Part shown: positions 1 to 64,000 of the stretch, piece after piece
How the letters are laid out: every line of letters begins with the position of its first letter
How positions within the stretch are numbered: position 1 is the first letter of the stretch
NCBI RefSeq assembly: GCF_030296915.1
Contig: NZ_AP028031.1
Location: forward strand, 697,001 to 761,000
Reading direction: 5' to 3'
From: Anaerostipes hadrus ATCC 29173 = JCM 17467
GTDB lineage: Bacteria > Bacillota > Clostridia > Lachnospirales > Lachnospiraceae
DNA length: 64,000 bases
The notes under the pieces: model-generated
The model's database searches: none
What the model saw: only the letters and a program-made list of their open reading frames with translations
What the model was told of the DNA's origin: nothing
Program-made: the position numbers and the translations under genes

Positions 1-332
1 GCGGCAAGTTCTTCGATGTGAATTATGTCGTGAATGCCAAAGGAGTCCCATATTGTGATGAATGTGGGGGAATCATCAAACCAGATGTTGTATTATATGA
101 AGAAGGTTTAGATTCTCAGACGATCAACGGAGCAGTCAGAGCCATTTCCAAGGCAGATATGCTGATCATTGGAGGAACATCACTGGTTGTCTACCCAGCC
201 GCTGGAATGATCGATTATTTTAAAGGAAAATATCTTGCAGTACTGAATCGTGATGCGACAAGCAGAGATAAACAGGCAGATTTGTGCATTACAGACCCAA
301 TCGGAGAAGTACTGGGAAGAATCAGGGTATAA
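1..332 (+). CDS. Sir2-family NAD-dependent protein deacylase, C-terminal part (5' end outside window)
   Basis: The frame is open from base 3, so the gene begins before the window; the visible part is about 109 codons. The piece holds the second zinc-binding cysteine pair (YCDECGG) followed by the sirtuin stretch KPDVVLYEE, which corresponds to the (R/K)PDVVxFGE segment of the NAD pocket. It also has GGTSLVVYPAAG, the conserved GTSLxVxPA loop. Sirtuins remove acyl groups from lysine using NAD and act in the cytoplasm. Only the distal Rossmann and zinc part is seen, so the catalytic His cannot be checked. The next gene starts 2 bases after the stop, suggesting one transcript. Confidence 0.9.
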   Translation, partial: GKFFDVNYVVNAKGVPYCDECGGIIKPDVVLYEEGLDSQTINGAVRAISKADMLIIGGTSLVVYPAAGMIDYFKGKYLAVLNRDATSRDKQADLCITDPIGEVLGRIRV

Positions 333-334
333 AG

Positions 335-676
335 ATGAAGAAAAAAGATATAATCTTGATTGCAGCAGTACTGGCAATTTCACTGATCAGTTTGGCAGCG
401 ATCAAGATGACACAAAAAGACGGAAAAGAAGTGTACAAAACATCCATCAAGAAAGATCAGATCTATCAGATTCCAGAGAAAAATGGCACGAACGTCATGC
501 AGATCAAAGATGGAAAAGTTACAATGAAAAAAGCAGACTGTAAAGACCAGATCTGTGCAGACCATAAAGCAATCGAGAAATCAGGAGAAACGATCGTATG
601 TCTGCCACATAAAGTAGTGATTGAGATTCAAGCAGAAGATGGTAAGGAACAGGAATTAGACGGGGTAACACAATAA
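335..676 (+). CDS. NusG domain II-containing protein
   Basis: 113 residues. The start at 335 is chosen because it directly follows the sirtuin stop and has GGAAGAATCAGGG upstream. Residues 5-25 form one hydrophobic N-terminal helix (membrane anchor or uncleaved signal). The rest is a small beta-rich domain with a CKDQIC pair and a CLPHKVVIEI strand. This is the NusG domain II-like family (Pfam NusG_II), common in Firmicutes next to Gx transporter genes. The two cysteines of CKDQIC plus Cys of CLPHK could form a redox or metal site. The molecular role is unknown. The Gx transporter gene follows after 40 bases, an arrangement frequently conserved, so the two may act together. Confidence 0.85.
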   Translation: MKKKDIILIAAVLAISLISLAAIKMTQKDGKEVYKTSIKKDQIYQIPEKNGTNVMQIKDGKVTMKKADCKDQICADHKAIEKSGETIVCLPHKVVIEIQAEDGKEQELDGVTQ

Positions 677-716
677 ACATCAGATGAGATAGAAAACAAC
701 AGGAGAAATAAAATAT

Positions 717-1214
717 ATGTCAACAAAAAGATTAGCGACAGATGCGATGTTTTTAACATTGGCACTTGTTGTATCCTATATAGAAGTATTGATCCCGGTA
801 CCAGTTGGAATTCCCGGAGTGAAATTAGGACTTGCCAATGGAGTGATTATGGTTTTGTTATTCTTTACAACATGGACAAGAACACTTGAGATCTCAGTGA
901 TCCGAGTTGTACTGGCAGGATTCTTGTTTGGAAATCCAATGACGATCGCTTACAGTCTGGCAGGAGGGATCTTAAGTCTGGTCATCATGGGACTTCTAAA
1001 GAAGATCGAAGGATTCTCACCCATTGGAATCAGCGTTGGAGGCGGAGTAGCGCATAATATCGGGCAGCTCAGTGTTGCTGTTTTCTTAATGGAGAATACA
1101 AAGATTTATTATTATGCACCAGTATTACTAATCACAGGAATGATCGCAGGGATCATCATCGGAGTGTTAAGTGGAGTGCTAGTTAAGAAGATCCCGCCAC
1201 AACTATTTCGATAA
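717..1214 (+). CDS. Gx transporter family protein (heptaprenyl diphosphate synthase component I-like)
   Basis: 165 residues with about five membrane helices and glycine-rich segments (PVGIPGVKLGLANG near the start, then GGGVAHNIGQL around residue 103). These match the family annotated as Gx transporter or Hpre_diP_synt_I (COG4769). The fold is that of ECF-type S components, so a small-molecule uptake role is likely, but the substrate is unknown. The older name 'heptaprenyl diphosphate synthase component I' is probably misleading because no prenyl synthase motif is present. The start has AGGAGAAATAAAATAT in front. It sits with the NusG-II gene in a likely operon. Confidence 0.87.
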   Translation: MSTKRLATDAMFLTLALVVSYIEVLIPVPVGIPGVKLGLANGVIMVLLFFTTWTRTLEISVIRVVLAGFLFGNPMTIAYSLAGGILSLVIMGLLKKIEGFSPIGISVGGGVAHNIGQLSVAVFLMENTKIYYYAPVLLITGMIAGIIIGVLSGVLVKKIPPQLFR

Positions 1215-1299
1215 AAGATTTGAAATTTCTACAAAATCGTGGTACTACTATATGTATACACTTTCTAACAGGCAATGATTTTGAAGAAAGGAGTCACAA

Positions 1300-1974
1300 T
1301 TGAGAACAAAATTAAATGAGATCATAAAAAATGGGCATCTTGGTATGATCGCAGTATTTTTTATAGTTTATATGATCACATTTTCCTACATTGAAGATCG
1401 AGATGTGCATCATTACATCATACATACAACGATAGATGATCAGATACCATTCTGTGAATATTTCATCGTACCATATCTATTATGGTTCTTATTTGTAGCA
1501 GTTACAGTTTTTTATTTTATGTTTTTTAATAAGAATCAATGGAAAGAATATTATCAGCTGATCATAACACTTGGAACAGGCATGACCCTGTTTTTGATCA
1601 TCTCATTAGTATTTCCGAATGGACAGGATCTAAGACCAGTTCTTACTGGAGACAGCATTTTTATCAAAGCAGTACAGATGATCTATCACACGGATACTCC
1701 GACGAATGTACTTCCAAGTATCCATGTATTTAACTCTCTGGCATGCTGTGGTGCGATTTTGAAGAATCAGAGAAAATATAAGAAAAGCACCGATACAGCA
1801 TGTGTTGTCTTAACGATATTAATTATCATGTCGACGATGTTCTTAAAACAACACAGTGTGGTGGACGTAGTGCTCGCAGCCCTGATGTATACTGGATGTT
1901 ACAGGATCATCTATGGGAATGAATTATGGTCACAGAATGCATTTCGCACGTCTATTTTCAGCGATCATTCGTGA
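1300..1974 (+). CDS. PAP2-family membrane phosphatase
   Basis: 224 residues. The start is a TTG at 1300 with a strong GAAAGGAG at 1285-1292 eight bases upstream; no ATG has such a site. About six membrane helices. The three-part PAP2 acid-phosphatase signature is present in reduced form: RP in GQDLRPVL, PSIHVFNSL (PSxH, the acid His) and the distal HSVVDVV (His and Asp of motif 3). These enzymes dephosphorylate lipid phosphates such as phosphatidate or undecaprenyl diphosphate on the outer face of the membrane. The shape is closest to the inositol-phosphoceramide-synthase-like subgroup. The substrate is not predictable. Confidence 0.85.
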   Translation: MRTKLNEIIKNGHLGMIAVFFIVYMITFSYIEDRDVHHYIIHTTIDDQIPFCEYFIVPYLLWFLFVAVTVFYFMFFNKNQWKEYYQLIITLGTGMTLFLIISLVFPNGQDLRPVLTGDSIFIKAVQMIYHTDTPTNVLPSIHVFNSLACCGAILKNQRKYKKSTDTACVVLTILIIMSTMFLKQHSVVDVVLAALMYTGCYRIIYGNELWSQNAFRTSIFSDHS

Positions 1975-1981
1975 ACCACGC

Positions 1982-2011
1982 TTGACACGACCAAGAAAGA
2001 TTTGCTATAAA
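1982..2011 (+). promoter_or_regulatory. Promoter of the metal ABC importer operon
   Basis: TTGACA at 1982-1987, an 18-base spacer, then TGC-TATAAA with the -10 at 2006-2011. This extended -10 promoter lies just after the PAP2 stop and about 40 bases before the solute-binding protein start. I do not see a convincing Zur or MntR palindrome next to it. Confidence 0.7.
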
Positions 2012-2048
2012 TACCAGAGAGAAACCGCAGAAATTGGAGTAGAGAAGA

Positions 2049-2981
2049 ATGAGAAAAAAGATTTGGATGATCCTGGTATGCATCATATCCATGAGTTTTG
2101 GCATGGCAGGATGTACTGGCAATACAAGCAAGAAGAAATCGAATGGCAAGATAAGAATTACAACAAGTTTTTACACCATGTATGATTTTGCAAAGAAGAT
2201 CGGTGGAGACAAAGTAGAAGTGATCAATTTAGTACCAGCAGGAACAGAACCTCATGACTGGGAACCATCAACGAAGGATCTGATCGAGATGGAGAAATCA
2301 GACATCTTTATTTATAATGGAGCCGGCATGGAACAATGGGTAGATGACGTTTTGGAAAGCCTTGATACGGAAGAACTTACAAGCGTTGAAGCATCCAAAG
2401 GGATCAAGTTACTAAAAGATCAGGATGCACATGAACACGATCACGAACACAACAGTGGGAATGATCCCCATGTCTGGTTAGATCCACAGAATGCAAAGTA
2501 TGAGATGAACAAGATCAAGAAAGCATTGATCAAAGTGGATGCAGAGAATAAAGATTATTACGAAGCGAATTATAAGAGATACGCAAAAGAATGTGACAAA
2601 TTAGATACATTATATAAGGAAGAAACATCCAAATTTACAAAGAAAGAACTTGTTGTGGCACATGAAGCATTTGGCTATCTATGTCACGCATATGGGTTAG
2701 AACAGATGGGAATTGAGGGATTATCCGCAGACGATGAACCAGATCCCAAACAGATGAGCGAAGTGATCCGCTTTGCAAAAGAACATCAGGTAAAAACAAT
2801 CTTTTTTGAAGAACTGGTGAGTCCGAAAGTAGCGAAAACCATTGCAAAAGAGACCGGAGCCAATGCAAAGATGTTAAACCCCCTGGAAGGACTAAGTAAC
2901 AAAAAAATCAAAGCAGGAGAAGATTATTTTTCCGTAATGAAACAAAATCTCGCTGCGATCAAAGAGGCATTAAGCGAATGA
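2049..2981 (+). CDS. Metal (zinc/manganese) ABC transporter substrate-binding lipoprotein
   Basis: 310 residues of the ZnuA/AdcA cluster 9 family. A lipoprotein signal with lipobox MAGC (Cys near residue 22) anchors it to the outer face of the membrane. Features of the family include FYTMYDFAKKIGGD near the N-terminus, VPAGTEPHDWEPS (first His ligand), a short His/Asp-rich loop HEHDHEHNSGNDPH before HVWLDPQ (second His), and HEAFGYL (third His). The His-rich loop favours zinc over manganese. The start has GAGTAGAGAAG upstream. The stop overlaps the ATPase start by 4 bases, so the ABC genes are translationally coupled. I infer zinc uptake; manganese remains possible. Confidence 0.93.
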   Translation: MRKKIWMILVCIISMSFGMAGCTGNTSKKKSNGKIRITTSFYTMYDFAKKIGGDKVEVINLVPAGTEPHDWEPSTKDLIEMEKSDIFIYNGAGMEQWVDDVLESLDTEELTSVEASKGIKLLKDQDAHEHDHEHNSGNDPHVWLDPQNAKYEMNKIKKALIKVDAENKDYYEANYKRYAKECDKLDTLYKEETSKFTKKELVVAHEAFGYLCHAYGLEQMGIEGLSADDEPDPKQMSEVIRFAKEHQVKTIFFEELVSPKVAKTIAKETGANAKMLNPLEGLSNKKIKAGEDYFSVMKQNLAAIKEALSE

Positions 2982-3652
2982 GTGAATCAAACACAAAACA
3001 GATGATACAATTAAATCATGTAAAATTCGGATACAGTGATACGGAAGTCTTAGAAGAGATCAATCTGACGATCCATGAAGGCGAATATGTCGTTCTGACT
3101 GGTGAAAATGGAAGCGGAAAAAGTACACTTATGCGTCTGATCTTAGGTGAAATGAAACCAGATGAAGGAGAAATCATCCTGATGAATAACGATCCAAGAT
3201 TAAAGAAACGGATCGGTTACGTGTCACAGAATGGGATCAGTAAGAACCAGAGCTTCCCAGCAACGGTAGAAGAGATCATGATCACAGGACTTTATCAGGA
3301 ACTTGGCTTGTTTCATCTGCCACATAAAAAACATAAGAATAAGATCAAAGAGACACTAAGGAATTTTGGAATGGAAGAATTCCTTAAGAGACGGATCGGT
3401 GAATTATCTGGTGGACAGCAGCAGCGAGTGATGATCGCAAGAGCAATGATCGGAGATCCGAAACTTCTGATCTTAGATGAACCAACAACGGGAGTAGATG
3501 CAAGATCAACAAAGATCTTGTACGATATGCTCTATGAGATCAATACAAAATACAATACGACCATTTTTATGATCACACACGGAAGACTGCAGGAATGTAA
3601 AGGATGTGATCGTATTTTAAGAATGGATGAAGGGAGGATCGTGGAAGAATGA
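2978..3652 (+). CDS. Metal ABC transporter ATP-binding protein (ZnuC/AdcC-like)
   Basis: 224 residues. Walker A is GENGSGKST (about residues 42-50), the signature is LSGGQQQR, and Walker B is LLILDEPTTGVD followed by the switch His in ITHG. It powers import of the divalent metal bound by the lipoprotein encoded just upstream. It overlaps both neighbours by 4 bases (ATGA-type junctions), a tight three-gene operon. Length is normal for the family and all catalytic motifs are intact. Confidence 0.93.
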   Translation: MSESNTKQMIQLNHVKFGYSDTEVLEEINLTIHEGEYVVLTGENGSGKSTLMRLILGEMKPDEGEIILMNNDPRLKKRIGYVSQNGISKNQSFPATVEEIMITGLYQELGLFHLPHKKHKNKIKETLRNFGMEEFLKRRIGELSGGQQQRVMIARAMIGDPKLLILDEPTTGVDARSTKILYDMLYEINTKYNTTIFMITHGRLQECKGCDRILRMDEGRIVEE

Positions 3653-4449
3653 TCGAGATGTTACAATACGGATTTATGCAGCGTGCATTTATTACAGGAA
3701 TCTTACTGGCCGTGATCGCACCATTGATCGGAATCACGATCGTCTTAAAGAGAATGTCCATGATCGGAGATGCACTCTCTCATGCATCCCTGGCAGGTGT
3801 TGCTCTGGGCTTGTTATTAGGAATCAATCCAATCTTAGGAGCAATGGGGATCTGTCTGTTTGCAGCCCTGGGAGTTGAAGCGATCCGAAGAAAGATCCCA
3901 AGATATTCTGAGATGGCGATATCGATCATCATGTCAACAGGGATCGGACTTGCTGGTATTCTATCCGGATTCGTAAAAAACGGAACGAACTTTAACAGTT
4001 TCTTATTTGGAAGTATCATATCCATCAGCAAAGACGAACTGAAGATCGTATGTGTGATCAGTGTGTTAGTATTGCTCTGTGTATTGCTTCTATATAAAGA
4101 ACTATTCTATATCGGATTTGATGAAAATGCAGCAAGGATCAGCGGTGTACCTGTCAAGACGATCAATTTTATCTTTACTTTATTGACCGCATTGACAGTA
4201 TCGATCGCATCAAGAACGGTTGGAACACTGATCGTCTCATCCATGCTTGTGATCCCGATCGCATGCGGAATGCAGGTAGGACGAAGCTACAAAGCAGTCA
4301 TGATCATCGGTGTGATCACAGCATTGGTCACAACAGTGATCGGATTAACACTGTCTTATTATGTAGGTCTTAAGCCAGGAGGAACGATCGTATTGCTCGA
4401 GGTGGTATGTTTCCTGATCCTTGCACTGATAAGCAGGTATACGAAGTAA
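3649..4449 (+). CDS. Metal ABC transporter permease (ZnuB/MntB family)
   Basis: 266 residues with eight or nine membrane helices and the ABC-3 family pattern. The N-terminal part contains LIGITIVLKRMSMIGDALSHASLAGVA in separate conserved pieces (RMSMIGDALSHA), and the cytoplasmic EAA-like loop is ENAARISGVPV. It forms the membrane channel of the importer. It is the last gene of the operon and is followed by a promoter and a hairpin at 4455-4530. Confidence 0.92.
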   Translation: MIEMLQYGFMQRAFITGILLAVIAPLIGITIVLKRMSMIGDALSHASLAGVALGLLLGINPILGAMGICLFAALGVEAIRRKIPRYSEMAISIIMSTGIGLAGILSGFVKNGTNFNSFLFGSIISISKDELKIVCVISVLVLLCVLLLYKELFYIGFDENAARISGVPVKTINFIFTLLTALTVSIASRTVGTLIVSSMLVIPIACGMQVGRSYKAVMIIGVITALVTTVIGLTLSYYVGLKPGGTIVLLEVVCFLILALISRYTK

Positions 4450-4454
4450 ATTTT

Positions 4455-4483
4455 TTGACATTTATCAGAAAATTTTATATAAT
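4455..4483 (+). promoter_or_regulatory. Perfect consensus promoter upstream of the AGCS symporter
   Basis: TTGACA at 4455-4460 and TATAAT at 4478-4483 with an exact 17-base spacer. The predicted start, about base 4490, falls inside the left arm of the inverted repeat at 4484-4530. Transcripts from this promoter would therefore begin with a strong stem-loop. Confidence 0.75.
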
Positions 4484-4530
4484 AAAAAGAAGGCATGCAT
4501 AACAGAATAAAACTGCATGCCTTCTTTTTT
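4484..4530 (+). terminator. Perfect 16-bp inverted repeat with U-tract (terminator or 5' stem-loop)
   Basis: Arms 4484-4499 and 4514-4529 are perfectly complementary around AAGGCATGCA, with a 14-base loop and a run of six T at 4525-4530. It has the shape of an intrinsic terminator for the metal importer operon. It also lies directly behind a consensus promoter, so it may act as a leader hairpin or attenuator for the AGCS gene. Confidence 0.75.
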
Positions 4531-4560
4531 GGAAAAAACAATGAAAGGAAAGGCAAGTCA

Positions 4561-6000
4561 ATGATTGTTCAGCTAATAGAAAATATATATCAGTTTTTAT
4601 GGGGAGAATGGATTCATGTTCCGTTACCAGGAGGTGGAAGCCTGGGACTTTCGCTGCTCATTATATTGCTGCTTCCAGCAGGTATCGTTTTTACGATCAA
4701 AACAAGATTTTTACCAATCCGTCTGTTCCCGGATATGGTCAAAGCACTAACAGCAAACAATAAGAATGGAAAAGATGAAAAAAGCAGTCTTTCTTCTTTA
4801 CAGACCTTGATCGTATCAACAGCAACACGTGTCGGAATGGGGAATCTGACAGGAGTTGTCGCAGCAATATCCGCAGGTGGAGCAGGGGCCGTATTCTGGA
4901 TGTGGATCACAGCATTGCTTGGATCATCGACAGCCTTTATCGAAGCAACTCTTGCACAGTTACATAAAGAAAAAGACCCCCTGTATGGTGGATATCGAGG
5001 AGGACCAGCCTATTATATTCACCACTTTATGGAAGAGAGACAAGGAAAGAAGAAAAAACACACACTGATCGCTGTCTTATTTGCAATTTCAGGATTGATC
5101 TGCTGGTGTGGGATCAGTCAGGTGGTAAGTAATTCCGTGGCAGAATCATTCCACAATGCCTTCCATATTCCAACACTTTATACAACGATCGTACTTGTTA
5201 TTGTGGCAGCAGTGATCGTACTAAGGAAGAATGCAACGGTCAAAGTATTAGATATCGTGGTACCGATCATGGCAGTCATTTACTTCGGGATTACGATTTT
5301 TGTGATCCTCACGAATCTGCCAAGCATTCCGGGAGTTTTTGCAAGAATCTTCAAAGAAGCCTTTGGAATCCGTCAGGTCGCAGCCGGAGGATTTGGAGCA
5401 GTTCTTATGAACGGAGTGAAACGAGGATTATTCTCCAACGAAGCAGGATCAGGATCCGCACCATGTGCAGCCGCAGCAGCAGACTGTGAACGCCCAGCAC
5501 AGATGGGACTGGTACAGGCATTAGGAGTCTTCATCGACACGATCGTGATCTGCAGCTGTACGGCAATGTTAATGTTATTAGCACCACAGAATCTGACCGA
5601 TGGATTAACTGGTATGAACCTGTTACAGACAGCAATGAACTACCATTTAGGAGGATTCGGAGTTGTATTTATCGCAGTGATCCTCTGGATGTTCAGCTTC
5701 TCGACATTCCTTGGAATCTTATTCTATGCAAGATCCAACGTCGCCTACCTGTTCGGTGACAAATGGGGATGGCAGACAGCCTATAAAGTATTAGCACTTG
5801 TGATGTTATTTATCGGAGGAATCCAGACCTATACATTCGTATGGGATTTAGGAGATGTCGGAATTGGGTTAATGACGATCTTTAATATCTTTATCCTGTA
5901 TGCAATGTCAGGACAGGCGATCAAAGAGTTAAAGAACTATGAAGAAACAAAGAAGAAATCGATCGAAGAAAGAGCATATGCATTGCAGGAAGATGAATAG
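4561..6000 (+). CDS. Alanine/glycine:cation symporter (AGCS family)
   Basis: 479 residues from the ATG at 4561, chosen because GAAAGGAAAGG precedes it; an upstream in-frame ATG at 4495 lies inside the hairpin. About eleven membrane helices. Family marks are ATRVGMGNLTGVVAAIS near residue 87, GGYRGGPAYYI, and the highly conserved SNEAGSGSAPCAAAAA segment. AGCS proteins import alanine or glycine together with sodium or protons. The gene is monocistronic, between the hairpin at 4484-4530 and the terminator at 6020-6075. Confidence 0.93.
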   Translation: MIVQLIENIYQFLWGEWIHVPLPGGGSLGLSLLIILLLPAGIVFTIKTRFLPIRLFPDMVKALTANNKNGKDEKSSLSSLQTLIVSTATRVGMGNLTGVVAAISAGGAGAVFWMWITALLGSSTAFIEATLAQLHKEKDPLYGGYRGGPAYYIHHFMEERQGKKKKHTLIAVLFAISGLICWCGISQVVSNSVAESFHNAFHIPTLYTTIVLVIVAAVIVLRKNATVKVLDIVVPIMAVIYFGITIFVILTNLPSIPGVFARIFKEAFGIRQVAAGGFGAVLMNGVKRGLFSNEAGSGSAPCAAAAADCERPAQMGLVQALGVFIDTIVICSCTAMLMLLAPQNLTDGLTGMNLLQTAMNYHLGGFGVVFIAVILWMFSFSTFLGILFYARSNVAYLFGDKWGWQTAYKVLALVMLFIGGIQTYTFVWDLGDVGIGLMTIFNIFILYAMSGQAIKELKNYEETKKKSIEERAYALQEDE

Positions 6001-6019
6001 GAAGTAAATAAGTGAAATA

Positions 6020-6075
6020 AAACCGAACAATTCACGTAAATATGATTTCAATTTACGTAAATTGTTCGGTTTTTT
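6020..6075 (+). terminator. Terminator of the AGCS gene
   Basis: A 22-base stem (6020-6041 against 6051-6072) containing CCGAACAATT, with one mismatch, a 9-base loop and a T run. It starts 20 bases after the AGCS stop. Confidence 0.85.
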
Positions 6076-6102
6076 GTGTGCTAAATATTAAAAATAGCAA
6101 AG

Positions 6103-6154
6103 AAAAATGTCTGTTAGATCTATTATGAAACAAATAGGTATAACAGACATTTTA
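6103..6154 (-). terminator. Terminator of the MATE gene
   Basis: AAAATGTCTGTTA at 6104-6116 pairs with TAACAGACATTTT at 6141-6153. It lies 15 bases past the MATE stop on the minus strand and ends in a short U run when read from that strand. The loop is rather long (24 bases). Confidence 0.6.
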
Positions 6155-6168
6155 ATTACATCATCAAA

Positions 6169-7521
6169 TTATAAAAACAGCTTCTTACGTGTCCTAAAAT
6201 AAGCCACCAGAACCATCGTTCCAGTCAATACCCAAGAAATCGGATAGATCGCCATCAAAAGTTTATAATCATGGAACCAGTTACAGACCGTTGCAAGCCA
6301 GATCAAACGTAATACACAAGATCCAAACACTGTCAGGATCGCAGGAGTCATGGAACGTCCAAATCCACGCAGACATCCACCACTGATCTCATAAGAACTT
6401 GTCAGACATTCGAATGTCAGAACGATCAAAAAACGAAGCTGGGCATAATGATAGACAGATGGATCACTTGTAAATAATCCAATAAAGAACGTACGGAATA
6501 CAACAAAGATCGTACTAAGGATTCCGCAAGAGATCACACTGCACAACATTCCAAGACGAAAAATCTTCTTACAACGCCCCTCATCCTTCGCACCATAATT
6601 CTGTCCGGTAAATGTAACCACCGTCTGAGCAAAGGCATTGACAAGATAATAAGCAAAATACTCATAATTTAATTCCACCGCAGAACCCGCGATCCCGCCA
6701 GCTCCAAAACTGTTGATCCCAGATTGGATACAGACATTGGCAAGAGAGAAAACCATTCCCTGAAGTCCCGCAGGAACCCCGATCTTCAGGATCTTAGAAA
6801 CGGCATTCCGATCGATCGTCAAAGACTTAAAAGACAACCGGATAGGAAGCTCTTCATGTGTCAGAAAATAAAGGATCTGAACAGCACTTGTTGCATTCGC
6901 ACCAACCGTCGCAAGTCCGGCACCCGCAACACCCATATGAAATACAACGACAAATAGAAGATTCAAGATCACATTCACAACACCAGACACGATCAAAGCA
7001 TACATCGGACGACGTGTATCTCCGATACTGCGAAGAATGGAAGCACCGAAGTCATATAACATAAAAAATGGCATTCCAAGAAAATAAATCCGCAGATATA
7101 ACGTTGCAAGATGAATGATATCCTTCGGTGCACCCATCAGCAAAAGGATCGGATGAGCCACAAACTGTCCAAGAATCAGCAAAAACACACCACTAAGCAG
7201 TGCAAGAGACACAGCGGTATGTACCACACGAGGAATCCGCTTCGTATCATTCTGTCCGATATAATTGGCGATCACAACATTAGAACCAAGAGAAATTCCA
7301 GAAAACAATGTAACCATCAAAGCGATTACAGAACTATTACTACCAACTGCCGCCAAAGCCTCACTGCTCGCAAACCGTCCGACAACGGCAGTACCAACCG
7401 AATTAAAAAGCTGCTGTAAGATACTACAGGCAGCAAGCGGCATAGCAAACATTAACATCTTATCGAATAAACTTCCATGAAGCATATCCATCTTCACGGA
7501 CTGTTTCGAAGAATTCTTCAT
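6169..7521 (-). CDS. MATE family multidrug/Na+ efflux transporter
   Basis: 450 residues from the ATG at 7521. GAGGG lies 8 bases upstream; a TTG two codons earlier is too close to that site. Twelve membrane helices in two six-helix halves. N-terminal family features are FDKMLMFAMPLAACSILQQL, VVGRFASSEALAAVGS and GISLGSNVVIANYIGQ read as separate conserved blocks. The second half has QNYGAKDEGR, typical of the DinF/NorM-like clostridial subgroup. These exporters swap drugs or metabolites for sodium or protons. It is transcribed away from the defence island. Confidence 0.92.
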   Translation of the reverse strand: MKNSSKQSVKMDMLHGSLFDKMLMFAMPLAACSILQQLFNSVGTAVVGRFASSEALAAVGSNSSVIALMVTLFSGISLGSNVVIANYIGQNDTKRIPRVVHTAVSLALLSGVFLLILGQFVAHPILLLMGAPKDIIHLATLYLRIYFLGMPFFMLYDFGASILRSIGDTRRPMYALIVSGVVNVILNLLFVVVFHMGVAGAGLATVGANATSAVQILYFLTHEELPIRLSFKSLTIDRNAVSKILKIGVPAGLQGMVFSLANVCIQSGINSFGAGGIAGSAVELNYEYFAYYLVNAFAQTVVTFTGQNYGAKDEGRCKKIFRLGMLCSVISCGILSTIFVVFRTFFIGLFTSDPSVYHYAQLRFLIVLTFECLTSSYEISGGCLRGFGRSMTPAILTVFGSCVLRLIWLATVCNWFHDYKLLMAIYPISWVLTGTMVLVAYFRTRKKLFL

Positions 7522-7684
7522 ATACAATACCCTCTTTCAAAAAACTATACAGATTTTAATACTTTTTGGGAAGATTATCAAGATGATTCCAGGAAAAACA
7601 ACGAAGAAAGATGTATCAAATTCGAAACATTTCTTGTATAAAAAAAGCAGAATGATATACTAGGATGAGATATCAAGAAAACAT

Positions 7685-7770
7685 ACAAAAGAAAGAAGGA
7701 AAACACCATGCAAATCAGTATTCTGCTGCTAAAACAGATCGTACAACTATTCCTGATGATCCTCATGGGT
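7685..7770 (+). repeat. Left copy of a diverged direct repeat covering the AEC gene start
   Basis: Bases 7685-7770 match 11031-11118 at roughly 80 percent. Both contain ACAAAAGAAAGAAGG, an ATG, and the first 21 codons of an AEC transporter. The left copy ends abruptly after codon 21 at a stop. The two copies bracket the DUF262/ATPase cassette. Confidence 0.8.
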
Positions 7771-7773
7771 TAA
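7708..7773 (+). pseudogene. Remnant of an AEC transporter gene (first 21 codons)
   Basis: The ATG at 7708 opens MQISILLLKQIVQ, followed by LFLMILMG and a stop. The intact AEC gene at 11056 begins MQMSILLLKQIAQ and LFLMILMG, so this is the same gene start with several synonymous and a few amino-acid differences. AAGAAGG precedes both. The rest of this copy is missing and is replaced by the defence cassette. A TTGTAT / TATACT promoter-like pair near 7633-7660 lies upstream and may still fire. Confidence 0.85.
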
Positions 7774-7904
7774 ATTACAAGTAAAATATTAACAAAACGC
7801 TAGAAAGTTGATTAAAATATAAATAATATGATAATATGAAGAAAGAAGTATGAATAAAATTAGAAATTGTAAGGTAATTTAATTGTGGAAAGTAAGGTAT
7901 TATC

Positions 7905-9071
7905 ATGAATATGAAATATATAGACGATCAAAAAGATTTAGAAGATTATAATACAGTTGATATAAATATTGAAGCAGAGGAAAAAGAACAAGATGAAAAT
8001 ACTGATAATTATCCTAATTTAAGTATAAAAATAGAACAAGCACAGTATTCTATTTTTGAATTGAAAAGAAAGTATGATAAGGATAGGATTTGTATAGATC
8101 CAGATTTTCAGCGAAATTTAGTATGGACCAATAAACAAAAATCAGAATTGATTGAATCAGTGATTATGCAAATACCATTGCCATTAATTTATTTGGCAGA
8201 GAATGAAGACGGAAAACTTGTGGTGGTAGATGGAAGACAGCGGTTAACAACATTTTTTCAGTTTTTGGATAATGAATTTCGTTTAAAAGATTTAAAAATA
8301 TTACCACAAATTAATGGAATGAATTTTAATGAGCTAGAAGAAAGTCATTTATATTCAAGATATGTTACAATAATTGAGGATACACAGTTAGTAGTACAGA
8401 TTATTAAATATCCTACAAAAGATAGAGTAAGGTTTGATATATTTGATAGAGTAAATCGTGGTGGAACACCATTGAATAAACAGGAAATGCGTAATGCGTT
8501 GTATCAAGGAAATGCAACGAAATTGTTGGATGAATTATCAAAGATGAAGAGTTTTAAAGATGCTACAGGAGGAGCAATTTCCCCAAAACATATGAAAGAT
8601 AAATATGTTATTTTGAGAGCATTGTGTTTCTATTTGTTATGGCGTGGAAATATTTTGGATAAAAATAAGAAAAGAATGGAATATCGAAGTGATATGGAAG
8701 AATTACTTGGGGCAGGGATGAACTTGTTTAATAAAATGGATCTTAATTCTATATTTTTATTGAAGCAATTATTTGACAGGACAATGACAAGAGCGTATCA
8801 ATGTTTAGGAAAAGATGGATTTCGTATTCCGTCAAATGGAAAAATAAGAAGACCGATTAGTATGACTTTGTTCGAAACATTATTTTATTATTTTACATGT
8901 TTTGATAAGACATCAGTAAGTAATTTAGAAATGAAAAAAGGAGTGGTAGAGTTATTACAAGATGAAGAGTATTTAAGGAGTTTGCAACATTCAGTTGATA
9001 GTTCAGTTAATGTGAAAAAAAGATTTGGAAAAGTGAAGGAGAAATATAAGGAGATTATAAATAGATGGTAA
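7905..9071 (+). CDS. DUF262 domain-containing protein (GmrSD/ParB-like N-domain), defence-associated
   Basis: 388 residues. DUF262 core: PDFQRNLVW, SVIMQIPLPLIYL, then the signature VDGRQRLTT (about residues 101-109) and DRVNRGGTPLNKQEMRNALY. The domain is related to the ParB/Srx nucleotide-binding fold and forms the nucleotide-dependent half of GmrSD type IV restriction enzymes and of other anti-phage systems. No HNH or DUF1524 nuclease domain is attached here, so a nuclease partner would have to be elsewhere. The acidic N-terminus (residues 1-35) looks disordered. The stop overlaps the ATPase gene by 7 bases. A possible promoter is TTGATT at 7808 with GATAAT at 7830. Strongly AT-rich compared with flanking core genes. 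Confidence 0.85.
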   Translation: MNMKYIDDQKDLEDYNTVDINIEAEEKEQDENTDNYPNLSIKIEQAQYSIFELKRKYDKDRICIDPDFQRNLVWTNKQKSELIESVIMQIPLPLIYLAENEDGKLVVVDGRQRLTTFFQFLDNEFRLKDLKILPQINGMNFNELEESHLYSRYVTIIEDTQLVVQIIKYPTKDRVRFDIFDRVNRGGTPLNKQEMRNALYQGNATKLLDELSKMKSFKDATGGAISPKHMKDKYVILRALCFYLLWRGNILDKNKKRMEYRSDMEELLGAGMNLFNKMDLNSIFLLKQLFDRTMTRAYQCLGKDGFRIPSNGKIRRPISMTLFETLFYYFTCFDKTSVSNLEMKKGVVELLQDEEYLRSLQHSVDSSVNVKKRFGKVKEKYKEIINRW

Positions 9072-10115
9072 AGGAACTGAGAATAGCAGGATTTAAGTGT
9101 TTTAAAGATATAAAATTGGAACTAAATAATCTGACATTATTTACAGGAGTGAATTCTGCGGGAAAATCATCGGCGATTCAGGCAATATTATTATTACTGC
9201 AACAAAGACAAAGTGAAAATGGATTATTAAATGGAAAATATATTAAATTAGGTAGATTTCAAGAAGTCAGAAATACAATCATAAATGCCAGAAAAAATAG
9301 ATATAGGAATGACAGTAAAAAATGCAGATGATGAATTTGAGTGTAGTATAGCAATTAATTCAGAAGAGAAGATCACAAAAAACAATTTTGAAAAAATAAA
9401 AGGACTTGATTTTGTATATCTTTGTGCTGAGAGAATTGGTGTTGAGGATGTGTATAAACAAAATTTAGAAAAAGAATATAGAATTGGAATTCACGGAGAA
9501 TATGCTTTTGATTACTTGAGTAAAGAACGTATGAATTCTATTGCAGAGCAGGATTTCCGAAATATGGAAGAAGAAACAGGGAGCAATTTTGGAAATCAAG
9601 TAGACTATTGGTTGAATTATATTATGGGATATTCAATTACAGCAGAAAGAATTCCAGGGACTGAAATAGTAAAAGTATCTTACAGAAAAAATGCAGATGG
9701 AAGTATGGATGTTAAGCCACAGCATGTGGGAACTGGAATTAGTTATATTTCGAATGTGATTATAGCAGCATTATCTTGTAAAAAAGGTAGTTTATTTGTA
9801 GTTGAGAATCCAGAAATTCATTTACATCCAAGTGCTCAATCGCGTTTACTTGATTTTTTTAGTTTTCTTGCTTCAAAAGGTTTGCAAGTTATTATAGAAA
9901 CACATAGTGACCATATTTTTAATGGATTAAGAAAGAATATAAATTCTAAACGAATTCAGGCAGAAGATACAAGTGTATATTTCTTTAAACAAAATAAAGA
10001 GTTATTAAGTACACCTGTAAAAATTCTAATTGATGAAAATGGAGTGATAAAAAATCAAGAAAAAGGATTGTTTGACCAATTTGATGAAGATTTAGATGAA
10101 TTACTGGGGTTGTGA
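9065..10115 (+). pseudogene. AAA ATPase with DUF3696-like C-terminus, split by a frameshift at an A6 tract
   Basis: Two overlapping frames (9065-9331 and 9285-10115) make one protein of about 349 residues if one A is dropped from the A6 run at 9292-9297; the joined text then reads INARKIDIGMTV, which is smooth. Part one has Walker A GVNSAGKSS (residues 28-36). Part two has Walker B LFVVENPEIHLHPSAQ and ETHSDHI. This is the OLD/RecF-like ATPase layout with DUF3696 as found in defence loci. AAGGAG lies 10 bases before the ATG. The shift may be a real inactivation, a phase-variable tract, transcriptional slippage on the A-run, or a sequencing error. The rest of the frame is undamaged, which argues against an old pseudogene. 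Confidence 0.8.
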
Positions 10116-10119
10116 TAAG

Positions 10120-10980
10120 ATGGAAAAAGTATACTTAAATGAATTATCTTTAGAGGGTCAATTCCGAGATATTGATCAGTTTTTAGATGATTCAATGCCT
10201 GTGATAAAATGTTTAAAATATATGAATGAACAGGGAATAGGAGTAAGTAAACAATCAAATTTTTATGATCAAAGAATAACAAAAGATAAAAAATTTAATG
10301 ATCTAAGAGGGGTGAAAAATGATAAGGCGAGAAGATTAAAAAGATTGTTATTAAGTATGGCAGATAATCCCCCATTTTGGGATCAAGAAGAGTTTTTTAA
10401 ACAAGATATTTCATCAAAATATTTTTTAGGGACAATAGATGTTACAGCAACATCTATTGCAGAAGCATCAGAAGATGAAAAAGTAATATTGTCATTTTTA
10501 CATAAGGATTATGAAAATAAAGAATTAGAAATAATTAAAAATAAAGAAGAATGTTTAAGTGTAATATCAGTGTATTCGTATGATTATTTGGAAGAGTATT
10601 TATGGAAGAACAAAGAAACGGATATATACGATTACTTGAAAGCCAGATACATTGATAGAAGATTGGATTTTTCAAAGTTTGAAAAAGAATATGGATTTTT
10701 AGACTTTTCACAATCTGAAATAGAAGATTGTATTGAAGCGTTTGATAGATTTGAAGAAGCAGAAGGATGGGACGAAATTGTTAGAGATAGAACTTTAAAT
10801 TTCAAACGATATTCGCCAGCTTCTAATAAAGATGATTGGTTTCGAAAATCTGAATTTAAAGATAAGAAAATTTATAAATTTCGCTGTAAAAATACTAAAA
10901 GATGTTTTGGATATAGAGAAGGCGAAAAATTTTATGTTTTACGAATGGAGAGGGATCATAAGATTAGTGATAATGGATAA
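10120..10980 (+). CDS. Unknown protein, third gene of the DUF262/ATPase defence cassette
   Basis: 286 residues, starting 4 bases after the ATPase stop; GGGGTTGTGATAAG precedes the ATG. I do not recognise the family. It is charged, soluble, mostly helical, without signal or membrane helices. The last 45 residues look different: YKFRCKNTKRCFGYREG, then KFYVLRMERDHKISD. Basic residues lie on short strands with a final Asp-His, reminiscent of RelE/HigB-type small toxins and of their housekeeping relatives. That likeness is weak and only by eye. The tight coupling to the ATPase suggests it is the effector or an adaptor of the system. It is the last gene before the intact AEC transporter. Confidence 0.65.
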   Translation: MEKVYLNELSLEGQFRDIDQFLDDSMPVIKCLKYMNEQGIGVSKQSNFYDQRITKDKKFNDLRGVKNDKARRLKRLLLSMADNPPFWDQEEFFKQDISSKYFLGTIDVTATSIAEASEDEKVILSFLHKDYENKELEIIKNKEECLSVISVYSYDYLEEYLWKNKETDIYDYLKARYIDRRLDFSKFEKEYGFLDFSQSEIEDCIEAFDRFEEAEGWDEIVRDRTLNFKRYSPASNKDDWFRKSEFKDKKIYKFRCKNTKRCFGYREGEKFYVLRMERDHKISDNG

Positions 10981-11030
10981 GGGAGGGGCTTGAATTGCCG
11001 CTCTCTTCTTTAAATAAAAGGTAATAATAA

Positions 11031-11118
11031 ACAAAAGAAAGAAGGAACACAACCCATGCAAATGAGCATATTACTACTAAAACAGATTGCCCAGCTATTC
11101 TTAATGATCCTAATGGGC
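11031..11118 (+). repeat. Right copy of the AEC-start direct repeat
   Basis: Partner of 7685-7770. It contains the ribosome site and first 21 codons of the intact AEC gene. The copies differ at many third positions, so the cassette was not inserted by a simple short target duplication. Confidence 0.8.
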
Positions 11119-11982
11119 TACATCATCGTCAAAACAAAGTTACTAAAAGGAGAAGACAGCAAAGTCCTCTCAAAGATCATCCTATACCTGATCATCCCAG
11201 CAGTCATCATCAACGCATTTCAGGTAGACTACAGCCCAAACGTAACCAAAGGACTGATCACAGCCTGCATAGCATCCATTATCCTGCAGTTTTTACTACT
11301 CTTCGTAACCTACATCATGAAAAAAATGTTCCACCTAGACTCTGTAGAATTCACATCCGCCTACTACTCAAACTCCGGAAACCTGATCGTACCATTAGTT
11401 ACCTATATATTAGGAGGAAAATGGGTCGTATACGGCTGTGTATTCATGAGTATCCAGCTATTCTTCATCTGGAGCCAGGGCAAAAACATGATCAGCAGGG
11501 AAAAAGGGATCAACCTAAAGAAGATCCTGTTAAACATCAATATGATCTCCGTATTTCTAGGAGTCATCCTATTCTTCACAAAAATAAGATTCCCAGAGAT
11601 CATCAACAATACGCTCTCATCTGTAGGAGGCATGATCGGCCCACTAAGCATGATCGTCACAGGAATGCTGATCGCAGAAGTAAACCTAAAAGATATCTTT
11701 ACAAACAAGAGAGTCTATCTGGTAACAGTACTAAGACTAATCATTCAACCATTGATTGCATTAGCAGTCATTAATCTCTTAGGAATGAGAGGATGGCATC
11801 CACAAGGAGATAAGATAATTCTCATCACATACCTCGCAGCGATCACACCATGCGCATCGACTGTTACACAGATGTGTCAGGTGTATGGGAATGATTCGAA
11901 ATATGCAAGTGCGATTAATGTTATGACGACACTATTGTCGATCATTACAATGCCGGTGTTTGTTTATTTGTATCAGATGTAA
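11056..11982 (+). CDS. AEC family transporter (auxin efflux carrier-like)
   Basis: 308 residues with about ten membrane helices. The family start reads LFLMILMGYIIVKTKLL, followed by SKIILYLIIPAVIINAF (helix 2 with the conserved asparagine). The C-terminal half contains the repeat ITPCASTVTQMCQVYGND, typical of Firmicute AEC proteins. Clostridial members are thought to move small organic acids or related metabolites; the substrate here is unknown. It has core-type codon use (GATC-rich), unlike the AT-rich defence genes on both sides. It is preceded by AAGAAGGAACACAACCC. Confidence 0.9.
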   Translation: MQMSILLLKQIAQLFLMILMGYIIVKTKLLKGEDSKVLSKIILYLIIPAVIINAFQVDYSPNVTKGLITACIASIILQFLLLFVTYIMKKMFHLDSVEFTSAYYSNSGNLIVPLVTYILGGKWVVYGCVFMSIQLFFIWSQGKNMISREKGINLKKILLNINMISVFLGVILFFTKIRFPEIINNTLSSVGGMIGPLSMIVTGMLIAEVNLKDIFTNKRVYLVTVLRLIIQPLIALAVINLLGMRGWHPQGDKIILITYLAAITPCASTVTQMCQVYGNDSKYASAINVMTTLLSIITMPVFVYLYQM

Positions 11983-12054
11983 AAAATAATATGAATAAAT
12001 GTGAAAAAAACACATAGAATACATGTAAAATATGCGAATAAACATTGTCAAATA

Positions 12055-12083
12055 TTGACGTAAGTGAGGAAATCACGTAAACT
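12055..12083 (+). promoter_or_regulatory. Promoter of the RloA/RloB-like pair
   Basis: TTGACG at 12055-12060, a 17-base spacer, and TAAACT at 12078-12083. The expected transcript starts about base 12090, directly at the AGGAGG ribosome site, so the leader is very short. Confidence 0.55.
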
Positions 12084-12104
12084 ATGAATATAGGAGGTGC
12101 TAAA

Positions 12105-13490
12105 ATGTTAATTAGATTTAATGTAAAGAATTTTCTTTCGTTTTTTGAAAATGAATCAGGGCAATCAGAAGAATTTTCTATGATAGCTGGAAAAGTTAGA
12201 AGTAAGAGAGAGCACATATACGATAATGATAAAATTAAATTGTTAAAATTTGCAGCTGTTTATGGAGCGAATGCATCTGGAAAATCCAATTTAGTAAAAG
12301 CATTGAATTTTATGAAAAAAACAATTGTAGATGGACTTCCTAAAGGGCACACTGATATGTATTGTAAAACTGACAGAGCAAATAAGGAAAAGAAAAGCTA
12401 TTTTGAATTAGAAATTATGCTAGATGATAAATATTATGCATATGGATTTGAAGTGATTTTAAGTCAAAGCAAGTTTGTTTCAGAATGGCTTGTTGAACTT
12501 AAAAGTGATGGCAGTGAAAAAAATATTTTTACTAGAGATATTGAAAATGGTGAAACCGAGTTTAGCAGTGAATTAAAACGAGATAAAAAGTCATATGAAA
12601 AATTAAAAAATTATGCCGAAGATATTCAAGAGGATTCAGAAGTATTATTATTATCAATAATGAATAAAAATAAGAAAACTCTATATGAAAAATATAATAA
12701 TCTTAAAGTATTTCGAAATGTATATATGTGGATAGAACGAAAATTAGATATTAATTATCCAGATCGACCAATTTCGGACTATTCATATATGGCAAAAACG
12801 GAAAAAATAGATGAAGTTTGTAAAATTATTAAAGCATTTGGAACAGGTATCACAGGATTTCAGATGGTAGATGTAGATCCAGAAGAAATATTTAGAATGA
12901 TTCCAAATAGAATTAAAGAAGAAATATTAAAGGATGTAGAGAATAAAAAAGTAACAGTAAATCGTATGAAATTAAAAGAAATTGGAATTGTGATGAGATC
13001 CAATAAAGACTTTTTTATTTTAAATATTGCTAGTAACGGAAAAGTTGAAGGAAAGACAATTAAATTCTTGCATGGGGAAGAGAATATTTTGTTTAATTTA
13101 TCAGAAGAATCAGATGGTACGGTTAGAATATTAGATTTAATAGAAGTATTACTTTCGGGAGCAAATAAAACATATGTGATTGATGAACTGGATAGATGTT
13201 TACATCCAAGTTTAACTTGTAAATTTGTAGAAACATATTTACAATTGGCAGCAGAAAGGAATATTCAGTTAATTGTGACAACACATGAATCAAGATTGTT
13301 AGATTTTGATATTCTTCGAAGAGACGAAGTGTGGTTTGTTAATAAAAGAATTACAGGAGAAAGTGATATTTATTCTTTGGAAGAATATAATACAAGATTT
13401 GACCAGAAGATAGATAAGGCCTATTTAGATGGACGGTATGGGGGAGTTCCAAAATTCAGTACTGTATTTCCTGTGAAAGTGGATGAGTAA
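12105..13490 (+). CDS. AAA15-family ATPase, RloA-like (anti-phage)
   Basis: 461 residues. The start at 12105 is preferred over an ATG seven codons upstream because AGGAGG sits 8 bases before it. COG1106/AAA_15 features: LIRFNVKNFLSF at the N-terminus, Walker A GANASGKS (residues 54-61), and a long insertion. The C-terminal block TYVIDELDRCLHPSL is Walker B with the D-loop, followed by VTTHESRLLD. In RloAB, PARIS and related systems such an ATPase senses infection and controls a TOPRIM nuclease partner. That partner is encoded 3 bases downstream. The sequence is intact and AT-rich. Confidence 0.85.
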   Translation: MLIRFNVKNFLSFFENESGQSEEFSMIAGKVRSKREHIYDNDKIKLLKFAAVYGANASGKSNLVKALNFMKKTIVDGLPKGHTDMYCKTDRANKEKKSYFELEIMLDDKYYAYGFEVILSQSKFVSEWLVELKSDGSEKNIFTRDIENGETEFSSELKRDKKSYEKLKNYAEDIQEDSEVLLLSIMNKNKKTLYEKYNNLKVFRNVYMWIERKLDINYPDRPISDYSYMAKTEKIDEVCKIIKAFGTGITGFQMVDVDPEEIFRMIPNRIKEEILKDVENKKVTVNRMKLKEIGIVMRSNKDFFILNIASNGKVEGKTIKFLHGEENILFNLSEESDGTVRILDLIEVLLSGANKTYVIDELDRCLHPSLTCKFVETYLQLAAERNIQLIVTTHESRLLDFDILRRDEVWFVNKRITGESDIYSLEEYNTRFDQKIDKAYLDGRYGGVPKFSTVFPVKVDE

Positions 13491-13493
13491 TGG

Positions 13494-14435
13494 ATGAGAG
13501 AAAGAAAAGGTTCTGGTTTTGGTAGACGTTCAGTTGCATCAGAATCAAAGCAAGCTATAAAAAAGTATTTTTTACTATATGAAGGCTCAGATACTGAAGT
13601 ATTATATTTTGATGCAATAGAAGATATGCGAAAAGAAATAGAGCTTAATTCATTAATAGAACTAGTGCCTATTATTAGATGTTTTAGTGAAGAAGGATGG
13701 AGTAATCCTCGAAAAATATTGGATAGAGTTATTCAAGATTTAAAGGAAAGAGATACAGGAACTATATCTTTCAAAACCCTGTTTGATAAAATTATTGACT
13801 ATTTTCATGAAAAACAGATTATAATTAATAGTAAAGTGTTGAAAAGGGCTATCTGGAAAACAATGAAACAAATATGTGAAGAAGAATTTGAAAAAACATT
13901 AGAAGATATTATTGATGATCCTGAATTTGTTTGTAATAAAGTTTTGACAGAATTAGGACAAAAATATAAGATTGACAACATTATTCAATATATTCCAGAA
14001 ATCATCAAGTTTGAAGACTTAACATATGAAGAAAATTATGATGAAATTTGCTTAATTGTAGACAGAGATAAAGAAAGTTTTATAGAATCACAGTATGAAT
14101 ATGTAAAACAAAAATGTGAAGAACAAGGATTTCGTTTCTGTGTAACCAATCCATGTTTTGAATTTTGGCTACTGATGCATTCAGAAAAAGTTTTCGACTT
14201 AGATCAAGAAAAACTATCAGAAAATCCAAAGGTAACATCTAAAAAAAGATATGCAGAATATGAATTACATAAAATTTATCCTAGCTATAAGAAAAGCAAT
14301 TACAAAGCGGAAGAATTTGTAGGGAATATTGATACAGCAATCAAAAATGAAAAAGAATTCTGCGAAGATATAGAAGGATTAAAACATTCTATTGGGAGTA
14401 ATATAGGGCTTTTGATAGAGGATATGAGGAAATAG
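13494..14435 (+). CDS. RloB-like TOPRIM-fold protein (effector partner of the ATPase)
   Basis: 313 residues. TOPRIM features of the RloB family: FLLYEGSDTEVLYF (catalytic-type Glu at residue 30), a central LIVDRDKES (DxD metal site), then the diagnostic NPCFEFWLLMH. An insertion of about 90 residues lies between the Glu and the DxD (DTGTISFKTL to YIPEIIKFEDL); it is longer than I expect for plain RloB and may be an extra helical domain. The protein likely cuts nucleic acid (for related AriB and OLD nucleases, tRNA or DNA). It starts 3 bases after the ATPase stop with only a weak ribosome site, consistent with translational coupling. Confidence 0.82.
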   Translation: MRERKGSGFGRRSVASESKQAIKKYFLLYEGSDTEVLYFDAIEDMRKEIELNSLIELVPIIRCFSEEGWSNPRKILDRVIQDLKERDTGTISFKTLFDKIIDYFHEKQIIINSKVLKRAIWKTMKQICEEEFEKTLEDIIDDPEFVCNKVLTELGQKYKIDNIIQYIPEIIKFEDLTYEENYDEICLIVDRDKESFIESQYEYVKQKCEEQGFRFCVTNPCFEFWLLMHSEKVFDLDQEKLSENPKVTSKKRYAEYELHKIYPSYKKSNYKAEEFVGNIDTAIKNEKEFCEDIEGLKHSIGSNIGLLIEDMRK

Positions 14436-14512
14436 TAGTATTTTAGATAAATGTATAACTTGAGCGTTTCTTGTATTTTATAACCAACAGTTTCCTTTCC
14501 AATACCTTTCGC

Positions 14513-14741
14513 TATATATCACATATCTTAAAAATAGTTATTGCCGCAAAACGATTAGCATTTTATCAGTATTTTTGACGGGTTCGCAGCTGGCATGGGC
14601 ATTGTCTGAACGATGGTGCGGCCATTTTTGGTCGCACCAAGAGAGTTATGCAGGAATGCCAGCGAATCAGCGACCTGTCAAAAATGCTGAATAAAATGTG
14701 TGTTTTGCGGCAATAACTATTTTTTGAATATGTGATATATA
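14513..14741. repeat. 230-bp near-perfect palindrome (MITE-like or long hairpin element)
   Basis: The ends TATATATCACATAT (14513) and ATATGTGATATATA (to 14741) are inverted. Inside, further arms match: TAGTTATTGCCGCAAAAC against GTTTTGCGGCAATAACTA, GCATTTTATCAG against CTGAATAAAATG with a bulge, and an apical stem GGTGCGGCC / GGTCGCACC around an ATTTTT loop. There is no open reading frame. It fills the 330-base gap between the RloB-like gene and the convergent aminotransferase. It could be a non-autonomous mobile element or a bidirectional terminator with a very long stem. Confidence 0.75.
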
Positions 14742-14764
14742 TGAAAGACTATGGCAAACAAACT

Positions 14765-16231
14765 TTACTGTCTATAATACTCCAAAAATTCCCCGAGTTT
14801 CCCCATAGCATCTTCCAAAACTTCAATACGAGGCAGATAAACCACTCTGAAATGATCCGGATCCTTCCAGTTAAATCCACTACCATGCACGATCAAAAGC
14901 TTCTTCTCACGTAAAAGATCCAAAGCAAACTGCTCATCATTCGTGATATTAAACTTCTTCGTATCAATCTTAGGAAAGATATAAAACGCAGCCTTCGGTT
15001 TCACAGCAGAAATACCAGGAATATCACAAAGTGCCTTATAAACATATTCCCTCTGCTCATAAATACGTCCACCAGGAACAATATAATCATTAACACTCTG
15101 ATGACCACCAAGCGCCGTCTGGACAACCGCCTGCGCAGGCACATTTGAACAAAGTCTCATATTAGAAAGCATATTAAGTCCCTCGATATAATCCTTTGCA
15201 ACCGCCTTATTACCACTTAAGATCATCCAGCCAATACGGAAACCAGCGATCATATGAGATTTAGACAATCCGGAAAATGTCACACAAAATAGATCAGGAG
15301 CAAGAGAAGCAATGGATACATGCTCCTCTCCATCCATCACAAGACGATCATAAATCTCATCAGAGAAGATAATAAGCTGATGTTCTCTCGCAATATCAAC
15401 GATCTGCTGTAAGACCTCTCTAGGATACAAAGCCCCAGTTGGGTTATTCGGATTGATCAAAACGATCGCTTTCGTTCTATGATTGATCTTCTTCTTAATA
15501 TCTTCCATATCAGGATACCATTCAGACTGTTCATCACAGATATAATGAACTGCTTTCCCACCAGCAAGCGTTGCACAAGCCGTCCATAAAGGATAATCCG
15601 GAGAAGGGATCAAGATCTCATCCCCATCATCTAATAAAGCAGACATTGACAGATTGATCAGCTCACTGACACCATTTCCAGTATAAATGTCGTCGATATC
15701 AACATTTGGGATCTTCTTAAGCTGCGCATACTGCATGATCGCCTTTCTTGCAGCAAATAATCCCTGAGAAGCAGAATATCCCTGGCAGTCAGCTAACTGA
15801 TGTCTCATATCATAGATGACTTCATCCGGGGTTCTGAAACCAAATGGGGCAGGATTCCCGATATTTAATTTCAGGATATGAGTTCCATTACGTTCCATGC
15901 GGTTCGCTTCATCTACGACAGGACCACGTACATCGTAAAGTACATTATCTAATTTGGTAGATTTGCTAAATGTTCTCTTTGGAGAAGTTTCTAGATTCAC
16001 AGTATTCCCTCCATTTCCAGAAAGCCAGTCAGCATCAACATTAAGAGTTTCAGATAAGAAATGAAGAATCTCCGCGCGAGGAACCGTCTTGCCACTGACA
16101 TACTGGCTGATATGGCTCTTCCCGACCTTGACTCCGGCAGTCTCTGCTGCATGAATAAGATCAACCTGTTTCATATGTTTTTGTTCCATTGCAGACTTCA
16201 AACGATCTGCAAAGGTAAATGTCTGATTCAT
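14765..16231 (-). CDS. PLP-dependent class I/II aminotransferase with N-terminal XRE helix-turn-helix
   Basis: 488 residues from the ATG at 16231, which has GGAGG 5 bases before it. Residues about 8-65 form an XRE HTH (SHISQYVSGKTVPRAEILHFLSE). Residues about 95-488 are a fold-type I aminotransferase of the AlaA/aspartate group: INPNNPTGALYP, SDEIYDRL, and FSGLSKSHMIAGFRIGWM with the PLP-binding lysine in GLSK. The enzyme part probably makes alanine from pyruvate or a related amino acid, while the HTH part binds DNA. It is divergent from the exopolysaccharide operon. Repeated GTTCAA motifs in the intergenic region are likely its operators. The fusion is known in Lachnospiraceae but little studied. 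Confidence 0.9.
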   Translation of the reverse strand: MNQTFTFADRLKSAMEQKHMKQVDLIHAAETAGVKVGKSHISQYVSGKTVPRAEILHFLSETLNVDADWLSGNGGNTVNLETSPKRTFSKSTKLDNVLYDVRGPVVDEANRMERNGTHILKLNIGNPAPFGFRTPDEVIYDMRHQLADCQGYSASQGLFAARKAIMQYAQLKKIPNVDIDDIYTGNGVSELINLSMSALLDDGDEILIPSPDYPLWTACATLAGGKAVHYICDEQSEWYPDMEDIKKKINHRTKAIVLINPNNPTGALYPREVLQQIVDIAREHQLIIFSDEIYDRLVMDGEEHVSIASLAPDLFCVTFSGLSKSHMIAGFRIGWMILSGNKAVAKDYIEGLNMLSNMRLCSNVPAQAVVQTALGGHQSVNDYIVPGGRIYEQREYVYKALCDIPGISAVKPKAAFYIFPKIDTKKFNITNDEQFALDLLREKKLLIVHGSGFNWKDPDHFRVVYLPRIEVLEDAMGKLGEFLEYYRQ

Positions 16232-16248
16232 AACACCCTCCGATAAAA

Positions 16249-16346
16249 GTTCAAAATAAAATTCAAAGTTCAAATAATTTTGTTTAATATAGCACAAAAG
16301 CAAGAAAAGTTCAATGAAAAGTTCAAAATAAAAGCCAAAAGTTCAA
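16249..16346. promoter_or_regulatory. Array of GTTCAA motifs between divergent aminotransferase and EPS operon
   Basis: GTTCAA occurs at 16249, 16268, 16309, 16321 and 16341, most as AAAGTTCAA, plus a variant ATTCAA at 16261 and GTTCGA at 16380. Spacing is irregular (19, 41, 12 and 20 bases). A probable operator cluster for the XRE domain encoded next door. Confidence 0.55.
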
Positions 16347-16406
16347 AGAAACAATATACGAAATAAGAAAAAAATTAAAGTTCGACAAAAAGAACAAAGA
16401 TTCGTA

Positions 16407-16434
16407 TTGAAATTTAGAAAATATATGCTATACT
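16407..16434 (+). promoter_or_regulatory. Promoter of the exopolysaccharide operon
   Basis: TTGAAA at 16407-16412, 16-base spacer, extended TGC-TATACT with the -10 at 16429-16434. About 57 bases before the first EPS gene; no other strong promoter is seen before 29 kb. Confidence 0.65.
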
Positions 16435-16491
16435 TTGAAAAGTATGGATAATTAACACAAAGTGTAAAAATAAATGGGGATGGAATAGAAT

Positions 16492-17919
16492 ATGGAAGCA
16501 ACAAGATTACAGATGCAGAACTTTCTGATCTTTTTATTAGATTTGGTGGGAGTTACTGTTGGTTATTTTGCAGCAGTATGGCTGCGGTTTGGAAATATTG
16601 AAACAGGGTATACCGTGATGGGGAACGATACGTATTATCGTTGGCTCATTGCGATCGTAGTACTTATGATGATCTACTTTCTGTTTCGTCCGAATCGTGG
16701 TTTTTTTAAGCGCAAATTTATAGAAGAAATGAGAATGAATTTGCAGACGGTCATTCTGATGGCAGCAGGAATGGCGATGGTTGCATTCCTGATCCAAGAT
16801 GCAAAAGATTACTCCAGATTTATCTATATCTTTACTTCTGGATTCAGTTTTGTATGGATGCAGATCACACATCGAGTTTATCGGAAGTATTGGCTATCAA
16901 GAAGAAAGGATCATTCTTATGCAAGAAAGATGATGATCATCACAACGAGTGATCATGCAGAAGAAGTGATCGGGAATATCATGGAAGAGAAGAACTGGGA
17001 TCTGTGGATCACAAGTGTTGCAGTTGTGGACAAAGATATGACAGGATGGCTTATCAACGAGATTCCGGTTGTAGCACATTCATATCGAAGTATTTTTGAA
17101 TATGCGATGCGGTCGGTTGTAGATGAAGTATTCTTATATATACCGATGGATGACGAATTTCCAATCGCGATGACAATACAGAACCTTGAGGACATGGGAA
17201 TTAAGACGAATCTTAACATTTCCCAGTTTCAGATCAATGAGAATCTGGAACGATCACTTGAGAAAGTTGGTCCTTATGAAAGTGTAAGTTTCTCTGGTCA
17301 TAATGTATCATTTGTCATGCTGATGATGAAGAGAGCAATGGATATTGCCGGGGGATTGGTTGGAATGTTGATCACAGCGATCGCAGTGATCATTGTTGGA
17401 CCGCTGGTGAAGTTAGAATCACCGGGGCCGCTGTTCTTCTCACAGAAGAGAGTTGGGAAGAATGGAAGGATCTTCAAAATCTATAAGATTCGTTCGATGT
17501 ATCAGGATGCGGAAGAGCGCAAGAAAGAGCTTATGGCGCAGAATGAGATGGACGGCTTGATGTTTAAGATGAAAGACGATCCGAGAATTACCAAGGTTGG
17601 AAAGTTTATCAGGAAGACAAGTATTGATGAACTTCCACAGTTTTGGAATGTACTGAAGGGGGATATGAGTCTGGTAGGGACAAGACCGCCTACAGTGGAT
17701 GAGTTTGAACAGTATAGTACTTACCATAAGAAGAGACTTTGCCAGAAGCCTGGACTGACTGGGGTTTGGCAGGTTAGCGGAAGAAGCACGATCACAGACT
17801 TTGAGGAGATTGTTCAGATGGATGTTGATTATATCGATCATTGGTCTATTTGGAGGGATATTGGGATATTGATTAAGACAGTGTGGCTTGTTGTTTGTGG
17901 GGATGATGGGGCACAGTAG
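16492..17919 (+). CDS. Polyprenyl glycosylphosphotransferase (priming sugar transferase, WbaP/CpsE type)
   Basis: 475 residues. Residues 1-120 carry about four membrane helices; residues 140-265 are a CoA-binding-like domain. From residue about 282 the catalytic bacterial sugar transferase domain starts (KRAMDIAGG, GPLFFSQKRVGKNG, FKIYKIRSM, then DELPQFWNVLKGDMSLVGTRP and KPGLTGVWQVSGRS). It moves a hexose-1-phosphate from a UDP-sugar to undecaprenyl phosphate at the inner face of the membrane and so starts each repeat unit. First gene of the operon, preceded by GGGGATGGAA. Length and motifs are full. Confidence 0.94.
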   Translation: MEATRLQMQNFLIFLLDLVGVTVGYFAAVWLRFGNIETGYTVMGNDTYYRWLIAIVVLMMIYFLFRPNRGFFKRKFIEEMRMNLQTVILMAAGMAMVAFLIQDAKDYSRFIYIFTSGFSFVWMQITHRVYRKYWLSRRKDHSYARKMMIITTSDHAEEVIGNIMEEKNWDLWITSVAVVDKDMTGWLINEIPVVAHSYRSIFEYAMRSVVDEVFLYIPMDDEFPIAMTIQNLEDMGIKTNLNISQFQINENLERSLEKVGPYESVSFSGHNVSFVMLMMKRAMDIAGGLVGMLITAIAVIIVGPLVKLESPGPLFFSQKRVGKNGRIFKIYKIRSMYQDAEERKKELMAQNEMDGLMFKMKDDPRITKVGKFIRKTSIDELPQFWNVLKGDMSLVGTRPPTVDEFEQYSTYHKKRLCQKPGLTGVWQVSGRSTITDFEEIVQMDVDYIDHWSIWRDIGILIKTVWLVVCGDDGAQ

Positions 17920-17983
17920 GTAGATTTGAGAGTGTGGAGTTGTGGATTAGTTGATTGTTGATTGAATGAAGGGGACTATCAAA

Positions 17984-19159
17984 TTGAAAAAAAGAGGTAA
18001 CAAGAATTTAAGAATTGCGATGATCGGTCATAAGGTTGTTCCATCTAGAAGAGGTGGAATTGAACGTGTATTGACGATTATGTGTCCATTAATGATAAAA
18101 AAAGGCCACCAAGTAACATGCTTTAACCGATCTGGCGATAAAGTGGAAAATGAATATGTAAAAACTGTAAAAAGGAAAAAGTATAGGGGAGTTCAGTTAA
18201 AGAAAGTAATAACGATCAATAAAAGAGGATTAGCAGCGATGACATCCTCTTTTTCTGCTGCAATTTGTGCAGCATTTGGAAAATATGATATTGTACATTT
18301 TCATGCAGAAGGACCAAGTGCATTTCTATGGATTCCGAAACTGTTTGGAAAGCGCTGTATCGTAACGATTCATGGAATTGACTGGGCGAGAGATAAATGG
18401 AAACACGGATTTGGTTCCAGATATATTAAGTTTGGGGAATATATTGCAGCAAAGTATGCAGATGAAGTGATTGTATTAAGTGAAAAAGTACAGAAGTATT
18501 TTAAGAAGTTTTATGATAGAGATACTGTTTTGATTCCGAATGGGGTTATGACGCATGAGAATCAGAAAGCGGATTTGATCACTCAGAAATTTGGACTTCA
18601 TAAGGATGAGTATATTTGTGCATTATCACGACTGACAGAAGAAAAGGGAATTCATTTCTTGATTGAGGCGTATAAGGAACTTAAAACAGATAAGAAACTA
18701 GTGATCGCTGGGGCTACGAGTGATACGGATGGGTATGTGAAGATGCTGAAAGAGATGGCTGGAGATGATCCGAATATTATCTTTACTGGATTTGTTTCTG
18801 GAAAGTTACTGGAAGAGATTTATAGTAATGCTTATGTTTATGTGCTGCCTTCTAAGTTGGAGGGTATGCCACTTAGTCTGCTTGAGGCTATGAGTTATGG
18901 GAACTGTGTGATCGGGTCTGATATTGCTGAGATTGCTGATGTGGTTGAGGATAAGGCGATATTGTTTAAGAAGGCTAATGTTGAGGATCTGAAAGAAAAG
19001 CTGCAGATGGTTTGTGATGATGAACAAATCGTTCGGAAATATAAGAGTGAAGCTTCGGAATATATTTGTGGGAAGTATAATTGGGAAGATGTTGTGGAGA
19101 GAACATTGAGAGTATATCAGAAGGGAAAAAAGATCAATGAAAATCTTAATGATAAATAA
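17984..19159 (+). CDS. Glycosyltransferase family 4 (with DUF1972-like N-terminal region)
   Basis: 391 residues from TTG 17984, which has AAGGGG 9 bases upstream; an ATG at 17966 is the alternative start but lacks a good ribosome site. GT-B fold. The N-terminus RIAMIGHKVVPSRRGGIERV resembles rhamnosyl- and galactosyltransferases of the CpsF/WchF group. The donor domain ends in EGMPLSLLEAMSYG with the EX7E-type glutamates. It adds one sugar to the lipid-linked repeat unit in the cytoplasm. Its end overlaps the next gene by 23 bases. Confidence 0.88.
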   Translation: MKKRGNKNLRIAMIGHKVVPSRRGGIERVLTIMCPLMIKKGHQVTCFNRSGDKVENEYVKTVKRKKYRGVQLKKVITINKRGLAAMTSSFSAAICAAFGKYDIVHFHAEGPSAFLWIPKLFGKRCIVTIHGIDWARDKWKHGFGSRYIKFGEYIAAKYADEVIVLSEKVQKYFKKFYDRDTVLIPNGVMTHENQKADLITQKFGLHKDEYICALSRLTEEKGIHFLIEAYKELKTDKKLVIAGATSDTDGYVKMLKEMAGDDPNIIFTGFVSGKLLEEIYSNAYVYVLPSKLEGMPLSLLEAMSYGNCVIGSDIAEIADVVEDKAILFKKANVEDLKEKLQMVCDDEQIVRKYKSEASEYICGKYNWEDVVERTLRVYQKGKKINENLNDK

Positions 19160-21581
19160 GTTTTTATATCCTAATGGTGGATCAGAAACATATATCTTCA
19201 AATTAGGAGAATATTTAGAAAAACAGGGACATAAAGTAGAGTTTTTTGGAATGGAACATGAAGGAAGATGTGTAGGAAACAATGTAGATGCGTATACATC
19301 TGATATGGACTTTCATGGTGGAAGTAAACTTGCAAAGTTAACATATCCATTAAAAACAATCTATTCCAAAGAAGCAAGAACAAAGATTAGACAGGTGCTG
19401 GATGATTTTCAGCCAGATGTGTGTCATATTAATAACTTCAACTATCAGTTGACACCAAGTATTATTGTAGAAATCCAGAAATGGAGAAAAGAGACAGGAA
19501 AGAACTGCAGAATCGTATTTACAGCACATGACTATCAGCTTGTCTGTCCAAACCATATGTGTAACAATCCTAACACACATGAAAACTGTGAAAAATGTTT
19601 AGGTGGACATTTCTTAAATTGTACAAAAGGAAAATGTATCCATGGAAGCACCGCAAAGAGTGCAGTTGGAACCATGGAAGCTGAGTTTTGGAAACTAAAA
19701 GGAACTTATAAATATATTGATGCAATGATCTGTTGCAGTCATTTTATGAAAAAAAAGTTAGATAGTAATCCATTGTTTGCAAAGAAAACAATCGCATTAC
19801 ATAACTTTATTGATAAAGTAGAATGGAAGAATACAGAGAAAAAAGACTATGTTCTGTATTTTGGACGTTTTTCTGAAGAAAAGGGAATTGGGACATTAAT
19901 TGATGTATGTAAGTCATTACCAGATGTTCCATTTATCTTTGCTGGAACTGGTCCGTTAGAAAATCAAATTGAAGGAATTCCAAACATTAAGAATGTAGGA
20001 TTCCAGACAGGCAAAGATTTAGAAAAACTGATCAGAGAAGCAAGATTTTCTATTTATCCATCAGAATGGTATGAAAACTGCCCATTCTCAGTGATGGAAT
20101 CACAGATGTATGGAACTCCAGTATTAGGAGCGAACATTGGTGGAATTCCAGAGCTGATTCAGGAAGGAAAAACAGGAGAATTATTTGAAAGTGCAGATGC
20201 AGTTGATTTGAAAGAAAAGATTAAACATCTGTGGGAAGATAAGGAACTAACAGCTTCTTATACAGAAAATTGTAAAAATATTAGTTTTGATACAATCGAT
20301 GAGTATTATGAGAAGTTGATGAAGATTTATACAGGAAGAGTTCGAGGTAATCGAGCAGCAAATAAACAAAAAGGGAAGTTGAGTGAGAAAAATATGAGTA
20401 AAGATAAGAAAGTTAAGAAGTTAAATGGTACAGTTATTGTTACATATCGTTGTAACGCAAGATGTAATATGTGTAATCGTTACAAGAAACCATCTACACC
20501 AGATGAAGAGATTAGTTTAGAGACAATTAAGAAGTTACCACCAATGTATTTTACAAACATTACTGGTGGAGAACCATTTATCCGTACAGATTTAAAAGAC
20601 ATTGTGCGTGAGTTATATAAGAAATCAGATCGTATCGTTATTTCAACAAATGGTTTCTTTACAGATCGTATTGTAGATCTGTGTAAAGAATTCCCTGACA
20701 TCGGAATTCGTATCTCTATTGAAGGATTAGAAGAAACAAATAACAAGATCCGTGGATTAGAAAATGGATTCCAGCGTGGATATACAACATTAAAGAAATT
20801 AAGAAAAATGGGTATGAAAGACGTTGGATTTGGTATGACAGTACAGGATGCAAACTGTAAAGACTTAGTACCTCTTTATAAGATTTCAGATAAGATGGGA
20901 ATGGAATTTGCAACAGCTTCTTTACATAACAGTTTTTACTTTGTAGAAGCAAAGAATATTATTAAAAACCGTCCAATGGTTGCAAAACAGTTTGAAAACT
21001 TAGTAAACGAACTGTTAAACAGCAATTCACCAAAGAAATGGTTCCGTGCTTACTTTAACCATGGACTGATCAACTATATCTATGGACAGAAGAGATTACT
21101 TCCATGTGATATGAGTTTTGACACATTCTTTATTGATCCATATGGTGATGTTATGCCATGTAATGGAACAAAAGATAAAGAAGTTATGGGTAACTTAAAT
21201 AAACAGAGCTGGAATGAATTATGGAATAGTAAAGAAGCAGAAGAAGTTCGTAAGAAAGTTCGTTGCTGCGATCGTGACTGCTGGATGATCGGTTCTGTAT
21301 CACCTGCTATGCATAAGTATATTTGGGTTCCTGCTCTTTGGGTTATGAAACATAAATTTTTACGGTTCTTTAAGAAGAAAAAATATAGTATGTATGAGAA
21401 TAAAATCGTTCGTGACTATAAGAAGGGTATTGTTACGAAGGAAGAACTTGATAAGTGTTCTACATGTGATATGTGTGCGACGATCAATGATGGATTGTCT
21501 GCAGCTTCTAAGGAGCAGTTAGTTGGTAAGAGTGGAGAAGAGATTGTGGATGCGGATATTGCGGCACAGATGGAGAAGTAG
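19137..21581 (+). CDS. Fusion: GT4 glycosyltransferase plus radical SAM/SPASM enzyme
   Basis: 814 residues without internal stop. Residues 1-395 are a GT-B glycosyltransferase (YPNGGSETYIFKLGEYLEKQG near the N-terminus in family pattern, FGRFSEEKGIGTL, and ENCPFSVMESQMYGTP as the donor-site EX7E motif). Residues 420-814 are a radical SAM protein: CNARCNMC (Cys 439, 443, 446) binds the 4Fe-4S cluster, then TGGEPF. A SPASM-like part follows with CDMSFDTFFIDPYGDVMPC and CSTCDMC. Arg codons change from mostly AGA in the first part to mostly CGT in the second, which marks a recent join. An in-frame ATG at 20394 could still start the second part alone. The radical SAM part may modify a sugar or an attached group. 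Confidence 0.88.
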   Translation: MKILMINKFLYPNGGSETYIFKLGEYLEKQGHKVEFFGMEHEGRCVGNNVDAYTSDMDFHGGSKLAKLTYPLKTIYSKEARTKIRQVLDDFQPDVCHINNFNYQLTPSIIVEIQKWRKETGKNCRIVFTAHDYQLVCPNHMCNNPNTHENCEKCLGGHFLNCTKGKCIHGSTAKSAVGTMEAEFWKLKGTYKYIDAMICCSHFMKKKLDSNPLFAKKTIALHNFIDKVEWKNTEKKDYVLYFGRFSEEKGIGTLIDVCKSLPDVPFIFAGTGPLENQIEGIPNIKNVGFQTGKDLEKLIREARFSIYPSEWYENCPFSVMESQMYGTPVLGANIGGIPELIQEGKTGELFESADAVDLKEKIKHLWEDKELTASYTENCKNISFDTIDEYYEKLMKIYTGRVRGNRAANKQKGKLSEKNMSKDKKVKKLNGTVIVTYRCNARCNMCNRYKKPSTPDEEISLETIKKLPPMYFTNITGGEPFIRTDLKDIVRELYKKSDRIVISTNGFFTDRIVDLCKEFPDIGIRISIEGLEETNNKIRGLENGFQRGYTTLKKLRKMGMKDVGFGMTVQDANCKDLVPLYKISDKMGMEFATASLHNSFYFVEAKNIIKNRPMVAKQFENLVNELLNSNSPKKWFRAYFNHGLINYIYGQKRLLPCDMSFDTFFIDPYGDVMPCNGTKDKEVMGNLNKQSWNELWNSKEAEEVRKKVRCCDRDCWMIGSVSPAMHKYIWVPALWVMKHKFLRFFKKKKYSMYENKIVRDYKKGIVTKEELDKCSTCDMCATINDGLSAASKEQLVGKSGEEIVDADIAAQMEK

Positions 21582-21584
21582 AAG

Positions 21585-22685
21585 ATGAATATATTGATTG
21601 TAAATCCGATTGTATATACTTCTGAAACAAAAAATATTATAAGAGCGAATTCTATTAAGGATACAATGATTTATGATTTATGTTTGGCTTTTGAAAAAAA
21701 AGGTCATAATGTGACGTTGTATGCTGCTGAACCATTTAAACCAGTAAATGAAGAAAAATATCCATTCAAAGTTATATGGGGAAAATGTAAGTTTAAATCA
21801 ATTTTTATGCCACATTGTTTCCCTTACATGTATAACTTATCAAAATACATAAAGAAAAATGGCAATAATATAGATTTTATTATTTGTAGCGAAGTTTTTT
21901 CAATTAATACATTAAATGCTGTGTTGACTAACAAGAACAAAGTTATAGTTTGGCATGAGTTAGCAAAACATAATGCTATGATGAAAAAAATACCATCAAA
22001 GATATGGTATAATTTTGTAGCACGATTTTTGATGAGAAATGTAAAAGTAGTAGCAAGATCAGAAGAAGCAAAGAATTTTATAAAAAAATATTGCAGAAAA
22101 ACAGATTCAAAAATTATTGAACATGGAGTAAACCTTGATAAATTTATATATTCAACAGATAAAAAGAATTATTTTGTGGTTTGTTCTCAATTAATTGAAA
22201 GAAAGAGAATTGATGGGATTTTATTAAAATTTGGAGAATATTTAAAGATCAGTGGAAACTCAAGCAAATTAATTATAATTGGAGATGGAGAATTAAAATC
22301 TTCGTTAGAGCAGCAGAGTAGAGAGTTAGGATTAGAAGAAAAGGTTATTTTCAAGGGAAAATTAAATCATGAAGAATTATTACCATACTTAGCTCATGCG
22401 AAAGCACTCTTAGTTAATACAATTAAAGATAATAGCATGATTTCTATAGTGGAATCTATTGCTGTTGGAACTCCAGTAGTGACAACAGAGATACCATTAA
22501 ATGCATCATATATAAAAAAATATAAATTAGGTATTGCTAAAGAATGGGATCAACAGGATCTAATGAAAATAGTAAATGATAACGAAGTATATGTTAATAA
22601 TTGCCTAAAATATCGTGAAAAATTGTCGACCTTGTCAAAGGTAGAAGATTTTATGAATTGCTTTAGAAAAATGAAAGAGAATTAA
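21585..22685 (+). CDS. Glycosyltransferase family 4
   Basis: 366 residues, GT-B fold. N-terminal Rossmann part with LAFEKKGHNVTLYAAEPF; C-terminal part with VVCSQLIERKRIDG (start of the donor domain) and NSMISIVESIAVGTPVV, the EX7E nucleotide-sugar site. It starts 3 bases after the fusion gene with GGAGAAGTAGAAG upstream. It adds a sugar to the growing unit; donor and linkage cannot be told from sequence. From here to 30.5 kb the DNA becomes more AT-rich than the first EPS genes. Confidence 0.87.
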   Translation: MNILIVNPIVYTSETKNIIRANSIKDTMIYDLCLAFEKKGHNVTLYAAEPFKPVNEEKYPFKVIWGKCKFKSIFMPHCFPYMYNLSKYIKKNGNNIDFIICSEVFSINTLNAVLTNKNKVIVWHELAKHNAMMKKIPSKIWYNFVARFLMRNVKVVARSEEAKNFIKKYCRKTDSKIIEHGVNLDKFIYSTDKKNYFVVCSQLIERKRIDGILLKFGEYLKISGNSSKLIIIGDGELKSSLEQQSRELGLEEKVIFKGKLNHEELLPYLAHAKALLVNTIKDNSMISIVESIAVGTPVVTTEIPLNASYIKKYKLGIAKEWDQQDLMKIVNDNEVYVNNCLKYREKLSTLSKVEDFMNCFRKMKEN

Positions 22686-22698
22686 TAAAGGAGAGCAG

Positions 22699-23727
22699 AT
22701 GAAAACACAAAATAAGATACATTATGGGGGATTAGATGGTTTAAGAGCTTATTCAGCCATAGGTGTTGCGATGATGCATATTTTATCAAATGGAAAATAT
22801 AAAGTAAGTGGTTTTGTTTTTGATCCATTTATACAATCGTTAGGAAATTTAGTGTTTCTCTTTATGATGATTAGTGCATTTTCTATGTGTTGCGGATATT
22901 ATGATAGGTTAATTAATCAGGAGATATCAGTAGAAAAGTTTTATGCCAGAAGATATAAGAAAATATGGCCATTTTTTGCCATTTTATGTTTTGTTGATGC
23001 AATAATATCTCCAAGTATAAATGCAGTATATGAATTGTTTGCAAATTTGACACTATGTTTTGGACTTTTACCAAATGCTAATATATCAGTAATCGGCATT
23101 GGTTGGTTTTTGGGATTAATATTTGTGTTTTATATGATTTTTCCATTTTTCTGTTACTTGATTAGTAATAGAAATAGAGCATGGGGGGCATTTATTATTT
23201 CCATGATTTTTAATATAATATGTAGAATTTATTTTTTTGATAATAATCATGTAATAAGTGGATTTGATGTAAGAGGAAATATTATATATTCAGCAATGTT
23301 TTTTATGTTAGGTGGAATACTATTCTTATATAAAAATAGCATATATGAATTTTGCCAAAAGAAAAAAATATTAATAGCATTGTTAACAGTAATAATTGCA
23401 GGAATATATTTTTACCAAGGAAAATCGGAACCATTTATTATGTTAGTATTATTTGGATTACTATTAATTTATTCTATTGCATCCCAAAATAATACAGGAA
23501 AAATTCTTCAAAATAAATTTACTAAGTTTATTGGAAATATCAGTTTAGAGATTTATTTGTGCCATATGGTTTTTTATCGAATGATAGAAAAAGTACATAT
23601 GAATCATTTATTTGGAAATGAAATTTTATCATATATAGTTACTGTAATTATGACATTAGCATGTGCGATTATTTTTTCTTGTGTTGTAAAATATCTATTG
23701 GAAAAAATGATGCAAAAGAAATTATGA
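22699..23727 (+). CDS. Acyltransferase family 3 membrane protein (sugar O-acetyltransferase type)
   Basis: 342 residues with about ten membrane helices. Start region GGLDGLRAYSAIGVAMMHIL is the acyltransferase-3 signature, with the catalytic-type His in MMH (around residue 26), followed by FYARRYKKIWP. Such proteins transfer an acetyl or succinyl group to a sugar of an exported glycan, using cytoplasmic donor and membrane passage. AAAGGAGAGCAG precedes the ATG. A second, different family member lies at 25316. Confidence 0.88.
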   Translation: MKTQNKIHYGGLDGLRAYSAIGVAMMHILSNGKYKVSGFVFDPFIQSLGNLVFLFMMISAFSMCCGYYDRLINQEISVEKFYARRYKKIWPFFAILCFVDAIISPSINAVYELFANLTLCFGLLPNANISVIGIGWFLGLIFVFYMIFPFFCYLISNRNRAWGAFIISMIFNIICRIYFFDNNHVISGFDVRGNIIYSAMFFMLGGILFLYKNSIYEFCQKKKILIALLTVIIAGIYFYQGKSEPFIMLVLFGLLLIYSIASQNNTGKILQNKFTKFIGNISLEIYLCHMVFYRMIEKVHMNHLFGNEILSYIVTVIMTLACAIIFSCVVKYLLEKMMQKKL

Positions 23728-23741
23728 AAGAGAGAGAAGTT

Positions 23742-24713
23742 ATGTATAAAATAGCTTATGTAGTTCCTTTTTTTGGAAAGTTTCCTAAAGGGTTCGAATT
23801 TTGGTTATTAAGTTGCAAATGTAATCCTACGATAGATTGGTTGATATTTACAGATGATCAAACACCATATGATTATCCTGAAAATGTAAAAGTGACGTAT
23901 TTTTCATTTGAAAAAATGAAAGAAAGAATTCAGAGAATTTTCGATTTTCCAATATCATTGGAACGTCCGTATAAACTTTGTGATTATAAACCATCATATG
24001 GAGAAGTATTTAAAGATGAATTAGCAGGATATGATTTTTGGGGAAATTGCGATATTGATTTGGTTTGGGGAAATATAAGAAAATTTTACACAGATGAAAT
24101 TTTAGAAAAATATGAAAAAGTTGGTTTTAATGGACATTCAATGCTATATAAAAACACACCAGAAATTAATGCTAGATATCGAACTTATATAGAAGGTATA
24201 GATTATTATAAAGATGTGTATACCACAGATAAAGGTTATGCGTTTGATGAGCCAGGAATGGACAATATTTATAAAAAACTTGAAATTCCGGTATACGAAA
24301 AAATCGATTTTGCTAATCTATTGAAGTATGATTACGGATTCTATTTAGATTGGGAACCAAAAGAGGATGCATATAAAAATGAGCATCAAGTTTTCACATG
24401 GAAAAATGGGCAATTACTTAGACATTATCTTGCAAATGGTAAAATACATCAAGAAGAATATATGTATTTGCATTATTGGTGTCGACCAACGACGTTTAGA
24501 ATTTCTGAGTACAAAGAGCAGAAACAGTATTTGATTTATGCTGATACAACAACTGATAAATTCTATGAAATTACGCCTGAATTAATAATGAAGAGAAGTA
24601 AAAGAAGTAAGATAAAATTTTATACAAAAGTATTATGGTTTAATCGAAAAAAGATAACGTTAGAAAGAATTATATTTAATATTAAAGGTATGTTAAAATA
24701 TAAAGAAGATTAG
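23742..24713 (+). CDS. DUF6625 family protein, probable glycosyltransferase
   Basis: 323 residues from ATG 23742 (AGAGAGAAG just upstream; an ATG at 23724 overlaps the previous stop and is less likely). N-terminus [21 protein letters not shown], then WLIFTDD, and [16 protein letters not shown] contains a DxD. This matches the clostridial and rumen EPS family DUF6625, thought to be a GT-A-type glycosyltransferase using a metal bound by the DxD. A conserved YLHYWCRP stands near the C-terminus. Function is inferred from fold-like motifs and context. Confidence 0.78.
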
Positions 24714-24726
24714 AGGCAATAAAACA

Positions 24727-25287
24727 ATGAGATTATATGTGATATTTGATAAATTCAGAAGGTATTGGAGACAAATACATATGTTAACAATACGCGATGG
24801 ATGGAAAAAGATGGATTACATAAAAAAACATAATATGTTTGCGCAGGTTGGAGAGAATTGTTATTTTCAATCTAATATATTACCAGCAGAACCGTTTCTA
24901 GTGTATTTACATAATAATGTTGCTATCTCTGCAGGAGTACGTTTAGTTACGCATAGTGCCGTAAATACGGTTTTTAATCATGAAGAAAATACAGATACTT
25001 ATTTATGCAGATATGGCAAAGTTGAAATTGGAAATAATGTTTATATAGGAGCAGATGCAATAATTAATTATGGAGTTACAATTGGAGATAATTGCATTAT
25101 TGCTGCAGGTGCTGTAGTGACTAAAGATGTTCCGGCAGGAAGTGTTATGGGAGGTGTTCCAGCGAAACAGATTGGAACATATGAAGATGCTAAGAGAAAA
25201 GCAAAAGAATTTTCTAAACCATATTTAGATATGGGATTGAGGGAACCATGTACAGTTGAAGAGATGATGAAGAAAATTAAGAAGTGA
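24727..25287 (+). CDS. Hexapeptide-repeat (LbH) acetyltransferase
   Basis: 186 residues. Residues about 45-160 carry left-handed beta-helix repeats ([21 protein letters not shown], then [30 protein letters not shown] in short hexapeptide blocks). Likely acetyl-CoA-dependent O- or N-acetylation of an EPS sugar in the cytoplasm. The His usually serving as base may be H in LVTHSAVN. Together with the two acyltransferase-3 genes it suggests a heavily acylated polymer. A short basic N-terminal extension of 40 residues precedes the repeats. Confidence 0.87.
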
Positions 25288-25315
25288 TTATGAAATGAAA
25301 GGAAGCTACAAATTA

Positions 25316-26353
25316 ATGGGAAAAAGTCAAAAAAGATATGTGTGGGTTGATTATATAAAAATATTTGCATGTTTATTGGTTGTATTTGGTCACCTATATA
25401 TGTCAATGATGGCAGGTGGTTGGATAAAAGAAACGGCACGATATTATTGTTGGCCAGTACAAACAATTTATACATTTCATGTGCCATTATTTTTTATATG
25501 TAGTGGTTTCTTATATCAATCTTCTAATAAAAACAAAGAATGGACATTAGAAAAACATGTTAAGAATGTGAAACGAAAATTGTTAGCTTTAGGAGTTCCG
25601 TATTTTACATTTTCCATTATAACATTAGTGTTGAAAATTGTATTTTCATCAGAGGTTAATAATCAAGCAACACCAATAGTAAGAACATTATTTATAGAAC
25701 CAATAGCTCCATATTGGTATTTGTATACATTGTTTTTTTTGTTTTGTCTTGTTCCATATTTTAAAGATAAACAGTTTATAAAAAAGATTTTTGTAGGAGC
25801 TGTATTTTTAAAAGTATTATATGTAGTATGGCTTTGTAATTTCAATCTTCCAGATGTAGTAAACAAGATTTTAGCAAATTTAGTATGGTTTTTGCTAGGA
25901 ATGTTGATATCAGAAATTTATATATCTAAGACATTGATGAAAGCTTGGATGAATGTCGTGATTTTTGGATTGGGATTAGGAATATCATGGATATATTATT
26001 CAACCCCCCTTGAAAATAATGTACTACAATTTATAATAGGTAGCTGTATGATCTTTCCGATACTTTATTTTTTTATGAGCATAAGTCCAGACAAAGAAGG
26101 AAGATTTGTACATAAATTAAATCAGTGTTTTATGCCTGTATACGTGTTACATACTATAGTTGCAGCTATGTTAAGAAGTATATTATTAAAAATAGGAATA
26201 GAAAATTTTCTATTACATTTTTCTATAGAATTGATAGCAAGTATATTAATTCCTATTGTCATATATGAGATTGCATCTAAGAATTGGATGTTATTATTTT
26301 GGTTTGAACCAGTAAAGGCATTGAAAATGAAAAGGAAGAAAAATGAGAATTAA
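25316..26353 (+). CDS. Acyltransferase family 3 membrane protein (second)
   Basis: 345 residues from ATG 25316, chosen for AAAGGAAG about 10 bases before it (an ATG at 25295 has none). About ten membrane helices. Signature YVWVDYIKIFACLLVVFGHL with the His near residue 23, then TFHVPLFFICSGFLY, the typical second helix of the OafA/WecH group. Probable O-acetyltransferase of the EPS. The last codons overlap the next gene by 11 bases. Confidence 0.87.
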   Translation: MGKSQKRYVWVDYIKIFACLLVVFGHLYMSMMAGGWIKETARYYCWPVQTIYTFHVPLFFICSGFLYQSSNKNKEWTLEKHVKNVKRKLLALGVPYFTFSIITLVLKIVFSSEVNNQATPIVRTLFIEPIAPYWYLYTLFFLFCLVPYFKDKQFIKKIFVGAVFLKVLYVVWLCNFNLPDVVNKILANLVWFLLGMLISEIYISKTLMKAWMNVVIFGLGLGISWIYYSTPLENNVLQFIIGSCMIFPILYFFMSISPDKEGRFVHKLNQCFMPVYVLHTIVAAMLRSILLKIGIENFLLHFSIELIASILIPIVIYEIASKNWMLLFWFEPVKALKMKRKKNEN

Positions 26354-27260
26354 GGAATTGGTTTTTAAAAGTATTAAGTCGAAAACATTACTAACAGATA
26401 TTTTTGGATATGGTTTAATTGTAACTAAATTTGCAGATAAATATTTAGCTGGTCAAGTTACTATGTATAAATCATATAGTTGGTTAAAAAAAAGATTTTG
26501 GAAAGAAGTTCAGACAAAAGAAGAGTTGGAACTAAATGAAATGCCAGCAAAAAAAGATTATGTATGGTTTTGTTGGTTACAAGGAATTGATTCAGCACCA
26601 AAGTTGGTACAAGATTGTTATAATTCAATAAGATACTGGTTAAAAGATAAGGAAATAATTGTAATAACGAAAGAAAATTATAAACAATATGTAGAGTTTC
26701 CAGATTATATTATTGAAAAATGGGAAAAGGGTATTATAAGTAATACGCATTTTTCTGATTTATTGAGATTAGAATTATTGATAAACCATGGTGGATTATG
26801 GTTGGATGCGACTACATATTTAACAGGACCATTACCAGATTACATAGAAAATAATGATTTTTTTGTCTATAGAAATGGTTGGATGGACATGGAATTAATA
26901 AATATTGGTAATTGGTTAATTAGCGCTAAGAAAACAAATAATTTTTTATTAGTAGAGACAAAGAGATTAATTTATAAATACTGGGACAAATATAATTATG
27001 TTAAAAATTATTTTTTTTGGCATATGTTTTTTAGAATGATAGTTGAAAAAAATCCAAAGGAACTAGAAAATATTCCGATGATTGGACAAATGGATGCTCA
27101 TTATATGATGAGAGAGTTGGATAAAAAGTATGATGAAAAAAGATGTCAAGAAATCATGAAAATAACATCAGTACATAAATTAACATATAAATATAGTAGA
27201 AAAAATAAAGATAATATAACCGCAGATGAATTAGAAAATTTATACAAGAAATTAAATTGA
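26343..27260 (+). CDS. Capsular polysaccharide synthesis glycosyltransferase (Caps_synth, GT32-like)
   Basis: 305 residues. YVWFCWLQGIDSAPKLVQ, NTHFSDLLRLELLINHGGLWLDATTYLT and a W-rich centre fit the Caps_synth family (Pfam 05704), related to GT32 mannosyltransferases. The acidic pair in WLDAT is the DxD-equivalent metal site. GAAAAGGAAG precedes the start. It adds one residue of the repeat unit in the cytoplasm. Confidence 0.86.
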   Translation: MRIKELVFKSIKSKTLLTDIFGYGLIVTKFADKYLAGQVTMYKSYSWLKKRFWKEVQTKEELELNEMPAKKDYVWFCWLQGIDSAPKLVQDCYNSIRYWLKDKEIIVITKENYKQYVEFPDYIIEKWEKGIISNTHFSDLLRLELLINHGGLWLDATTYLTGPLPDYIENNDFFVYRNGWMDMELINIGNWLISAKKTNNFLLVETKRLIYKYWDKYNYVKNYFFWHMFFRMIVEKNPKELENIPMIGQMDAHYMMRELDKKYDEKRCQEIMKITSVHKLTYKYSRKNKDNITADELENLYKKLN

Positions 27261-27274
27261 ATTGGAGTTACAAA

Positions 27275-28495
27275 ATGTCTAGATATACTGTAGTCTGTAG
27301 AACAAAAAAATATGGTGTTAAAGCTATTATAACTATCGCTATATTATTTATTTTAATCTTATTTGAAGTGCTTGGTGGTAGAAGCTATTTTGATGAGATA
27401 TTAGGTTTATGTAGCATGTTATATATGATATTACTATTGTTTGCTAGAAGGCTGACAAATGAAGATAAAATATCGGTTTTGTTATTGTTAACAGTAATAT
27501 GTATTGGGGTATTATCTAATATCTATAGTAAAATTAATGTATCACTGTATTCTATTTTAATAGATCTTGTCGTAGAATCTAAATTTTTATGGGTATTCTT
27601 TGGAGCAAAATATTTTGTTACACAAGTAGAAATGAAGGATGTAAGCAGGATTCTAAGACCATTTGCAAAGCTTTTTGCTGTTACGGCTATGATTTTTGCA
27701 TTAATATCTCAAGTTGTAAATATAGGGATGACGGGGAGTGAAAGATATGGATTGAAGGAATTTAAATTTTTCTTTCCTATGTCATTTCAGTTTTTAGCAG
27801 TAGCAATGGTAGCAGTTGCTGTAATATCAAATAAACAATCAAGAAAAAATTATAGATATTACATTTGTATGTGTATAGCTTTGATTTTAGCAACTAAAAG
27901 TTCACCATTATTATTCTCGGTATTTTTCTTAATATTATTAGTGTATTTTAAAAAGAGAGAAGAACTAAAAACGAGTACACTTGTAATATTAGGGATATTA
28001 GTATTAATACTAGGAACATTTCAAATACAGACATATCTGCTAAATGAGAATGCTCCAAGATATTTGTTCTTTTATTATGGAGGAAAAACAGCAAATACTT
28101 ATTTCCCTTTTGGAGCTGGTTTTTCAACGTTTGGATCTGATCAAGCTGCAAGAAATTATTCTGAATTATATTTTCGATATGGTTTTAATGGATTATTTGG
28201 TATGAATCAAAAAGATGGTTCATTTTTGAGTGATACGTTCTGGGCGATGGCATTGGGACAATTTGGGTGGATTGGTTTTGCTTTATATGTTATTGTTTAT
28301 ATTAGAATTTTTAATAGCATAAAGAAAGTGAAATTGAATTTAGAACAGAGAGCTTTTTGTTATGCAGCGTATGCGGCACAGTTAATACATGCTGTTGGTT
28401 CAGCAATATTGTCTAGTTCAGCAGGCGTTATTAGTGCAATTGCAATAGGAATGGTATTAGGTGGAAGTTATAGCAAAAATAGAAATAAAAAATAG
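27275..28495 (+). CDS. Polysaccharide polymerase (Wzy-like, O-antigen ligase/polymerase type)
   Basis: 406 residues from ATG 27275 (TTGGAG seven bases upstream; an ATG at 27257 overlaps the previous gene). About eleven membrane helices and one larger loop near residues 260-320 (the stretch with NTYFPFGAGFSTFGSDQA is the G-F-G-P-like motif of O-antigen polymerases). It would join repeat units at the outer face. The family is too variable for motif proof; position next to the flippase supports it. Confidence 0.78.
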   Translation: MSRYTVVCRTKKYGVKAIITIAILFILILFEVLGGRSYFDEILGLCSMLYMILLLFARRLTNEDKISVLLLLTVICIGVLSNIYSKINVSLYSILIDLVVESKFLWVFFGAKYFVTQVEMKDVSRILRPFAKLFAVTAMIFALISQVVNIGMTGSERYGLKEFKFFFPMSFQFLAVAMVAVAVISNKQSRKNYRYYICMCIALILATKSSPLLFSVFFLILLVYFKKREELKTSTLVILGILVLILGTFQIQTYLLNENAPRYLFFYYGGKTANTYFPFGAGFSTFGSDQAARNYSELYFRYGFNGLFGMNQKDGSFLSDTFWAMALGQFGWIGFALYVIVYIRIFNSIKKVKLNLEQRAFCYAAYAAQLIHAVGSAILSSSAGVISAIAIGMVLGGSYSKNRNKK

Positions 28496-28503
28496 GAGTA
28501 AAG

Positions 28504-29907
28504 ATGGGAAAGTATAAATATTTATTTAAAAATATAGGGATTATGACTATTAGTAATTTTGGAACAAAAATACTTTCATTTTTAATGGTTCCATTGTATA
28601 CTAATTTACTTTCAACTAGTGAATATGGTACATATGATTTATATCAAACAACATTATTTTTATTTGTTCCTATTTTATCATTGAATATAGCAGATGCAAT
28701 CATGCGTTTCAGCATGGATAAAAATCAAAAATTAGAAGAAATTATAGGAATTGCATTTAGAATATTTCTAAAAGCAACAGCTGTTTGTATTGTTTTAACA
28801 GTTATAAATTATAAATTAAATATTTTTAAAGTATTTAATTCGTATATACACTTTTTTTGTATATATTTTGCTGTTAGCTTATTGTTTGATATTTTAAGCC
28901 AATTTGCAAGAGGTACAGAAAAGATTTTAGATGTTGGTATAGCTGGAATTATTAGTTCAGTTACAATGTTAGTAAGTAATATTTTATTTTTAGTATATTT
29001 TCATATGGGATTAACAGGATATTTTCTAGCTAATTGCTTGGCATATATATTATCAGATGCTTATTTGTTTATACGATTAAAAATATGGAAATATATTAAA
29101 GTACAAAATATTAATAAAGAAGTTCAGAAAGAAATGGTAAAATATAGTGTGCCAATGGGATTAGGAAATATAGGTTGGTGGATTAACAATGTTTCTGATA
29201 GGTATATAGTTACATGGATTTGCGGAGTAGGTGTGAATGGAATATATTCAGTTGCCTACAAAATACCATCTTTATTATCTATGTTCCAACAAATATTTAA
29301 TCAAGCATGGACTATATCAGCTGTAAAAGAATACGATTCTAATAAAAACGAATTTTATAGTAATGTATACAATTGTTATAATATAGGAATGATACTGACA
29401 TGTTCTGTTTTAATATTGTTTGATAAAGTGATTGCAAAAATCTTGTTTGGAAAAGGATTTTATTTAGCATGGCAGTATGCTCCATTTTTAATGATTTCTG
29501 TAGTTTTTGGAGCATTGGTACAGTTATTAGGTGGGATATTTGCAGCTACAAAAGAATCTGTGGTTTTTGGAAAAACTATTATGATAGGTGCAGTTATTAA
29601 TACAATTTTAAATATTGTTTTAGTATATTGCATGGGAGCAATAGGAGCGGCTGTAGCGACATCTGTATCATATATGATTATATGGGCAATTCGATTAAGG
29701 GAAATATATAAAAGAATGGAATTGAATATAAATTTAAAAAAAGATATATTCGCTTATATAATATTATATGTGCAAGCTATAGGATTAATTATAAGTAATA
29801 ATTTTTTGAAAGAAAGTATAATAATTCAGATTGTAAGTCTGTTAATTTTGATTTTAATTTATTTTAGAACAATAAAGAAATATTTAATGAGAATATTAAA
29901 AAGATAA
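28504..29907 (+). CDS. Oligosaccharide flippase (Wzx-like, MOP superfamily)
   Basis: 467 residues, twelve to fourteen membrane helices. N-terminus KNIGIMTISNFGTKILSFLMVPLYTNLL is typical of polysaccharide-biosynthesis flippases, with SDRYIVTWICG in the middle and a second-half repeat. It moves the undecaprenyl-linked unit across the membrane. Start has TAGGAG five bases before ATG. It closes the Wzx/Wzy gene set; the VanZ gene follows after 41 bases. Confidence 0.88.
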   Translation: MGKYKYLFKNIGIMTISNFGTKILSFLMVPLYTNLLSTSEYGTYDLYQTTLFLFVPILSLNIADAIMRFSMDKNQKLEEIIGIAFRIFLKATAVCIVLTVINYKLNIFKVFNSYIHFFCIYFAVSLLFDILSQFARGTEKILDVGIAGIISSVTMLVSNILFLVYFHMGLTGYFLANCLAYILSDAYLFIRLKIWKYIKVQNINKEVQKEMVKYSVPMGLGNIGWWINNVSDRYIVTWICGVGVNGIYSVAYKIPSLLSMFQQIFNQAWTISAVKEYDSNKNEFYSNVYNCYNIGMILTCSVLILFDKVIAKILFGKGFYLAWQYAPFLMISVVFGALVQLLGGIFAATKESVVFGKTIMIGAVINTILNIVLVYCMGAIGAAVATSVSYMIIWAIRLREIYKRMELNINLKKDIFAYIILYVQAIGLIISNNFLKESIIIQIVSLLILILIYFRTIKKYLMRILKR

Positions 29908-29948
29908 AAAATTATAAAATCTAGGAAAAGTAAATAGAGGAACTAAAA

Positions 29949-30554
29949 ATGCTAAAAGAAGTTACAAAAAGAATAGTTACCAATGTATTAATAGCGTTTT
30001 ATCAGCCGTTATTATTTGCTATTTTGCTTTCGATGTTATTTATGTTTATGTATTTATATGTCCACTATCCAGAAGAGTCGCAAAAAAATTGGCTTTCAGC
30101 GGTTAAAGTATGGGGAAAACATTTAAAAAGAGATTCAAAATTCAGAAAAATGTTTTATTTATCATTTTGTTGTGCGATGATTTTATTTCGGACATTATTA
30201 AACAGGTCAATTAGTACTAATCCATTAGAAGATGTATGGGGAGTTTGGGGAATATATAAATTTGATGTTAATCTTGGACAAATGGTGTTAACAACAGAAT
30301 GTATAGAAAATGTGATATTATTTGTGCCATATATGATATTGATATTATATAATTTTTCAGATAGGTTATTGAAAGATAATTTGAAATTAAGTCAGATATT
30401 AAAGAAAAGTTTTTTGATTTCTTTTTTGAGTTCATTTGTGATAGAGACGTTGCAATTAATTTTTCATGTTGGAACGTTTCAGATATCAGATTTGTTTTTT
30501 AATACATTGGGTGGAATAGCAGGAGGTATAATATATTTTCTTGTACAAACTTAA
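29949..30554 (+). CDS. VanZ family membrane protein (copy 1)
   Basis: 201 residues with five membrane helices. VanZ marks: DVWGVWGIY, TECIENVILFVPYMIL, FVIETLQLIFHVGTFQISDLFFNTLGG. A second gene at 61494 is clearly related (same order of motifs, more than half of residues shared by eye), and a third, broken relative lies at 37077. VanZ proteins are linked to glycopeptide tolerance and cell-surface glycan loci, but the biochemistry is unknown. AGAGGAAC precedes the ATG. Directly behind its stop begins a 46-bp motif that recurs at 34462. Confidence 0.88.
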   Translation: MLKEVTKRIVTNVLIAFYQPLLFAILLSMLFMFMYLYVHYPEESQKNWLSAVKVWGKHLKRDSKFRKMFYLSFCCAMILFRTLLNRSISTNPLEDVWGVWGIYKFDVNLGQMVLTTECIENVILFVPYMILILYNFSDRLLKDNLKLSQILKKSFLISFLSSFVIETLQLIFHVGTFQISDLFFNTLGGIAGGIIYFLVQT

Positions 30555-30593
30555 GTTCTCAGGGACCTTAAGAAATCAGTCTACAAAGTGAAT
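30548..30593 (+). repeat. 46-bp direct repeat, copy 1
   Basis: Begins AACTTAAGTTCTCAGGGAC and ends near CAGTCTACAAAGTGAAT. Shares 41 of 46 bases with 34462-34507. It has two CTTAAG palindromes 17 bases apart. Likeness fades over the next 20 AT-rich bases. Confidence 0.8.
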
Positions 30594-30686
30594 AGTTATA
30601 TTGAATAAAAATACGAAAAAATTTGAAAAATAGGTTCACTTTTTATAAAAAAGGAACTTTTATATTGTAAAGGGGAGAAAATACGA

Positions 30687-31604
30687 ATGAATACAACATT
30701 AATTATCATGGCAGCAGGAATTGGCTCTAGATTTGGAGAAGGAATCAAACAGTTAGCCCAGATGGGACCAAACGGAGAGATCATCATGGATTATTCCATT
30801 CATGATGCAAAAGAAGCAGGATTTAATAAAGTAGTCTTTATTATCCGCAAAGACATTTTCAAGGAGTTCGAAGAGATTATCGGAAACAGGATCAAAGAAC
30901 AGATCGATGTCGAATATGTATTTCAGGAGCTTGATGATCTGCCAGAAGGTTTTGAAGTACCAGAAGGAAGAACAAAACCATGGGGAACAGGACAGGCAGT
31001 CTTATGCTGCAAAGATGTAGTGAAAGAACCATTTGTGATCATCAATGCAGATGATTATTATGGAAAAGAAGCATTTGTGAAACTGCATGATTTCTTAGTA
31101 TCTGGAGAAGACCTTGGAAGAGAATTTACCATGGGAATGGGCGGATTCATTTTAAAGAACACATTAAGCGACAATGGAACAGTGACCAGAGGAGTCAGTG
31201 TTGTCGATGAGAATGGTTTATTAAGTCAGGTACATGAGACAACAGGAATCGAAATGGGAGAAGACGGACAGATCAAATGCGACAGTGAAGAAGTACAAGA
31301 ATGGATCAGTCCAGAAGATAAAGTATCCATGAACATGTGGGCAGGATATCCAGAATTTTTAGATTTCTTAGCAGAAGATTTCATAGATTTCCTTGCGAAT
31401 GTGGAAGAAGGAGATTTAAAGAGCGAATATCTGTTACCGAACATCGTGGACAAGCTTTTGAAAGAAGAAAGAGCGAATGTGAAGGTGCTGGAGACACAGG
31501 ATCGTTGGTTTGGAGTTACATATAAGGAAGATAAAGAGACTGTGCAGAAGGCTTTTAGGGAGTTGATTGCTGATGGAGTTTATGCGGAGAAGCTTTGGGA
31601 GTAG
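30687..31604 (+). CDS. Sugar nucleotidyltransferase (NTP-transferase family), copy 1
   Basis: 305 residues. The N-terminal pyrophosphorylase motif is IIMAAGIGSRFGEGIKQL (residues 6-23), with INADDYYG carrying the metal-binding aspartates and KPWGTGQAVL for nucleotide-sugar contact. It likely makes a UDP- or GDP-type sugar donor for surface glycans. A second gene at 62734 is about 90 percent identical in protein but has many silent DNA differences, so the copies are not a fresh duplication. GGGGAGAAAATACGA precedes ATG. Here it stands between VanZ copy 1 and a defence pair. Confidence 0.86.
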   Translation: MNTTLIIMAAGIGSRFGEGIKQLAQMGPNGEIIMDYSIHDAKEAGFNKVVFIIRKDIFKEFEEIIGNRIKEQIDVEYVFQELDDLPEGFEVPEGRTKPWGTGQAVLCCKDVVKEPFVIINADDYYGKEAFVKLHDFLVSGEDLGREFTMGMGGFILKNTLSDNGTVTRGVSVVDENGLLSQVHETTGIEMGEDGQIKCDSEEVQEWISPEDKVSMNMWAGYPEFLDFLAEDFIDFLANVEEGDLKSEYLLPNIVDKLLKEERANVKVLETQDRWFGVTYKEDKETVQKAFRELIADGVYAEKLWE

Positions 31605-31616
31605 ATGAATAGGTGG

Positions 31617-31662
31617 TAGCCAATAGAATGTGGTTTTTGTTAGGATCATGTTTTATTGGCTA
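31617..31662 (+). terminator. Possible terminator after nucleotidyltransferase copy 1
   Basis: TAGCCAATA at 31617 and TATTGGCTA at 31654-31662 are inverted with a 28-base loop; the T-tract is poor. A weak candidate only. Confidence 0.3.
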
Positions 31663-31689
31663 TGTTTGTATATGAAACAGGGAGAATAT

Positions 31690-32496
31690 ATGAGATTACA
31701 AGAGAGAGATTATTTAGAAGGGTTAACAGAGAAAGAGCAAGAAAAATACAGGGAAATTTTAGAAGAAGAAAAAAGACGAGCTGGTGGATTTGGAAGAGTA
31801 TATATGTTTAGAGAGTATCCAAAGGCTGTAAGACATTGTTTAAGTTTATTTCCTAATAACTATTTAGATATAAATAATTTGCAAAATGAGGAATTATTAA
31901 AAGAGAAAAATCAGGAGTTTAGTAAAATAATTTCTGATAATGAATGTATTGAGAGAAATATTACAAAGTATATAAATAAAAATGATGGGTTTCATATAAT
32001 AGGATCAATATTAAAGTGTGGAGGATATAACTTTGGTCATCATGATGCGTTTTTATTTCCAGAATTTCAATTAGGAAGTTCTATGAGACCAGATTATTTA
32101 TTGATAGGGAAGAGTTCAGGAGGATACGAATTTATTTTTGTAGAATTAGAAAGTGTATATGGAAGAATTACGACTAAAGATGGGCAATTGGGAGAGTGTT
32201 TTCACAAAGGAATATATCAAGTGAAAGATTGGTCAAGATGGTTGCAAGCAAATTATGATTCTTTGTTTGGAAAATTTAAAGAGTTAAAAAATAGAGAAGA
32301 ATGTTTACCAGAAGAATTTATTGAATATGATGAAAGTAGAATGCATTATGTAGTCGTTGCAGGGAGAAGATCAGATTTTAATGATTTGACTTATCGAATA
32401 GCCAGAGAATCATTTTTAAAAGAGAATATAAAGTTATTACATTATGATAATTTAATTGATTTTTCAAATAGTATTGTTGGTGAATTGTCATATTAA
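31690..32496 (+). CDS. Shedu-like (SduA/DUF4263) nuclease-domain protein
   Basis: 268 residues from ATG 31690 (GGGAGA four bases before it). The C-terminal half is a PD-(D/E)xK-type domain: FLFPEFQLGSSMRPDYLLIG with the Asp, then FIFVELES with the ExE-type acidic residue. KGIYQVKDWSRWLQANYDSL follows, the helix that follows the core in Shedu proteins. The first 60 residues are charged and helical. Shedu proteins degrade or nick phage DNA in anti-phage defence. The AbiH gene starts 26 bases downstream, so both probably form one defence cassette. Intact. Confidence 0.8.
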   Translation: MRLQERDYLEGLTEKEQEKYREILEEEKRRAGGFGRVYMFREYPKAVRHCLSLFPNNYLDINNLQNEELLKEKNQEFSKIISDNECIERNITKYINKNDGFHIIGSILKCGGYNFGHHDAFLFPEFQLGSSMRPDYLLIGKSSGGYEFIFVELESVYGRITTKDGQLGECFHKGIYQVKDWSRWLQANYDSLFGKFKELKNREECLPEEFIEYDESRMHYVVVAGRRSDFNDLTYRIARESFLKENIKLLHYDNLIDFSNSIVGELSY

Positions 32497-32522
32497 ATTT
32501 GAAAATAATGGAGGATGTGAAA

Positions 32523-34412
32523 ATGAGTAAAAAAGAGCAAGTATTGATTTTAGGAAATGGATTTGATTTAGCACATGATTTACCAACAAAATATGAAGAA
32601 TTTTTAAAATTTACAGAATATGTATTAGCATTATCAGATACAAGTTTTTATGAGAATCAAAATCAAGAAAAGGCATCGAGAATAATAAAGACATTATTAG
32701 AAGAAAAATGTGAGTTGAAAGATGGAAAAGATGAAAAGGTAGAAAAATTTCTGATAGAAAATGCCCAGATAGATATTAAATTAGTAGAGTTATTAAATAA
32801 TAATAAATGGGTATATTATTTTAAAACAAATAAGGAAAACAGAAAAGAAAATTGGATTGATTTTGAAAGTGAAATAGCAGATGTTATTAAATTATTGGAA
32901 GAAATTAGAAAAAAATATTATGTGAAGGCTGTAAGAAAAATAGATGAGATAGAAGGTATAAAAGAATATGATATTTTTTTGGATTGTATGGGATTGGATA
33001 AAAATCCAAATGGGAATAAAATCACCTCAAAGGATTTTGAAAATATCAATAAAATATTGTTAAAAGATTTAGAAAATTTAATAGAGGCATTAGAAACATA
33101 TTTAAGAGATTATGTGGGAAAATATGATATAGATAGTTATAGTCAAAATATTATAGATTTGAATCCTAAATATATACTTTCATTTAATTATACAGATACA
33201 TATGAAAAAATATATAAGTTGGGAGATGAAGAAAAATTATATTGTTATATTCATGGAAAAATACGAAGAAATAAAAAAGAAAGTTGTAATATGATACTAG
33301 GTATAGATGAGTATTTAGAAGATGATGAGAGACAAGAAAATGATGATTTTTTAGAATTTCAAAAATATTATCAACGAATTAAAAAGCAAACATATTTTTC
33401 ATTCAATAAATGGCTGGAACAATTAAAAGATGAAAATAAAAATAATAAAATAAAAGTTTATATATTTGGTCATTCATTAGATGTCACAGATAAAGATATA
33501 TTGCTAGAATTTTTAAAAAATAAGAATTGTGAAGTGTACATATTTTATAAAGATAAAAAAGCATACGGAAGTCAAATTGCCAATTTGATTAAATTAATAG
33601 GAAGAGAAGAATTATTAGAACGATTGAAAAACCAAATAAAATTTATCAAACAAACAGATATGAAAAAAATTAAAGATAGTACATTTGATGTAGAAAGAGA
33701 TATAAGAAAATTATCAATTTTAGATAAAATGAATGATGAGGAAATGGATAATTTGTTGGCTAAATTAAAAATGAAGATAACAGATAGAGATACAAAATAT
33801 TTTCAAAATCAAGAAAATGTGGTTAGGGTGTTTTATGAAATGTATGAAAAGAAATTGGTATCAAAAAAATGTGCAGAACTTATGCTTCAGGTTATAGAAG
33901 GTTTTGAAAAATCAGAAAGTTTTAATGTAGATGATTGGTTTTATATATCAATAGATCAAAGAGAATATCAACCTAAAGGATTGGTAGAATTTATTAACAA
34001 AGTTAAGGATTTGAATGAAAGAAAGAAAAAAGTAATAGAAGAGAATGGTGATTTAGAGCAATCTAAAATAAGAATTGAAGGAAAGGATATTTTAGAAGAA
34101 TATGAAACAAGAAGAGATTTGCAAGAAGAAGAATGTAAAAAATTAATTGAAGAAGTATTAAAAAGTATGAAAGACCAAAAGAATTGTGAAATTATAATGC
34201 GTAAATTATCAAGTATAATAATTAATAATACATTGGTTGCACAAAAAGTATTGGTAGATATAAAAAAAGATGAAACAACAAGTAGAAATAATAAAATTCG
34301 AATTAATTCATTATTACATGATTGTGAAGAAATAGAATATATACGTGATCAAGTAGAGCGGGACATGAAACAGGAGGCGGAGGCATTACTAGATGAGAGA
34401 AACTTAAATTAA
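32523..34412 (+). CDS. AbiH-family phage abortive-infection protein with long C-terminal extension
   Basis: 629 residues from ATG 32523, which has GGAGG eight bases upstream. AbiH features: LILGNGFDLAHDLPTKYEEFL at the N-terminus, WIDFESEIADVI, LSFNYTDTYEKIY, YIHGKI and IFGHSLDVTDKDIL. The N-terminal GNGFD and central GHS motifs suggest a nucleotide-binding SIR2-like fold. The typical AbiH unit ends near residue 390; the following 240 residues are highly charged helical sequence without a motif that I know, perhaps a sensor or multimerisation part. Known AbiH from lactococci blocks phage growth by an unclear mechanism. Extremely AT-rich. Confidence 0.85.
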   Translation: MSKKEQVLILGNGFDLAHDLPTKYEEFLKFTEYVLALSDTSFYENQNQEKASRIIKTLLEEKCELKDGKDEKVEKFLIENAQIDIKLVELLNNNKWVYYFKTNKENRKENWIDFESEIADVIKLLEEIRKKYYVKAVRKIDEIEGIKEYDIFLDCMGLDKNPNGNKITSKDFENINKILLKDLENLIEALETYLRDYVGKYDIDSYSQNIIDLNPKYILSFNYTDTYEKIYKLGDEEKLYCYIHGKIRRNKKESCNMILGIDEYLEDDERQENDDFLEFQKYYQRIKKQTYFSFNKWLEQLKDENKNNKIKVYIFGHSLDVTDKDILLEFLKNKNCEVYIFYKDKKAYGSQIANLIKLIGREELLERLKNQIKFIKQTDMKKIKDSTFDVERDIRKLSILDKMNDEEMDNLLAKLKMKITDRDTKYFQNQENVVRVFYEMYEKKLVSKKCAELMLQVIEGFEKSESFNVDDWFYISIDQREYQPKGLVEFINKVKDLNERKKKVIEENGDLEQSKIRIEGKDILEEYETRRDLQEEECKKLIEEVLKSMKDQKNCEIIMRKLSSIIINNTLVAQKVLVDIKKDETTSRNNKIRINSLLHDCEEIEYIRDQVERDMKQEAEALLDERNLN

Positions 34413-34461
34413 GCTAAGAATAGTACAGAATGCTCATAGCTGTGGCTTATTCACTGAGAAG

Positions 34462-34507
34462 AACTTAAGTTCCCAGGGACATTAAGAATTCAGTCTACAA
34501 AATAAAT
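34462..34507 (+). repeat. 46-bp direct repeat, copy 2
   Basis: 41 of 46 bases match 30548-30593, same strand. Copy 1 follows vanZ; copy 2 follows AbiH and immediately precedes a 5'-truncated gene. The pair brackets nucleotidyltransferase copy 1, Shedu and AbiH. Confidence 0.8.
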
Positions 34508-34518
34508 TGCAATATTAA

Positions 34519-35605
34519 ACACAATTATTAAAAATATTCCAAACAAAACATTATTTTAATTTCAGTAAAAGTTTTTTAAATCCAGAATTATTATTAGAAA
34601 GTCCGGCATATCTTATATGTGAAAGATTCAAATCACATATATACGGAAAAAAGTATTATATAGAAGCATTTCCTTGGATGAATCAGCAAAGAGATTTTTC
34701 AATGTGTGGACATATTGCTGCATGGAGTATTCTGAAATATTATGAAAATAGTTTCAGTTTGACGGGTGGTAAGAATTTATCAATAGGGGAAATAGTTGAA
34801 CATTTATCAGAACAAGCAAATAGGAAATTACCCTCTACAGGTTTGAATTTGCAACAAATTTCTAGTATATTTAAAGCATATAATTTTACACCGATTATTA
34901 TAAAAAGAGAAGAAGGAAAGGAGGATGAGTTTTTTAGAGAGGTATTGGCATATATTGAATCAGGAATACCAGTATTAGCAGTATCTAATACAAAAGAGCA
35001 TGTATTTTCTATAATTGGACATGGAGAAATAAAAAATAGAAATGATATAGAAGATAATAAAGAATTTATTATGCATGCAGAATATATAGATGAACTATAT
35101 ATTAGTGATGATAATTATTTGCCATATCGAAAAATAGAATGCAAAAGAGAAGCGAAGGCTGAAGCAGATATTACAATTAGTGATATTGATTTTGCAGTAA
35201 TACCCTTATATAACCGAATTCATTTGGAATACAGAGCATTGTATGAAAGAGTTAAAAGTTATATAGAGACAAATAATTTAAATGTAAAATCAGGAATAAT
35301 TGTAAAAATTTGTTTATTATCATCTAATAAGTTAAAAGAAAAAGTATTACAAAATACAGAGATAAATCCTAAATTGCAAGATATATTATTGAGACTTGAG
35401 ATGCCCAAATATGTATACAAAGAATAAGGTATCTGCAAGAATTATTGCAGATAGTACAGATTCAGCTGGTGATACATCTCCATGGTTGTTGGTTCATGAT
35501 GATACTAGCATTAAATTTTATGATAAAGAAGAATGGAAGATGCTAAAGGAAAAAATTGAACCGTATCAATTTAATGGAGATAATTTGAAAGGATATTTAT
35601 CATGA
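34519..35605 (+). pseudogene. Papain-like (C39-like) cysteine protease-fold gene, 5'-truncated and frameshifted
   Basis: The frame is open from 34519, directly after the repeat, with no start codon at the family's N-terminus. It reads FSKSFLNPELLLESPAYLI, then YYIEAFPWMNQQRDFSMCGHIAAW with the catalytic-type Cys, and later HVFSIIGHG with the His. It stops at 35427; an overlapping frame (from about 35396 to 35605) continues with ADSTDSAGDTSPWLLVHDD and KFYDKEEW, so one frameshift lies near 35400-35425. An ATG at 34678 could give a 249-residue fragment. The role of this peptidase-like family is unknown. I read it as a decaying gene cut by the event that left the repeat. Confidence 0.65.
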
Positions 35606-35778
35606 CAAGAATAATACCTGATATCAAAAGGGAATATGAGGAGCAAATAATCATAATACAATCACCCAATAATGTAGAATATAAGAACAATATAAAGAGA
35701 GTAGGGAAAAAAATATTAGAAATTAAAGCTAGCTATATGGAAGCATATAAGGAAGCAGAGGCAATGGTGATTTATTAA
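35602..35778 (+). CDS. Small unknown protein (58 residues)
   Basis: The ATG overlaps the stop of the broken protease gene (ATGA). 58 residues, charged, helical: MTRIIPDIKREYEEQ and KRVGKKILEIKASYMEAYKEA. Not recognised. The overlap suggests it was the next gene of the same operon; it is followed by a second small gene after 13 bases. Confidence 0.45.
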   Translation: MTRIIPDIKREYEEQIIIIQSPNNVEYKNNIKRVGKKILEIKASYMEAYKEAEAMVIY

Positions 35779-35791
35779 GGAGTGAGTAGAT

Positions 35792-35974
35792 ATGAGTTTT
35801 GAAATAGATATTAATTATAAAAGCTATATAAAAGGGATGGATGATTATATCAAAGAATTTGAAAAACTAAAAAAAGAAAACCCACAAGAGGCTAAAATAA
35901 GAGCAAAGGAAAGCTTGATTGAATCTGGTGTTTTGGATGAAGAAGGAAATCCTAAGAAACAAATTTGTGATTAA
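35792..35974 (+). CDS. Small unknown protein (60 residues)
   Basis: 60 residues with a strong AAGGAGTGAGTAGAT site upstream. Contains YIKEFEKLKKENPQEAKIRA and the ending LIESGVLDEEGNPKKQI. Such short proteins recur in Firmicute toxin or mobile loci and look like small adaptor or antitoxin-type helices, but I cannot assign a family function. A truncated ART-like gene follows after 19 bases, so it may be the cognate small partner. Confidence 0.55.
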   Translation: MSFEIDINYKSYIKGMDDYIKEFEKLKKENPQEAKIRAKESLIESGVLDEEGNPKKQICD

Positions 35975-35993
35975 TTGAATGGAGATGAGGAGT

Positions 35994-36143
35994 ATGATGG
36001 GGTATAATCAGATGTATGAGAAATTACCTAATCTTGTCTTTGGTTTTCATGGATGTGATAAAAGTACATATGAAAAAGTGATTTTTGATAAGCGTAGAAA
36101 TGCAAAACATACTATTAGTATGAGAAAAGATATTTTTGAATAA
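35994..36143 (+). pseudogene. N-terminal fragment of a DUF3990/ART-like protein
   Basis: 49 residues. Starts MMGYNQMYEK and has LVFGFHGCDKSTYEKVIF, the N-terminal motif of a family of ADP-ribosyltransferase-like proteins (FGFHGC... followed in full members by a W-L-G-x-G-x-Y-F-W-E block). That following block is missing here; the frame ends shortly after RKDIFE. GGAGATGAGG precedes the ATG. I infer a gene cut short at about 36140 by the rearrangement that brought the IS66 debris. Confidence 0.5.
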
Positions 36144-36401
36144 AAAGTATTTCTACCTGTAGTCTAAGACTTTAAGGAGATATTAGGATTCTTTGCAAAT
36201 GGGACTTGCATAATATAACAAGACATCTGTTACAATCAGTCATTGTTTATCGTATGGCTACAAAAACAAATTAAGATAACTAAACAATATTAAATACAAA
36301 AGGATAATAGAGATGAGGTGTTGTATTGGCAGTACAAATAAACATCTCAGTGGCACCACAACGCCTAGGGAGTATCCTAAAGTTTGTGTAACCCTTCAAA
36401 C
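36144..36401. other. Non-coding scar between the ART-like fragment and the IS66 end
   Basis: No usable reading frame. An imperfect hairpin spans about 36312-36375 (AGGTGTTGT against ACAACGCCT with an internal GGCAGTAC arm). It is not any riboswitch or small RNA that I know. Otherwise I see nothing here. Confidence 0.3.
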
Positions 36402-36539
36402 GTAAGCGCTTTATCTAAGGGTGGATTTTCAATGCACACAAATCCTGTCATAATGATTGCTAGATGCTAGTGTTTTACTTCCATCGTTTGCTAGATGAAT
36501 GAAAATGCTAGTACTTTACTACAATTATGGAGGAGTACA

Positions 36540-36941
36540 ATGAGAGCAAAAAGACGTACCGAACAGGAACAGTATGAAATCATTATGGAATGCAGACAGA
36601 GCGGACTTTCTGATCACCAGTGGTGTCTGGAACATGACATCAATCCAGGAACTTTTTATAACTGGGTCCGTCGTTTTCGCAAGCAGGCTTGTGAATTTCC
36701 AGCACCAGCAGGAAAAGACCGGTTTCAGGCGATCCATCAGGAAGTTGTAAAAATGGAGATCATTCCAGACCAGTCAACCGATCTTTATGGACCGTCTTCT
36801 ACAGAAGATATTGCAGAGATCACAAAACCCGTTGCAACAATGGAACTTCAGATCGGACAGGCTGTTCTGCGGATCAGTAATCAGACCGATCCACGATTAC
36901 TGGAACAGACATTAAAACTTATAGGAGCATTCTCATGTTAG
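36540..36941 (+). CDS. IS66 family accessory protein TnpA
   Basis: 133 residues from ATG 36540 with GGAGG just upstream. Helix-turn-helix region RTEQEQYEIIMECRQSGLSD, then QWCLEHDINPGTFYNWVRRF, the standard IS66 TnpA (orf1) pattern of a DNA-binding accessory factor. The stop overlaps tnpB (ATGTTAG). More GC-rich than the neighbouring defence genes. Confidence 0.88.
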   Translation: MRAKRRTEQEQYEIIMECRQSGLSDHQWCLEHDINPGTFYNWVRRFRKQACEFPAPAGKDRFQAIHQEVVKMEIIPDQSTDLYGPSSTEDIAEITKPVATMELQIGQAVLRISNQTDPRLLEQTLKLIGAFSC

Positions 36942-37042
36942 GCGATATCTCTGTTGTGGATGATATTTATATTGTCTGTGGATATACGGATATGAGAAAA
37001 CAGATCGATGGATTATATTCGATCGTGAAGGATCAGTTGTAA
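36935..37042 (+). pseudogene. IS66 TnpB, truncated after 35 codons
   Basis: MLGDISVVDDIYIVCGYTDM then RKQIDGLYSIVKDQL: the N-terminus of IS66 orf2 (VCGYTDMRKxIDGL). The stop TAA is formed by the second IS end at 37039. A full TnpB would be about 115 residues. Confidence 0.85.
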
Positions 37043-37076
37043 GCGCTTTATCTTAGGGTGTTGCTAGAATAATAGA

Positions 37077-37349
37077 ATGCTATTACTTTACTTCATTTTC
37101 CTAGCAAACATCTTTTGCACTTCTTCATTCCATGGTGCTAGTTTTTCTAATTCCTTCTGGGCATTTCAAAAAGAATTACTTGATGAATCTGAGAATATTA
37201 GATTTGGAAAGACCGTTTGGAAAGCCACAAAAGTTGTAGCAGTATTTTCTTTTATGATAGAATTTACTCAGCTATTATTCCATAAGCTAAACAGATATGG
37301 TATACTTATGTTCAAAGTAATGTGCAGTGGATATATATGGGAAGAATGA
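37077..37349 (+). pseudogene. VanZ-like gene fragment
   Basis: 90 codons. FWAFQKELLDESEN, then VFSFMIEFTQLLFHKLNRYGI resembles the VIETLQLIFHVGTFQI segment of the two VanZ genes at 29949 and 61494, but the upstream helices and the final DLFFNTLGG block are lost. It lies directly between IS66 debris and the Pel-like locus and is probably not functional. Confidence 0.5.
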
Positions 37350-37402
37350 TAGAAATATATTGAATATTGGAGTTACAAAATTAAGATAAGAAAGGTATAA
37401 AA

Positions 37403-39592
37403 ATGAATATTCTGCTGGTCGGAGGCTCCTGCAGCCTGATAAACAGTATGATCCTGAAATTAAGAAAAGAGGGACACAGAATTTTTCTGCTGACGGGAGA
37501 TAAATATAGACATAATAAATATGAAAGAGTATTTGAAAAATACGAGTTTTCTTATGATTGCGAGAATCTGAATGATATTCTGGAAAGTGTAAATGCAGAT
37601 GTAACAATTCTTATGGGTGCGTTTGATACAAATTACTGTTGGAATGGGGAGGAAAGAGAGACAGTTTTTTTTATTTCTCATCTTGTCAATATTCTGGTTG
37701 CTTATTCAGTAAAAAACAAAAAAAGATTGATTTTTCTTTCTTCAGATGAAATTTATAATGGAAACTACACGGAAGATATAAAGGAAGAAGAACCCTTTTC
37801 CGGAGTGGGAATCAGAGCGGATGCACTGTCACAGGCAGAAGAGATCTGCGATAATTTCAGAATCAACAGAAGTCTGGATATTATAACTTTGCGTCTGGAT
37901 CATCTCTACAATATTCCGAAAGAGAGAAAAGACGTAAATAATATTTGTGCAGATATGTGTCTGAACTGCATGTGTGACGGGCATATTAAGGCAAAAACAG
38001 ACCATACATTTTCACTTCTCTATGAAAATGATGCAGTAGAGTATATTTACCAGTTTATAAAAACCAGCAACCACAAATATAGTCTTTATAATTTATCTTC
38101 TAATGATGTAGTAAGTGAAGTAAAACTTGCAGCTATGATTCAGAAAGCTATGGAAATCGAATCGAATATTGTCGCTTTTTCCGACAGTAATGGAAGATGT
38201 GTTTTGTCGGGCAATCGTTTTGAAAGAGAATTTGGAGTTCATGCATTTGGTAATCTTGAGAAGAATATAAAAGACATGGTTTCTTATATGAAGAAACATG
38301 AATCAGTTTTCCTGAAGGGGGATGACTTAAAGCTTTCATGGTGGAAAATGCTTTATGAAAAATGGAAATGGCTGATCAGGACACTTTTTCCGTTTTTCGA
38401 GAATCTGGTATGTTTTGTTCCGTTTTTCATGATGAATAACAGGACTGTGGGCAGTGAATATTTTGCAAATCTGGATCCGTTTCTTTTGTATGTGCTGCTA
38501 TTTGCAATTGTATATGGGCAGCAGCAGGCGACGTTTTCTGCAATATTGGCAGTTGCAGGTTATATGTTCCGGCAGATGTATACCAGAAATAGTTTTGAGG
38601 TACTGATAGATTATAACACTTATGTCTGGATCGCACAGCTTTTTATCCTGGGGCTTGTAGTAGGATATATGAGAGACCAGATACGTATCATGCGCCTGGA
38701 GAGTCAGGAACTGGAAGAACATTTGCACAGACAGATTGTGGATATCCAGGATATCAATGAAAGTAATGTCCGTGTAAAAGAGGTCATGGAGCAGCAGCTG
38801 ATCGACCATAAGGACAGTATCGGTAAAATTTACAGCATTACAGCAGGACTGGAACAGCATATGCCGGATGAGGTTATTTTCTATGCAGTGGAAATGCTGG
38901 GAAAACTTATGAAGACAAAGGATGTAGCCCTCTATAATGTGGTCAGTAAAGATTATGCCCGTATCTTTTCTGCAAGTTCCCAAAAGGCGAGAAGTCTTGG
39001 AAATTCAATCCGTTACAGGGAGATGACGGACATTTATGATGCATTAAAAGAGCAGAAGGTATATATTAATAAGAAAATGGATGAGCAGTATCCACTTATG
39101 GCAAGAGGAATCTACGAAGGTGAAGAGGTACAGATGATCGTTATGATGTGGGGACTAAGCTGGGAAAAAATGACCCTTGGACAAGCCAATTTTCTTACAG
39201 TCGTCAGCTATCTGATTCAGAATGCAGTCCTCAGGGCACAGAGATATATGCAGGCACTGGAAGAGAAGCGTTATAGCCAGAATTCCAGAATCCTGGAACC
39301 GGAAGCATTTGAGTCCCTGGTTCAGGCATATATGAAGGCAAAACTGAAAAATCTTGTAGAATGTGTATTAATTAAAGTAGATGTTCAGAACTCGGAATAT
39401 CAAAAAACGGATGAGCAGATGTCCGGATATATGAGGGACAGTGATTACATGGGAATGCTGCCTGATGGAAATCTGTATGTCCTGCTTACCAACACAACCA
39501 GAGAGGGTGCTGTTATTGTACAGGACAGATTTGAGAAGAATGGCTATAAAACAGAATACGTGGAGATGATGTCAGTATGTCACAGAGAATGA
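37403..39592 (+). CDS. pelD: PelD-like c-di-GMP receptor with N-terminal SDR (epimerase-like) domain
   Basis: 729 residues. Residues 1-295 are a Rossmann/SDR domain (MNILLVGGSC, IFLSSDEIYNG); the usual YxxxK pair seems lost (ADALS at that place), so catalysis is doubtful. Residues about 315-430 hold four membrane helices (two pairs). Then a coiled coil (ESQELEEHLHRQ) and a GAF domain (about 465-620). The last part is a degenerate GGDEF: RDSD at 678-681 keeps the RxxD inhibitory site and the GGDEF box is replaced by PDGNL. This is the PelD plan: bind c-di-GMP to turn on Pel polymer export. Overlaps the next gene by 16 bases. Confidence 0.8.
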   Translation: MNILLVGGSCSLINSMILKLRKEGHRIFLLTGDKYRHNKYERVFEKYEFSYDCENLNDILESVNADVTILMGAFDTNYCWNGEERETVFFISHLVNILVAYSVKNKKRLIFLSSDEIYNGNYTEDIKEEEPFSGVGIRADALSQAEEICDNFRINRSLDIITLRLDHLYNIPKERKDVNNICADMCLNCMCDGHIKAKTDHTFSLLYENDAVEYIYQFIKTSNHKYSLYNLSSNDVVSEVKLAAMIQKAMEIESNIVAFSDSNGRCVLSGNRFEREFGVHAFGNLEKNIKDMVSYMKKHESVFLKGDDLKLSWWKMLYEKWKWLIRTLFPFFENLVCFVPFFMMNNRTVGSEYFANLDPFLLYVLLFAIVYGQQQATFSAILAVAGYMFRQMYTRNSFEVLIDYNTYVWIAQLFILGLVVGYMRDQIRIMRLESQELEEHLHRQIVDIQDINESNVRVKEVMEQQLIDHKDSIGKIYSITAGLEQHMPDEVIFYAVEMLGKLMKTKDVALYNVVSKDYARIFSASSQKARSLGNSIRYREMTDIYDALKEQKVYINKKMDEQYPLMARGIYEGEEVQMIVMMWGLSWEKMTLGQANFLTVVSYLIQNAVLRAQRYMQALEEKRYSQNSRILEPEAFESLVQAYMKAKLKNLVECVLIKVDVQNSEYQKTDEQMSGYMRDSDYMGMLPDGNLYVLLTNTTREGAVIVQDRFEKNGYKTEYVEMMSVCHRE

Positions 39593-40485
39593 AGTTGTTT
39601 ATTTTCCTGCTGATCATAAATCTGATCGTGGTTGTGTTCTATCTGATCTGGAATTATGTCTGCAGAAAAGAAAAAATCGGAAGTGTATGGATGAAGGCAG
39701 TTATGATGCTTTTATGTCCGGTGACAGGTCCTGCGTTTGTATTCCTGTCATTCCTGCTTTTTAAGTTATTTTCTTCCCAGGGTATGGATTTGTCGGACGT
39801 TGTATTTAGCAAAGACAGGAAAGAGAATTTTCTCCGTCCTGATGAGGAAATGGAGAGAAATATGGTCTCTTTAGAAGAAGCCCTGGAAGTTACAGATAAG
39901 AAGAGCCTTCGTACTTTGATGCTGAATGTGATCAGAGGAGATTACCGCAATTCTCTTGCGGCGATTAATCTGGCATTAAACAGCGAGGATTCAGAGACTG
40001 CCCATTATGCAGCATCTGTTCTTCAGGATGTATTGAATGATTTTCGAAGTAAAGTACAGACAGATTATCTTTTATGCCAGGAAGAAAATGAACAGCAGGT
40101 GGAAAATTGTATAAAACTTGTTGAATATATGAATCCGATTCTGGAACAGCAGGTACTTACAAATCTGGAACAGCGTTCCATGGCAGAGAGGATGCAGGAG
40201 GTGTTGCAAAAAGCCTGGGAATTTGATAAGATAAAAATCAGCAGTACTGTCTATGAAAAGGTCTGCCAGCGCCTGTTGGAAGTAAAGGATTATGAGAAAT
40301 GCACACTGTGGTGTGACCGGGCAATGGAACAATATCCGAGAGTTTTGTCTAGCTATACCTGTCAGATGAAACTCTATTTCTCATGTGGAAAGAAAGAGAA
40401 GTTCTTTCAGGTTATGCAGGAACTTCGAGATTCGGATATTGCGATTGATAATGAAACCCTTGAACTGATCAGAACATTTATGTAG
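39577..40485 (+). CDS. pelE: PelE-like membrane/helical-repeat protein
   Basis: 302 residues. Two N-terminal membrane helices (residues 6-27 and 37-63), then a soluble alpha-helical region like TPR repeats (SLRTLMLNVIRGDYRNSLAAIN, later KCTLWCDRAMEQYPRVLSSY). The size and place after PelD match PelE of Gram-positive Pel loci, which assembles with PelD and PelG in the membrane complex. Sequence similarity alone would be weak; the assignment rests on the neighbours. Confidence 0.65.
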   Translation: MSQRMKLFIFLLIINLIVVVFYLIWNYVCRKEKIGSVWMKAVMMLLCPVTGPAFVFLSFLLFKLFSSQGMDLSDVVFSKDRKENFLRPDEEMERNMVSLEEALEVTDKKSLRTLMLNVIRGDYRNSLAAINLALNSEDSETAHYAASVLQDVLNDFRSKVQTDYLLCQEENEQQVENCIKLVEYMNPILEQQVLTNLEQRSMAERMQEVLQKAWEFDKIKISSTVYEKVCQRLLEVKDYEKCTLWCDRAMEQYPRVLSSYTCQMKLYFSCGKKEKFFQVMQELRDSDIAIDNETLELIRTFM

Positions 40486-40504
40486 AGTAAAAGGATGAAC
40501 AGAT

Positions 40505-42841
40505 ATGTCAATGACAACTCTGGTTATATTAAGATTTGCAGGTATATTTGCTGCTTATACAGGTTTAACAGTTTTGTTACCTGCGATTATGTTTCGTCGG
40601 ATACTGGTAGGCAGAGGACTGTCAGAGCAGTTTCTGATGTGTTATACATTTGGAAATTTTTATATTATAAATATTGTGTTTGCAGTCCAGCTTTTGCATA
40701 TTTCAGGTTTCTGGGCACTTGTATTGTTTACTGCTGTACCAGGGATTCTGATCTGGAGCAGGGTGAACAGGGTTTCTCTAAGAGAACTCTGCATAAAGAC
40801 AGGAATTATCTGTAAGAAAATACTTCAGGGAAGTATGGGAATGAGGGGGGCTTTATACAGAGTCTGTAACAGGATTAAGGCAGTATTAAAACGCTCAGTC
40901 CGTCTGTTTTATTACAAAGTAATCTGTAATACGCTTCAGTGGATTCTGGTAGGGGCAGTTATTATAGCTTTGTTCTGGATTTATGGAAGAAACCTGTTGC
41001 TCACTTATGGATATTGTGCTTCAGATATACCGGTACATTTGAACTGGATTAATGAGATGGTCAGAGGAAATCTTTTTTCCGATGGTGTATATCCGTTTGG
41101 ATTTCACTGTATGATATATTATCTTCATACAGTTTTCAGGGTTGATACGTATGCGATTCTGTGTGTGTTCTATCTTGTACAGGTATTCTTTATTCATATG
41201 GTACTTCTTGCTGTGATGAAATTGTTATGCAGATCATTGTATCTGCCATATGCAGGAGTGCTTGTATATATATTGGGAAATCTCTGGGCAAAACAGACAT
41301 ATAGTCGTTTTGGGGCATCACTGCCCCAGGAATTCGGAATGATTTTTGTGATTCCGTCTGTTTACTTCCTGATCAGTTTTTTTCAGACAGAGAAGGAGAA
41401 ACTGAAAACCAGAGAAACAAAGTTGCTCTCAGGATGCTTTGCGCTGGCTTTTTCGCTGACTCTGGCGATTCATTTTTATGGAACTATGATTGCAGGGCTT
41501 TGCTGTATTGGAATTGCTGTCGGTTTTTGTCCGCGCTTCCTGAATAAAGAGTATTTTAAACGAATTATGATGACTGGTATTATCAGTGTATTTCTGGCTG
41601 TGCTTCCTATGGGGATTGCATTTGCAGGAGGAACACCTCTGCAGGGCTCACTTGGCTGGGGATTAAGCGTCATCAATGGTGGCAAATCAGATACTGAGGA
41701 TTCAGAGGATAAAACAATCCAGGATATAACCATGGAAGAGATGGCAGCGCGTCTGAATGAAAACTCGAAGAATAATATTAAAAGTAATAATGCGAAATCA
41801 ATGCAGACAAAAAGGATTCCTGCTATGACGGAAACTCCTGAATCCACTTTTGCAGATAAAGTCAGAGAAATTTCGGAGAAAATAAAAAACATCTGGAATA
41901 TGATGGCTCAGCGTATCGGGGAATTTATCATAAACTTGCCGAAACAATGGTGTGCATATGCGGTACTTATCGGAATTGCAGTTGTCATTCTGCTTGGTCT
42001 GATATTTATTATCCTGCGAAAGACTACTTATGGTGAGATGCTTATGTCAGCAGGATTCTGTATGGGAATTCTCACATTGCTGCTCTGTGCGTCAGGGCTC
42101 GGACTTCCGATGCTGATGGATCCTGCCAGATGTAGTATTTATTATGTGTATCTTCTGATATTAACGCTGACAGTTCTGGTGGATGGAATTCTTTATCTGA
42201 TTTTTATGTGTCGTTTATTTACAATTCCGCGAAATGTGTTATCTTTTATCTTGACTGTGTCCATTGTTGGGAGTATGATCCATCAGGGAATGATCAAAAT
42301 GCCGGGATTCGGTTCAGATTATGTATCTAATGGAGCATTGACGTGTCTGTCGAATATTATTAAAGAAAATGAAGACAAGACATGGACGATTGTATCAGCA
42401 AATGATGAGACACAGATGGGGCTTGATCATGGCTGGCATTACGAGACAATTAGCTTCCTTCGAAATATGGAGTATATGAATAAAGACACTAAATTGATTA
42501 TTCCGACAAAGAATGTATACTTCTTTATAGAAAAAATCCCGCTGAATTATGCGGTACTTTACTCAGGCAGTGGTCAGTCCATTTCGAAAAAGGCAGCCAG
42601 CCAGTCATTACCAAATTCAGGTGGAATAACTATGTATCAAGGGGAGGGAAGATGGATTCTGATGTCCCGGATGTATTACTGGGCACAGGCATTTAAGGAG
42701 AGATATCCCAATGATATGAAGGTATATTATGAATCAGAAGATTTTGTGTGTTATGTAATGCCACAAAATATGTATCATCAGTATAATTTTGCAATAGATT
42801 ACGGTTATAATCAGTTCCGGACACAGGAGGATAAAAATTAA
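40505..42841 (+). CDS. Large polytopic membrane protein of the Pel-like locus (GT-C-like)
   Basis: 778 residues with at least thirteen membrane helices. A first-loop acidic motif ASDIPVHLNWI followed by GVYPFGFHCMIYYLH resembles the catalytic loop of GT-C lipid-dependent glycosyltransferases. A charged extracytoplasmic or cytoplasmic insert of about 120 residues lies at 395-480, and a C-terminal soluble part of about 150 residues follows. It has no counterpart in the classical pel operon of Pseudomonas. Possible roles: an extra sugar transfer to the polymer or part of the synthase. Starts 19 bases after the PelE-like gene. Confidence 0.7.
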   Translation: MSMTTLVILRFAGIFAAYTGLTVLLPAIMFRRILVGRGLSEQFLMCYTFGNFYIINIVFAVQLLHISGFWALVLFTAVPGILIWSRVNRVSLRELCIKTGIICKKILQGSMGMRGALYRVCNRIKAVLKRSVRLFYYKVICNTLQWILVGAVIIALFWIYGRNLLLTYGYCASDIPVHLNWINEMVRGNLFSDGVYPFGFHCMIYYLHTVFRVDTYAILCVFYLVQVFFIHMVLLAVMKLLCRSLYLPYAGVLVYILGNLWAKQTYSRFGASLPQEFGMIFVIPSVYFLISFFQTEKEKLKTRETKLLSGCFALAFSLTLAIHFYGTMIAGLCCIGIAVGFCPRFLNKEYFKRIMMTGIISVFLAVLPMGIAFAGGTPLQGSLGWGLSVINGGKSDTEDSEDKTIQDITMEEMAARLNENSKNNIKSNNAKSMQTKRIPAMTETPESTFADKVREISEKIKNIWNMMAQRIGEFIINLPKQWCAYAVLIGIAVVILLGLIFIILRKTTYGEMLMSAGFCMGILTLLLCASGLGLPMLMDPARCSIYYVYLLILTLTVLVDGILYLIFMCRLFTIPRNVLSFILTVSIVGSMIHQGMIKMPGFGSDYVSNGALTCLSNIIKENEDKTWTIVSANDETQMGLDHGWHYETISFLRNMEYMNKDTKLIIPTKNVYFFIEKIPLNYAVLYSGSGQSISKKAASQSLPNSGGITMYQGEGRWILMSRMYYWAQAFKERYPNDMKVYYESEDFVCYVMPQNMYHQYNFAIDYGYNQFRTQEDKN

Positions 42842-42845
42842 TATA

Positions 42846-44672
42846 ATGGTTTCCAAAAGAAATTTTTTCAGTATTACAATCATGATGTTTGTTCTTTTGT
42901 TTTTGTTTCAGTTTTCTATGGTTATCAGAGACAGACAGAACACATATGATGTAAATTCAAATTTCACGACAAGGCAGAAAGATGGTAAAAATGTCTGGAA
43001 AAATAAACAGATAGATCCTGTGGCTGTCAGAACAACAGACAGAAGCTATGCCCTTTTTGTAGGAGACAGTTCATCGGATATGGCTACAGCCGTAAGCAGA
43101 TGGTGCATTTATGCAAAGTGGGATATGGCACAGTGCAGAAATCTGGAGGATTACCAGGAGAATGATAAGGCATTGCCGGGGATGCTGATACTGGAATCAG
43201 AGAAATATGCACTTGGTGATAATCTGGAAAAATTAAAGAAACTGGAACAAAAAGGTGTGATCATTGTTTTTGGATGTCTGGAAAATCCAAAGAATATTGA
43301 AAAAAATCAGGAACTGATGGATTTTCTGGGAATTTATAAGGTTGTGTCTGAGAAAACAAAACTGACAGGTGTGAAACTTTTTGAAGGTCTTCTGCTGGGC
43401 GGAGAAGTAGTCTATGAAACTCCGAAGGAAAAAGAAGAGAAAGAACGTCAGGATCTGCAGCTGGAGATACCATGGTATCAGGTAGGAAGCGGTACGAAAA
43501 CATATATGGTCGGACTTTTGGATCATAGTAAACAAAAAACTCAGGTGGAGAATGAAGATCTTCCTACGATTTTGTGGAGAAATGGAATCAAGGGTGGAAG
43601 TGTTTTTTGTATAGTGGGAGACTATATGAAGGACAGCACAGCACTGGGACTGTTGAATGGTATGATAACAGAGGCTTCTGAGTATTATATTTATCCGGTA
43701 GTAAATGCCCAGAATCTCTCAATGATCAATTTTCCGGCATTTGCAGATGAGAATGATGAAGAAATGATGAAACTGTACAGTCAGTCTGTGACAGGTATGA
43801 CCAGAGATATTATGTGGCCATCACTGGTATCCATTGTAGAAAAAGGAAAGCTGAAAATGACCTGCTTTATGCAGCCACAGGCAGATTATGAAGATGGTAT
43901 AGAGCCGGATACAAAAGATATGATATTTTACCTGAAGCAGATGAAAGAGCAGGAAGCGGAAGTAGGACTTTCTCTTGAGTATAAAAATGCAGGTTCTTTG
44001 CGGGAAAAACTGGATCAGGATGCAGACTTTTTTCAGAAATCGGACAGCAGTTATAAATATGGAGCTGCTTTTGCGGAAGAAAGGGATTTGGATACGATAA
44101 CAGGATTGATGAATACTGAATTGTTGAAAAATGTAAGTACACTGGTATGTGAATATACAGAGAAAGAGCCGGTGGTTTCTTATTGTACGGATTCTGTAAC
44201 TTTACAGTCTGTGACAAGTGATGGGATGAATTACAGTTATAGTGATGATATTCGGATGAGAAGTATCCAGAGTTCGCTGGCATATACGAATGTTATGTTA
44301 AATATGCATGATATTTTCTGGCCGCAGCAGAAAACTGACAGATGGCAGATTATGCAGAAGCATTTTTCCAGTAATATCCTTACCTATTGGAAAAAATTTA
44401 CAGGTTTTGACAGTATGACTCTTTCAGAAAGCAACACTAGAATCAGAACTTTTCTGAATCTGGATTTCTCAGAGTCCAGAACAGAGAATGAGATTACGTT
44501 GGAAACTTCTGAGAAAGGAAGCTGGTTTCTTCTCAGGACGCATGGAGAAGAAATCGCAGAAATAGAAGGCGGTACAGAAAAGGAAATAGAAGATGGAACT
44601 TATCTGATCCAGGCGCAGGATACTACTGTGAAGATTCAGATAAAAACATCAGGACTTCATTATGACAGATAG
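42846..44672 (+). CDS. DUF2194 domain protein (polysaccharide-deacetylase/hydrolase-like), Pel locus
   Basis: 608 residues. One N-terminal membrane helix (residues 7-22), rest outside the cell. The region 60-260 (ALFVGDSSSDMA, LPGMLILESEKYAL) and the central block FPAFADENDEEMM with MTCFMQPQ resemble DUF2194 proteins. In Gram-positive Pel loci these stand where PelA (hydrolase/deacetylase) stands in Pseudomonas. Likely trims or deacetylates the exported polymer. AGGAGG lies 15 bases before the ATG, an unusually long distance. Confidence 0.72.
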   Translation: MVSKRNFFSITIMMFVLLFLFQFSMVIRDRQNTYDVNSNFTTRQKDGKNVWKNKQIDPVAVRTTDRSYALFVGDSSSDMATAVSRWCIYAKWDMAQCRNLEDYQENDKALPGMLILESEKYALGDNLEKLKKLEQKGVIIVFGCLENPKNIEKNQELMDFLGIYKVVSEKTKLTGVKLFEGLLLGGEVVYETPKEKEEKERQDLQLEIPWYQVGSGTKTYMVGLLDHSKQKTQVENEDLPTILWRNGIKGGSVFCIVGDYMKDSTALGLLNGMITEASEYYIYPVVNAQNLSMINFPAFADENDEEMMKLYSQSVTGMTRDIMWPSLVSIVEKGKLKMTCFMQPQADYEDGIEPDTKDMIFYLKQMKEQEAEVGLSLEYKNAGSLREKLDQDADFFQKSDSSYKYGAAFAEERDLDTITGLMNTELLKNVSTLVCEYTEKEPVVSYCTDSVTLQSVTSDGMNYSYSDDIRMRSIQSSLAYTNVMLNMHDIFWPQQKTDRWQIMQKHFSSNILTYWKKFTGFDSMTLSESNTRIRTFLNLDFSESRTENEITLETSEKGSWFLLRTHGEEIAEIEGGTEKEIEDGTYLIQAQDTTVKIQIKTSGLHYDR

Positions 44673-44705
44673 CTGTTATGACAGAGAGGAAATGAGCAGA
44701 AAAGT

Positions 44706-46187
44706 ATGAAAGTTTGTATTGTGGCAGAGGGCTGTTACCCATATGTGGTCGGAGGTGTTTCCGGCTGGATCAACAGTCTGATCAGATCTTTTCCGAATGT
44801 AGAATTTATATTGCTGGCAATTGTGGCGAACAGATCCTTCAGGGGGAAATTTGTCTATGAGCTGCCGGAAAACCTTACACAGGTTTATGAAGTATATCTG
44901 GATGACTGTGAATGGGAAAGCGGAAACAGAAAAAGAAAATCTTTAAGGCAAGTCAATCTCTCTCATAAAGAATATGACGAAATGCTGAATATGGTGCTGA
45001 ACCGGAGGACAGACTGGGGTGTGATTTTTGACCTGTTTCACAGAAAGCATCTTTCTGTAGATGATTTTCTTATGGGGGAGGATTTCTTCAGGATTGCCAG
45101 GGAGTGCTATGACCGTAATTATTCAAATATTAATTTCTCGGATTTCCTCTGGACGCTGCGATCCATTTATCTGCCGATGTTCTGGGCACTGAGAATGGAT
45201 GTACCGAAGGCGGATTTGTATCATTGTGTGGCCACCGGTTATTCTGGAATTCTTGGAAGTATGGCAAAACATTTTCATGGAAGTTCATTACTGATCTCCG
45301 AGCATGGGATTTATACCAGAGAAAGGGAGGAAGAACTGATCAAAGCTTCCTGGGTAAGGGGAGTATATAAGAATATCTGGATTGAACAGTTTAAGAAGAT
45401 GTCACTTCTTGCATATGAAAAGGCAGATATGGTAACCTGTCTGTATGAACATGCAAAGGACCTGCAGATAGAATTGGGATGTCCGCCTGAGAAGATCAGG
45501 GTGACACCAAATGGGATCAATACACAGACGCTTGCAGATCTTCCCGGCAAGACAGAAGAAGAGAAGCAGTTTATCAATGCCGGGGCTGTACTTCGTGTAA
45601 CTCCTATCAAAGATGTTAAAACCATGATACAGGCATTTGCTTTTGCCAAAAAAAAAGTAAAAAATATGAAGCTCTGGATTATGGGACCGGCAGATGAAGA
45701 TAAAAAATATGCAAAAGAATGTTATGATCTGGTAGAATCCCTTGGGGTTCAGGATGTGGAATTCACAGGAAGGGTTAATGTAAAGGATTATCTGGGCAAG
45801 ATGGATTTCACACTGCTTACCAGTATCAGTGAAGGACAGCCTTTGACAATCCTTGAGAGTTATGCGGCTCACAAACCTGTAATTGCCACAGATGTGGGAA
45901 ATTGCAGGGAACTGATCTATGGAAATAATGACGGATTTGGGGAAGCGGGAATCCTCACACACATTATGAATATAGAAGAGATCGCCCATGCAATGGTTAC
46001 CATGTCTGTAAATGAGAAAGACAGAAGGCGTATGGGAGAAGCAGGATACAGACGTGTAAATGCACTTTACAGGATTGATCAGATGAAGGAAGTATACAGA
46101 GAAATATACAAAGGATTTTCAGATAGACAGAATCTTTCGTGGACAGAGGAACCCTTTCAGATCAGTGTGTATGAAAAGATGATCTAA
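44706..46187 (+). CDS. pelF: GT4 glycosyltransferase PelF
   Basis: 493 residues. The PelF-specific N-terminus VCIVAEGCYPYVVGGVSGW is followed by a long insertion and then LLISEHGIYTREREEEL. The donor part is IRVTPNGIN and TSISEGQPLTILESYAAHKPVIATDVG with the EX7E glutamates. PelF polymerises the Pel chain from UDP-GalNAc/GlcNAc in the cytoplasm in systems studied. It is the most diagnostic gene of the locus. PelG follows after 70 bases. Confidence 0.93.
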   Translation: MKVCIVAEGCYPYVVGGVSGWINSLIRSFPNVEFILLAIVANRSFRGKFVYELPENLTQVYEVYLDDCEWESGNRKRKSLRQVNLSHKEYDEMLNMVLNRRTDWGVIFDLFHRKHLSVDDFLMGEDFFRIARECYDRNYSNINFSDFLWTLRSIYLPMFWALRMDVPKADLYHCVATGYSGILGSMAKHFHGSSLLISEHGIYTREREEELIKASWVRGVYKNIWIEQFKKMSLLAYEKADMVTCLYEHAKDLQIELGCPPEKIRVTPNGINTQTLADLPGKTEEEKQFINAGAVLRVTPIKDVKTMIQAFAFAKKKVKNMKLWIMGPADEDKKYAKECYDLVESLGVQDVEFTGRVNVKDYLGKMDFTLLTSISEGQPLTILESYAAHKPVIATDVGNCRELIYGNNDGFGEAGILTHIMNIEEIAHAMVTMSVNEKDRRRMGEAGYRRVNALYRIDQMKEVYREIYKGFSDRQNLSWTEEPFQISVYEKMI

Positions 46188-46257
46188 ATGAAAGCATAAT
46201 GTGACTGAGATCGGGATAACAAACATAAGATAAGCAATTACGGGATGGAGGGGACAT

Positions 46258-47700
46258 ATGGCAGGAATAGGTGTAAAACTTACAAATATCTATAAAAAGA
46301 ATACGCTGACTACTGATATCATAGGTGCGGGATACAGTATGGTCGTTACAATCGCCCCCATGCTGCTGGTGATCGGTGCGCTTATGATCATGGAGTATTT
46401 TCTGGATTTCTCTTCAGTAGGTTATGTTACAAGAGAACTGTTTTCCTGTACGGTTCTGTATATATTTATTTTTTCCTTGCTTACGGCGTCTCCATTTAAC
46501 TCTGTATTATCCAAATATATGTCAGATGTGATCTATGAAGAGACATATGAAGATATTTTGCCGTGCTATTATGTGGGCATGCTTTTGAATATTTCACTGA
46601 GTGCTCTTGTGGGAATTCCATTCTGTATCCGGGAGTATCTGGTTGGAAAAGTGGGCATTATTTATGTTTTTACAGGTTATTGCGGATACATTGCCCTGGT
46701 TCTTGTGTTCTATTCTATGTTGTACCTGTCTATCTGTAAGGATTACAAAAAAATATCATTCTTCTTTGCCGTTGGTATGACAGTGACAGTGTTTTTATCT
46801 TTTCTGCTTGTAAAAGTATTTCATTGGGGTATTACATATGGAATGCTGTTTTCGCTGACAATTGGATTTTGGCTGATCGCCTGTCTGGAAATGTCGGTAG
46901 TCCGGAGTTATTTTAAGGAAAACAGTGGAAAATACAGACAGGTTCTGGTCTATTTTAAGGAATATTGGCCGTTGGTGGTTACAAATTTTCTTTACACTTT
47001 AGGACTTTATGTACACAATTTTGTTTTCTGGACAACAGATCTTCACATGATAGTAGTAAAATCTTTTGTATGTGTGACAACATATGATATGGCAACCTGT
47101 CTTGCAATGTTTACAAATATCTCTGCAAGTGTTATCTTTATCAGTAGAGTTGAGATGTATTTTCATGGCAGATATAAAGCATACTCAGAAGCCGTTATCG
47201 GTGGAAGAGGAGCTGATATTGATATTACAAAGAAGGGGATGTTCCGTGCTCTTTCCGAAGAGCTTATGAGTCTTGCCAGAGTGCAGTTTATTATTACGCT
47301 GGTGATCTTTCTGATCTGTATGATTTTTCTTCCGCAGCTTGGTTTTGGAGGAATGACAATGAGGATATATCCCTGTCTGGCGTCAGGATATTTTATCTTG
47401 TTTCTGATGTATGCGGAGATTATTTTCATGTATTATTTTAATGACATGAAGGGTTGCGTATTGACGGGACTGGTGTTTTGCCTTATCACACTGGTGGGAA
47501 GTATAATATCTTCTCATTTTACAGAGATATGGTATGGGGCGGGGCTTGTTGTCGGGAGCTTTGCCGGATGGACAGTGGCTTATGGAAGACTTCGGTGGAT
47601 GGAGAAACATCTGGATGTCCATATATTTTGTAACGGTCATCTGCTGAAGAAGAAAAAAGGTGATTGTCCGTCACCAAAAGTATTTGACAGATATGAATAG
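46258..47700 (+). CDS. pelG: Pel polysaccharide transporter PelG (MOP superfamily)
   Basis: 480 residues, twelve membrane helices. The start MAGIGVKLTNIYKKNTLTTD and SPFNSVLSKYMSDVIYEE are typical of PelG. It moves the nascent Pel chain across the membrane together with PelD and PelE. A strong GGATGGAGGGG site precedes it. Normal length. Confidence 0.93.
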   Translation: MAGIGVKLTNIYKKNTLTTDIIGAGYSMVVTIAPMLLVIGALMIMEYFLDFSSVGYVTRELFSCTVLYIFIFSLLTASPFNSVLSKYMSDVIYEETYEDILPCYYVGMLLNISLSALVGIPFCIREYLVGKVGIIYVFTGYCGYIALVLVFYSMLYLSICKDYKKISFFFAVGMTVTVFLSFLLVKVFHWGITYGMLFSLTIGFWLIACLEMSVVRSYFKENSGKYRQVLVYFKEYWPLVVTNFLYTLGLYVHNFVFWTTDLHMIVVKSFVCVTTYDMATCLAMFTNISASVIFISRVEMYFHGRYKAYSEAVIGGRGADIDITKKGMFRALSEELMSLARVQFIITLVIFLICMIFLPQLGFGGMTMRIYPCLASGYFILFLMYAEIIFMYYFNDMKGCVLTGLVFCLITLVGSIISSHFTEIWYGAGLVVGSFAGWTVAYGRLRWMEKHLDVHIFCNGHLLKKKKGDCPSPKVFDRYE

Positions 47701-47723
47701 TAAGAAAGGAACGAAAGAAAAAA

Positions 47724-48095
47724 ATGGAAGTGGGAGATATACTGAGGTTATTTGTGATCGTATCAGGAGTGTTTATGGTTGTGAGGGCAATTCTGTCACT
47801 TGCAAAGAGAAAGATGACAGAACCATTTTGTCTTGCATGGGTGTTTTTGTTTGCATTAATGATTCTTTCAGGTGCACTTTTAAATCCATCTCAGATGAAG
47901 CGTTATGTCAGTACACGCGGACTGATTCTGACTATAATAATTGTGTCAGGTGTTCTGTGGGGATTATGGTTTATCAGTACGCAGGTTTCTATCCTGAAAA
48001 GAAAAAATCAGGAGCTTGCCATGCAGGTTTCTTTATTAAACAATGATTACGAGAAAATCATCAAAGAACTGGAAAAATTAGAGAAAGAGAAATAA
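47724..48095 (+). CDS. DUF2304 small membrane protein
   Basis: 123 residues: three membrane helices (about 7-25, 36-52, 69-90) and a C-terminal coiled coil (ILKRKNQELAMQVSLLNNDY). This is the DUF2304 pattern, a family nearly always found next to glycosyltransferase family 2 genes of the dolichyl-phosphate-mannose synthase type; such a gene stands two places downstream (49318). Probably membrane partner of that enzyme. AAGGAACGAAAG precedes the start. Confidence 0.85.
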   Translation: MEVGDILRLFVIVSGVFMVVRAILSLAKRKMTEPFCLAWVFLFALMILSGALLNPSQMKRYVSTRGLILTIIIVSGVLWGLWFISTQVSILKRKNQELAMQVSLLNNDYEKIIKELEKLEKEK

Positions 48096-48099
48096 AAAT

Positions 48100-49299
48100 A
48101 TGAAAAGAGTACTGTTTGTAATTAATACTCTTGGAGGTGCAGGTGCAGAGAAGGCATTACTGGAACTGCTCAAAAGATTTACCCCGGACCGGTATGAGGT
48201 GGATCTGTACGTGCTTCTGGAACAGGGAGAACTGATCAGTCAGGTGCCGGGTTATGTAAATATTCTGAACAGGGACTATACGGCAGAATCAGTTCTTTCA
48301 GCAGAGGGAAAGAAAGAATTGAACAGAAAGGTTCTCAGACGATTATTTATACACAGGGCATTATTGAAAAATATACCATATCTTATAAAAAATACGTTTT
48401 CCATGCTTGGCAGAAAAAAAATATATCCGGACAAGTTTTTATGGCGTATCATGTCAGACAGTGGTATGAAACTGAATAAAAGCTATGATATGGCAGTTGC
48501 TTATCTGGAAGGTGGGGCTACATATTTTGTCCATGATCATGTTAAGGCCAGGAAGAAGTTCACATTCCTGCATGTTGATTATAAATATGCCGGCTACAGC
48601 AGAGGACTGGACAGGGACTGTTACCTGGACTTTGACAGGATCTTTACAGTATCAGGGGAAGTAAAGAGTGTATTTGACAGTGTATATCCGGAATGCCGGA
48701 ATAAAACCTTTATTTTCCATAATCTGATCGACAGAGAGGAAATATACAGAAAATCAGAACTTCCCGGTGGATTCAGTGATACATACACCGGAAAGCGTAT
48801 ACTGACAGTGGGAAGGCTGACTGCACAGAAAGCGTATGAAGTAGCTGTTGATGCGATGAAGCTCCTGAAGGATCAGGGGATAAAAGCGCGCTGGTATGTT
48901 CTGGGCGAGGGAGAATTACGAAATAAGCTTCAGCAGAAAATAGACAGTCTTGGACTGAAGGAAGATTTTCTGTTACTGGGTGCGAAGGAGAATCCTTATC
49001 CATATTATAAGCAATGTGATCTGTATGTGCATGCGACCCGGTTTGAGGGGAAAAGTATTGCAATACAGGAAGCTCAGGTTCTGGGCTGTACGATTCTGGT
49101 ATCTGATTGCAGCGGAAACCGGGAACAGGTGAAGAATGGGACGGATGGTATACTGTGTCAGCTTTCACCGGAGGATATCAGCAGGAAGATAGCTGAACTG
49201 CTGGGAAATGAAGAGAAATGCAGAGAATATGGAAAAAAAGCTACAGTCCGGATATCCGATGAACAGGGAGATATCCTGAAACTGTTTGAGATAGTATAA
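48100..49299 (+). CDS. Glycosyltransferase family 4 (CapM/TagE-like)
   Basis: 399 residues, GT-B fold. LFVINTLGGAGAEKALLELLKRF at the N-terminus shows the G-G-A-E pattern of GT4 enzymes. The donor half reads ILTVGRLTAQKAYEVAVDA, then ATRFEGKSIAIQEAQVLG with the EX7E glutamates. Cytoplasmic; adds a sugar to a polymer or teichoic-like chain. Four bases after DUF2304, so one operon. Confidence 0.88.
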   Translation: MKRVLFVINTLGGAGAEKALLELLKRFTPDRYEVDLYVLLEQGELISQVPGYVNILNRDYTAESVLSAEGKKELNRKVLRRLFIHRALLKNIPYLIKNTFSMLGRKKIYPDKFLWRIMSDSGMKLNKSYDMAVAYLEGGATYFVHDHVKARKKFTFLHVDYKYAGYSRGLDRDCYLDFDRIFTVSGEVKSVFDSVYPECRNKTFIFHNLIDREEIYRKSELPGGFSDTYTGKRILTVGRLTAQKAYEVAVDAMKLLKDQGIKARWYVLGEGELRNKLQQKIDSLGLKEDFLLLGAKENPYPYYKQCDLYVHATRFEGKSIAIQEAQVLGCTILVSDCSGNREQVKNGTDGILCQLSPEDISRKIAELLGNEEKCREYGKKATVRISDEQGDILKLFEIV

Positions 49300-49317
49300 G
49301 AAGAGAGAGAGGCATCT

Positions 49318-50127
49318 ATGGATAACAGAGAGAACGTCAGAAAAGAATCAAAAAAAGCAGTTTTAATTATTATTCCGGCATATAATGAGGAAAAAAACAT
49401 TGTACCGCTTCTGGAAAAACTGGAACAGCCGGAGATTACACAGTTTGCAGATGTACTGGTCGTGAATGATGCGTCTCAGGATGAGACAAATCATGTGACT
49501 AAAAAGAGAAACCATACGGTGATTACCAATGTATTTAATCTGGGTTATGGGAGTGGTCTGCAGCTTGGTTATAAATATGCGGTGCGTAAAGGATACAGCT
49601 ATGTTATACAAATGGATGCAGACGGTCAGCATGACGTATGTAACCTTCTGGAAATCTATAAGGAATTGCAGAAAGAGGATGAGAATGGGAAATTGCCGGA
49701 TATTGTCCTTGGTTCAAGATTTATGGAAGGAAGTTCTGAATATACGGTCTCATGGGCAAAGAAAATTGCATTTGTATGGTTTCGTGCAATTCTGAAACTT
49801 GGAACAGGGAAAAAAATAACAGATCCGACTACAGGTCTTCAGGGACTGAACTGGAAAACTTTTCTTTTTTATTCAAAATATAATAATTTTGATGACAAAT
49901 ATCCAGATGCAAATATGCTTATGCAGATGTTGCTGCTTGGATTCAGAGTCAGAGAGATTCCGGCAGTGATGCATGTCAGAACTGCCGGTGTCAGTATGCA
50001 TTCCGGCCTTAAACCGATCGTCTATATGTTCAGGATGACTGTTTCTATTCTGACTGTGTGGATCAGGGAAAAGATTCTTAAGATGGATGAGGATAAAATA
50101 CGTGAACTGGAAAAATATAATGAATAA
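49318..50127 (+). CDS. Glycosyltransferase family 2 (polyprenyl-phosphate sugar synthase type)
   Basis: 269 residues. GT-A signature: LIIIPAYNEEKNIVPLLEKL, VVNDASQDET, then MDADGQHD as the DxD metal site. Family of dolichyl-phosphate mannose synthases and their bacterial relatives, which load a sugar onto undecaprenyl phosphate. It forms a natural pair with the DUF2304 protein, and could supply the GT-C-like enzyme at 40505. No C-terminal membrane helices. Overlaps the next gene by 8 bases. Confidence 0.9.
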   Translation: MDNRENVRKESKKAVLIIIPAYNEEKNIVPLLEKLEQPEITQFADVLVVNDASQDETNHVTKKRNHTVITNVFNLGYGSGLQLGYKYAVRKGYSYVIQMDADGQHDVCNLLEIYKELQKEDENGKLPDIVLGSRFMEGSSEYTVSWAKKIAFVWFRAILKLGTGKKITDPTTGLQGLNWKTFLFYSKYNNFDDKYPDANMLMQMLLLGFRVREIPAVMHVRTAGVSMHSGLKPIVYMFRMTVSILTVWIREKILKMDEDKIRELEKYNE

Positions 50128-51433
50128 AAACAACTGGGTATTCCAACAGGTGGAACTCATCGAGAGTAATGTCTGCCTGGAAAATCCAGGCAGAGGATGG
50201 TATGGAATCTATACGTTTGTTGTTCAGGATTCCATAAATCCAGAAGAACTGAGATGGAGTCTGAGAGATGGAGAACTTCTTGCACTGGTATTGCTGGATA
50301 TCAGTATATATCGCAGTATGCAACTGGATGAGAATGCCCTGAATAATATCAGAAGCATTCTCAGTTTTTTTATGTATTACAAAAAAGATGTGATTCTGCG
50401 GCCGGTTTATGATCGGGAAGGAAAAGGGCGTGAATGTGAGCCGGATAGTTTTGAACAGGTGCTGGAGCATTTACAGCAGATTGGTGGTTTGCTCCGGGAT
50501 ATGCAACATTCGGTATTCATCTTCCAGGGGATGCTTGTCGGAAGCTGGGGAGAAATGCATGATTCCAGATATCTGTCACCAGAGTGTATCAATCGAATGT
50601 GGAACTGTATGCGGCAGTATTTGGGAGATGAGATATATCTTGCTGTACGTACTCCGGCGCAGTGGAGAACTTTGAGAAGTGAAAAAGAATTCAGACAAAA
50701 GAAATATGCGCATCTGGCATTATTTGATGATGGGATTCTGGGTTCCATGACTCATCTGGGAACCTTTGGAACTGAACTCAGGGAGGCGGCAGGCTGGGCA
50801 CAGGCGTGGACAAGAAAAGAGGAAATGGAATTTGTTAATTGTCTTACGGAAGATATGCCATGTGGTGGAGAAGTAGTAGCCTGTACTGAGAACGACAGAA
50901 TGTATGAGGCAAAGTTCATAGTCAACGAGTTAAAAAAGATGCATATTACTTATTTGGACAGTACTCATGATATGAAAGCACTGGATTTATGGAAAAGTAT
51001 ATCGTGGGATGGATTTGATAATTTGAAAATATGGAAGGGATACAGCCTCTATGAGTATATAGGAGAACACCTGGGATATCGGCTTGTAGTGCGAACTGTG
51101 GAGTTGAAACCGATTCGAAGAGGAAGAGCAGAATTTATGTTTGAAATTGAGAATACCGGGTTTGGAAGGGTATTTCAGGAAACAGAATTGTTTCTGATAA
51201 TGAAAAACAGGAATGAGACCAGAGAAGTTCCGATATCCATGGATATGAGAAAAATCCAGGCAGGAACCAGGATATGTGGAAAAACAGTGATTAAATTAAT
51301 GGAGGGCAGAGTATCCTTGAAACTTCAGAGAAAAAAAGATGGACGGATCATTCATTTTGCAAATAAAAACAGTACAGACACCCTTTACCTGGGAAGTCTG
51401 CACTGTGGAAAAATTTATCTTAGTGAAGAATAA
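50120..51433 (+). CDS. DUF4832 domain protein (TIM-barrel glycosidase-like), cytoplasmic form
   Basis: 437 residues from ATG 50120, overlapping the previous stop. ENPGRGWYGIYTF is the DUF4832/DUF4874 start motif. GMLVGSWGEMHDSRY holds a possible catalytic acid (WGEMH), followed by LAVRTPAQWR and LALFDDGILGSMTHLGTF. The C-terminal 90 residues are a beta-sandwich. It has no signal peptide, in contrast to the paralogue on the opposite strand (51420-52862) with the same motif order. The two genes converge and overlap by 14 bases. Possibly cuts or binds the locus polysaccharide. Confidence 0.82.
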   Translation: MNKNNWVFQQVELIESNVCLENPGRGWYGIYTFVVQDSINPEELRWSLRDGELLALVLLDISIYRSMQLDENALNNIRSILSFFMYYKKDVILRPVYDREGKGRECEPDSFEQVLEHLQQIGGLLRDMQHSVFIFQGMLVGSWGEMHDSRYLSPECINRMWNCMRQYLGDEIYLAVRTPAQWRTLRSEKEFRQKKYAHLALFDDGILGSMTHLGTFGTELREAAGWAQAWTRKEEMEFVNCLTEDMPCGGEVVACTENDRMYEAKFIVNELKKMHITYLDSTHDMKALDLWKSISWDGFDNLKIWKGYSLYEYIGEHLGYRLVVRTVELKPIRRGRAEFMFEIENTGFGRVFQETELFLIMKNRNETREVPISMDMRKIQAGTRICGKTVIKLMEGRVSLKLQRKKDGRIIHFANKNSTDTLYLGSLHCGKIYLSEE

Positions 51434-52862
51434 GAGTACCTACAGGAACTGTCTTGCTGTTTTCTGCCCCCTGATTGGCAAAGTGGATAGAATTTTCTGT
51501 GTATGGATCTTCCATACGCAGTGAAATGGAGTAAGTTCCTTTTCTCAGGGAACGGATATCCAGATCTGTTTTAAATGTGGAGCAGTCATTGCCTGCTATG
51601 GTACGGTTGTCAATATTTGTTTCTATTTTCTTTGATTTTCCGGTACTTTCATCAGTGAGGAACAGAACAGTATCGAATCTGGTATATGCGGAAGAAAATC
51701 CTGTGTTTGCAATTGTTATATAAAGAGAGGCTGTGTCACTCAGGTCGGAGTGAAAATCAACAGAGGATTCTTTCATAACATACCGATAACCAAGGTGTGT
51801 ACTTATATAATCGTACCCTGTACATCCGGAAAAAACGTCTGTCCGTGATCCTGTATAAGTGGAATTCTTCCATTTATCCAGAACTGCGGTATCGTGTTCG
51901 GAATTCAGGTAAGATATATGCATCTGTGAAAGGTCGGCAATCGCATTGTTCAGATCGTTATATTCATTATCAACTGTAACCTCACCCCCATTAGGAACAT
52001 ATTGGCAGAGTTTGTACTGGAAAAGAAGTTCCTCACTTCGTGTGCCTTGCTCATCCAGATTACTGTCCGACTGTAAAGGGGTATCATCGTAAGTACCCAG
52101 ATCATAAACAGAACCAAGCATGCCGTCATTAAAAAGACTGAGTCTTGCCTGCAGGCTGCCATTGCCGGCATCTGTACTGGACAGGGGCGTTCTGGTGCGG
52201 AGTATGCCACGCAGCTGACCAGGAGTGCGGACTGCCAGAAAAATATCAGAGGAAATATTCTGATCAAGTGCTTCTATAATCTGTCTTATCTGATTAATAT
52301 CTCCGTAATTGGAATGATTCATTTCTCCAGTATTTCCTGTCAGAGTACCCTGAAGAATATAAACACAGTCTGCATATTTGTTGACAGTAGAAGAAATCTG
52401 GGAAATATGATTCTTTATCTGAGGCAGGTCAGATGGTTCCGTGGACAGAGCCTGTCCATCCCAGTCATACAGAAAACGGAGGATAACTTGTTTTTTTGCC
52501 CGAACACATTCTTCCAGTATTTTATCCAACTGATTTTTGGCATTTGTGCTTATGCTGGTATTGGAGTAATTTTTCAGATTAATCTCCAGAAGCATCAGAG
52601 GATATGGATTGGAAGCGCAACTTTTTCTGCACCAGTCAGCAGATTTCTCCGGCTTCTGCTTATCTGAAAGAATGTATCCGCTCAACTGATAGAAACCACG
52701 ATATGGGTTGTCCAGTTCACGGGAGGATTCTTCTGTCATTGCAGGAGTGTATTTTACATTTAGCCGTCTGATGGAGATTATGTGGTAGAGACATAATACA
52801 GCCAGCACCGAGCAGATAACAAAAAAAAGACTGTGCAGGATGATTGATGATTTTTTTTTCAT
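51420..52862 (-). CDS. DUF4832 domain protein, membrane-anchored paralogue
   Basis: 480 residues from ATG 52862 (AAGGAG nine bases upstream); the longer open frame before it lacks a site. One N-terminal membrane helix (residues 6-25), so the enzyme part faces outward. DELDNPYRGFYQ-type start, QGTLTGNTGEMNHSNYGD with the acidic residue, LAVRTPGQLR, ARLSLFNDGMLGSVYDLGTY, and a beta-sandwich tail. The motif order matches the protein encoded convergently at 50120. I infer an outer-face partner of the cytoplasmic form. Transcribed against the rest of the operon. Confidence 0.82.
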   Translation of the reverse strand: MKKKSSIILHSLFFVICSVLAVLCLYHIISIRRLNVKYTPAMTEESSRELDNPYRGFYQLSGYILSDKQKPEKSADWCRKSCASNPYPLMLLEINLKNYSNTSISTNAKNQLDKILEECVRAKKQVILRFLYDWDGQALSTEPSDLPQIKNHISQISSTVNKYADCVYILQGTLTGNTGEMNHSNYGDINQIRQIIEALDQNISSDIFLAVRTPGQLRGILRTRTPLSSTDAGNGSLQARLSLFNDGMLGSVYDLGTYDDTPLQSDSNLDEQGTRSEELLFQYKLCQYVPNGGEVTVDNEYNDLNNAIADLSQMHISYLNSEHDTAVLDKWKNSTYTGSRTDVFSGCTGYDYISTHLGYRYVMKESSVDFHSDLSDTASLYITIANTGFSSAYTRFDTVLFLTDESTGKSKKIETNIDNRTIAGNDCSTFKTDLDIRSLRKGTYSISLRMEDPYTENSIHFANQGAENSKTVPVGTLILH

Positions 52863-52954
52863 GAATATTTGCTCCTTATACTTGAAAATATCTATACATA
52901 TAACTATGAATTGACTATAATGTATTATAACCAAAAAGAAAGGATAAGTGAAGA

Positions 52955-54499
52955 GTGAAACAGAAATCAAGGACAGAATATTCTGTTATGAATACGACGG
53001 TAGCTTTTTTGGCACAGACATTGGCAATTTTTATGGGTTTTTTTACAAGAGTTGTTTTTACCAGGACTCTCAGTGAAGGTTATGTAGGAATTAATGGTTT
53101 GTTTACAGATATATTAAATATATTGTCTTTGTCAGAACTTGGGGTCGGAACAGCAATCACATATGCTCTTTACGCTCCTATAGCCAGAAGAGATATAAAA
53201 AAACAACAGATCCTGATGCGGATGTTTCGGAATTTCTACAGGATAACAGCGGGCTTTGTTGTGCTTGCCGGCTTATGCCTGATACCATTTTTGGATATTT
53301 TGATGAAGGATCGTCCAGATGTGAATCATCTGATTATAATTTATCTTCTGTATCTGCTTAATTCCGTTGTTTCGTATTTATTGATTTATAAAAAAACACT
53401 GGTAGATGCCCATCAGATGAATTATATTACGGTGATGTATCATAATGGTTTTCTTGTACTACAAGATATCCTTCAGATTATAGTATTGTTTTTGACACGA
53501 AACTTTATCCTGTTTCTTGTTATTGCGGTTGTATGTACCATAATCGGAAATATCTGTATGTCCCGAAAGGCAGACAGGCTGTTCCCATATCTGAAAGAAC
53601 CGTGTAAGGAGCAGCTTCCACAGGAAGAACGTCATGATATTTTAAGGAATGTAAAGGCAATGCTGATGCATAAAATTGGTAATGTAGTAGTAAATAATAC
53701 AGATAATCTGCTGATCTCAAGTTTTGTGGGAATTATCAGTGCAGGGATTTATTCCAATTATTATCTGATCATAGGATCAGTCAGGCAGGTTCTGGAGCAG
53801 GCAATGCTGGGAGTTGCGGCAAGTGTGGGAAATCTTGGTGTGACGGAAGAGAACGAAAAGATAGGACGGATTTTTGACAGTCTGTTTTTTATAGGGTACT
53901 GGCTGTTTGGTTTTGCAGGTGTCTGTTTGCTGGAACTGCTGAATCCTTTTGTGAAGCTGGCATTTGGTAAAAAATATTTATTTCCAAAGGAAATTGTTTT
54001 GATACTGTGTATTAATTTTTTTATTAATGGGATGAGACGTGCAGTGCTGATTTTTAAGGAATCTATGGGACTGTTCTGGAATGATCGATACAAAGCGATA
54101 GCTGAAGCAGTGTTAAATCTGGTAATTTCCATTCTGTTGGTTACACATTTTGGTGTGGCAGGAGTATTTGCAGGTACATTCTGCAGTACAGTACTTACTT
54201 CTGTATGGGTAGAACCCTATGTGATTTATAAATACAGACTGAAAAAGCCTGTTACCGGCTTCTTTGTAAAATATGCAGGATATCTGGGGGTGATGGCTGC
54301 AGTATGGGGAATAACGGAATATTTTTGCAGATTTATTTCCGGACAGGCATTTATGATTCTGGTATGCAGACTGGGAATCTGCCTGATTGTGCCGAATATT
54401 TTATTGTGGTTTGCCTACAGGAGAACTGCAGAGTGGAAAGTATTATGGAATTTACTGAAAAAAATTGTAGAAAAAGTTTTTATAGGAGATAAAAGATGA
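52955..54499 (+). CDS. Polysaccharide flippase (MOP superfamily, Wzx-like)
   Basis: 514 residues with fourteen membrane helices. GTG start at 52955 with AAAGGA about 10 bases upstream; an ATG at 52989 is possible. ARRDIKKQQILMRMFRNFYR, NNTDNLLISSFVGI and GMRRAVLIFKESMG are typical of Firmicute polysaccharide and sugar-lipid flippases. It is the second MOP exporter of this block besides PelG, so a second lipid-linked glycan is probably made here. Overlaps the next gene by 4 bases. Confidence 0.87.
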   Translation: MKQKSRTEYSVMNTTVAFLAQTLAIFMGFFTRVVFTRTLSEGYVGINGLFTDILNILSLSELGVGTAITYALYAPIARRDIKKQQILMRMFRNFYRITAGFVVLAGLCLIPFLDILMKDRPDVNHLIIIYLLYLLNSVVSYLLIYKKTLVDAHQMNYITVMYHNGFLVLQDILQIIVLFLTRNFILFLVIAVVCTIIGNICMSRKADRLFPYLKEPCKEQLPQEERHDILRNVKAMLMHKIGNVVVNNTDNLLISSFVGIISAGIYSNYYLIIGSVRQVLEQAMLGVAASVGNLGVTEENEKIGRIFDSLFFIGYWLFGFAGVCLLELLNPFVKLAFGKKYLFPKEIVLILCINFFINGMRRAVLIFKESMGLFWNDRYKAIAEAVLNLVISILLVTHFGVAGVFAGTFCSTVLTSVWVEPYVIYKYRLKKPVTGFFVKYAGYLGVMAAVWGITEYFCRFISGQAFMILVCRLGICLIVPNILLWFAYRRTAEWKVLWNLLKKIVEKVFIGDKR

Positions 54500-55587
54500 C
54501 AGCTTTGGAAAAACAGCAGAAAAAGATTTCTGTGATCATACCTGTATACAATGCAGAAAAGTACATCAGAGAAACTCTGGACAGTATTATAAAGCAGAGT
54601 TATAAAAATCTTGAAATTATATTGATAGATAATGGATCAAAGGACAGAAGTCCTGATATTATACAGAAATATGAAGCAAAATACCCGGAGATCCATATGA
54701 TTGAAGGATCGGGAAAGGGTCCAGGAGCTTCAAGAAACAGAGGGCTGAAGCTTGCGAAGGGTGACTACATTGTGTTTGCCGATGCAGATGATTATCTTCC
54801 TGATAAGGAGATATTCTGTAAATATATAAATCTTGCAGAGCAGACAGATGCGGATATTGTTGTCAGCAATTATGCAAGATTGTGGAAAGATAAAATATTG
54901 CCGGCTACTAAACATCAATCATTTGCATTATGTAGTCCATCATCTGAAGAATTCAGATTTCAGGGATTTTTCTCAGTAGGAACACTTTCTTATGCGTGGG
55001 GGAAATTATACAGAAGAGAGTTCCTGAGAAATCATCAGATTTATTTTGCGGATCTTTCTTATGCAGAAGATAAACTGTTTAATATGCAATGTTATATCTG
55101 TGATGCGAAGTATGCATTTCTGGAAGATATAGGGTATATTTACAGAAAAAATGATATGTCAGTTTCCTGGCAGTATCGTCCGGATTCTGTAGAAAACTGG
55201 TTCAAACTTGTATATGAACTGAAAAGCTGGATAGAGAAAAAAGACAAGGATCCGAAAGAATATACTTCATTGATTGGATATTTGCTTATTTTTGCGGCAT
55301 TTTTTGACGGAAAAATGGAATATATGCAGCATAAAAAATCTCTGTGGGCTGTCAGAAAGGTTCTTAAGAAATATGGAAGCAATCCGATGGGGAGAAAGGC
55401 TTTTACAGAGTTGGCAGACAGAAGGAAAAAACTGCAGATCACGCAAAAATTGTGGAAGATTATGATCCGGACATTTTCGTTGGGAATGAAATGGAGGTGG
55501 TATCTGTTGATGTCTGTGGGAATAAAGATCTTGGTTTCCTGCCGGGTAGATGAAAGACTTTCTGATACTGGAATAAGGAAAAAGTAA
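54496..55587 (+). CDS. Glycosyltransferase family 2
   Basis: 363 residues. VSVIIPVYN-like start (ISVIIPVYNAEKYIRETLDS), LIDNGSKDRS, GPGASRNRGLKLAKGDYIVFADADDYL with the DxD pair. The SYAEDKLFNMQ block is the usual acceptor/base motif ED. Cytoplasmic; adds one sugar to the unit flipped by the neighbour protein. Last gene of the plus-strand locus, followed by a terminator 3 bases after the stop. Confidence 0.9.
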   Translation: MTALEKQQKKISVIIPVYNAEKYIRETLDSIIKQSYKNLEIILIDNGSKDRSPDIIQKYEAKYPEIHMIEGSGKGPGASRNRGLKLAKGDYIVFADADDYLPDKEIFCKYINLAEQTDADIVVSNYARLWKDKILPATKHQSFALCSPSSEEFRFQGFFSVGTLSYAWGKLYRREFLRNHQIYFADLSYAEDKLFNMQCYICDAKYAFLEDIGYIYRKNDMSVSWQYRPDSVENWFKLVYELKSWIEKKDKDPKEYTSLIGYLLIFAAFFDGKMEYMQHKKSLWAVRKVLKKYGSNPMGRKAFTELADRRKKLQITQKLWKIMIRTFSLGMKWRWYLLMSVGIKILVSCRVDERLSDTGIRKK

Positions 55588-55622
55588 AGACAGTGGCTCC
55601 TGGTCAGGAGTCACTGTTTTCA
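55588..55622. terminator. Bidirectional terminator at end of the Pel-like block
   Basis: ACAGTGGCTCCTG and CAGGAGTCACTGT (55590-55616) form a nearly perfect stem with a 1-2 base loop, then TTTT. It lies between two convergent genes and overlaps the last codons of the minus-strand one. Confidence 0.75.
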
Positions 55623-56797
55623 AAAATATGGATTAATTTTGTCTTCTGATTGATTTTCTTAAAGCTGTGAAGGGTCTGGTGGAATGTTGTATTTCGTACT
55701 GTGTAGGTGTTGCGGATAAAACAGATAAATGTGATACACCAGAGTGCAGGCCAGAGGACTGGATAATGGCTGGCTTTTGGAAAGCGGACCTTCATCTGGA
55801 TGTGCCCTTCTTTGAAATAAGTAAGGAAGTTAACCTTCTGATACGAACCGCTTCCAACTAGTGACTGGGAAATATCGGTTCCCATATCGCCGTCTTTAAG
55901 AATCTGTATTATGAAATCATGGCAGTCGTGTGGATTGTACTGTGTCCGGGCGTCTATAGAATCCGGAAGACCCAGATATTTCCTGCAGCATTCCAGAATA
56001 ATTTCGTACAGATGGCTGATGCGGGATTCTCTGCACCATTCATGAATCTGCCGGAAATTGATTTCTTTTTCATGACGCTTCAGATAAAAGGTAAAATCAC
56101 AGAGAAGGCGGATACCGAATCCGCTGTACAGATAATGCTTCAGCATATGATGAAGCATATAGAAAGTATATTCTGTAGGCGGCAGGACTGTGTAAGTATA
56201 TCCGTGGATTGTCTGTGTGGATGCTTTCAGACATTCCGGTGAGAAGACAGAATCCACAAGTTTGTTGGCGGGGCTGTACTGGTACTGGCCAACTACACGA
56301 TAGTGAAGCTCCAGGAGAAAACGGCGCCCGGTTTTGGGAAATATATAACGGTAGGTTACATGGTGGTCACTGAGTTCATCTTCAGAGATATATCCGTTGC
56401 TTTCAAGAATTGCCTGTGCTCTGGCGAGGTCAGAAGGATCAGCCAGATATAGGTCAAGATCTCCAAGCTTACGATATTCAGGAACCGGATAGCAGTCAGC
56501 CAGACTCAGACCCTTCAGAAGATAACAGTCAATATTGTTCTTTCTTAAAAGAGAGACGGTAAGCCGGGTGAAATGCTCAATCTGATAATAATTCAGCATC
56601 ATGCCTTTTACCTGTTGCTTCATGGCAGGATAGACAGAAGCAGACCGGAGATATGGCAGTACAAATGGGACAGTACAATGTTCCTGTGCCAGCTTTGCCA
56701 GAGCAGGAAGGTCTTCCGGATGTACGGAAACAGAATGATCAGAACCGGTGCAGATATTTTTTATTATTTTCAGATAAGTATTGTATATTCGTTCCAT
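55604..56797 (-). CDS. Nucleotidyltransferase family protein (NTP_transf_5 type)
   Basis: 397 residues from ATG 56797 (AGGAG six bases upstream). Motif LLKGLSLADCYPVPEYRKLGDLDLYL: the GDLDL aspartates are the metal ligands of a Pol-beta-type fold. Then HVTYRYIFPKTGRRFLLELHYRV with a third acidic site, and a helical C-terminal half (LHHMLKHYLYSGFGIRLLCDF). Such proteins occur with PqqD, HPr-kinase-like and ABC genes in peptide-modification loci and may nucleotidylate a peptide or be a specificity factor. Part of the same minus-strand group as the peptidase at 57031. Confidence 0.82.
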   Translation of the reverse strand: MERIYNTYLKIIKNICTGSDHSVSVHPEDLPALAKLAQEHCTVPFVLPYLRSASVYPAMKQQVKGMMLNYYQIEHFTRLTVSLLRKNNIDCYLLKGLSLADCYPVPEYRKLGDLDLYLADPSDLARAQAILESNGYISEDELSDHHVTYRYIFPKTGRRFLLELHYRVVGQYQYSPANKLVDSVFSPECLKASTQTIHGYTYTVLPPTEYTFYMLHHMLKHYLYSGFGIRLLCDFTFYLKRHEKEINFRQIHEWCRESRISHLYEIILECCRKYLGLPDSIDARTQYNPHDCHDFIIQILKDGDMGTDISQSLVGSGSYQKVNFLTYFKEGHIQMKVRFPKASHYPVLWPALWCITFICFIRNTYTVRNTTFHQTLHSFKKINQKTKLIHIFENSDS

Positions 56798-56918
56798 AGG
56801 AGTCTCCTGAAAGTGCGTAAAATGGGTACCGTTCAGAGATTGAATGGCAGTAATAAATAATAGTAAGTATATCATGTTATTGCGTGGAAATAAAGGAAAA
56901 GGAAGAGAAAAAGGGAAA

Positions 56919-57053
56919 ATGAAAAAGACAGAAGGTTATATAGTCAGGAGACTGGAGGATGAATATCTCTTACTTCCGTCAGGAAGAAGAACAGAAGAAG
57001 TCAATGAATTCTCCTATGAAAAATGGATGATCATGAGTGATGAAGCTTTCTGA
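56919..57053 (+). pseudogene. PqqD-like fragment
   Basis: 44 codons starting KKTEGYIVRRLEDEYLLLPSG, which is the first half of a PqqD-type peptide-binding domain (family length about 90). The expected N-E-T-G-A-x-I-W segment and third helix are missing; the frame runs into the end of the peptidase gene. An AAGGAAGAGAAAAAGGG stretch precedes the ATG, so a short peptide could be made. I read it as a truncated recognition domain. Confidence 0.5.
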
Positions 57054-57486
57054 GAAATGCTGACAGTTTAAAACAGAAGGGGCGAACAGGCAGCATAAAA
57101 AGCCACAGGGAAGAAACAAATTTGTAGAAAGGATTTCCTACAGTAAATTCTCTGCTGTTACGATTTACAGCAATCAGTTTTCCGATAATCTGATCCTGAC
57201 GCAGAGGACCTTCCACTTCGTATTGGTTGTCGCCTACCATATAAAAGCCGTCAGATGTTATCCGGCAGATGCGGTGAAGCACAAGGATGCCCTGATCACG
57301 CCTGTAGAGGACTACATCATTCCTGTGGCAGTCTGTGTAGTCTGTCTGCTGGATCAGTGCTTCATCCCGTTCGGGAATAAAGAGAGGGTACATGCTGTAA
57401 CCCTGAGGCTTGATGCGAATAATATTTCCCTCCCGGAGAAGCTGCTCCAGATCGATTTTAACTGGGTCTGATTTTGTGGTATTCAT
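57031..57486 (-). CDS. S24/S26 family signal-peptidase-like protein (Ser-His, Sec11-like)
   Basis: 151 residues. KPQGYSMYPLF gives the nucleophile Ser31 in the SxMxP box. VVLYRRDQGILVLHRI has His71 where bacterial SPase I has Lys, so the dyad is of the archaeal/ER Sec11 type. DGFYMVGDNQYEVEG supplies the conserved GDN (Asp86). One C-terminal membrane helix (about 117-138). No N-terminal anchor. It probably cleaves the exported product of this locus; the small secreted-type protein at 57718 has an AASG site after its leader. Divergent from that gene. Confidence 0.85.
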   Translation of the reverse strand: MNTTKSDPVKIDLEQLLREGNIIRIKPQGYSMYPLFIPERDEALIQQTDYTDCHRNDVVLYRRDQGILVLHRICRITSDGFYMVGDNQYEVEGPLRQDQIIGKLIAVNRNSREFTVGNPFYKFVSSLWLFMLPVRPFCFKLSAFLRKLHHS

Positions 57487-57717
57487 AGTATTTGTCCTTA
57501 TTCCTGTTATAAAAATAGCTGATGTTCAGAAATAAAGTTCTGAACAGGCGTATTATAACATTAAGAAAACAAAAGGACAACAGAAAGTGTTTTCCAGTTG
57601 TAATAAAAAACTGTATGTTTTGCGTAAGCATACTTGACTTTCTGAGGGGATATGGATAAGATAAAGAAAAAGATAAAACCAATGTAAAGGTCATATTTCA
57701 GGAAAGGATGATTAATT

Positions 57718-58101
57718 ATGAAAACATATAAGAAGCCGGTAGTAACTGTTGACGCAGGAATGGCAGAGGGTGTTTATGCAGCAAGTGGTGCAAGCCAGGG
57801 AACATTAAATGTAACATATCATGGAGTATGGGACAAATGGGGAACTAATGGTGGCAAGGGTCTGGCAACGGCAGACTGGTCAGGTATTAATGGAACAATT
57901 ACTTTAAATATCACTTTTAATGATACATTAGATCAGGTTGAGACAGATGATGCTTCTGTAAAGAAATCCTGGTCAGGTAAGACTGCAACACTGACATTTG
58001 CAAGTACAGCATCAAATCCGCTGACTATTGGAGTGCATATAAATCATGGAACAAGTATTGATGATCTTAAGATGACAGGATTTACTTATTCTGTGAACTA
58101 A
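57718..58101 (+). CDS. Precursor-like small protein with conserved leader and GVYAASG site
   Basis: 127 residues, AGGAAAGGA before ATG. Residues 1-24 form a leader: MKTYKKPVVTVDAGMAEG, then VYAASGA. This is not a Sec signal (no hydrophobic core), but ends in an A-A-S-G cleavage-like site. Residues 26-127 are rich in Thr, Gly, Asn and alternating strands (GTLNVTYHGVWDKW, GTITLNITFND, ATLTFASTASNPLTIGVHI), without Cys or Lys-rich core, like an extracellular beta-sandwich. It stands between the peptidase and ABC genes but on the opposite strand. I infer the substrate of this export set. The family is unnamed to me. Confidence 0.75.
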   Translation: MKTYKKPVVTVDAGMAEGVYAASGASQGTLNVTYHGVWDKWGTNGGKGLATADWSGINGTITLNITFNDTLDQVETDDASVKKSWSGKTATLTFASTASNPLTIGVHINHGTSIDDLKMTGFTYSVN

Positions 58102-58127
58102 AGAGAATATCTGGCTGACAGGAAAAG

Positions 58128-58156
58128 GGATTGAGTTAGAGTGTTTAACTCAATCC
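58128..58156. terminator. Hairpin between convergent precursor-like and ABC genes
   Basis: GGATTGAGTTA at 58128-58138 and TAACTCAATCC at 58146-58156 are perfectly complementary with a 7-base loop. No long T run; it may serve both strands. Confidence 0.6.
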
Positions 58157-58168
58157 ATGAAATTAATT

Positions 58169-59938
58169 TTAAAATGTCTGTATCATTTCATGAATTTCCA
58201 CGTCATTTAGTATCTCACATTTCTTATCCCGTATTGCATAAACCCTGTTACAGATATTCAGAACTGTAGGTCTGTGTGTGGTTACAATACAGGTTCTGGG
58301 ATAGGTATCCTGCATGATATTTCGCAGGACTTTTCGCTCAGTAGCTACATCCAGTGCGGAAGTAGCCTCATCCAGCAGCAGGATCGGTGATCTGCGCAGT
58401 AATGCTCTGGCAATGGAGAGCCTCTGTGCCTGACCTTCGGAGAAACCGCCGCCCCGTTCCTTAACGATGTTTTCAATTCCATCCGGGAGTTTTTCCACAA
58501 AATCCCATGCGCAGGCAAGTTTCAGCGCTTCAATAATTTCTTCATCTGTAGCATCCTGTTTCACATTTCGCATATTTTCTGCAATTGTTCCTGAAAACAT
58601 TGTATTTCCCTGTGGTACATAGGAGAATAATTTCCTTGTAGAAGGGGACATATCAATCATGTGTTCATGATCTGCTCCGGCACATATATGAGAAGAACCC
58701 TCCTGCGGTGTCAGAAGAGACAGGATCAGGCGCAGCATAGTTGTCTTACCTTCACCGGAAGGTCCTACCAGAGCCACGATCTCATGAGGATAAGCCTCTA
58801 TGGAAGCATTGGCGAAAACAGCAGTACCATTATGATAGGTATAACTGAGATCCTGCATGTTCAGACCGATTCCTTCTGACTTATGCTGCTTTTCGAAGTT
58901 GCCTACAGCAGAATCCTGACTGTAGTCCTCTTGCGGCATTTCCACGATATCCATCAGTCTTCCTGCCGAAATAGTCAGTGAGATGGCTGACGGAATCAGA
59001 CTTACCAGAGAATTTACCGAACTTGTCAATGTACCGGACAAAGACAGAAACATGGTCATAGTTCCGTAACTGATTGCATTGCTCCATACACGGTAAATTC
59101 CCCATCCATAACAGCTGTAGGATACGATAAATCCGATAATGGACATGAGAACAGAAGTCAGAATGGACATCTTCTGGAAGTCCAGTCTCATGTTAATATA
59201 ATCTTTCTGAAGAGATTTCAGTTTCTCTGTATAAAAGTGAATCAGGTCGAAAGCCTTGATCGTCTGGATATTGGAGAAAGCTTCCTGGTTAAATCCATAA
59301 AGCTTTGCATTCATAGCTGCACTTCTCTGATTGTTATCACGCATTCGTTTCAGCAGCGGCTTTGAAAGCAGAGCACTGAAGGGAATTCCAAGCAGAGCAA
59401 AAAGTGCGAAAGTAGGGTCATAATAAAGCACGATTGCCAGTGCACTGATAAAACGAAAAGTATAAATGATCAGGTTGGGAATCCAGTTCAGGATTCCGCT
59501 TGAAATATTGGAGGCATCGGAACTCCAGCGTGTCACCAGATCTCCGGTGTGGTAATCGGTCAGGGATTCCCAGTCAGTTACCAGCATTTTGGCAAAGATG
59601 TCGTTCTTGATTTCGGAGTCCACCTTCAGGTTAATGAAAGTAGAGGCATATCCGGATGCCTGCGAAACCAGAATGTTTGCGACAGAGAAGCCGATCATTG
59701 CGACAAAGGTACTTATAAGTTTCCCGGTCTGGTGTCCGGTAATAATATCTACCAGATCTTTGGAAATCAGACTGGAAACCAGAGAGACACCTGTTCCGAC
59801 CAGACCAAGCAGTGTATACAGGATCATGGCTTTCCAGTAACGTCTGCCGTACTGATAGATCCATAATGTCTGTTTCCACATTTTTTTCAGGGTTCCCTGT
59901 TTCAGGTGCTTCCAGATCAGGAGTATTTTTTCTTTCAT
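58169..59938 (-). CDS. ABC transporter, fused permease and ATPase (peptide exporter type)
   Basis: 589 residues. Residues about 35-330 hold six membrane helices (exporter type I). Residues about 360-589 are the ATPase: Walker A GPSGEGKTT, signature FSEGQAQR, Walker B ILLLDEATSALD, switch His in TTHR. No C39 peptidase domain is attached, so leader removal must come from elsewhere, most likely the S24/S26 peptidase encoded at 57031. The start overlaps the PqqD/HPr-kinase-like gene by 4 bases, so the two are co-translated. Likely exports the 57718 product. Confidence 0.9.
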   Translation of the reverse strand: MKEKILLIWKHLKQGTLKKMWKQTLWIYQYGRRYWKAMILYTLLGLVGTGVSLVSSLISKDLVDIITGHQTGKLISTFVAMIGFSVANILVSQASGYASTFINLKVDSEIKNDIFAKMLVTDWESLTDYHTGDLVTRWSSDASNISSGILNWIPNLIIYTFRFISALAIVLYYDPTFALFALLGIPFSALLSKPLLKRMRDNNQRSAAMNAKLYGFNQEAFSNIQTIKAFDLIHFYTEKLKSLQKDYINMRLDFQKMSILTSVLMSIIGFIVSYSCYGWGIYRVWSNAISYGTMTMFLSLSGTLTSSVNSLVSLIPSAISLTISAGRLMDIVEMPQEDYSQDSAVGNFEKQHKSEGIGLNMQDLSYTYHNGTAVFANASIEAYPHEIVALVGPSGEGKTTMLRLILSLLTPQEGSSHICAGADHEHMIDMSPSTRKLFSYVPQGNTMFSGTIAENMRNVKQDATDEEIIEALKLACAWDFVEKLPDGIENIVKERGGGFSEGQAQRLSIARALLRRSPILLLDEATSALDVATERKVLRNIMQDTYPRTCIVTTHRPTVLNICNRVYAIRDKKCEILNDVEIHEMIQTF

Positions 59939-61101
59939 TGCAGCTCCTCCAGTTGATCAATGGTATTTTTCATCATGCAGGCGGCAGAAGAATTCTTTGT
60001 ACAGAGAAGATGCAGTACCGGCACGCGGTCAGCGATTTCCCCGGCAAAGAAAAGATTTTCTGAAAGCTGGCGTTCAGTCCATGCAGGGGAGATCATGCGC
60101 TGCATGACACGGAGGATTTTTTCCGAAGGATTTAACTCTTCCAGATAATCTGTCTGCAGATCACGCCCAAGGAGGATAATTCCTCCGAGTTCATATGCTT
60201 CAGCAGTAAAAATCCCGGAAGTTCCGCACCAGGGGATGCCATAGGCGATGATATGATCTTTATGCAATCCGAGAAGATTCAGGTCTCCATTTAAGTACGG
60301 TGTGTCAAAAAGCTCATGCCACAGAGCAGTGTGTGTGGATTTTCCCATTCCGGAATGACCGGAAAACAGCCATGCTTTTCCCTGATAGAGAACAGAAGCT
60401 GAGTGGATTGCAAACAGTCCGTTTCTTTGTGCTGTGAAAAGGAAAAACAGCCGTATGGCGTGAAATAAATTTTCTATATTTGTTTCGGAAACCTGTGGGT
60501 GGCAGTAAACCCGTACATAAGTACCATCTTTCAGCATATGAGCTTCGTAAAGGTTCTGCATCTGTGGAAAAAGGACAACATAACGGTTGGGATTTTCAAA
60601 AACAGTCATTTCAGAATTCTGCAGAAGAACCTGTCCGTAACAACGGCTGGGCGGAGGCGTGGTGACCAGTTCGATTTCCTGTGAGGTATCATCATCCGAA
60701 AATTCATGATAAAAAGGTTTGAAATTTGGGGAAATCAGTTCTGCAGAACCGTATAGTTTTATGCAGATTCCTGCGATTATCATAGAGACAGAAGGGATTG
60801 ATGAAATCAGGTGGAGATCTTCTGTGATCATTCCCATGGCTGTAAGCTGTGTCAGAAAATCTGTCACATCTTTCAGAAGTTCAGGATAATAAGACTCATC
60901 CAGTTGATAAGTCCTGGCAAGTATTTCTGCCAGTTGCTGCGGTTCGGCACCTTCATGATGCTGAAGTACATTCCACAGGAAAGTACTGGTCTCATTCAGC
61001 ACAAAGCCTTTTTTCAGATCGGCAATCTGCTGACCATAAGGTAAGAGATAATTGATACCTTTGATTTTTCGAAGTGTATATCCGGGCTGACATTTGAACA
61101 T
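59935..61101 (-). CDS. PqqD-like plus HPr-kinase-like fusion protein
   Basis: 388 residues from ATG 61101 (AAAGGAA about 11 bases upstream; the longer open frame has no site). Residues 1-90: PqqD-like winged domain (GYTLRKIKGINYLLPYG, NETSTFLWNVLQ). Residues about 120-388: HPr-kinase/phosphorylase-like P-loop domain with GHSGMGKSTHTALWHELF (Walker A) and NGDLNLLGL. In lasso-peptide and related RiPP loci such kinases phosphorylate the precursor; the PqqD part would bind the leader. First gene of the minus-strand group. A direct PqqD-kinase fusion is a useful hint that the precursor is handed straight to the kinase. Confidence 0.85.
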   Translation of the reverse strand: MFKCQPGYTLRKIKGINYLLPYGQQIADLKKGFVLNETSTFLWNVLQHHEGAEPQQLAEILARTYQLDESYYPELLKDVTDFLTQLTAMGMITEDLHLISSIPSVSMIIAGICIKLYGSAELISPNFKPFYHEFSDDDTSQEIELVTTPPPSRCYGQVLLQNSEMTVFENPNRYVVLFPQMQNLYEAHMLKDGTYVRVYCHPQVSETNIENLFHAIRLFFLFTAQRNGLFAIHSASVLYQGKAWLFSGHSGMGKSTHTALWHELFDTPYLNGDLNLLGLHKDHIIAYGIPWCGTSGIFTAEAYELGGIILLGRDLQTDYLEELNPSEKILRVMQRMISPAWTERQLSENLFFAGEIADRVPVLHLLCTKNSSAACMMKNTIDQLEELQ

Positions 61102-61493
61102 GATAAAAAAAATTCCTTTCTTTTTCAAAGCCAAATCTTGTAAACTTATATATGTGTTGTGATGGCTGTGACTATAGCAAATTATAACACTGAGGAGGGA
61201 AGAAATACAAGCTATTTCCAATTGATGTACAAGAGTATAAAATAGTCCTGAATCCGTGAAGTTAAAACGACAATGACTTCAAAAAGTCTGTATCCATTAG
61301 GGATTACCGTTATTGTTACCTGTTTTATATTTTCATCTGTCAGGTGAGCCCTTTTTCTGGTATAATCTTCTCATAGTTCTACGAGAGAAGAGGGTATCCC
61401 ATGAATTTCATTACATGAAATAGGACACATTATTAATAAAGATTATGGAATATCATTTGAAAAAGAAACTGGAGAACAGGAGAAGGCACAAGA
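61102..61493. other. Intergenic boundary between export locus and core-type DNA
   Basis: 392 bases without a gene. There is an extended -10 (TGG-TATAAT, 61358-61366) on the plus strand with a poor -35. The base style changes here from the CTG/CAG-rich block to AT-rich core. A short stretch near 61398 (ATGAATTTCATTAC) looks like a decayed reading frame. Nothing else is seen. Confidence 0.4.
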
Positions 61494-62126
61494 ATGAAGA
61501 CTATCATAGGAAAAATCACAATAGACATTCTAACATCAATCTATCAGCCGTTTTGGTTTGCAATTTTGTTATCAATAATGACAATGTTCTTTTATTTGTA
61601 TGTAAAATGTCCAGAAGGAGCAGGCAAGGGATGGAAAGCAGCTATCCGGACATGGATCGATCATTTTAAAAGAGATAGAGAATTCCGTAAAAAATATATA
61701 TTGTTTTTCTATATTACCATGGTATTATTTAAGACATTGATCAACCGAAATATGTGGATGAATCCATTATGTGATGTGTGGGGAGTATGGGGAATATACA
61801 GATATAATACAGTGACAGGCCAGCGCATTTTAACATCAGAGTGTATAGAAAATTTTTTCCTGCTTATGCCGTATATAGTATTAATGTTTTGGAATTTTGA
61901 AGAAAAAATATTTGGTAAGAAAGTGTATATAGGGAAAATCATATTAAAAAGTATCCAAATAGCGTTTCTGTCATCTCTGACAATTGAGCTGTTGCAGTTG
62001 TTTTTAAGATTAGGAACATTTCAAATATCAGATTTATTTTTTAATACAATTGGCGGGTTAGCAGGAGGAATTATTTATTTTCTAGTGAATGCTATGGCAG
62101 AACGGATTAGACGAATGAGAAATTAA
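61494..62126 (+). CDS. VanZ family membrane protein (copy 2)
   Basis: 210 residues, five membrane helices; the same order of motifs as copy 1 at 29949 (DVWGVWGIY, SECIENFFLLMPYIVL, LTIELLQLFLRLGTFQISDLFFNTIGG). Starts with GGAGAAGGCACAAGA upstream. Like copy 1 it precedes a sugar nucleotidyltransferase gene (62734), though here a micro-gene stands between. Role in surface glycan or envelope is only a guess. Confidence 0.88.
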   Translation: MKTIIGKITIDILTSIYQPFWFAILLSIMTMFFYLYVKCPEGAGKGWKAAIRTWIDHFKRDREFRKKYILFFYITMVLFKTLINRNMWMNPLCDVWGVWGIYRYNTVTGQRILTSECIENFFLLMPYIVLMFWNFEEKIFGKKVYIGKIILKSIQIAFLSSLTIELLQLFLRLGTFQISDLFFNTIGGLAGGIIYFLVNAMAERIRRMRN

Positions 62127-62278
62127 ATACGACAAAACACAAACACCCCATTCAGAAATTGGTACTACAAATTGCACAAAAACAATAACAAAGACAGATT
62201 TATTACTGAAAATTTTGCTAACACCAGAGGGAAAATGCAAGTGAAATGTTGTAATTTCCTAGAAAATAATGCTACATA

Positions 62279-62307
62279 TTGATTCTCCGAAATTAATTTG
62301 ATAAAAT
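62279..62307 (+). promoter_or_regulatory. Promoter of the micro-membrane-protein gene
   Basis: TTGATT at 62279-62284, 17-base spacer, TAAAAT at 62302-62307; about 50 bases before the strong AGAGGAG site at 62348. Confidence 0.55.
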
Positions 62308-62362
62308 ATAAAGCATAAATACAGGATACATAATACAACATAATATAAAGAGGAGAATAACA

Positions 62363-62506
62363 ATGCATTTATTAGGAACAATTGCAATGATCTTAGTGTT
62401 AAGCTTAATGATCGCAGGGCTTTTAAAATTAAATTACAAAGATTTATGGGTATCAGAAGATAAGACATCCAGAGAGCCAGGGGCAAGAACATTAAGAAGT
62501 TGTTAA
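62363..62506 (+). CDS. Micro-membrane protein (47 residues)
   Basis: MHLLGTIAMILVLSLMIAGL is one membrane helix, followed by a short charged tail (KLNYKDLWVSEDK, ending TLRSC). AGAGGAG eight bases before ATG, own promoter and own strong terminator (62525-62561), so it is a complete small transcription unit. Not recognised. Perhaps a regulator of a membrane partner or a toxin-type peptide. Confidence 0.65.
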   Translation: MHLLGTIAMILVLSLMIAGLLKLNYKDLWVSEDKTSREPGARTLRSC

Positions 62507-62524
62507 GTATAAGACCAATGAGAT

Positions 62525-62561
62525 AAAAGAGCAGGTACGAAACAGAGTACCTGCTCTTTTT
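62525..62561 (+). terminator. Terminator of the micro-protein unit
   Basis: AAAAGAGCAGGTAC (62525-62538) and GTACCTGCTCTTTT (62547-62560) form a perfect 14-bp stem with an 8-base loop and a run of five T. Confidence 0.9.
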
Positions 62562-62607
62562 GATCTTACAATAAGGAAGTATTTAAGAAAAGGATAGCCA
62601 GAATCTA

Positions 62608-62636
62608 TTGACATTATAGAGAATAATATTTATAAT
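62608..62636 (+). promoter_or_regulatory. Perfect consensus promoter of nucleotidyltransferase copy 2
   Basis: TTGACA at 62608-62613 and TATAAT at 62631-62636 with exactly 17 bases between. The transcript would carry a 90-base leader before the ATG at 62734. Confidence 0.8.
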
Positions 62637-62733
62637 AAAGGGTATATGTGAAGACAAATATATGAAATGTTTTACACAGGATATAACAAGTATACAGGTA
62701 ACAAAACAGGTCAGATGACTGAAGGGGAGATTT

Positions 62734-63651
62734 ATGGATACTACATTAATAATTATGGCAGCCGGAATCGGATCAAGATACGGTGCAGGAATCAAACAGC
62801 TTGCGAAGATGGGACCGAATGGTGAGATCATTATGGATTATTCAATTCGTGATGCGAAAGAAGCTGGATTTAATAAGGTTGTATTTATTATCCGTAAGGA
62901 CATCTTTGAAGAATTTGAAGAGATAATCGGCAATCGAATTAAAGATCAGATTGATGTAGAATATGTATTTCAGGAATTAGATGACCTTCCAGAAGGATTT
63001 GAAGTACCAGAAGGACGTACAAAGCCTTGGGGAACAGGACAGGCTGTTCTTTGCTGCAAGGATGTTGTCAAGGAACCATTTGTGATCATCAACGCAGATG
63101 ATTACTATGGAAAGGAAGCTTTTGTGAAGCTTCATGATTTCTTAGTATCTGGAGAAGATCTTGGAAGAGAATTCACAATGGGAATGGCAGGATTTATCCT
63201 GAAGAATACATTAAGTGACAATGGAACTGTCACACGAGGAGTTAGTGTTGTAGATGAGAATGGATTATTAAGCCAGGTTCATGAGACAACAGGAATTATG
63301 ATGGGGGAAGATGGTAAGATCAAGTGTGATCTTCCAAATGTTCAGGAATGGATCAGTCCAGAGGATAAGGTTTCTATGAATATGTGGGCTGCATATCCAG
63401 AATTTTTAGAGTTCCTTGCAGAAGACTTCAAGACTTTCTTAAGTGAAGTAGAAGAAGGAGATCTAAAGAAAGAATATTTATTACCAAACATCGTAGATAA
63501 ATTATTGAAAGAAGGACGTGCAAACGTCAAAGTATTAGAGACACAGGATCGATGGTTCGGTGTAACTTATCAGGAAGATAAGGAAGCTGTACAGAAAGCA
63601 TTTGCCGGATTGATCAAAGAAGGTGTCTACCCAGCAAATTTATGGGGCTAA
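62734..63651 (+). CDS. Sugar nucleotidyltransferase (NTP-transferase family), copy 2
   Basis: 305 residues, same length as copy 1 (30687). LIIMAAGIGSRYGAGIKQL, KPWGTGQAVL and INADDYYG are conserved. Most differences to copy 1 gather between residues 189 and 245 and at the C-terminus; the first 185 residues are nearly identical. It has its own consensus promoter and GAAGGGGAG ribosome site, and a terminator behind, so it is a monocistronic, probably strongly expressed gene. I take this one as the resident housekeeping copy. Confidence 0.87.
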   Translation: MDTTLIIMAAGIGSRYGAGIKQLAKMGPNGEIIMDYSIRDAKEAGFNKVVFIIRKDIFEEFEEIIGNRIKDQIDVEYVFQELDDLPEGFEVPEGRTKPWGTGQAVLCCKDVVKEPFVIINADDYYGKEAFVKLHDFLVSGEDLGREFTMGMAGFILKNTLSDNGTVTRGVSVVDENGLLSQVHETTGIMMGEDGKIKCDLPNVQEWISPEDKVSMNMWAAYPEFLEFLAEDFKTFLSEVEEGDLKKEYLLPNIVDKLLKEGRANVKVLETQDRWFGVTYQEDKEAVQKAFAGLIKEGVYPANLWG

Positions 63652-63670
63652 GATATATGGCATAATTTAG

Positions 63671-63704
63671 GGGCAGTCAGTGTTGAACTGGCTGCCTGTT
63701 TTAT
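63671..63704 (+). terminator. Terminator after nucleotidyltransferase copy 2
   Basis: GGCAGTCAGT (63672-63681) and ACTGGCTGCC (63687-63696) pair with one G-U; a short T run follows. Confidence 0.75.
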
Positions 63705-63757
63705 TTCAGAGGAAGTTTTGGTGAGGTCCGATTTGGAATAGAATAAGGAGGATCAAA

Positions 63758-64000
63758 ATGAAATATAGCAAAACAATTGCAGGAATTACGATAGAGATCT
63801 GTGAAAAAGCAATAGGAGAAGATCTTGTTTTAACTCTAAGCGGTGGTGAGAAACCGCATATTGGCTGTGTTGTTCAGGCAGTTCCACGCCCTTCGTTGAG
63901 TGGTGACGGAACGATCAGTGTCACTTCATCTGTGATCAACCTGACAGGTCACAAAGACGAATTTCTATGCCGCAGACTGGCTGAGAATCGATGCAGGGAA
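63758..64000 (+). CDS. LpdD-like protein (prenylated-flavin chaperone family), 3' end outside window
   Basis: 81 codons are visible from ATG 63758, with AAGGAGG seven bases before it. IAGITIEICEKAIGEDLVLTL followed by SGGEKPHIGCVVQAV is the start of the LpdD family, small proteins found with UbiD-type decarboxylases and thought to help install prenylated FMN. The visible part also has SVTSSVINLTGHKDE. Here no decarboxylase gene is in view. Assignment rests on the GGxxPHIG motif. Confidence 0.7.
   Translation, partial: MKYSKTIAGITIEICEKAIGEDLVLTLSGGEKPHIGCVVQAVPRPSLSGDGTISVTSSVINLTGHKDEFLCRRLAENRCRE

Follow-up and report, generated by a model that had tools for sequence, protein, structure and literature searches.

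A putative LPP-like, leader-guided modification and export pathway linked to Pel exopolysaccharide loci in Anaerostipes hadrus and other Lachnospiraceae

The window, a stretch of 64,000 nucleotides covering positions 697001–761000 of the 2.80-Mb genome of Anaerostipes hadrus ATCC 29173 (G000:C1), contains a candidate locus at 55604–61101 (window coordinates, as below) in which every gene named by the original prediction was found. The reverse strand encodes an NTP_transf_5 protein (55604–56875; PF14907, 129.1 bits against a cut-off of 31.2) for which an LppN/PsmN-like role is proposed, an S24/S26 signal-peptidase-I-like protein of the SipW/LppS kind (57031–57486), the putative leader peptidase, an MsbA-type ABC exporter (58169–59938; ABC_membrane PF00664 and ABC_tran PF00005), and a fusion of a PqqD domain (RRE) with an HprK-like kinase (59935–61101). 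On the forward strand lie a truncated remnant, 44 codons long, of a discrete PqqD/RRE gene (56919–57053) and the gene for a 127-aa protein (57718–58101), which consists of a 24-residue leader, MKTYKKPVVTVDAGMAEGVYAASG (57718–57789), and a cargo domain, termed type A, that extends to the stop codon (57790–58101). The locus is flanked by polysaccharide genes at 48100–55587 (glycosyltransferases, two DUF4874/DUF4832 proteins, and a flippase) and, at 37403–47700 on the forward strand, by a Gram-positive Pel exopolysaccharide locus. The gene set was therefore as first read, but the Pel locus had been missed; equally unforeseen were the sharing of the leader by several cargo types and the tight adjacency of the leader and ABC genes. 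No Rfam match was obtained in the window at gathering scores. A defence system was considered and rejected, PADLOC matching the ABC protein only, via seven ATPase-type models.

The peptidase has matches below cut-off to Peptidase_S24 (E 0.0021), to the archaeal signal peptidase I model TIGR02228 (E 1.8e-7), and to the SipW model (E 5.6e-4), and no solved relative of it was retrieved at E ≤ 1. Its residues Ser31, His71, Asp86, and Glu92 are invariant in 16/16 aligned proteins, in agreement with the earlier reading of Ser31 and His71 as the peptidase pair. The exporter, whose best NCBIfam match is MsbA_rel (E 3.5e-69, below cut-off), has no C39 peptidase domain among 20 Pfam matches; it was correctly described as lacking its own peptidase and differs in this respect from the PCAT double-glycine exporters, which carry a C39 domain on the ABC protein. 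The proposed PqqD-HPr-kinase fusion holds as well, with a PqqD part above cut-off (PF05402, 33.8 bits) and a kinase part that is weakly HprK-like in the window protein (TIGR04352, E 0.0036), HprK_rel_B being matched by 17 of the 27 members of the fusion alignment (best E 4.8e-6). Residues His233, Gly251, Gly253, Lys254, and Asp273 are invariant in 18/18 fusions and, in a second alignment, in 27/27, with Gly251/Gly253/Lys254 forming the Walker A motif. Furthermore, the profile of the 27 fusions matches the RRE structures of TbiB1 (5v1u), PbaB1 (9x90), and LppB (9x8z), from lasso and LPP systems, with E values of 6e-4 to 7e-3, and the nearly invariant Asp78 of the fusions aligns with the residue assigned by spacing to LppB Asp70, which is reported to hold the leader Tyr (PMC13381572). 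In the NTP transferase, Gly138, Asp139, and Asp141 (GDxD) are invariant in 13/13 aligned proteins.

The remnant at 56919–57053 corresponds to the PqqD fragment already noticed, and its first 30 residues are 80% identical to an intact 87-residue PqqD protein of Blautia luti (L011). The intact separate gene, overlooked by the original prediction, is present in L011, in Anaerobutyricum hallii DSM 3353 (L012), and in L051, and a PqqD-like stretch is found in L050 too; a search for solved relatives of the discrete RRE alone returned nothing significant. Since this gene is truncated in the window, leader binding would fall to the RRE of the fusion, unless one of the two PqqD proteins encoded elsewhere in the genome (L001 and L003) assists. 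The L001 segment (L001:1459–2165, G000:C1 near 799390) is a PqqD plus S26-peptidase gene pair without a recognised precursor, whose neighbours, by reading, are leuCD and a TrkH-like transporter gene. A second NTP_transf_5-like plus HprK-like pair, roughly 23% identical to the proteins of the locus, lies at L108:8388–10495 (G000:C1 near 2171000), and no match to the locus peptidase or the discrete RRE was found beside it.

The 127-aa protein has 2135 homologs at E ≤ 0.001, and no family of Pfam or NCBIfam matches it above cut-off. At full length it is matched in 6/250 family genomes, some of them through the leader alone, and in 1/11 genomes of its own genus. A model of the 24 leader positions was searched in 299 family genomes, roughly one per genus, and matches 19 of them at E ≤ 0.01, of which 17 fall below 1e-5; this last value, chosen after seeing the data, served to count leader presence, and the weaker matches in G047 and G265 were dropped. 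In 30 compiled leaders, which include close relatives of the window and exclude the G096 leader-like protein and the second remnant in L011, Tyr4, Pro7, Glu17, Ser23, and Gly24 are invariant (30/30), position 20 is Tyr or Phe, position 22 is Ala, Gly, or Ser in 29/30, and position 21 is variable, while Ser23-Gly24 is present in 240/240 homologs among the matches listed. A Sec signal peptide was rejected because a hydrophobic core is lacking from these leaders (10-residue Kyte-Doolittle mean 1.66 at the highest, median 0.79, n = 30).

Besides type A, the leader precedes cargos of type B (CYT..IHQ..GR.DYRIQV), type D (DCWTV..Q, which resembles type B by eye), type C (Cys-rich, GCLGCPA..DNGKRKPSWE), and type E (short and Cys-rich), as well as singletons. 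Judged from the sequences, the constant unit is the leader (YxxPxV...EGVYAASG) and not the cargo: the 127-aa protein had been taken as the constant partner of the cassette, which is right for its leader, but its cargo is only one of several types. Profile comparison of A with B gave an alignment limited to residues 1–26, and since the A profile is shallow (Neff 1.1), the two cargo domains may still be distantly related. Structure prediction, suggested at the outset for residues 26–127, gives a beta-sandwich for cargo A; two cargo types are modelled in this way, and the cargo B model comes close in fold to CBM2 sugar-binding modules. Sugar binding is putative; neither the window cargo (A) nor P0268 (B) has a Pfam CBM match at E ≤ 1, a difference from CBM2 modules proper, and the five solved proteins retrieved by sequence for cargo A are not significant (best E 0.019, an adhesion exoprotein). 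In G146, two leader proteins (L096:9768–10145 and L097:10060–10452) carry domains that weakly match the ubiquitin family, with E values of 0.0023 and 1.3e-4 that stay below the cut-off.

Across three genera, dN/dS of the precursor is 0.05–0.08 in five cross-genus pairs with dS > 1, which identifies the 127-aa precursor as a real, conserved, and functional protein. Two precursors each occur in L044, L047, L051, L053, L057, and L094. In Blautia luti (L011:10572–10760), a decayed second precursor, in which the end of the leader is joined directly to the final stretch of a type-B cargo, lies beside the type-A gene, and a leader remnant of 32 residues was seen at L013:10001–10099 (record titled Ruminococcus faecis), with no cassette in the stretch examined.

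Gene order in A. hallii DSM 3353 (proteins 97–99% identical, precursor 88%) and Blautia luti (proteins 74–92%, precursor 87%) is that of the window, and L010 (record titled Coprococcus catus, Lachnospiraceae) shares the precursor, ABC, and fusion genes within the stretch examined. The neighbourhood search in Lachnospiraceae proposed earlier indeed revealed a marked co-occurrence: an ABC ortholog, defined by an identity of at least 53%, a threshold set after seeing the data, is present in 17/299 family genomes, the leader in 17/299, and both in 16 (Fisher 2.2e-24). G067 (620 bits, 48%) was excluded from the ABC orthologs, and its inclusion would make the overlap 16/18; G012 was kept (607 bits over part of the protein, 64%; tblastn 66% over 8–589). 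The two exceptions are G146, a 68% complete genome with leaders and no ABC ortholog, and G096, which has the ABC ortholog and a leader-like protein, AEGIYAGSG without YxxP, that was found by eye, counted in the adjacency table, and excluded from the Fisher test. With an ABC ortholog in 16 of the 17 leader genomes, the leader is not widely seen free of the cassette, as the first reading expected. Leader proteins located away from the cassette are encoded in G029 (C51), G022 (C55), and G034 (C75:1892), and among 391 genomes of the class, some of them of the same family, a single match belongs to another family and is partial with a stop.

The nearest precursor gene lies 67–208 bp from the ABC gene in 16/16 tabulated loci, that is the window and 15 sampled genomes, G096 included (G240 being split over contigs and multi-precursor loci measured to the nearest precursor). 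The gap is 67 bp in L012 and, in L011, 503 bp to the intact precursor, with the decayed copy in between. As to whether some other small gene accompanies the ABC and peptidase families, a question examined for the present leader, a leader or leader-like gene adjoins ABC in all 16 loci. The fusion was found in all 17 cassette genomes (in G135 distant and 32% identical); 14 of them have the peptidase, 11 have the NTP transferase, and all four genes occur together in 10. Related cassettes exist in L104 and L105 (G067 and G007), where the ABC proteins are 47–48% identical and are accompanied by genes for a discrete RRE and an S26 protein, L104 having HprK-like and NTP-transferase matches in addition. 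A search of the related cassettes L104–L107 and L059–L063 for YxxP precursors gave a plausible candidate in L063 only.

The segment 37403–47700 encodes an epimerase-domain protein, two ORFs without Pfam match, a DUF2194 protein, a PelF-like protein (DUF3492 plus GT1), and PelG (PF16933, E 1.2e-148). PelG is present in 16 of the 17 cassette genomes and, in 14/14 cases on the same contig, lies 6–29 kb from the cassette. Using tblastn, homologs of the Pel genes or of the companions at 48100–52970 were found in 13/20 other stretches with an ABC ortholog, L047 being counted for DUF4832 alone and L051 for a 28% epimerase match alone; the glycosyltransferase label of 49318–50127 was assigned by reading. 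The DUF4874/DUF4832 paralogs at 50087–51433 (+) and 51420–52970 (−) are convergent and overlapping, and they are paired in several relatives too. PelF, PelG, the epimerase-domain protein, and the DUF4832 neighbours are common to the window and the Gram-positive Pel cluster pelDEADAFG, whose description in PMC7112168, unlike the window, includes no leader-guided export cassette.

The gene set of the locus is that of the LPP family (linear polyphosphorylated peptides), reported for lppAKBSDN of Paenibacillus alginolyticus (Popov et al., Nat Commun, May 2026, PMC13381572), so that a route left unnamed by the original prediction now has a name. As described there, LPP genes encode SpI, a discrete RRE, an HprK kinase, an NTP transferase, and an MsbA-like transporter; the leader is YxxPxVLxHQxIxFETxxS, the cut falls after T-1, the kinase modifies a Ser just past the cut with phosphates on Ser3, and cutting is RRE-dependent and inefficient without the kinase. 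LPP precursors have 35–200 aa, and the earlier objection that the 127-aa protein is far longer than a RiPP therefore falls. LPP loci sit within polysaccharide clusters, and the paper leaves the final product and role undefined. The window shares with LPP the SipW-like peptidase (TIGR02228 and SipW below cut-off, Ser and His invariant), an RRE, the HprK-like kinase with its invariant Walker A, the NTP transferase, the MsbA-like exporter, the absence of a cyclase in the locus, a YxxPxV leader, variable C-terminal parts, the polysaccharide setting, and a Ser just past the putative cut. It differs in that its intact RRE forms part of the kinase protein, with a discrete RRE found in few relatives and broken in the window, in its leader, which keeps Tyr and Pro (30/30) and has V/I/L as the third motif residue, with EGVYAASG instead of HQxIxFETxxS, and in a folded cargo kept across genera, a Lachnospiraceae host, and the linkage to Pel loci. 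The pathway is classed as an LPP-like variant, and not as a member of LPP, since a search of the window for an intact discrete RRE gene and for the FETxxS motif found neither. The main text of PMC13381572 contains none of the terms Lachnospir, Clostridi, Blautia, Pel, CBM, and folded; among the open-licence PMC papers searched, no mention of EGVYAASG was found, nor any paper on the present variant besides PMC13381572.

A small machine probably recognises a short leader and phosphorylates, exports, and trims interchangeable small proteins, and we favour, with a probability of about 0.6, an LPP-like pathway of leader-guided modification and export that serves the Pel exopolysaccharide matrix. 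The common leader, the differing cargo, the cassette linkage, the active-site conservation, and the Pel linkage come from sequence, and the identity of the cassette and the leader logic are well supported. For the enzymatic steps, published work on LPP and pseudomycoidin supplies the precedent in kind. The YxxPxV leader would be held by the RRE domain of the fusion, plus the separate RRE where intact, and the fused kinase would then phosphorylate the invariant Ser23, just past the cut; we infer this target, and its phosphorylation is likely. The NTP_transf_5 protein may add a sugar or a nucleotide to the Ser23 phosphate. The S26 peptidase would cut, likely between Ala22 and Ser23, while the ABC exporter would move the protein out. 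The LPP pattern Phe-3, Glu-2, Thr-1 suggests this cut, with Ser23 as the new N-terminus, and of the two mature forms first put forward, starting at Ser23 or Gly24, it favours the former; Ser23 would be core position 1, versus 3 in LPP, the Tyr-Ser distance being 19 versus 18 in the LPP consensus. Finally, the freed domain, perhaps a CBM2-like beta-sandwich, may with its modified N-terminus act extracellularly on the Pel-type polymer produced by the neighbouring genes, a matrix role that, like the sugar and the exact cut, we infer. The dedicated route for modifying, exporting, and trimming a beta-sandwich protein, as originally proposed, is supported, with the amendment that the leader rather than the 127-aa cargo is the constant part.

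The same cassette could produce a secreted bacteriocin-like or signalling RiPP, its cargos being variable effectors and the Pel linkage a common neighbourhood of surface genes. Cargo turnover is in line with this, as seen in the several types, the paired precursors of six loci, and the decayed copy in L011, and between the window and A. hallii DSM 3353 the precursor diverges more than its neighbours (dN 0.059 versus 0.002–0.015; precursor dN/dS 0.51); however, cross-genus comparisons show strong purifying selection on type A and the PelG linkage is strong, which makes such an effector unlikely. It is likewise doubtful that the ABC protein and the peptidase simply export the protein, with Ser23-Gly24 kept for cleavage only and the kinase and NTP transferase acting elsewhere, for instance on a polysaccharide or lipid carrier. 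The weak HprK match of the window protein, the polysaccharide genes next to it, and the failure to find the NTP transferase in 6/17 cassette genomes would be accommodated by this scenario, yet the kinase is fused to an RRE expected to hold the present leader, and the LPP kinase modifies a Ser directly after the cut (PMC13381572).

A lasso locus having lost its cyclase, the long precursor being a decayed relic, is very improbable. The kinase, NTP transferase, RRE, and ABC genes are indeed common to paeninodin-type lasso loci (PMC13381572, PMC9266682), and paeninodin/pseudomycoidin-type loci combine an HprK-like kinase with an annotated nucleotidyltransferase, as the window does, PsmN being reported to put one or two hexoses on the pseudomycoidin phosphoserine, directly or via a host glycosyltransferase (PMC9266682). 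The modified Ser is, however, C-terminal in those peptides, whereas the window has neither cyclase nor B2 peptidase: PF13471 is absent from the genome (0/1), and a Pfam scan of 18 proteins from the locus and its flank shows no cyclase, as noted from the start. A lasso peptide locus was rejected on these grounds, and the conserved folded cargo speaks against a relic. As an extension of the favoured LPP-like pathway, a phospho-glycosylated N-terminal Ser might link the exported domain covalently to the Pel-type polymer, through a phosphodiester made by the NTP transferase or a partner, an idea that we consider speculative and rather improbable; if true, a RiPP pathway would act as a general anchoring system in the biofilm matrix for folded proteins that can be exchanged, be they beta-sandwich, Cys-rich, or perhaps ubiquitin-like.

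The hosts are butyrate-forming gut bacteria. From these Lachnospiraceae, a leader-guided LPP-like route tied to Pel loci appears to send interchangeable small proteins out of the cell, which would widen the reach of a RiPP pathway beyond short peptides, to secreted domains that are folded and interchangeable. The LPP family would gain a concrete place in which to seek its role, the Pel matrix, and the 24-residue leader offers a candidate address tag for the non-Sec export of chosen folded proteins from Lachnospiraceae.
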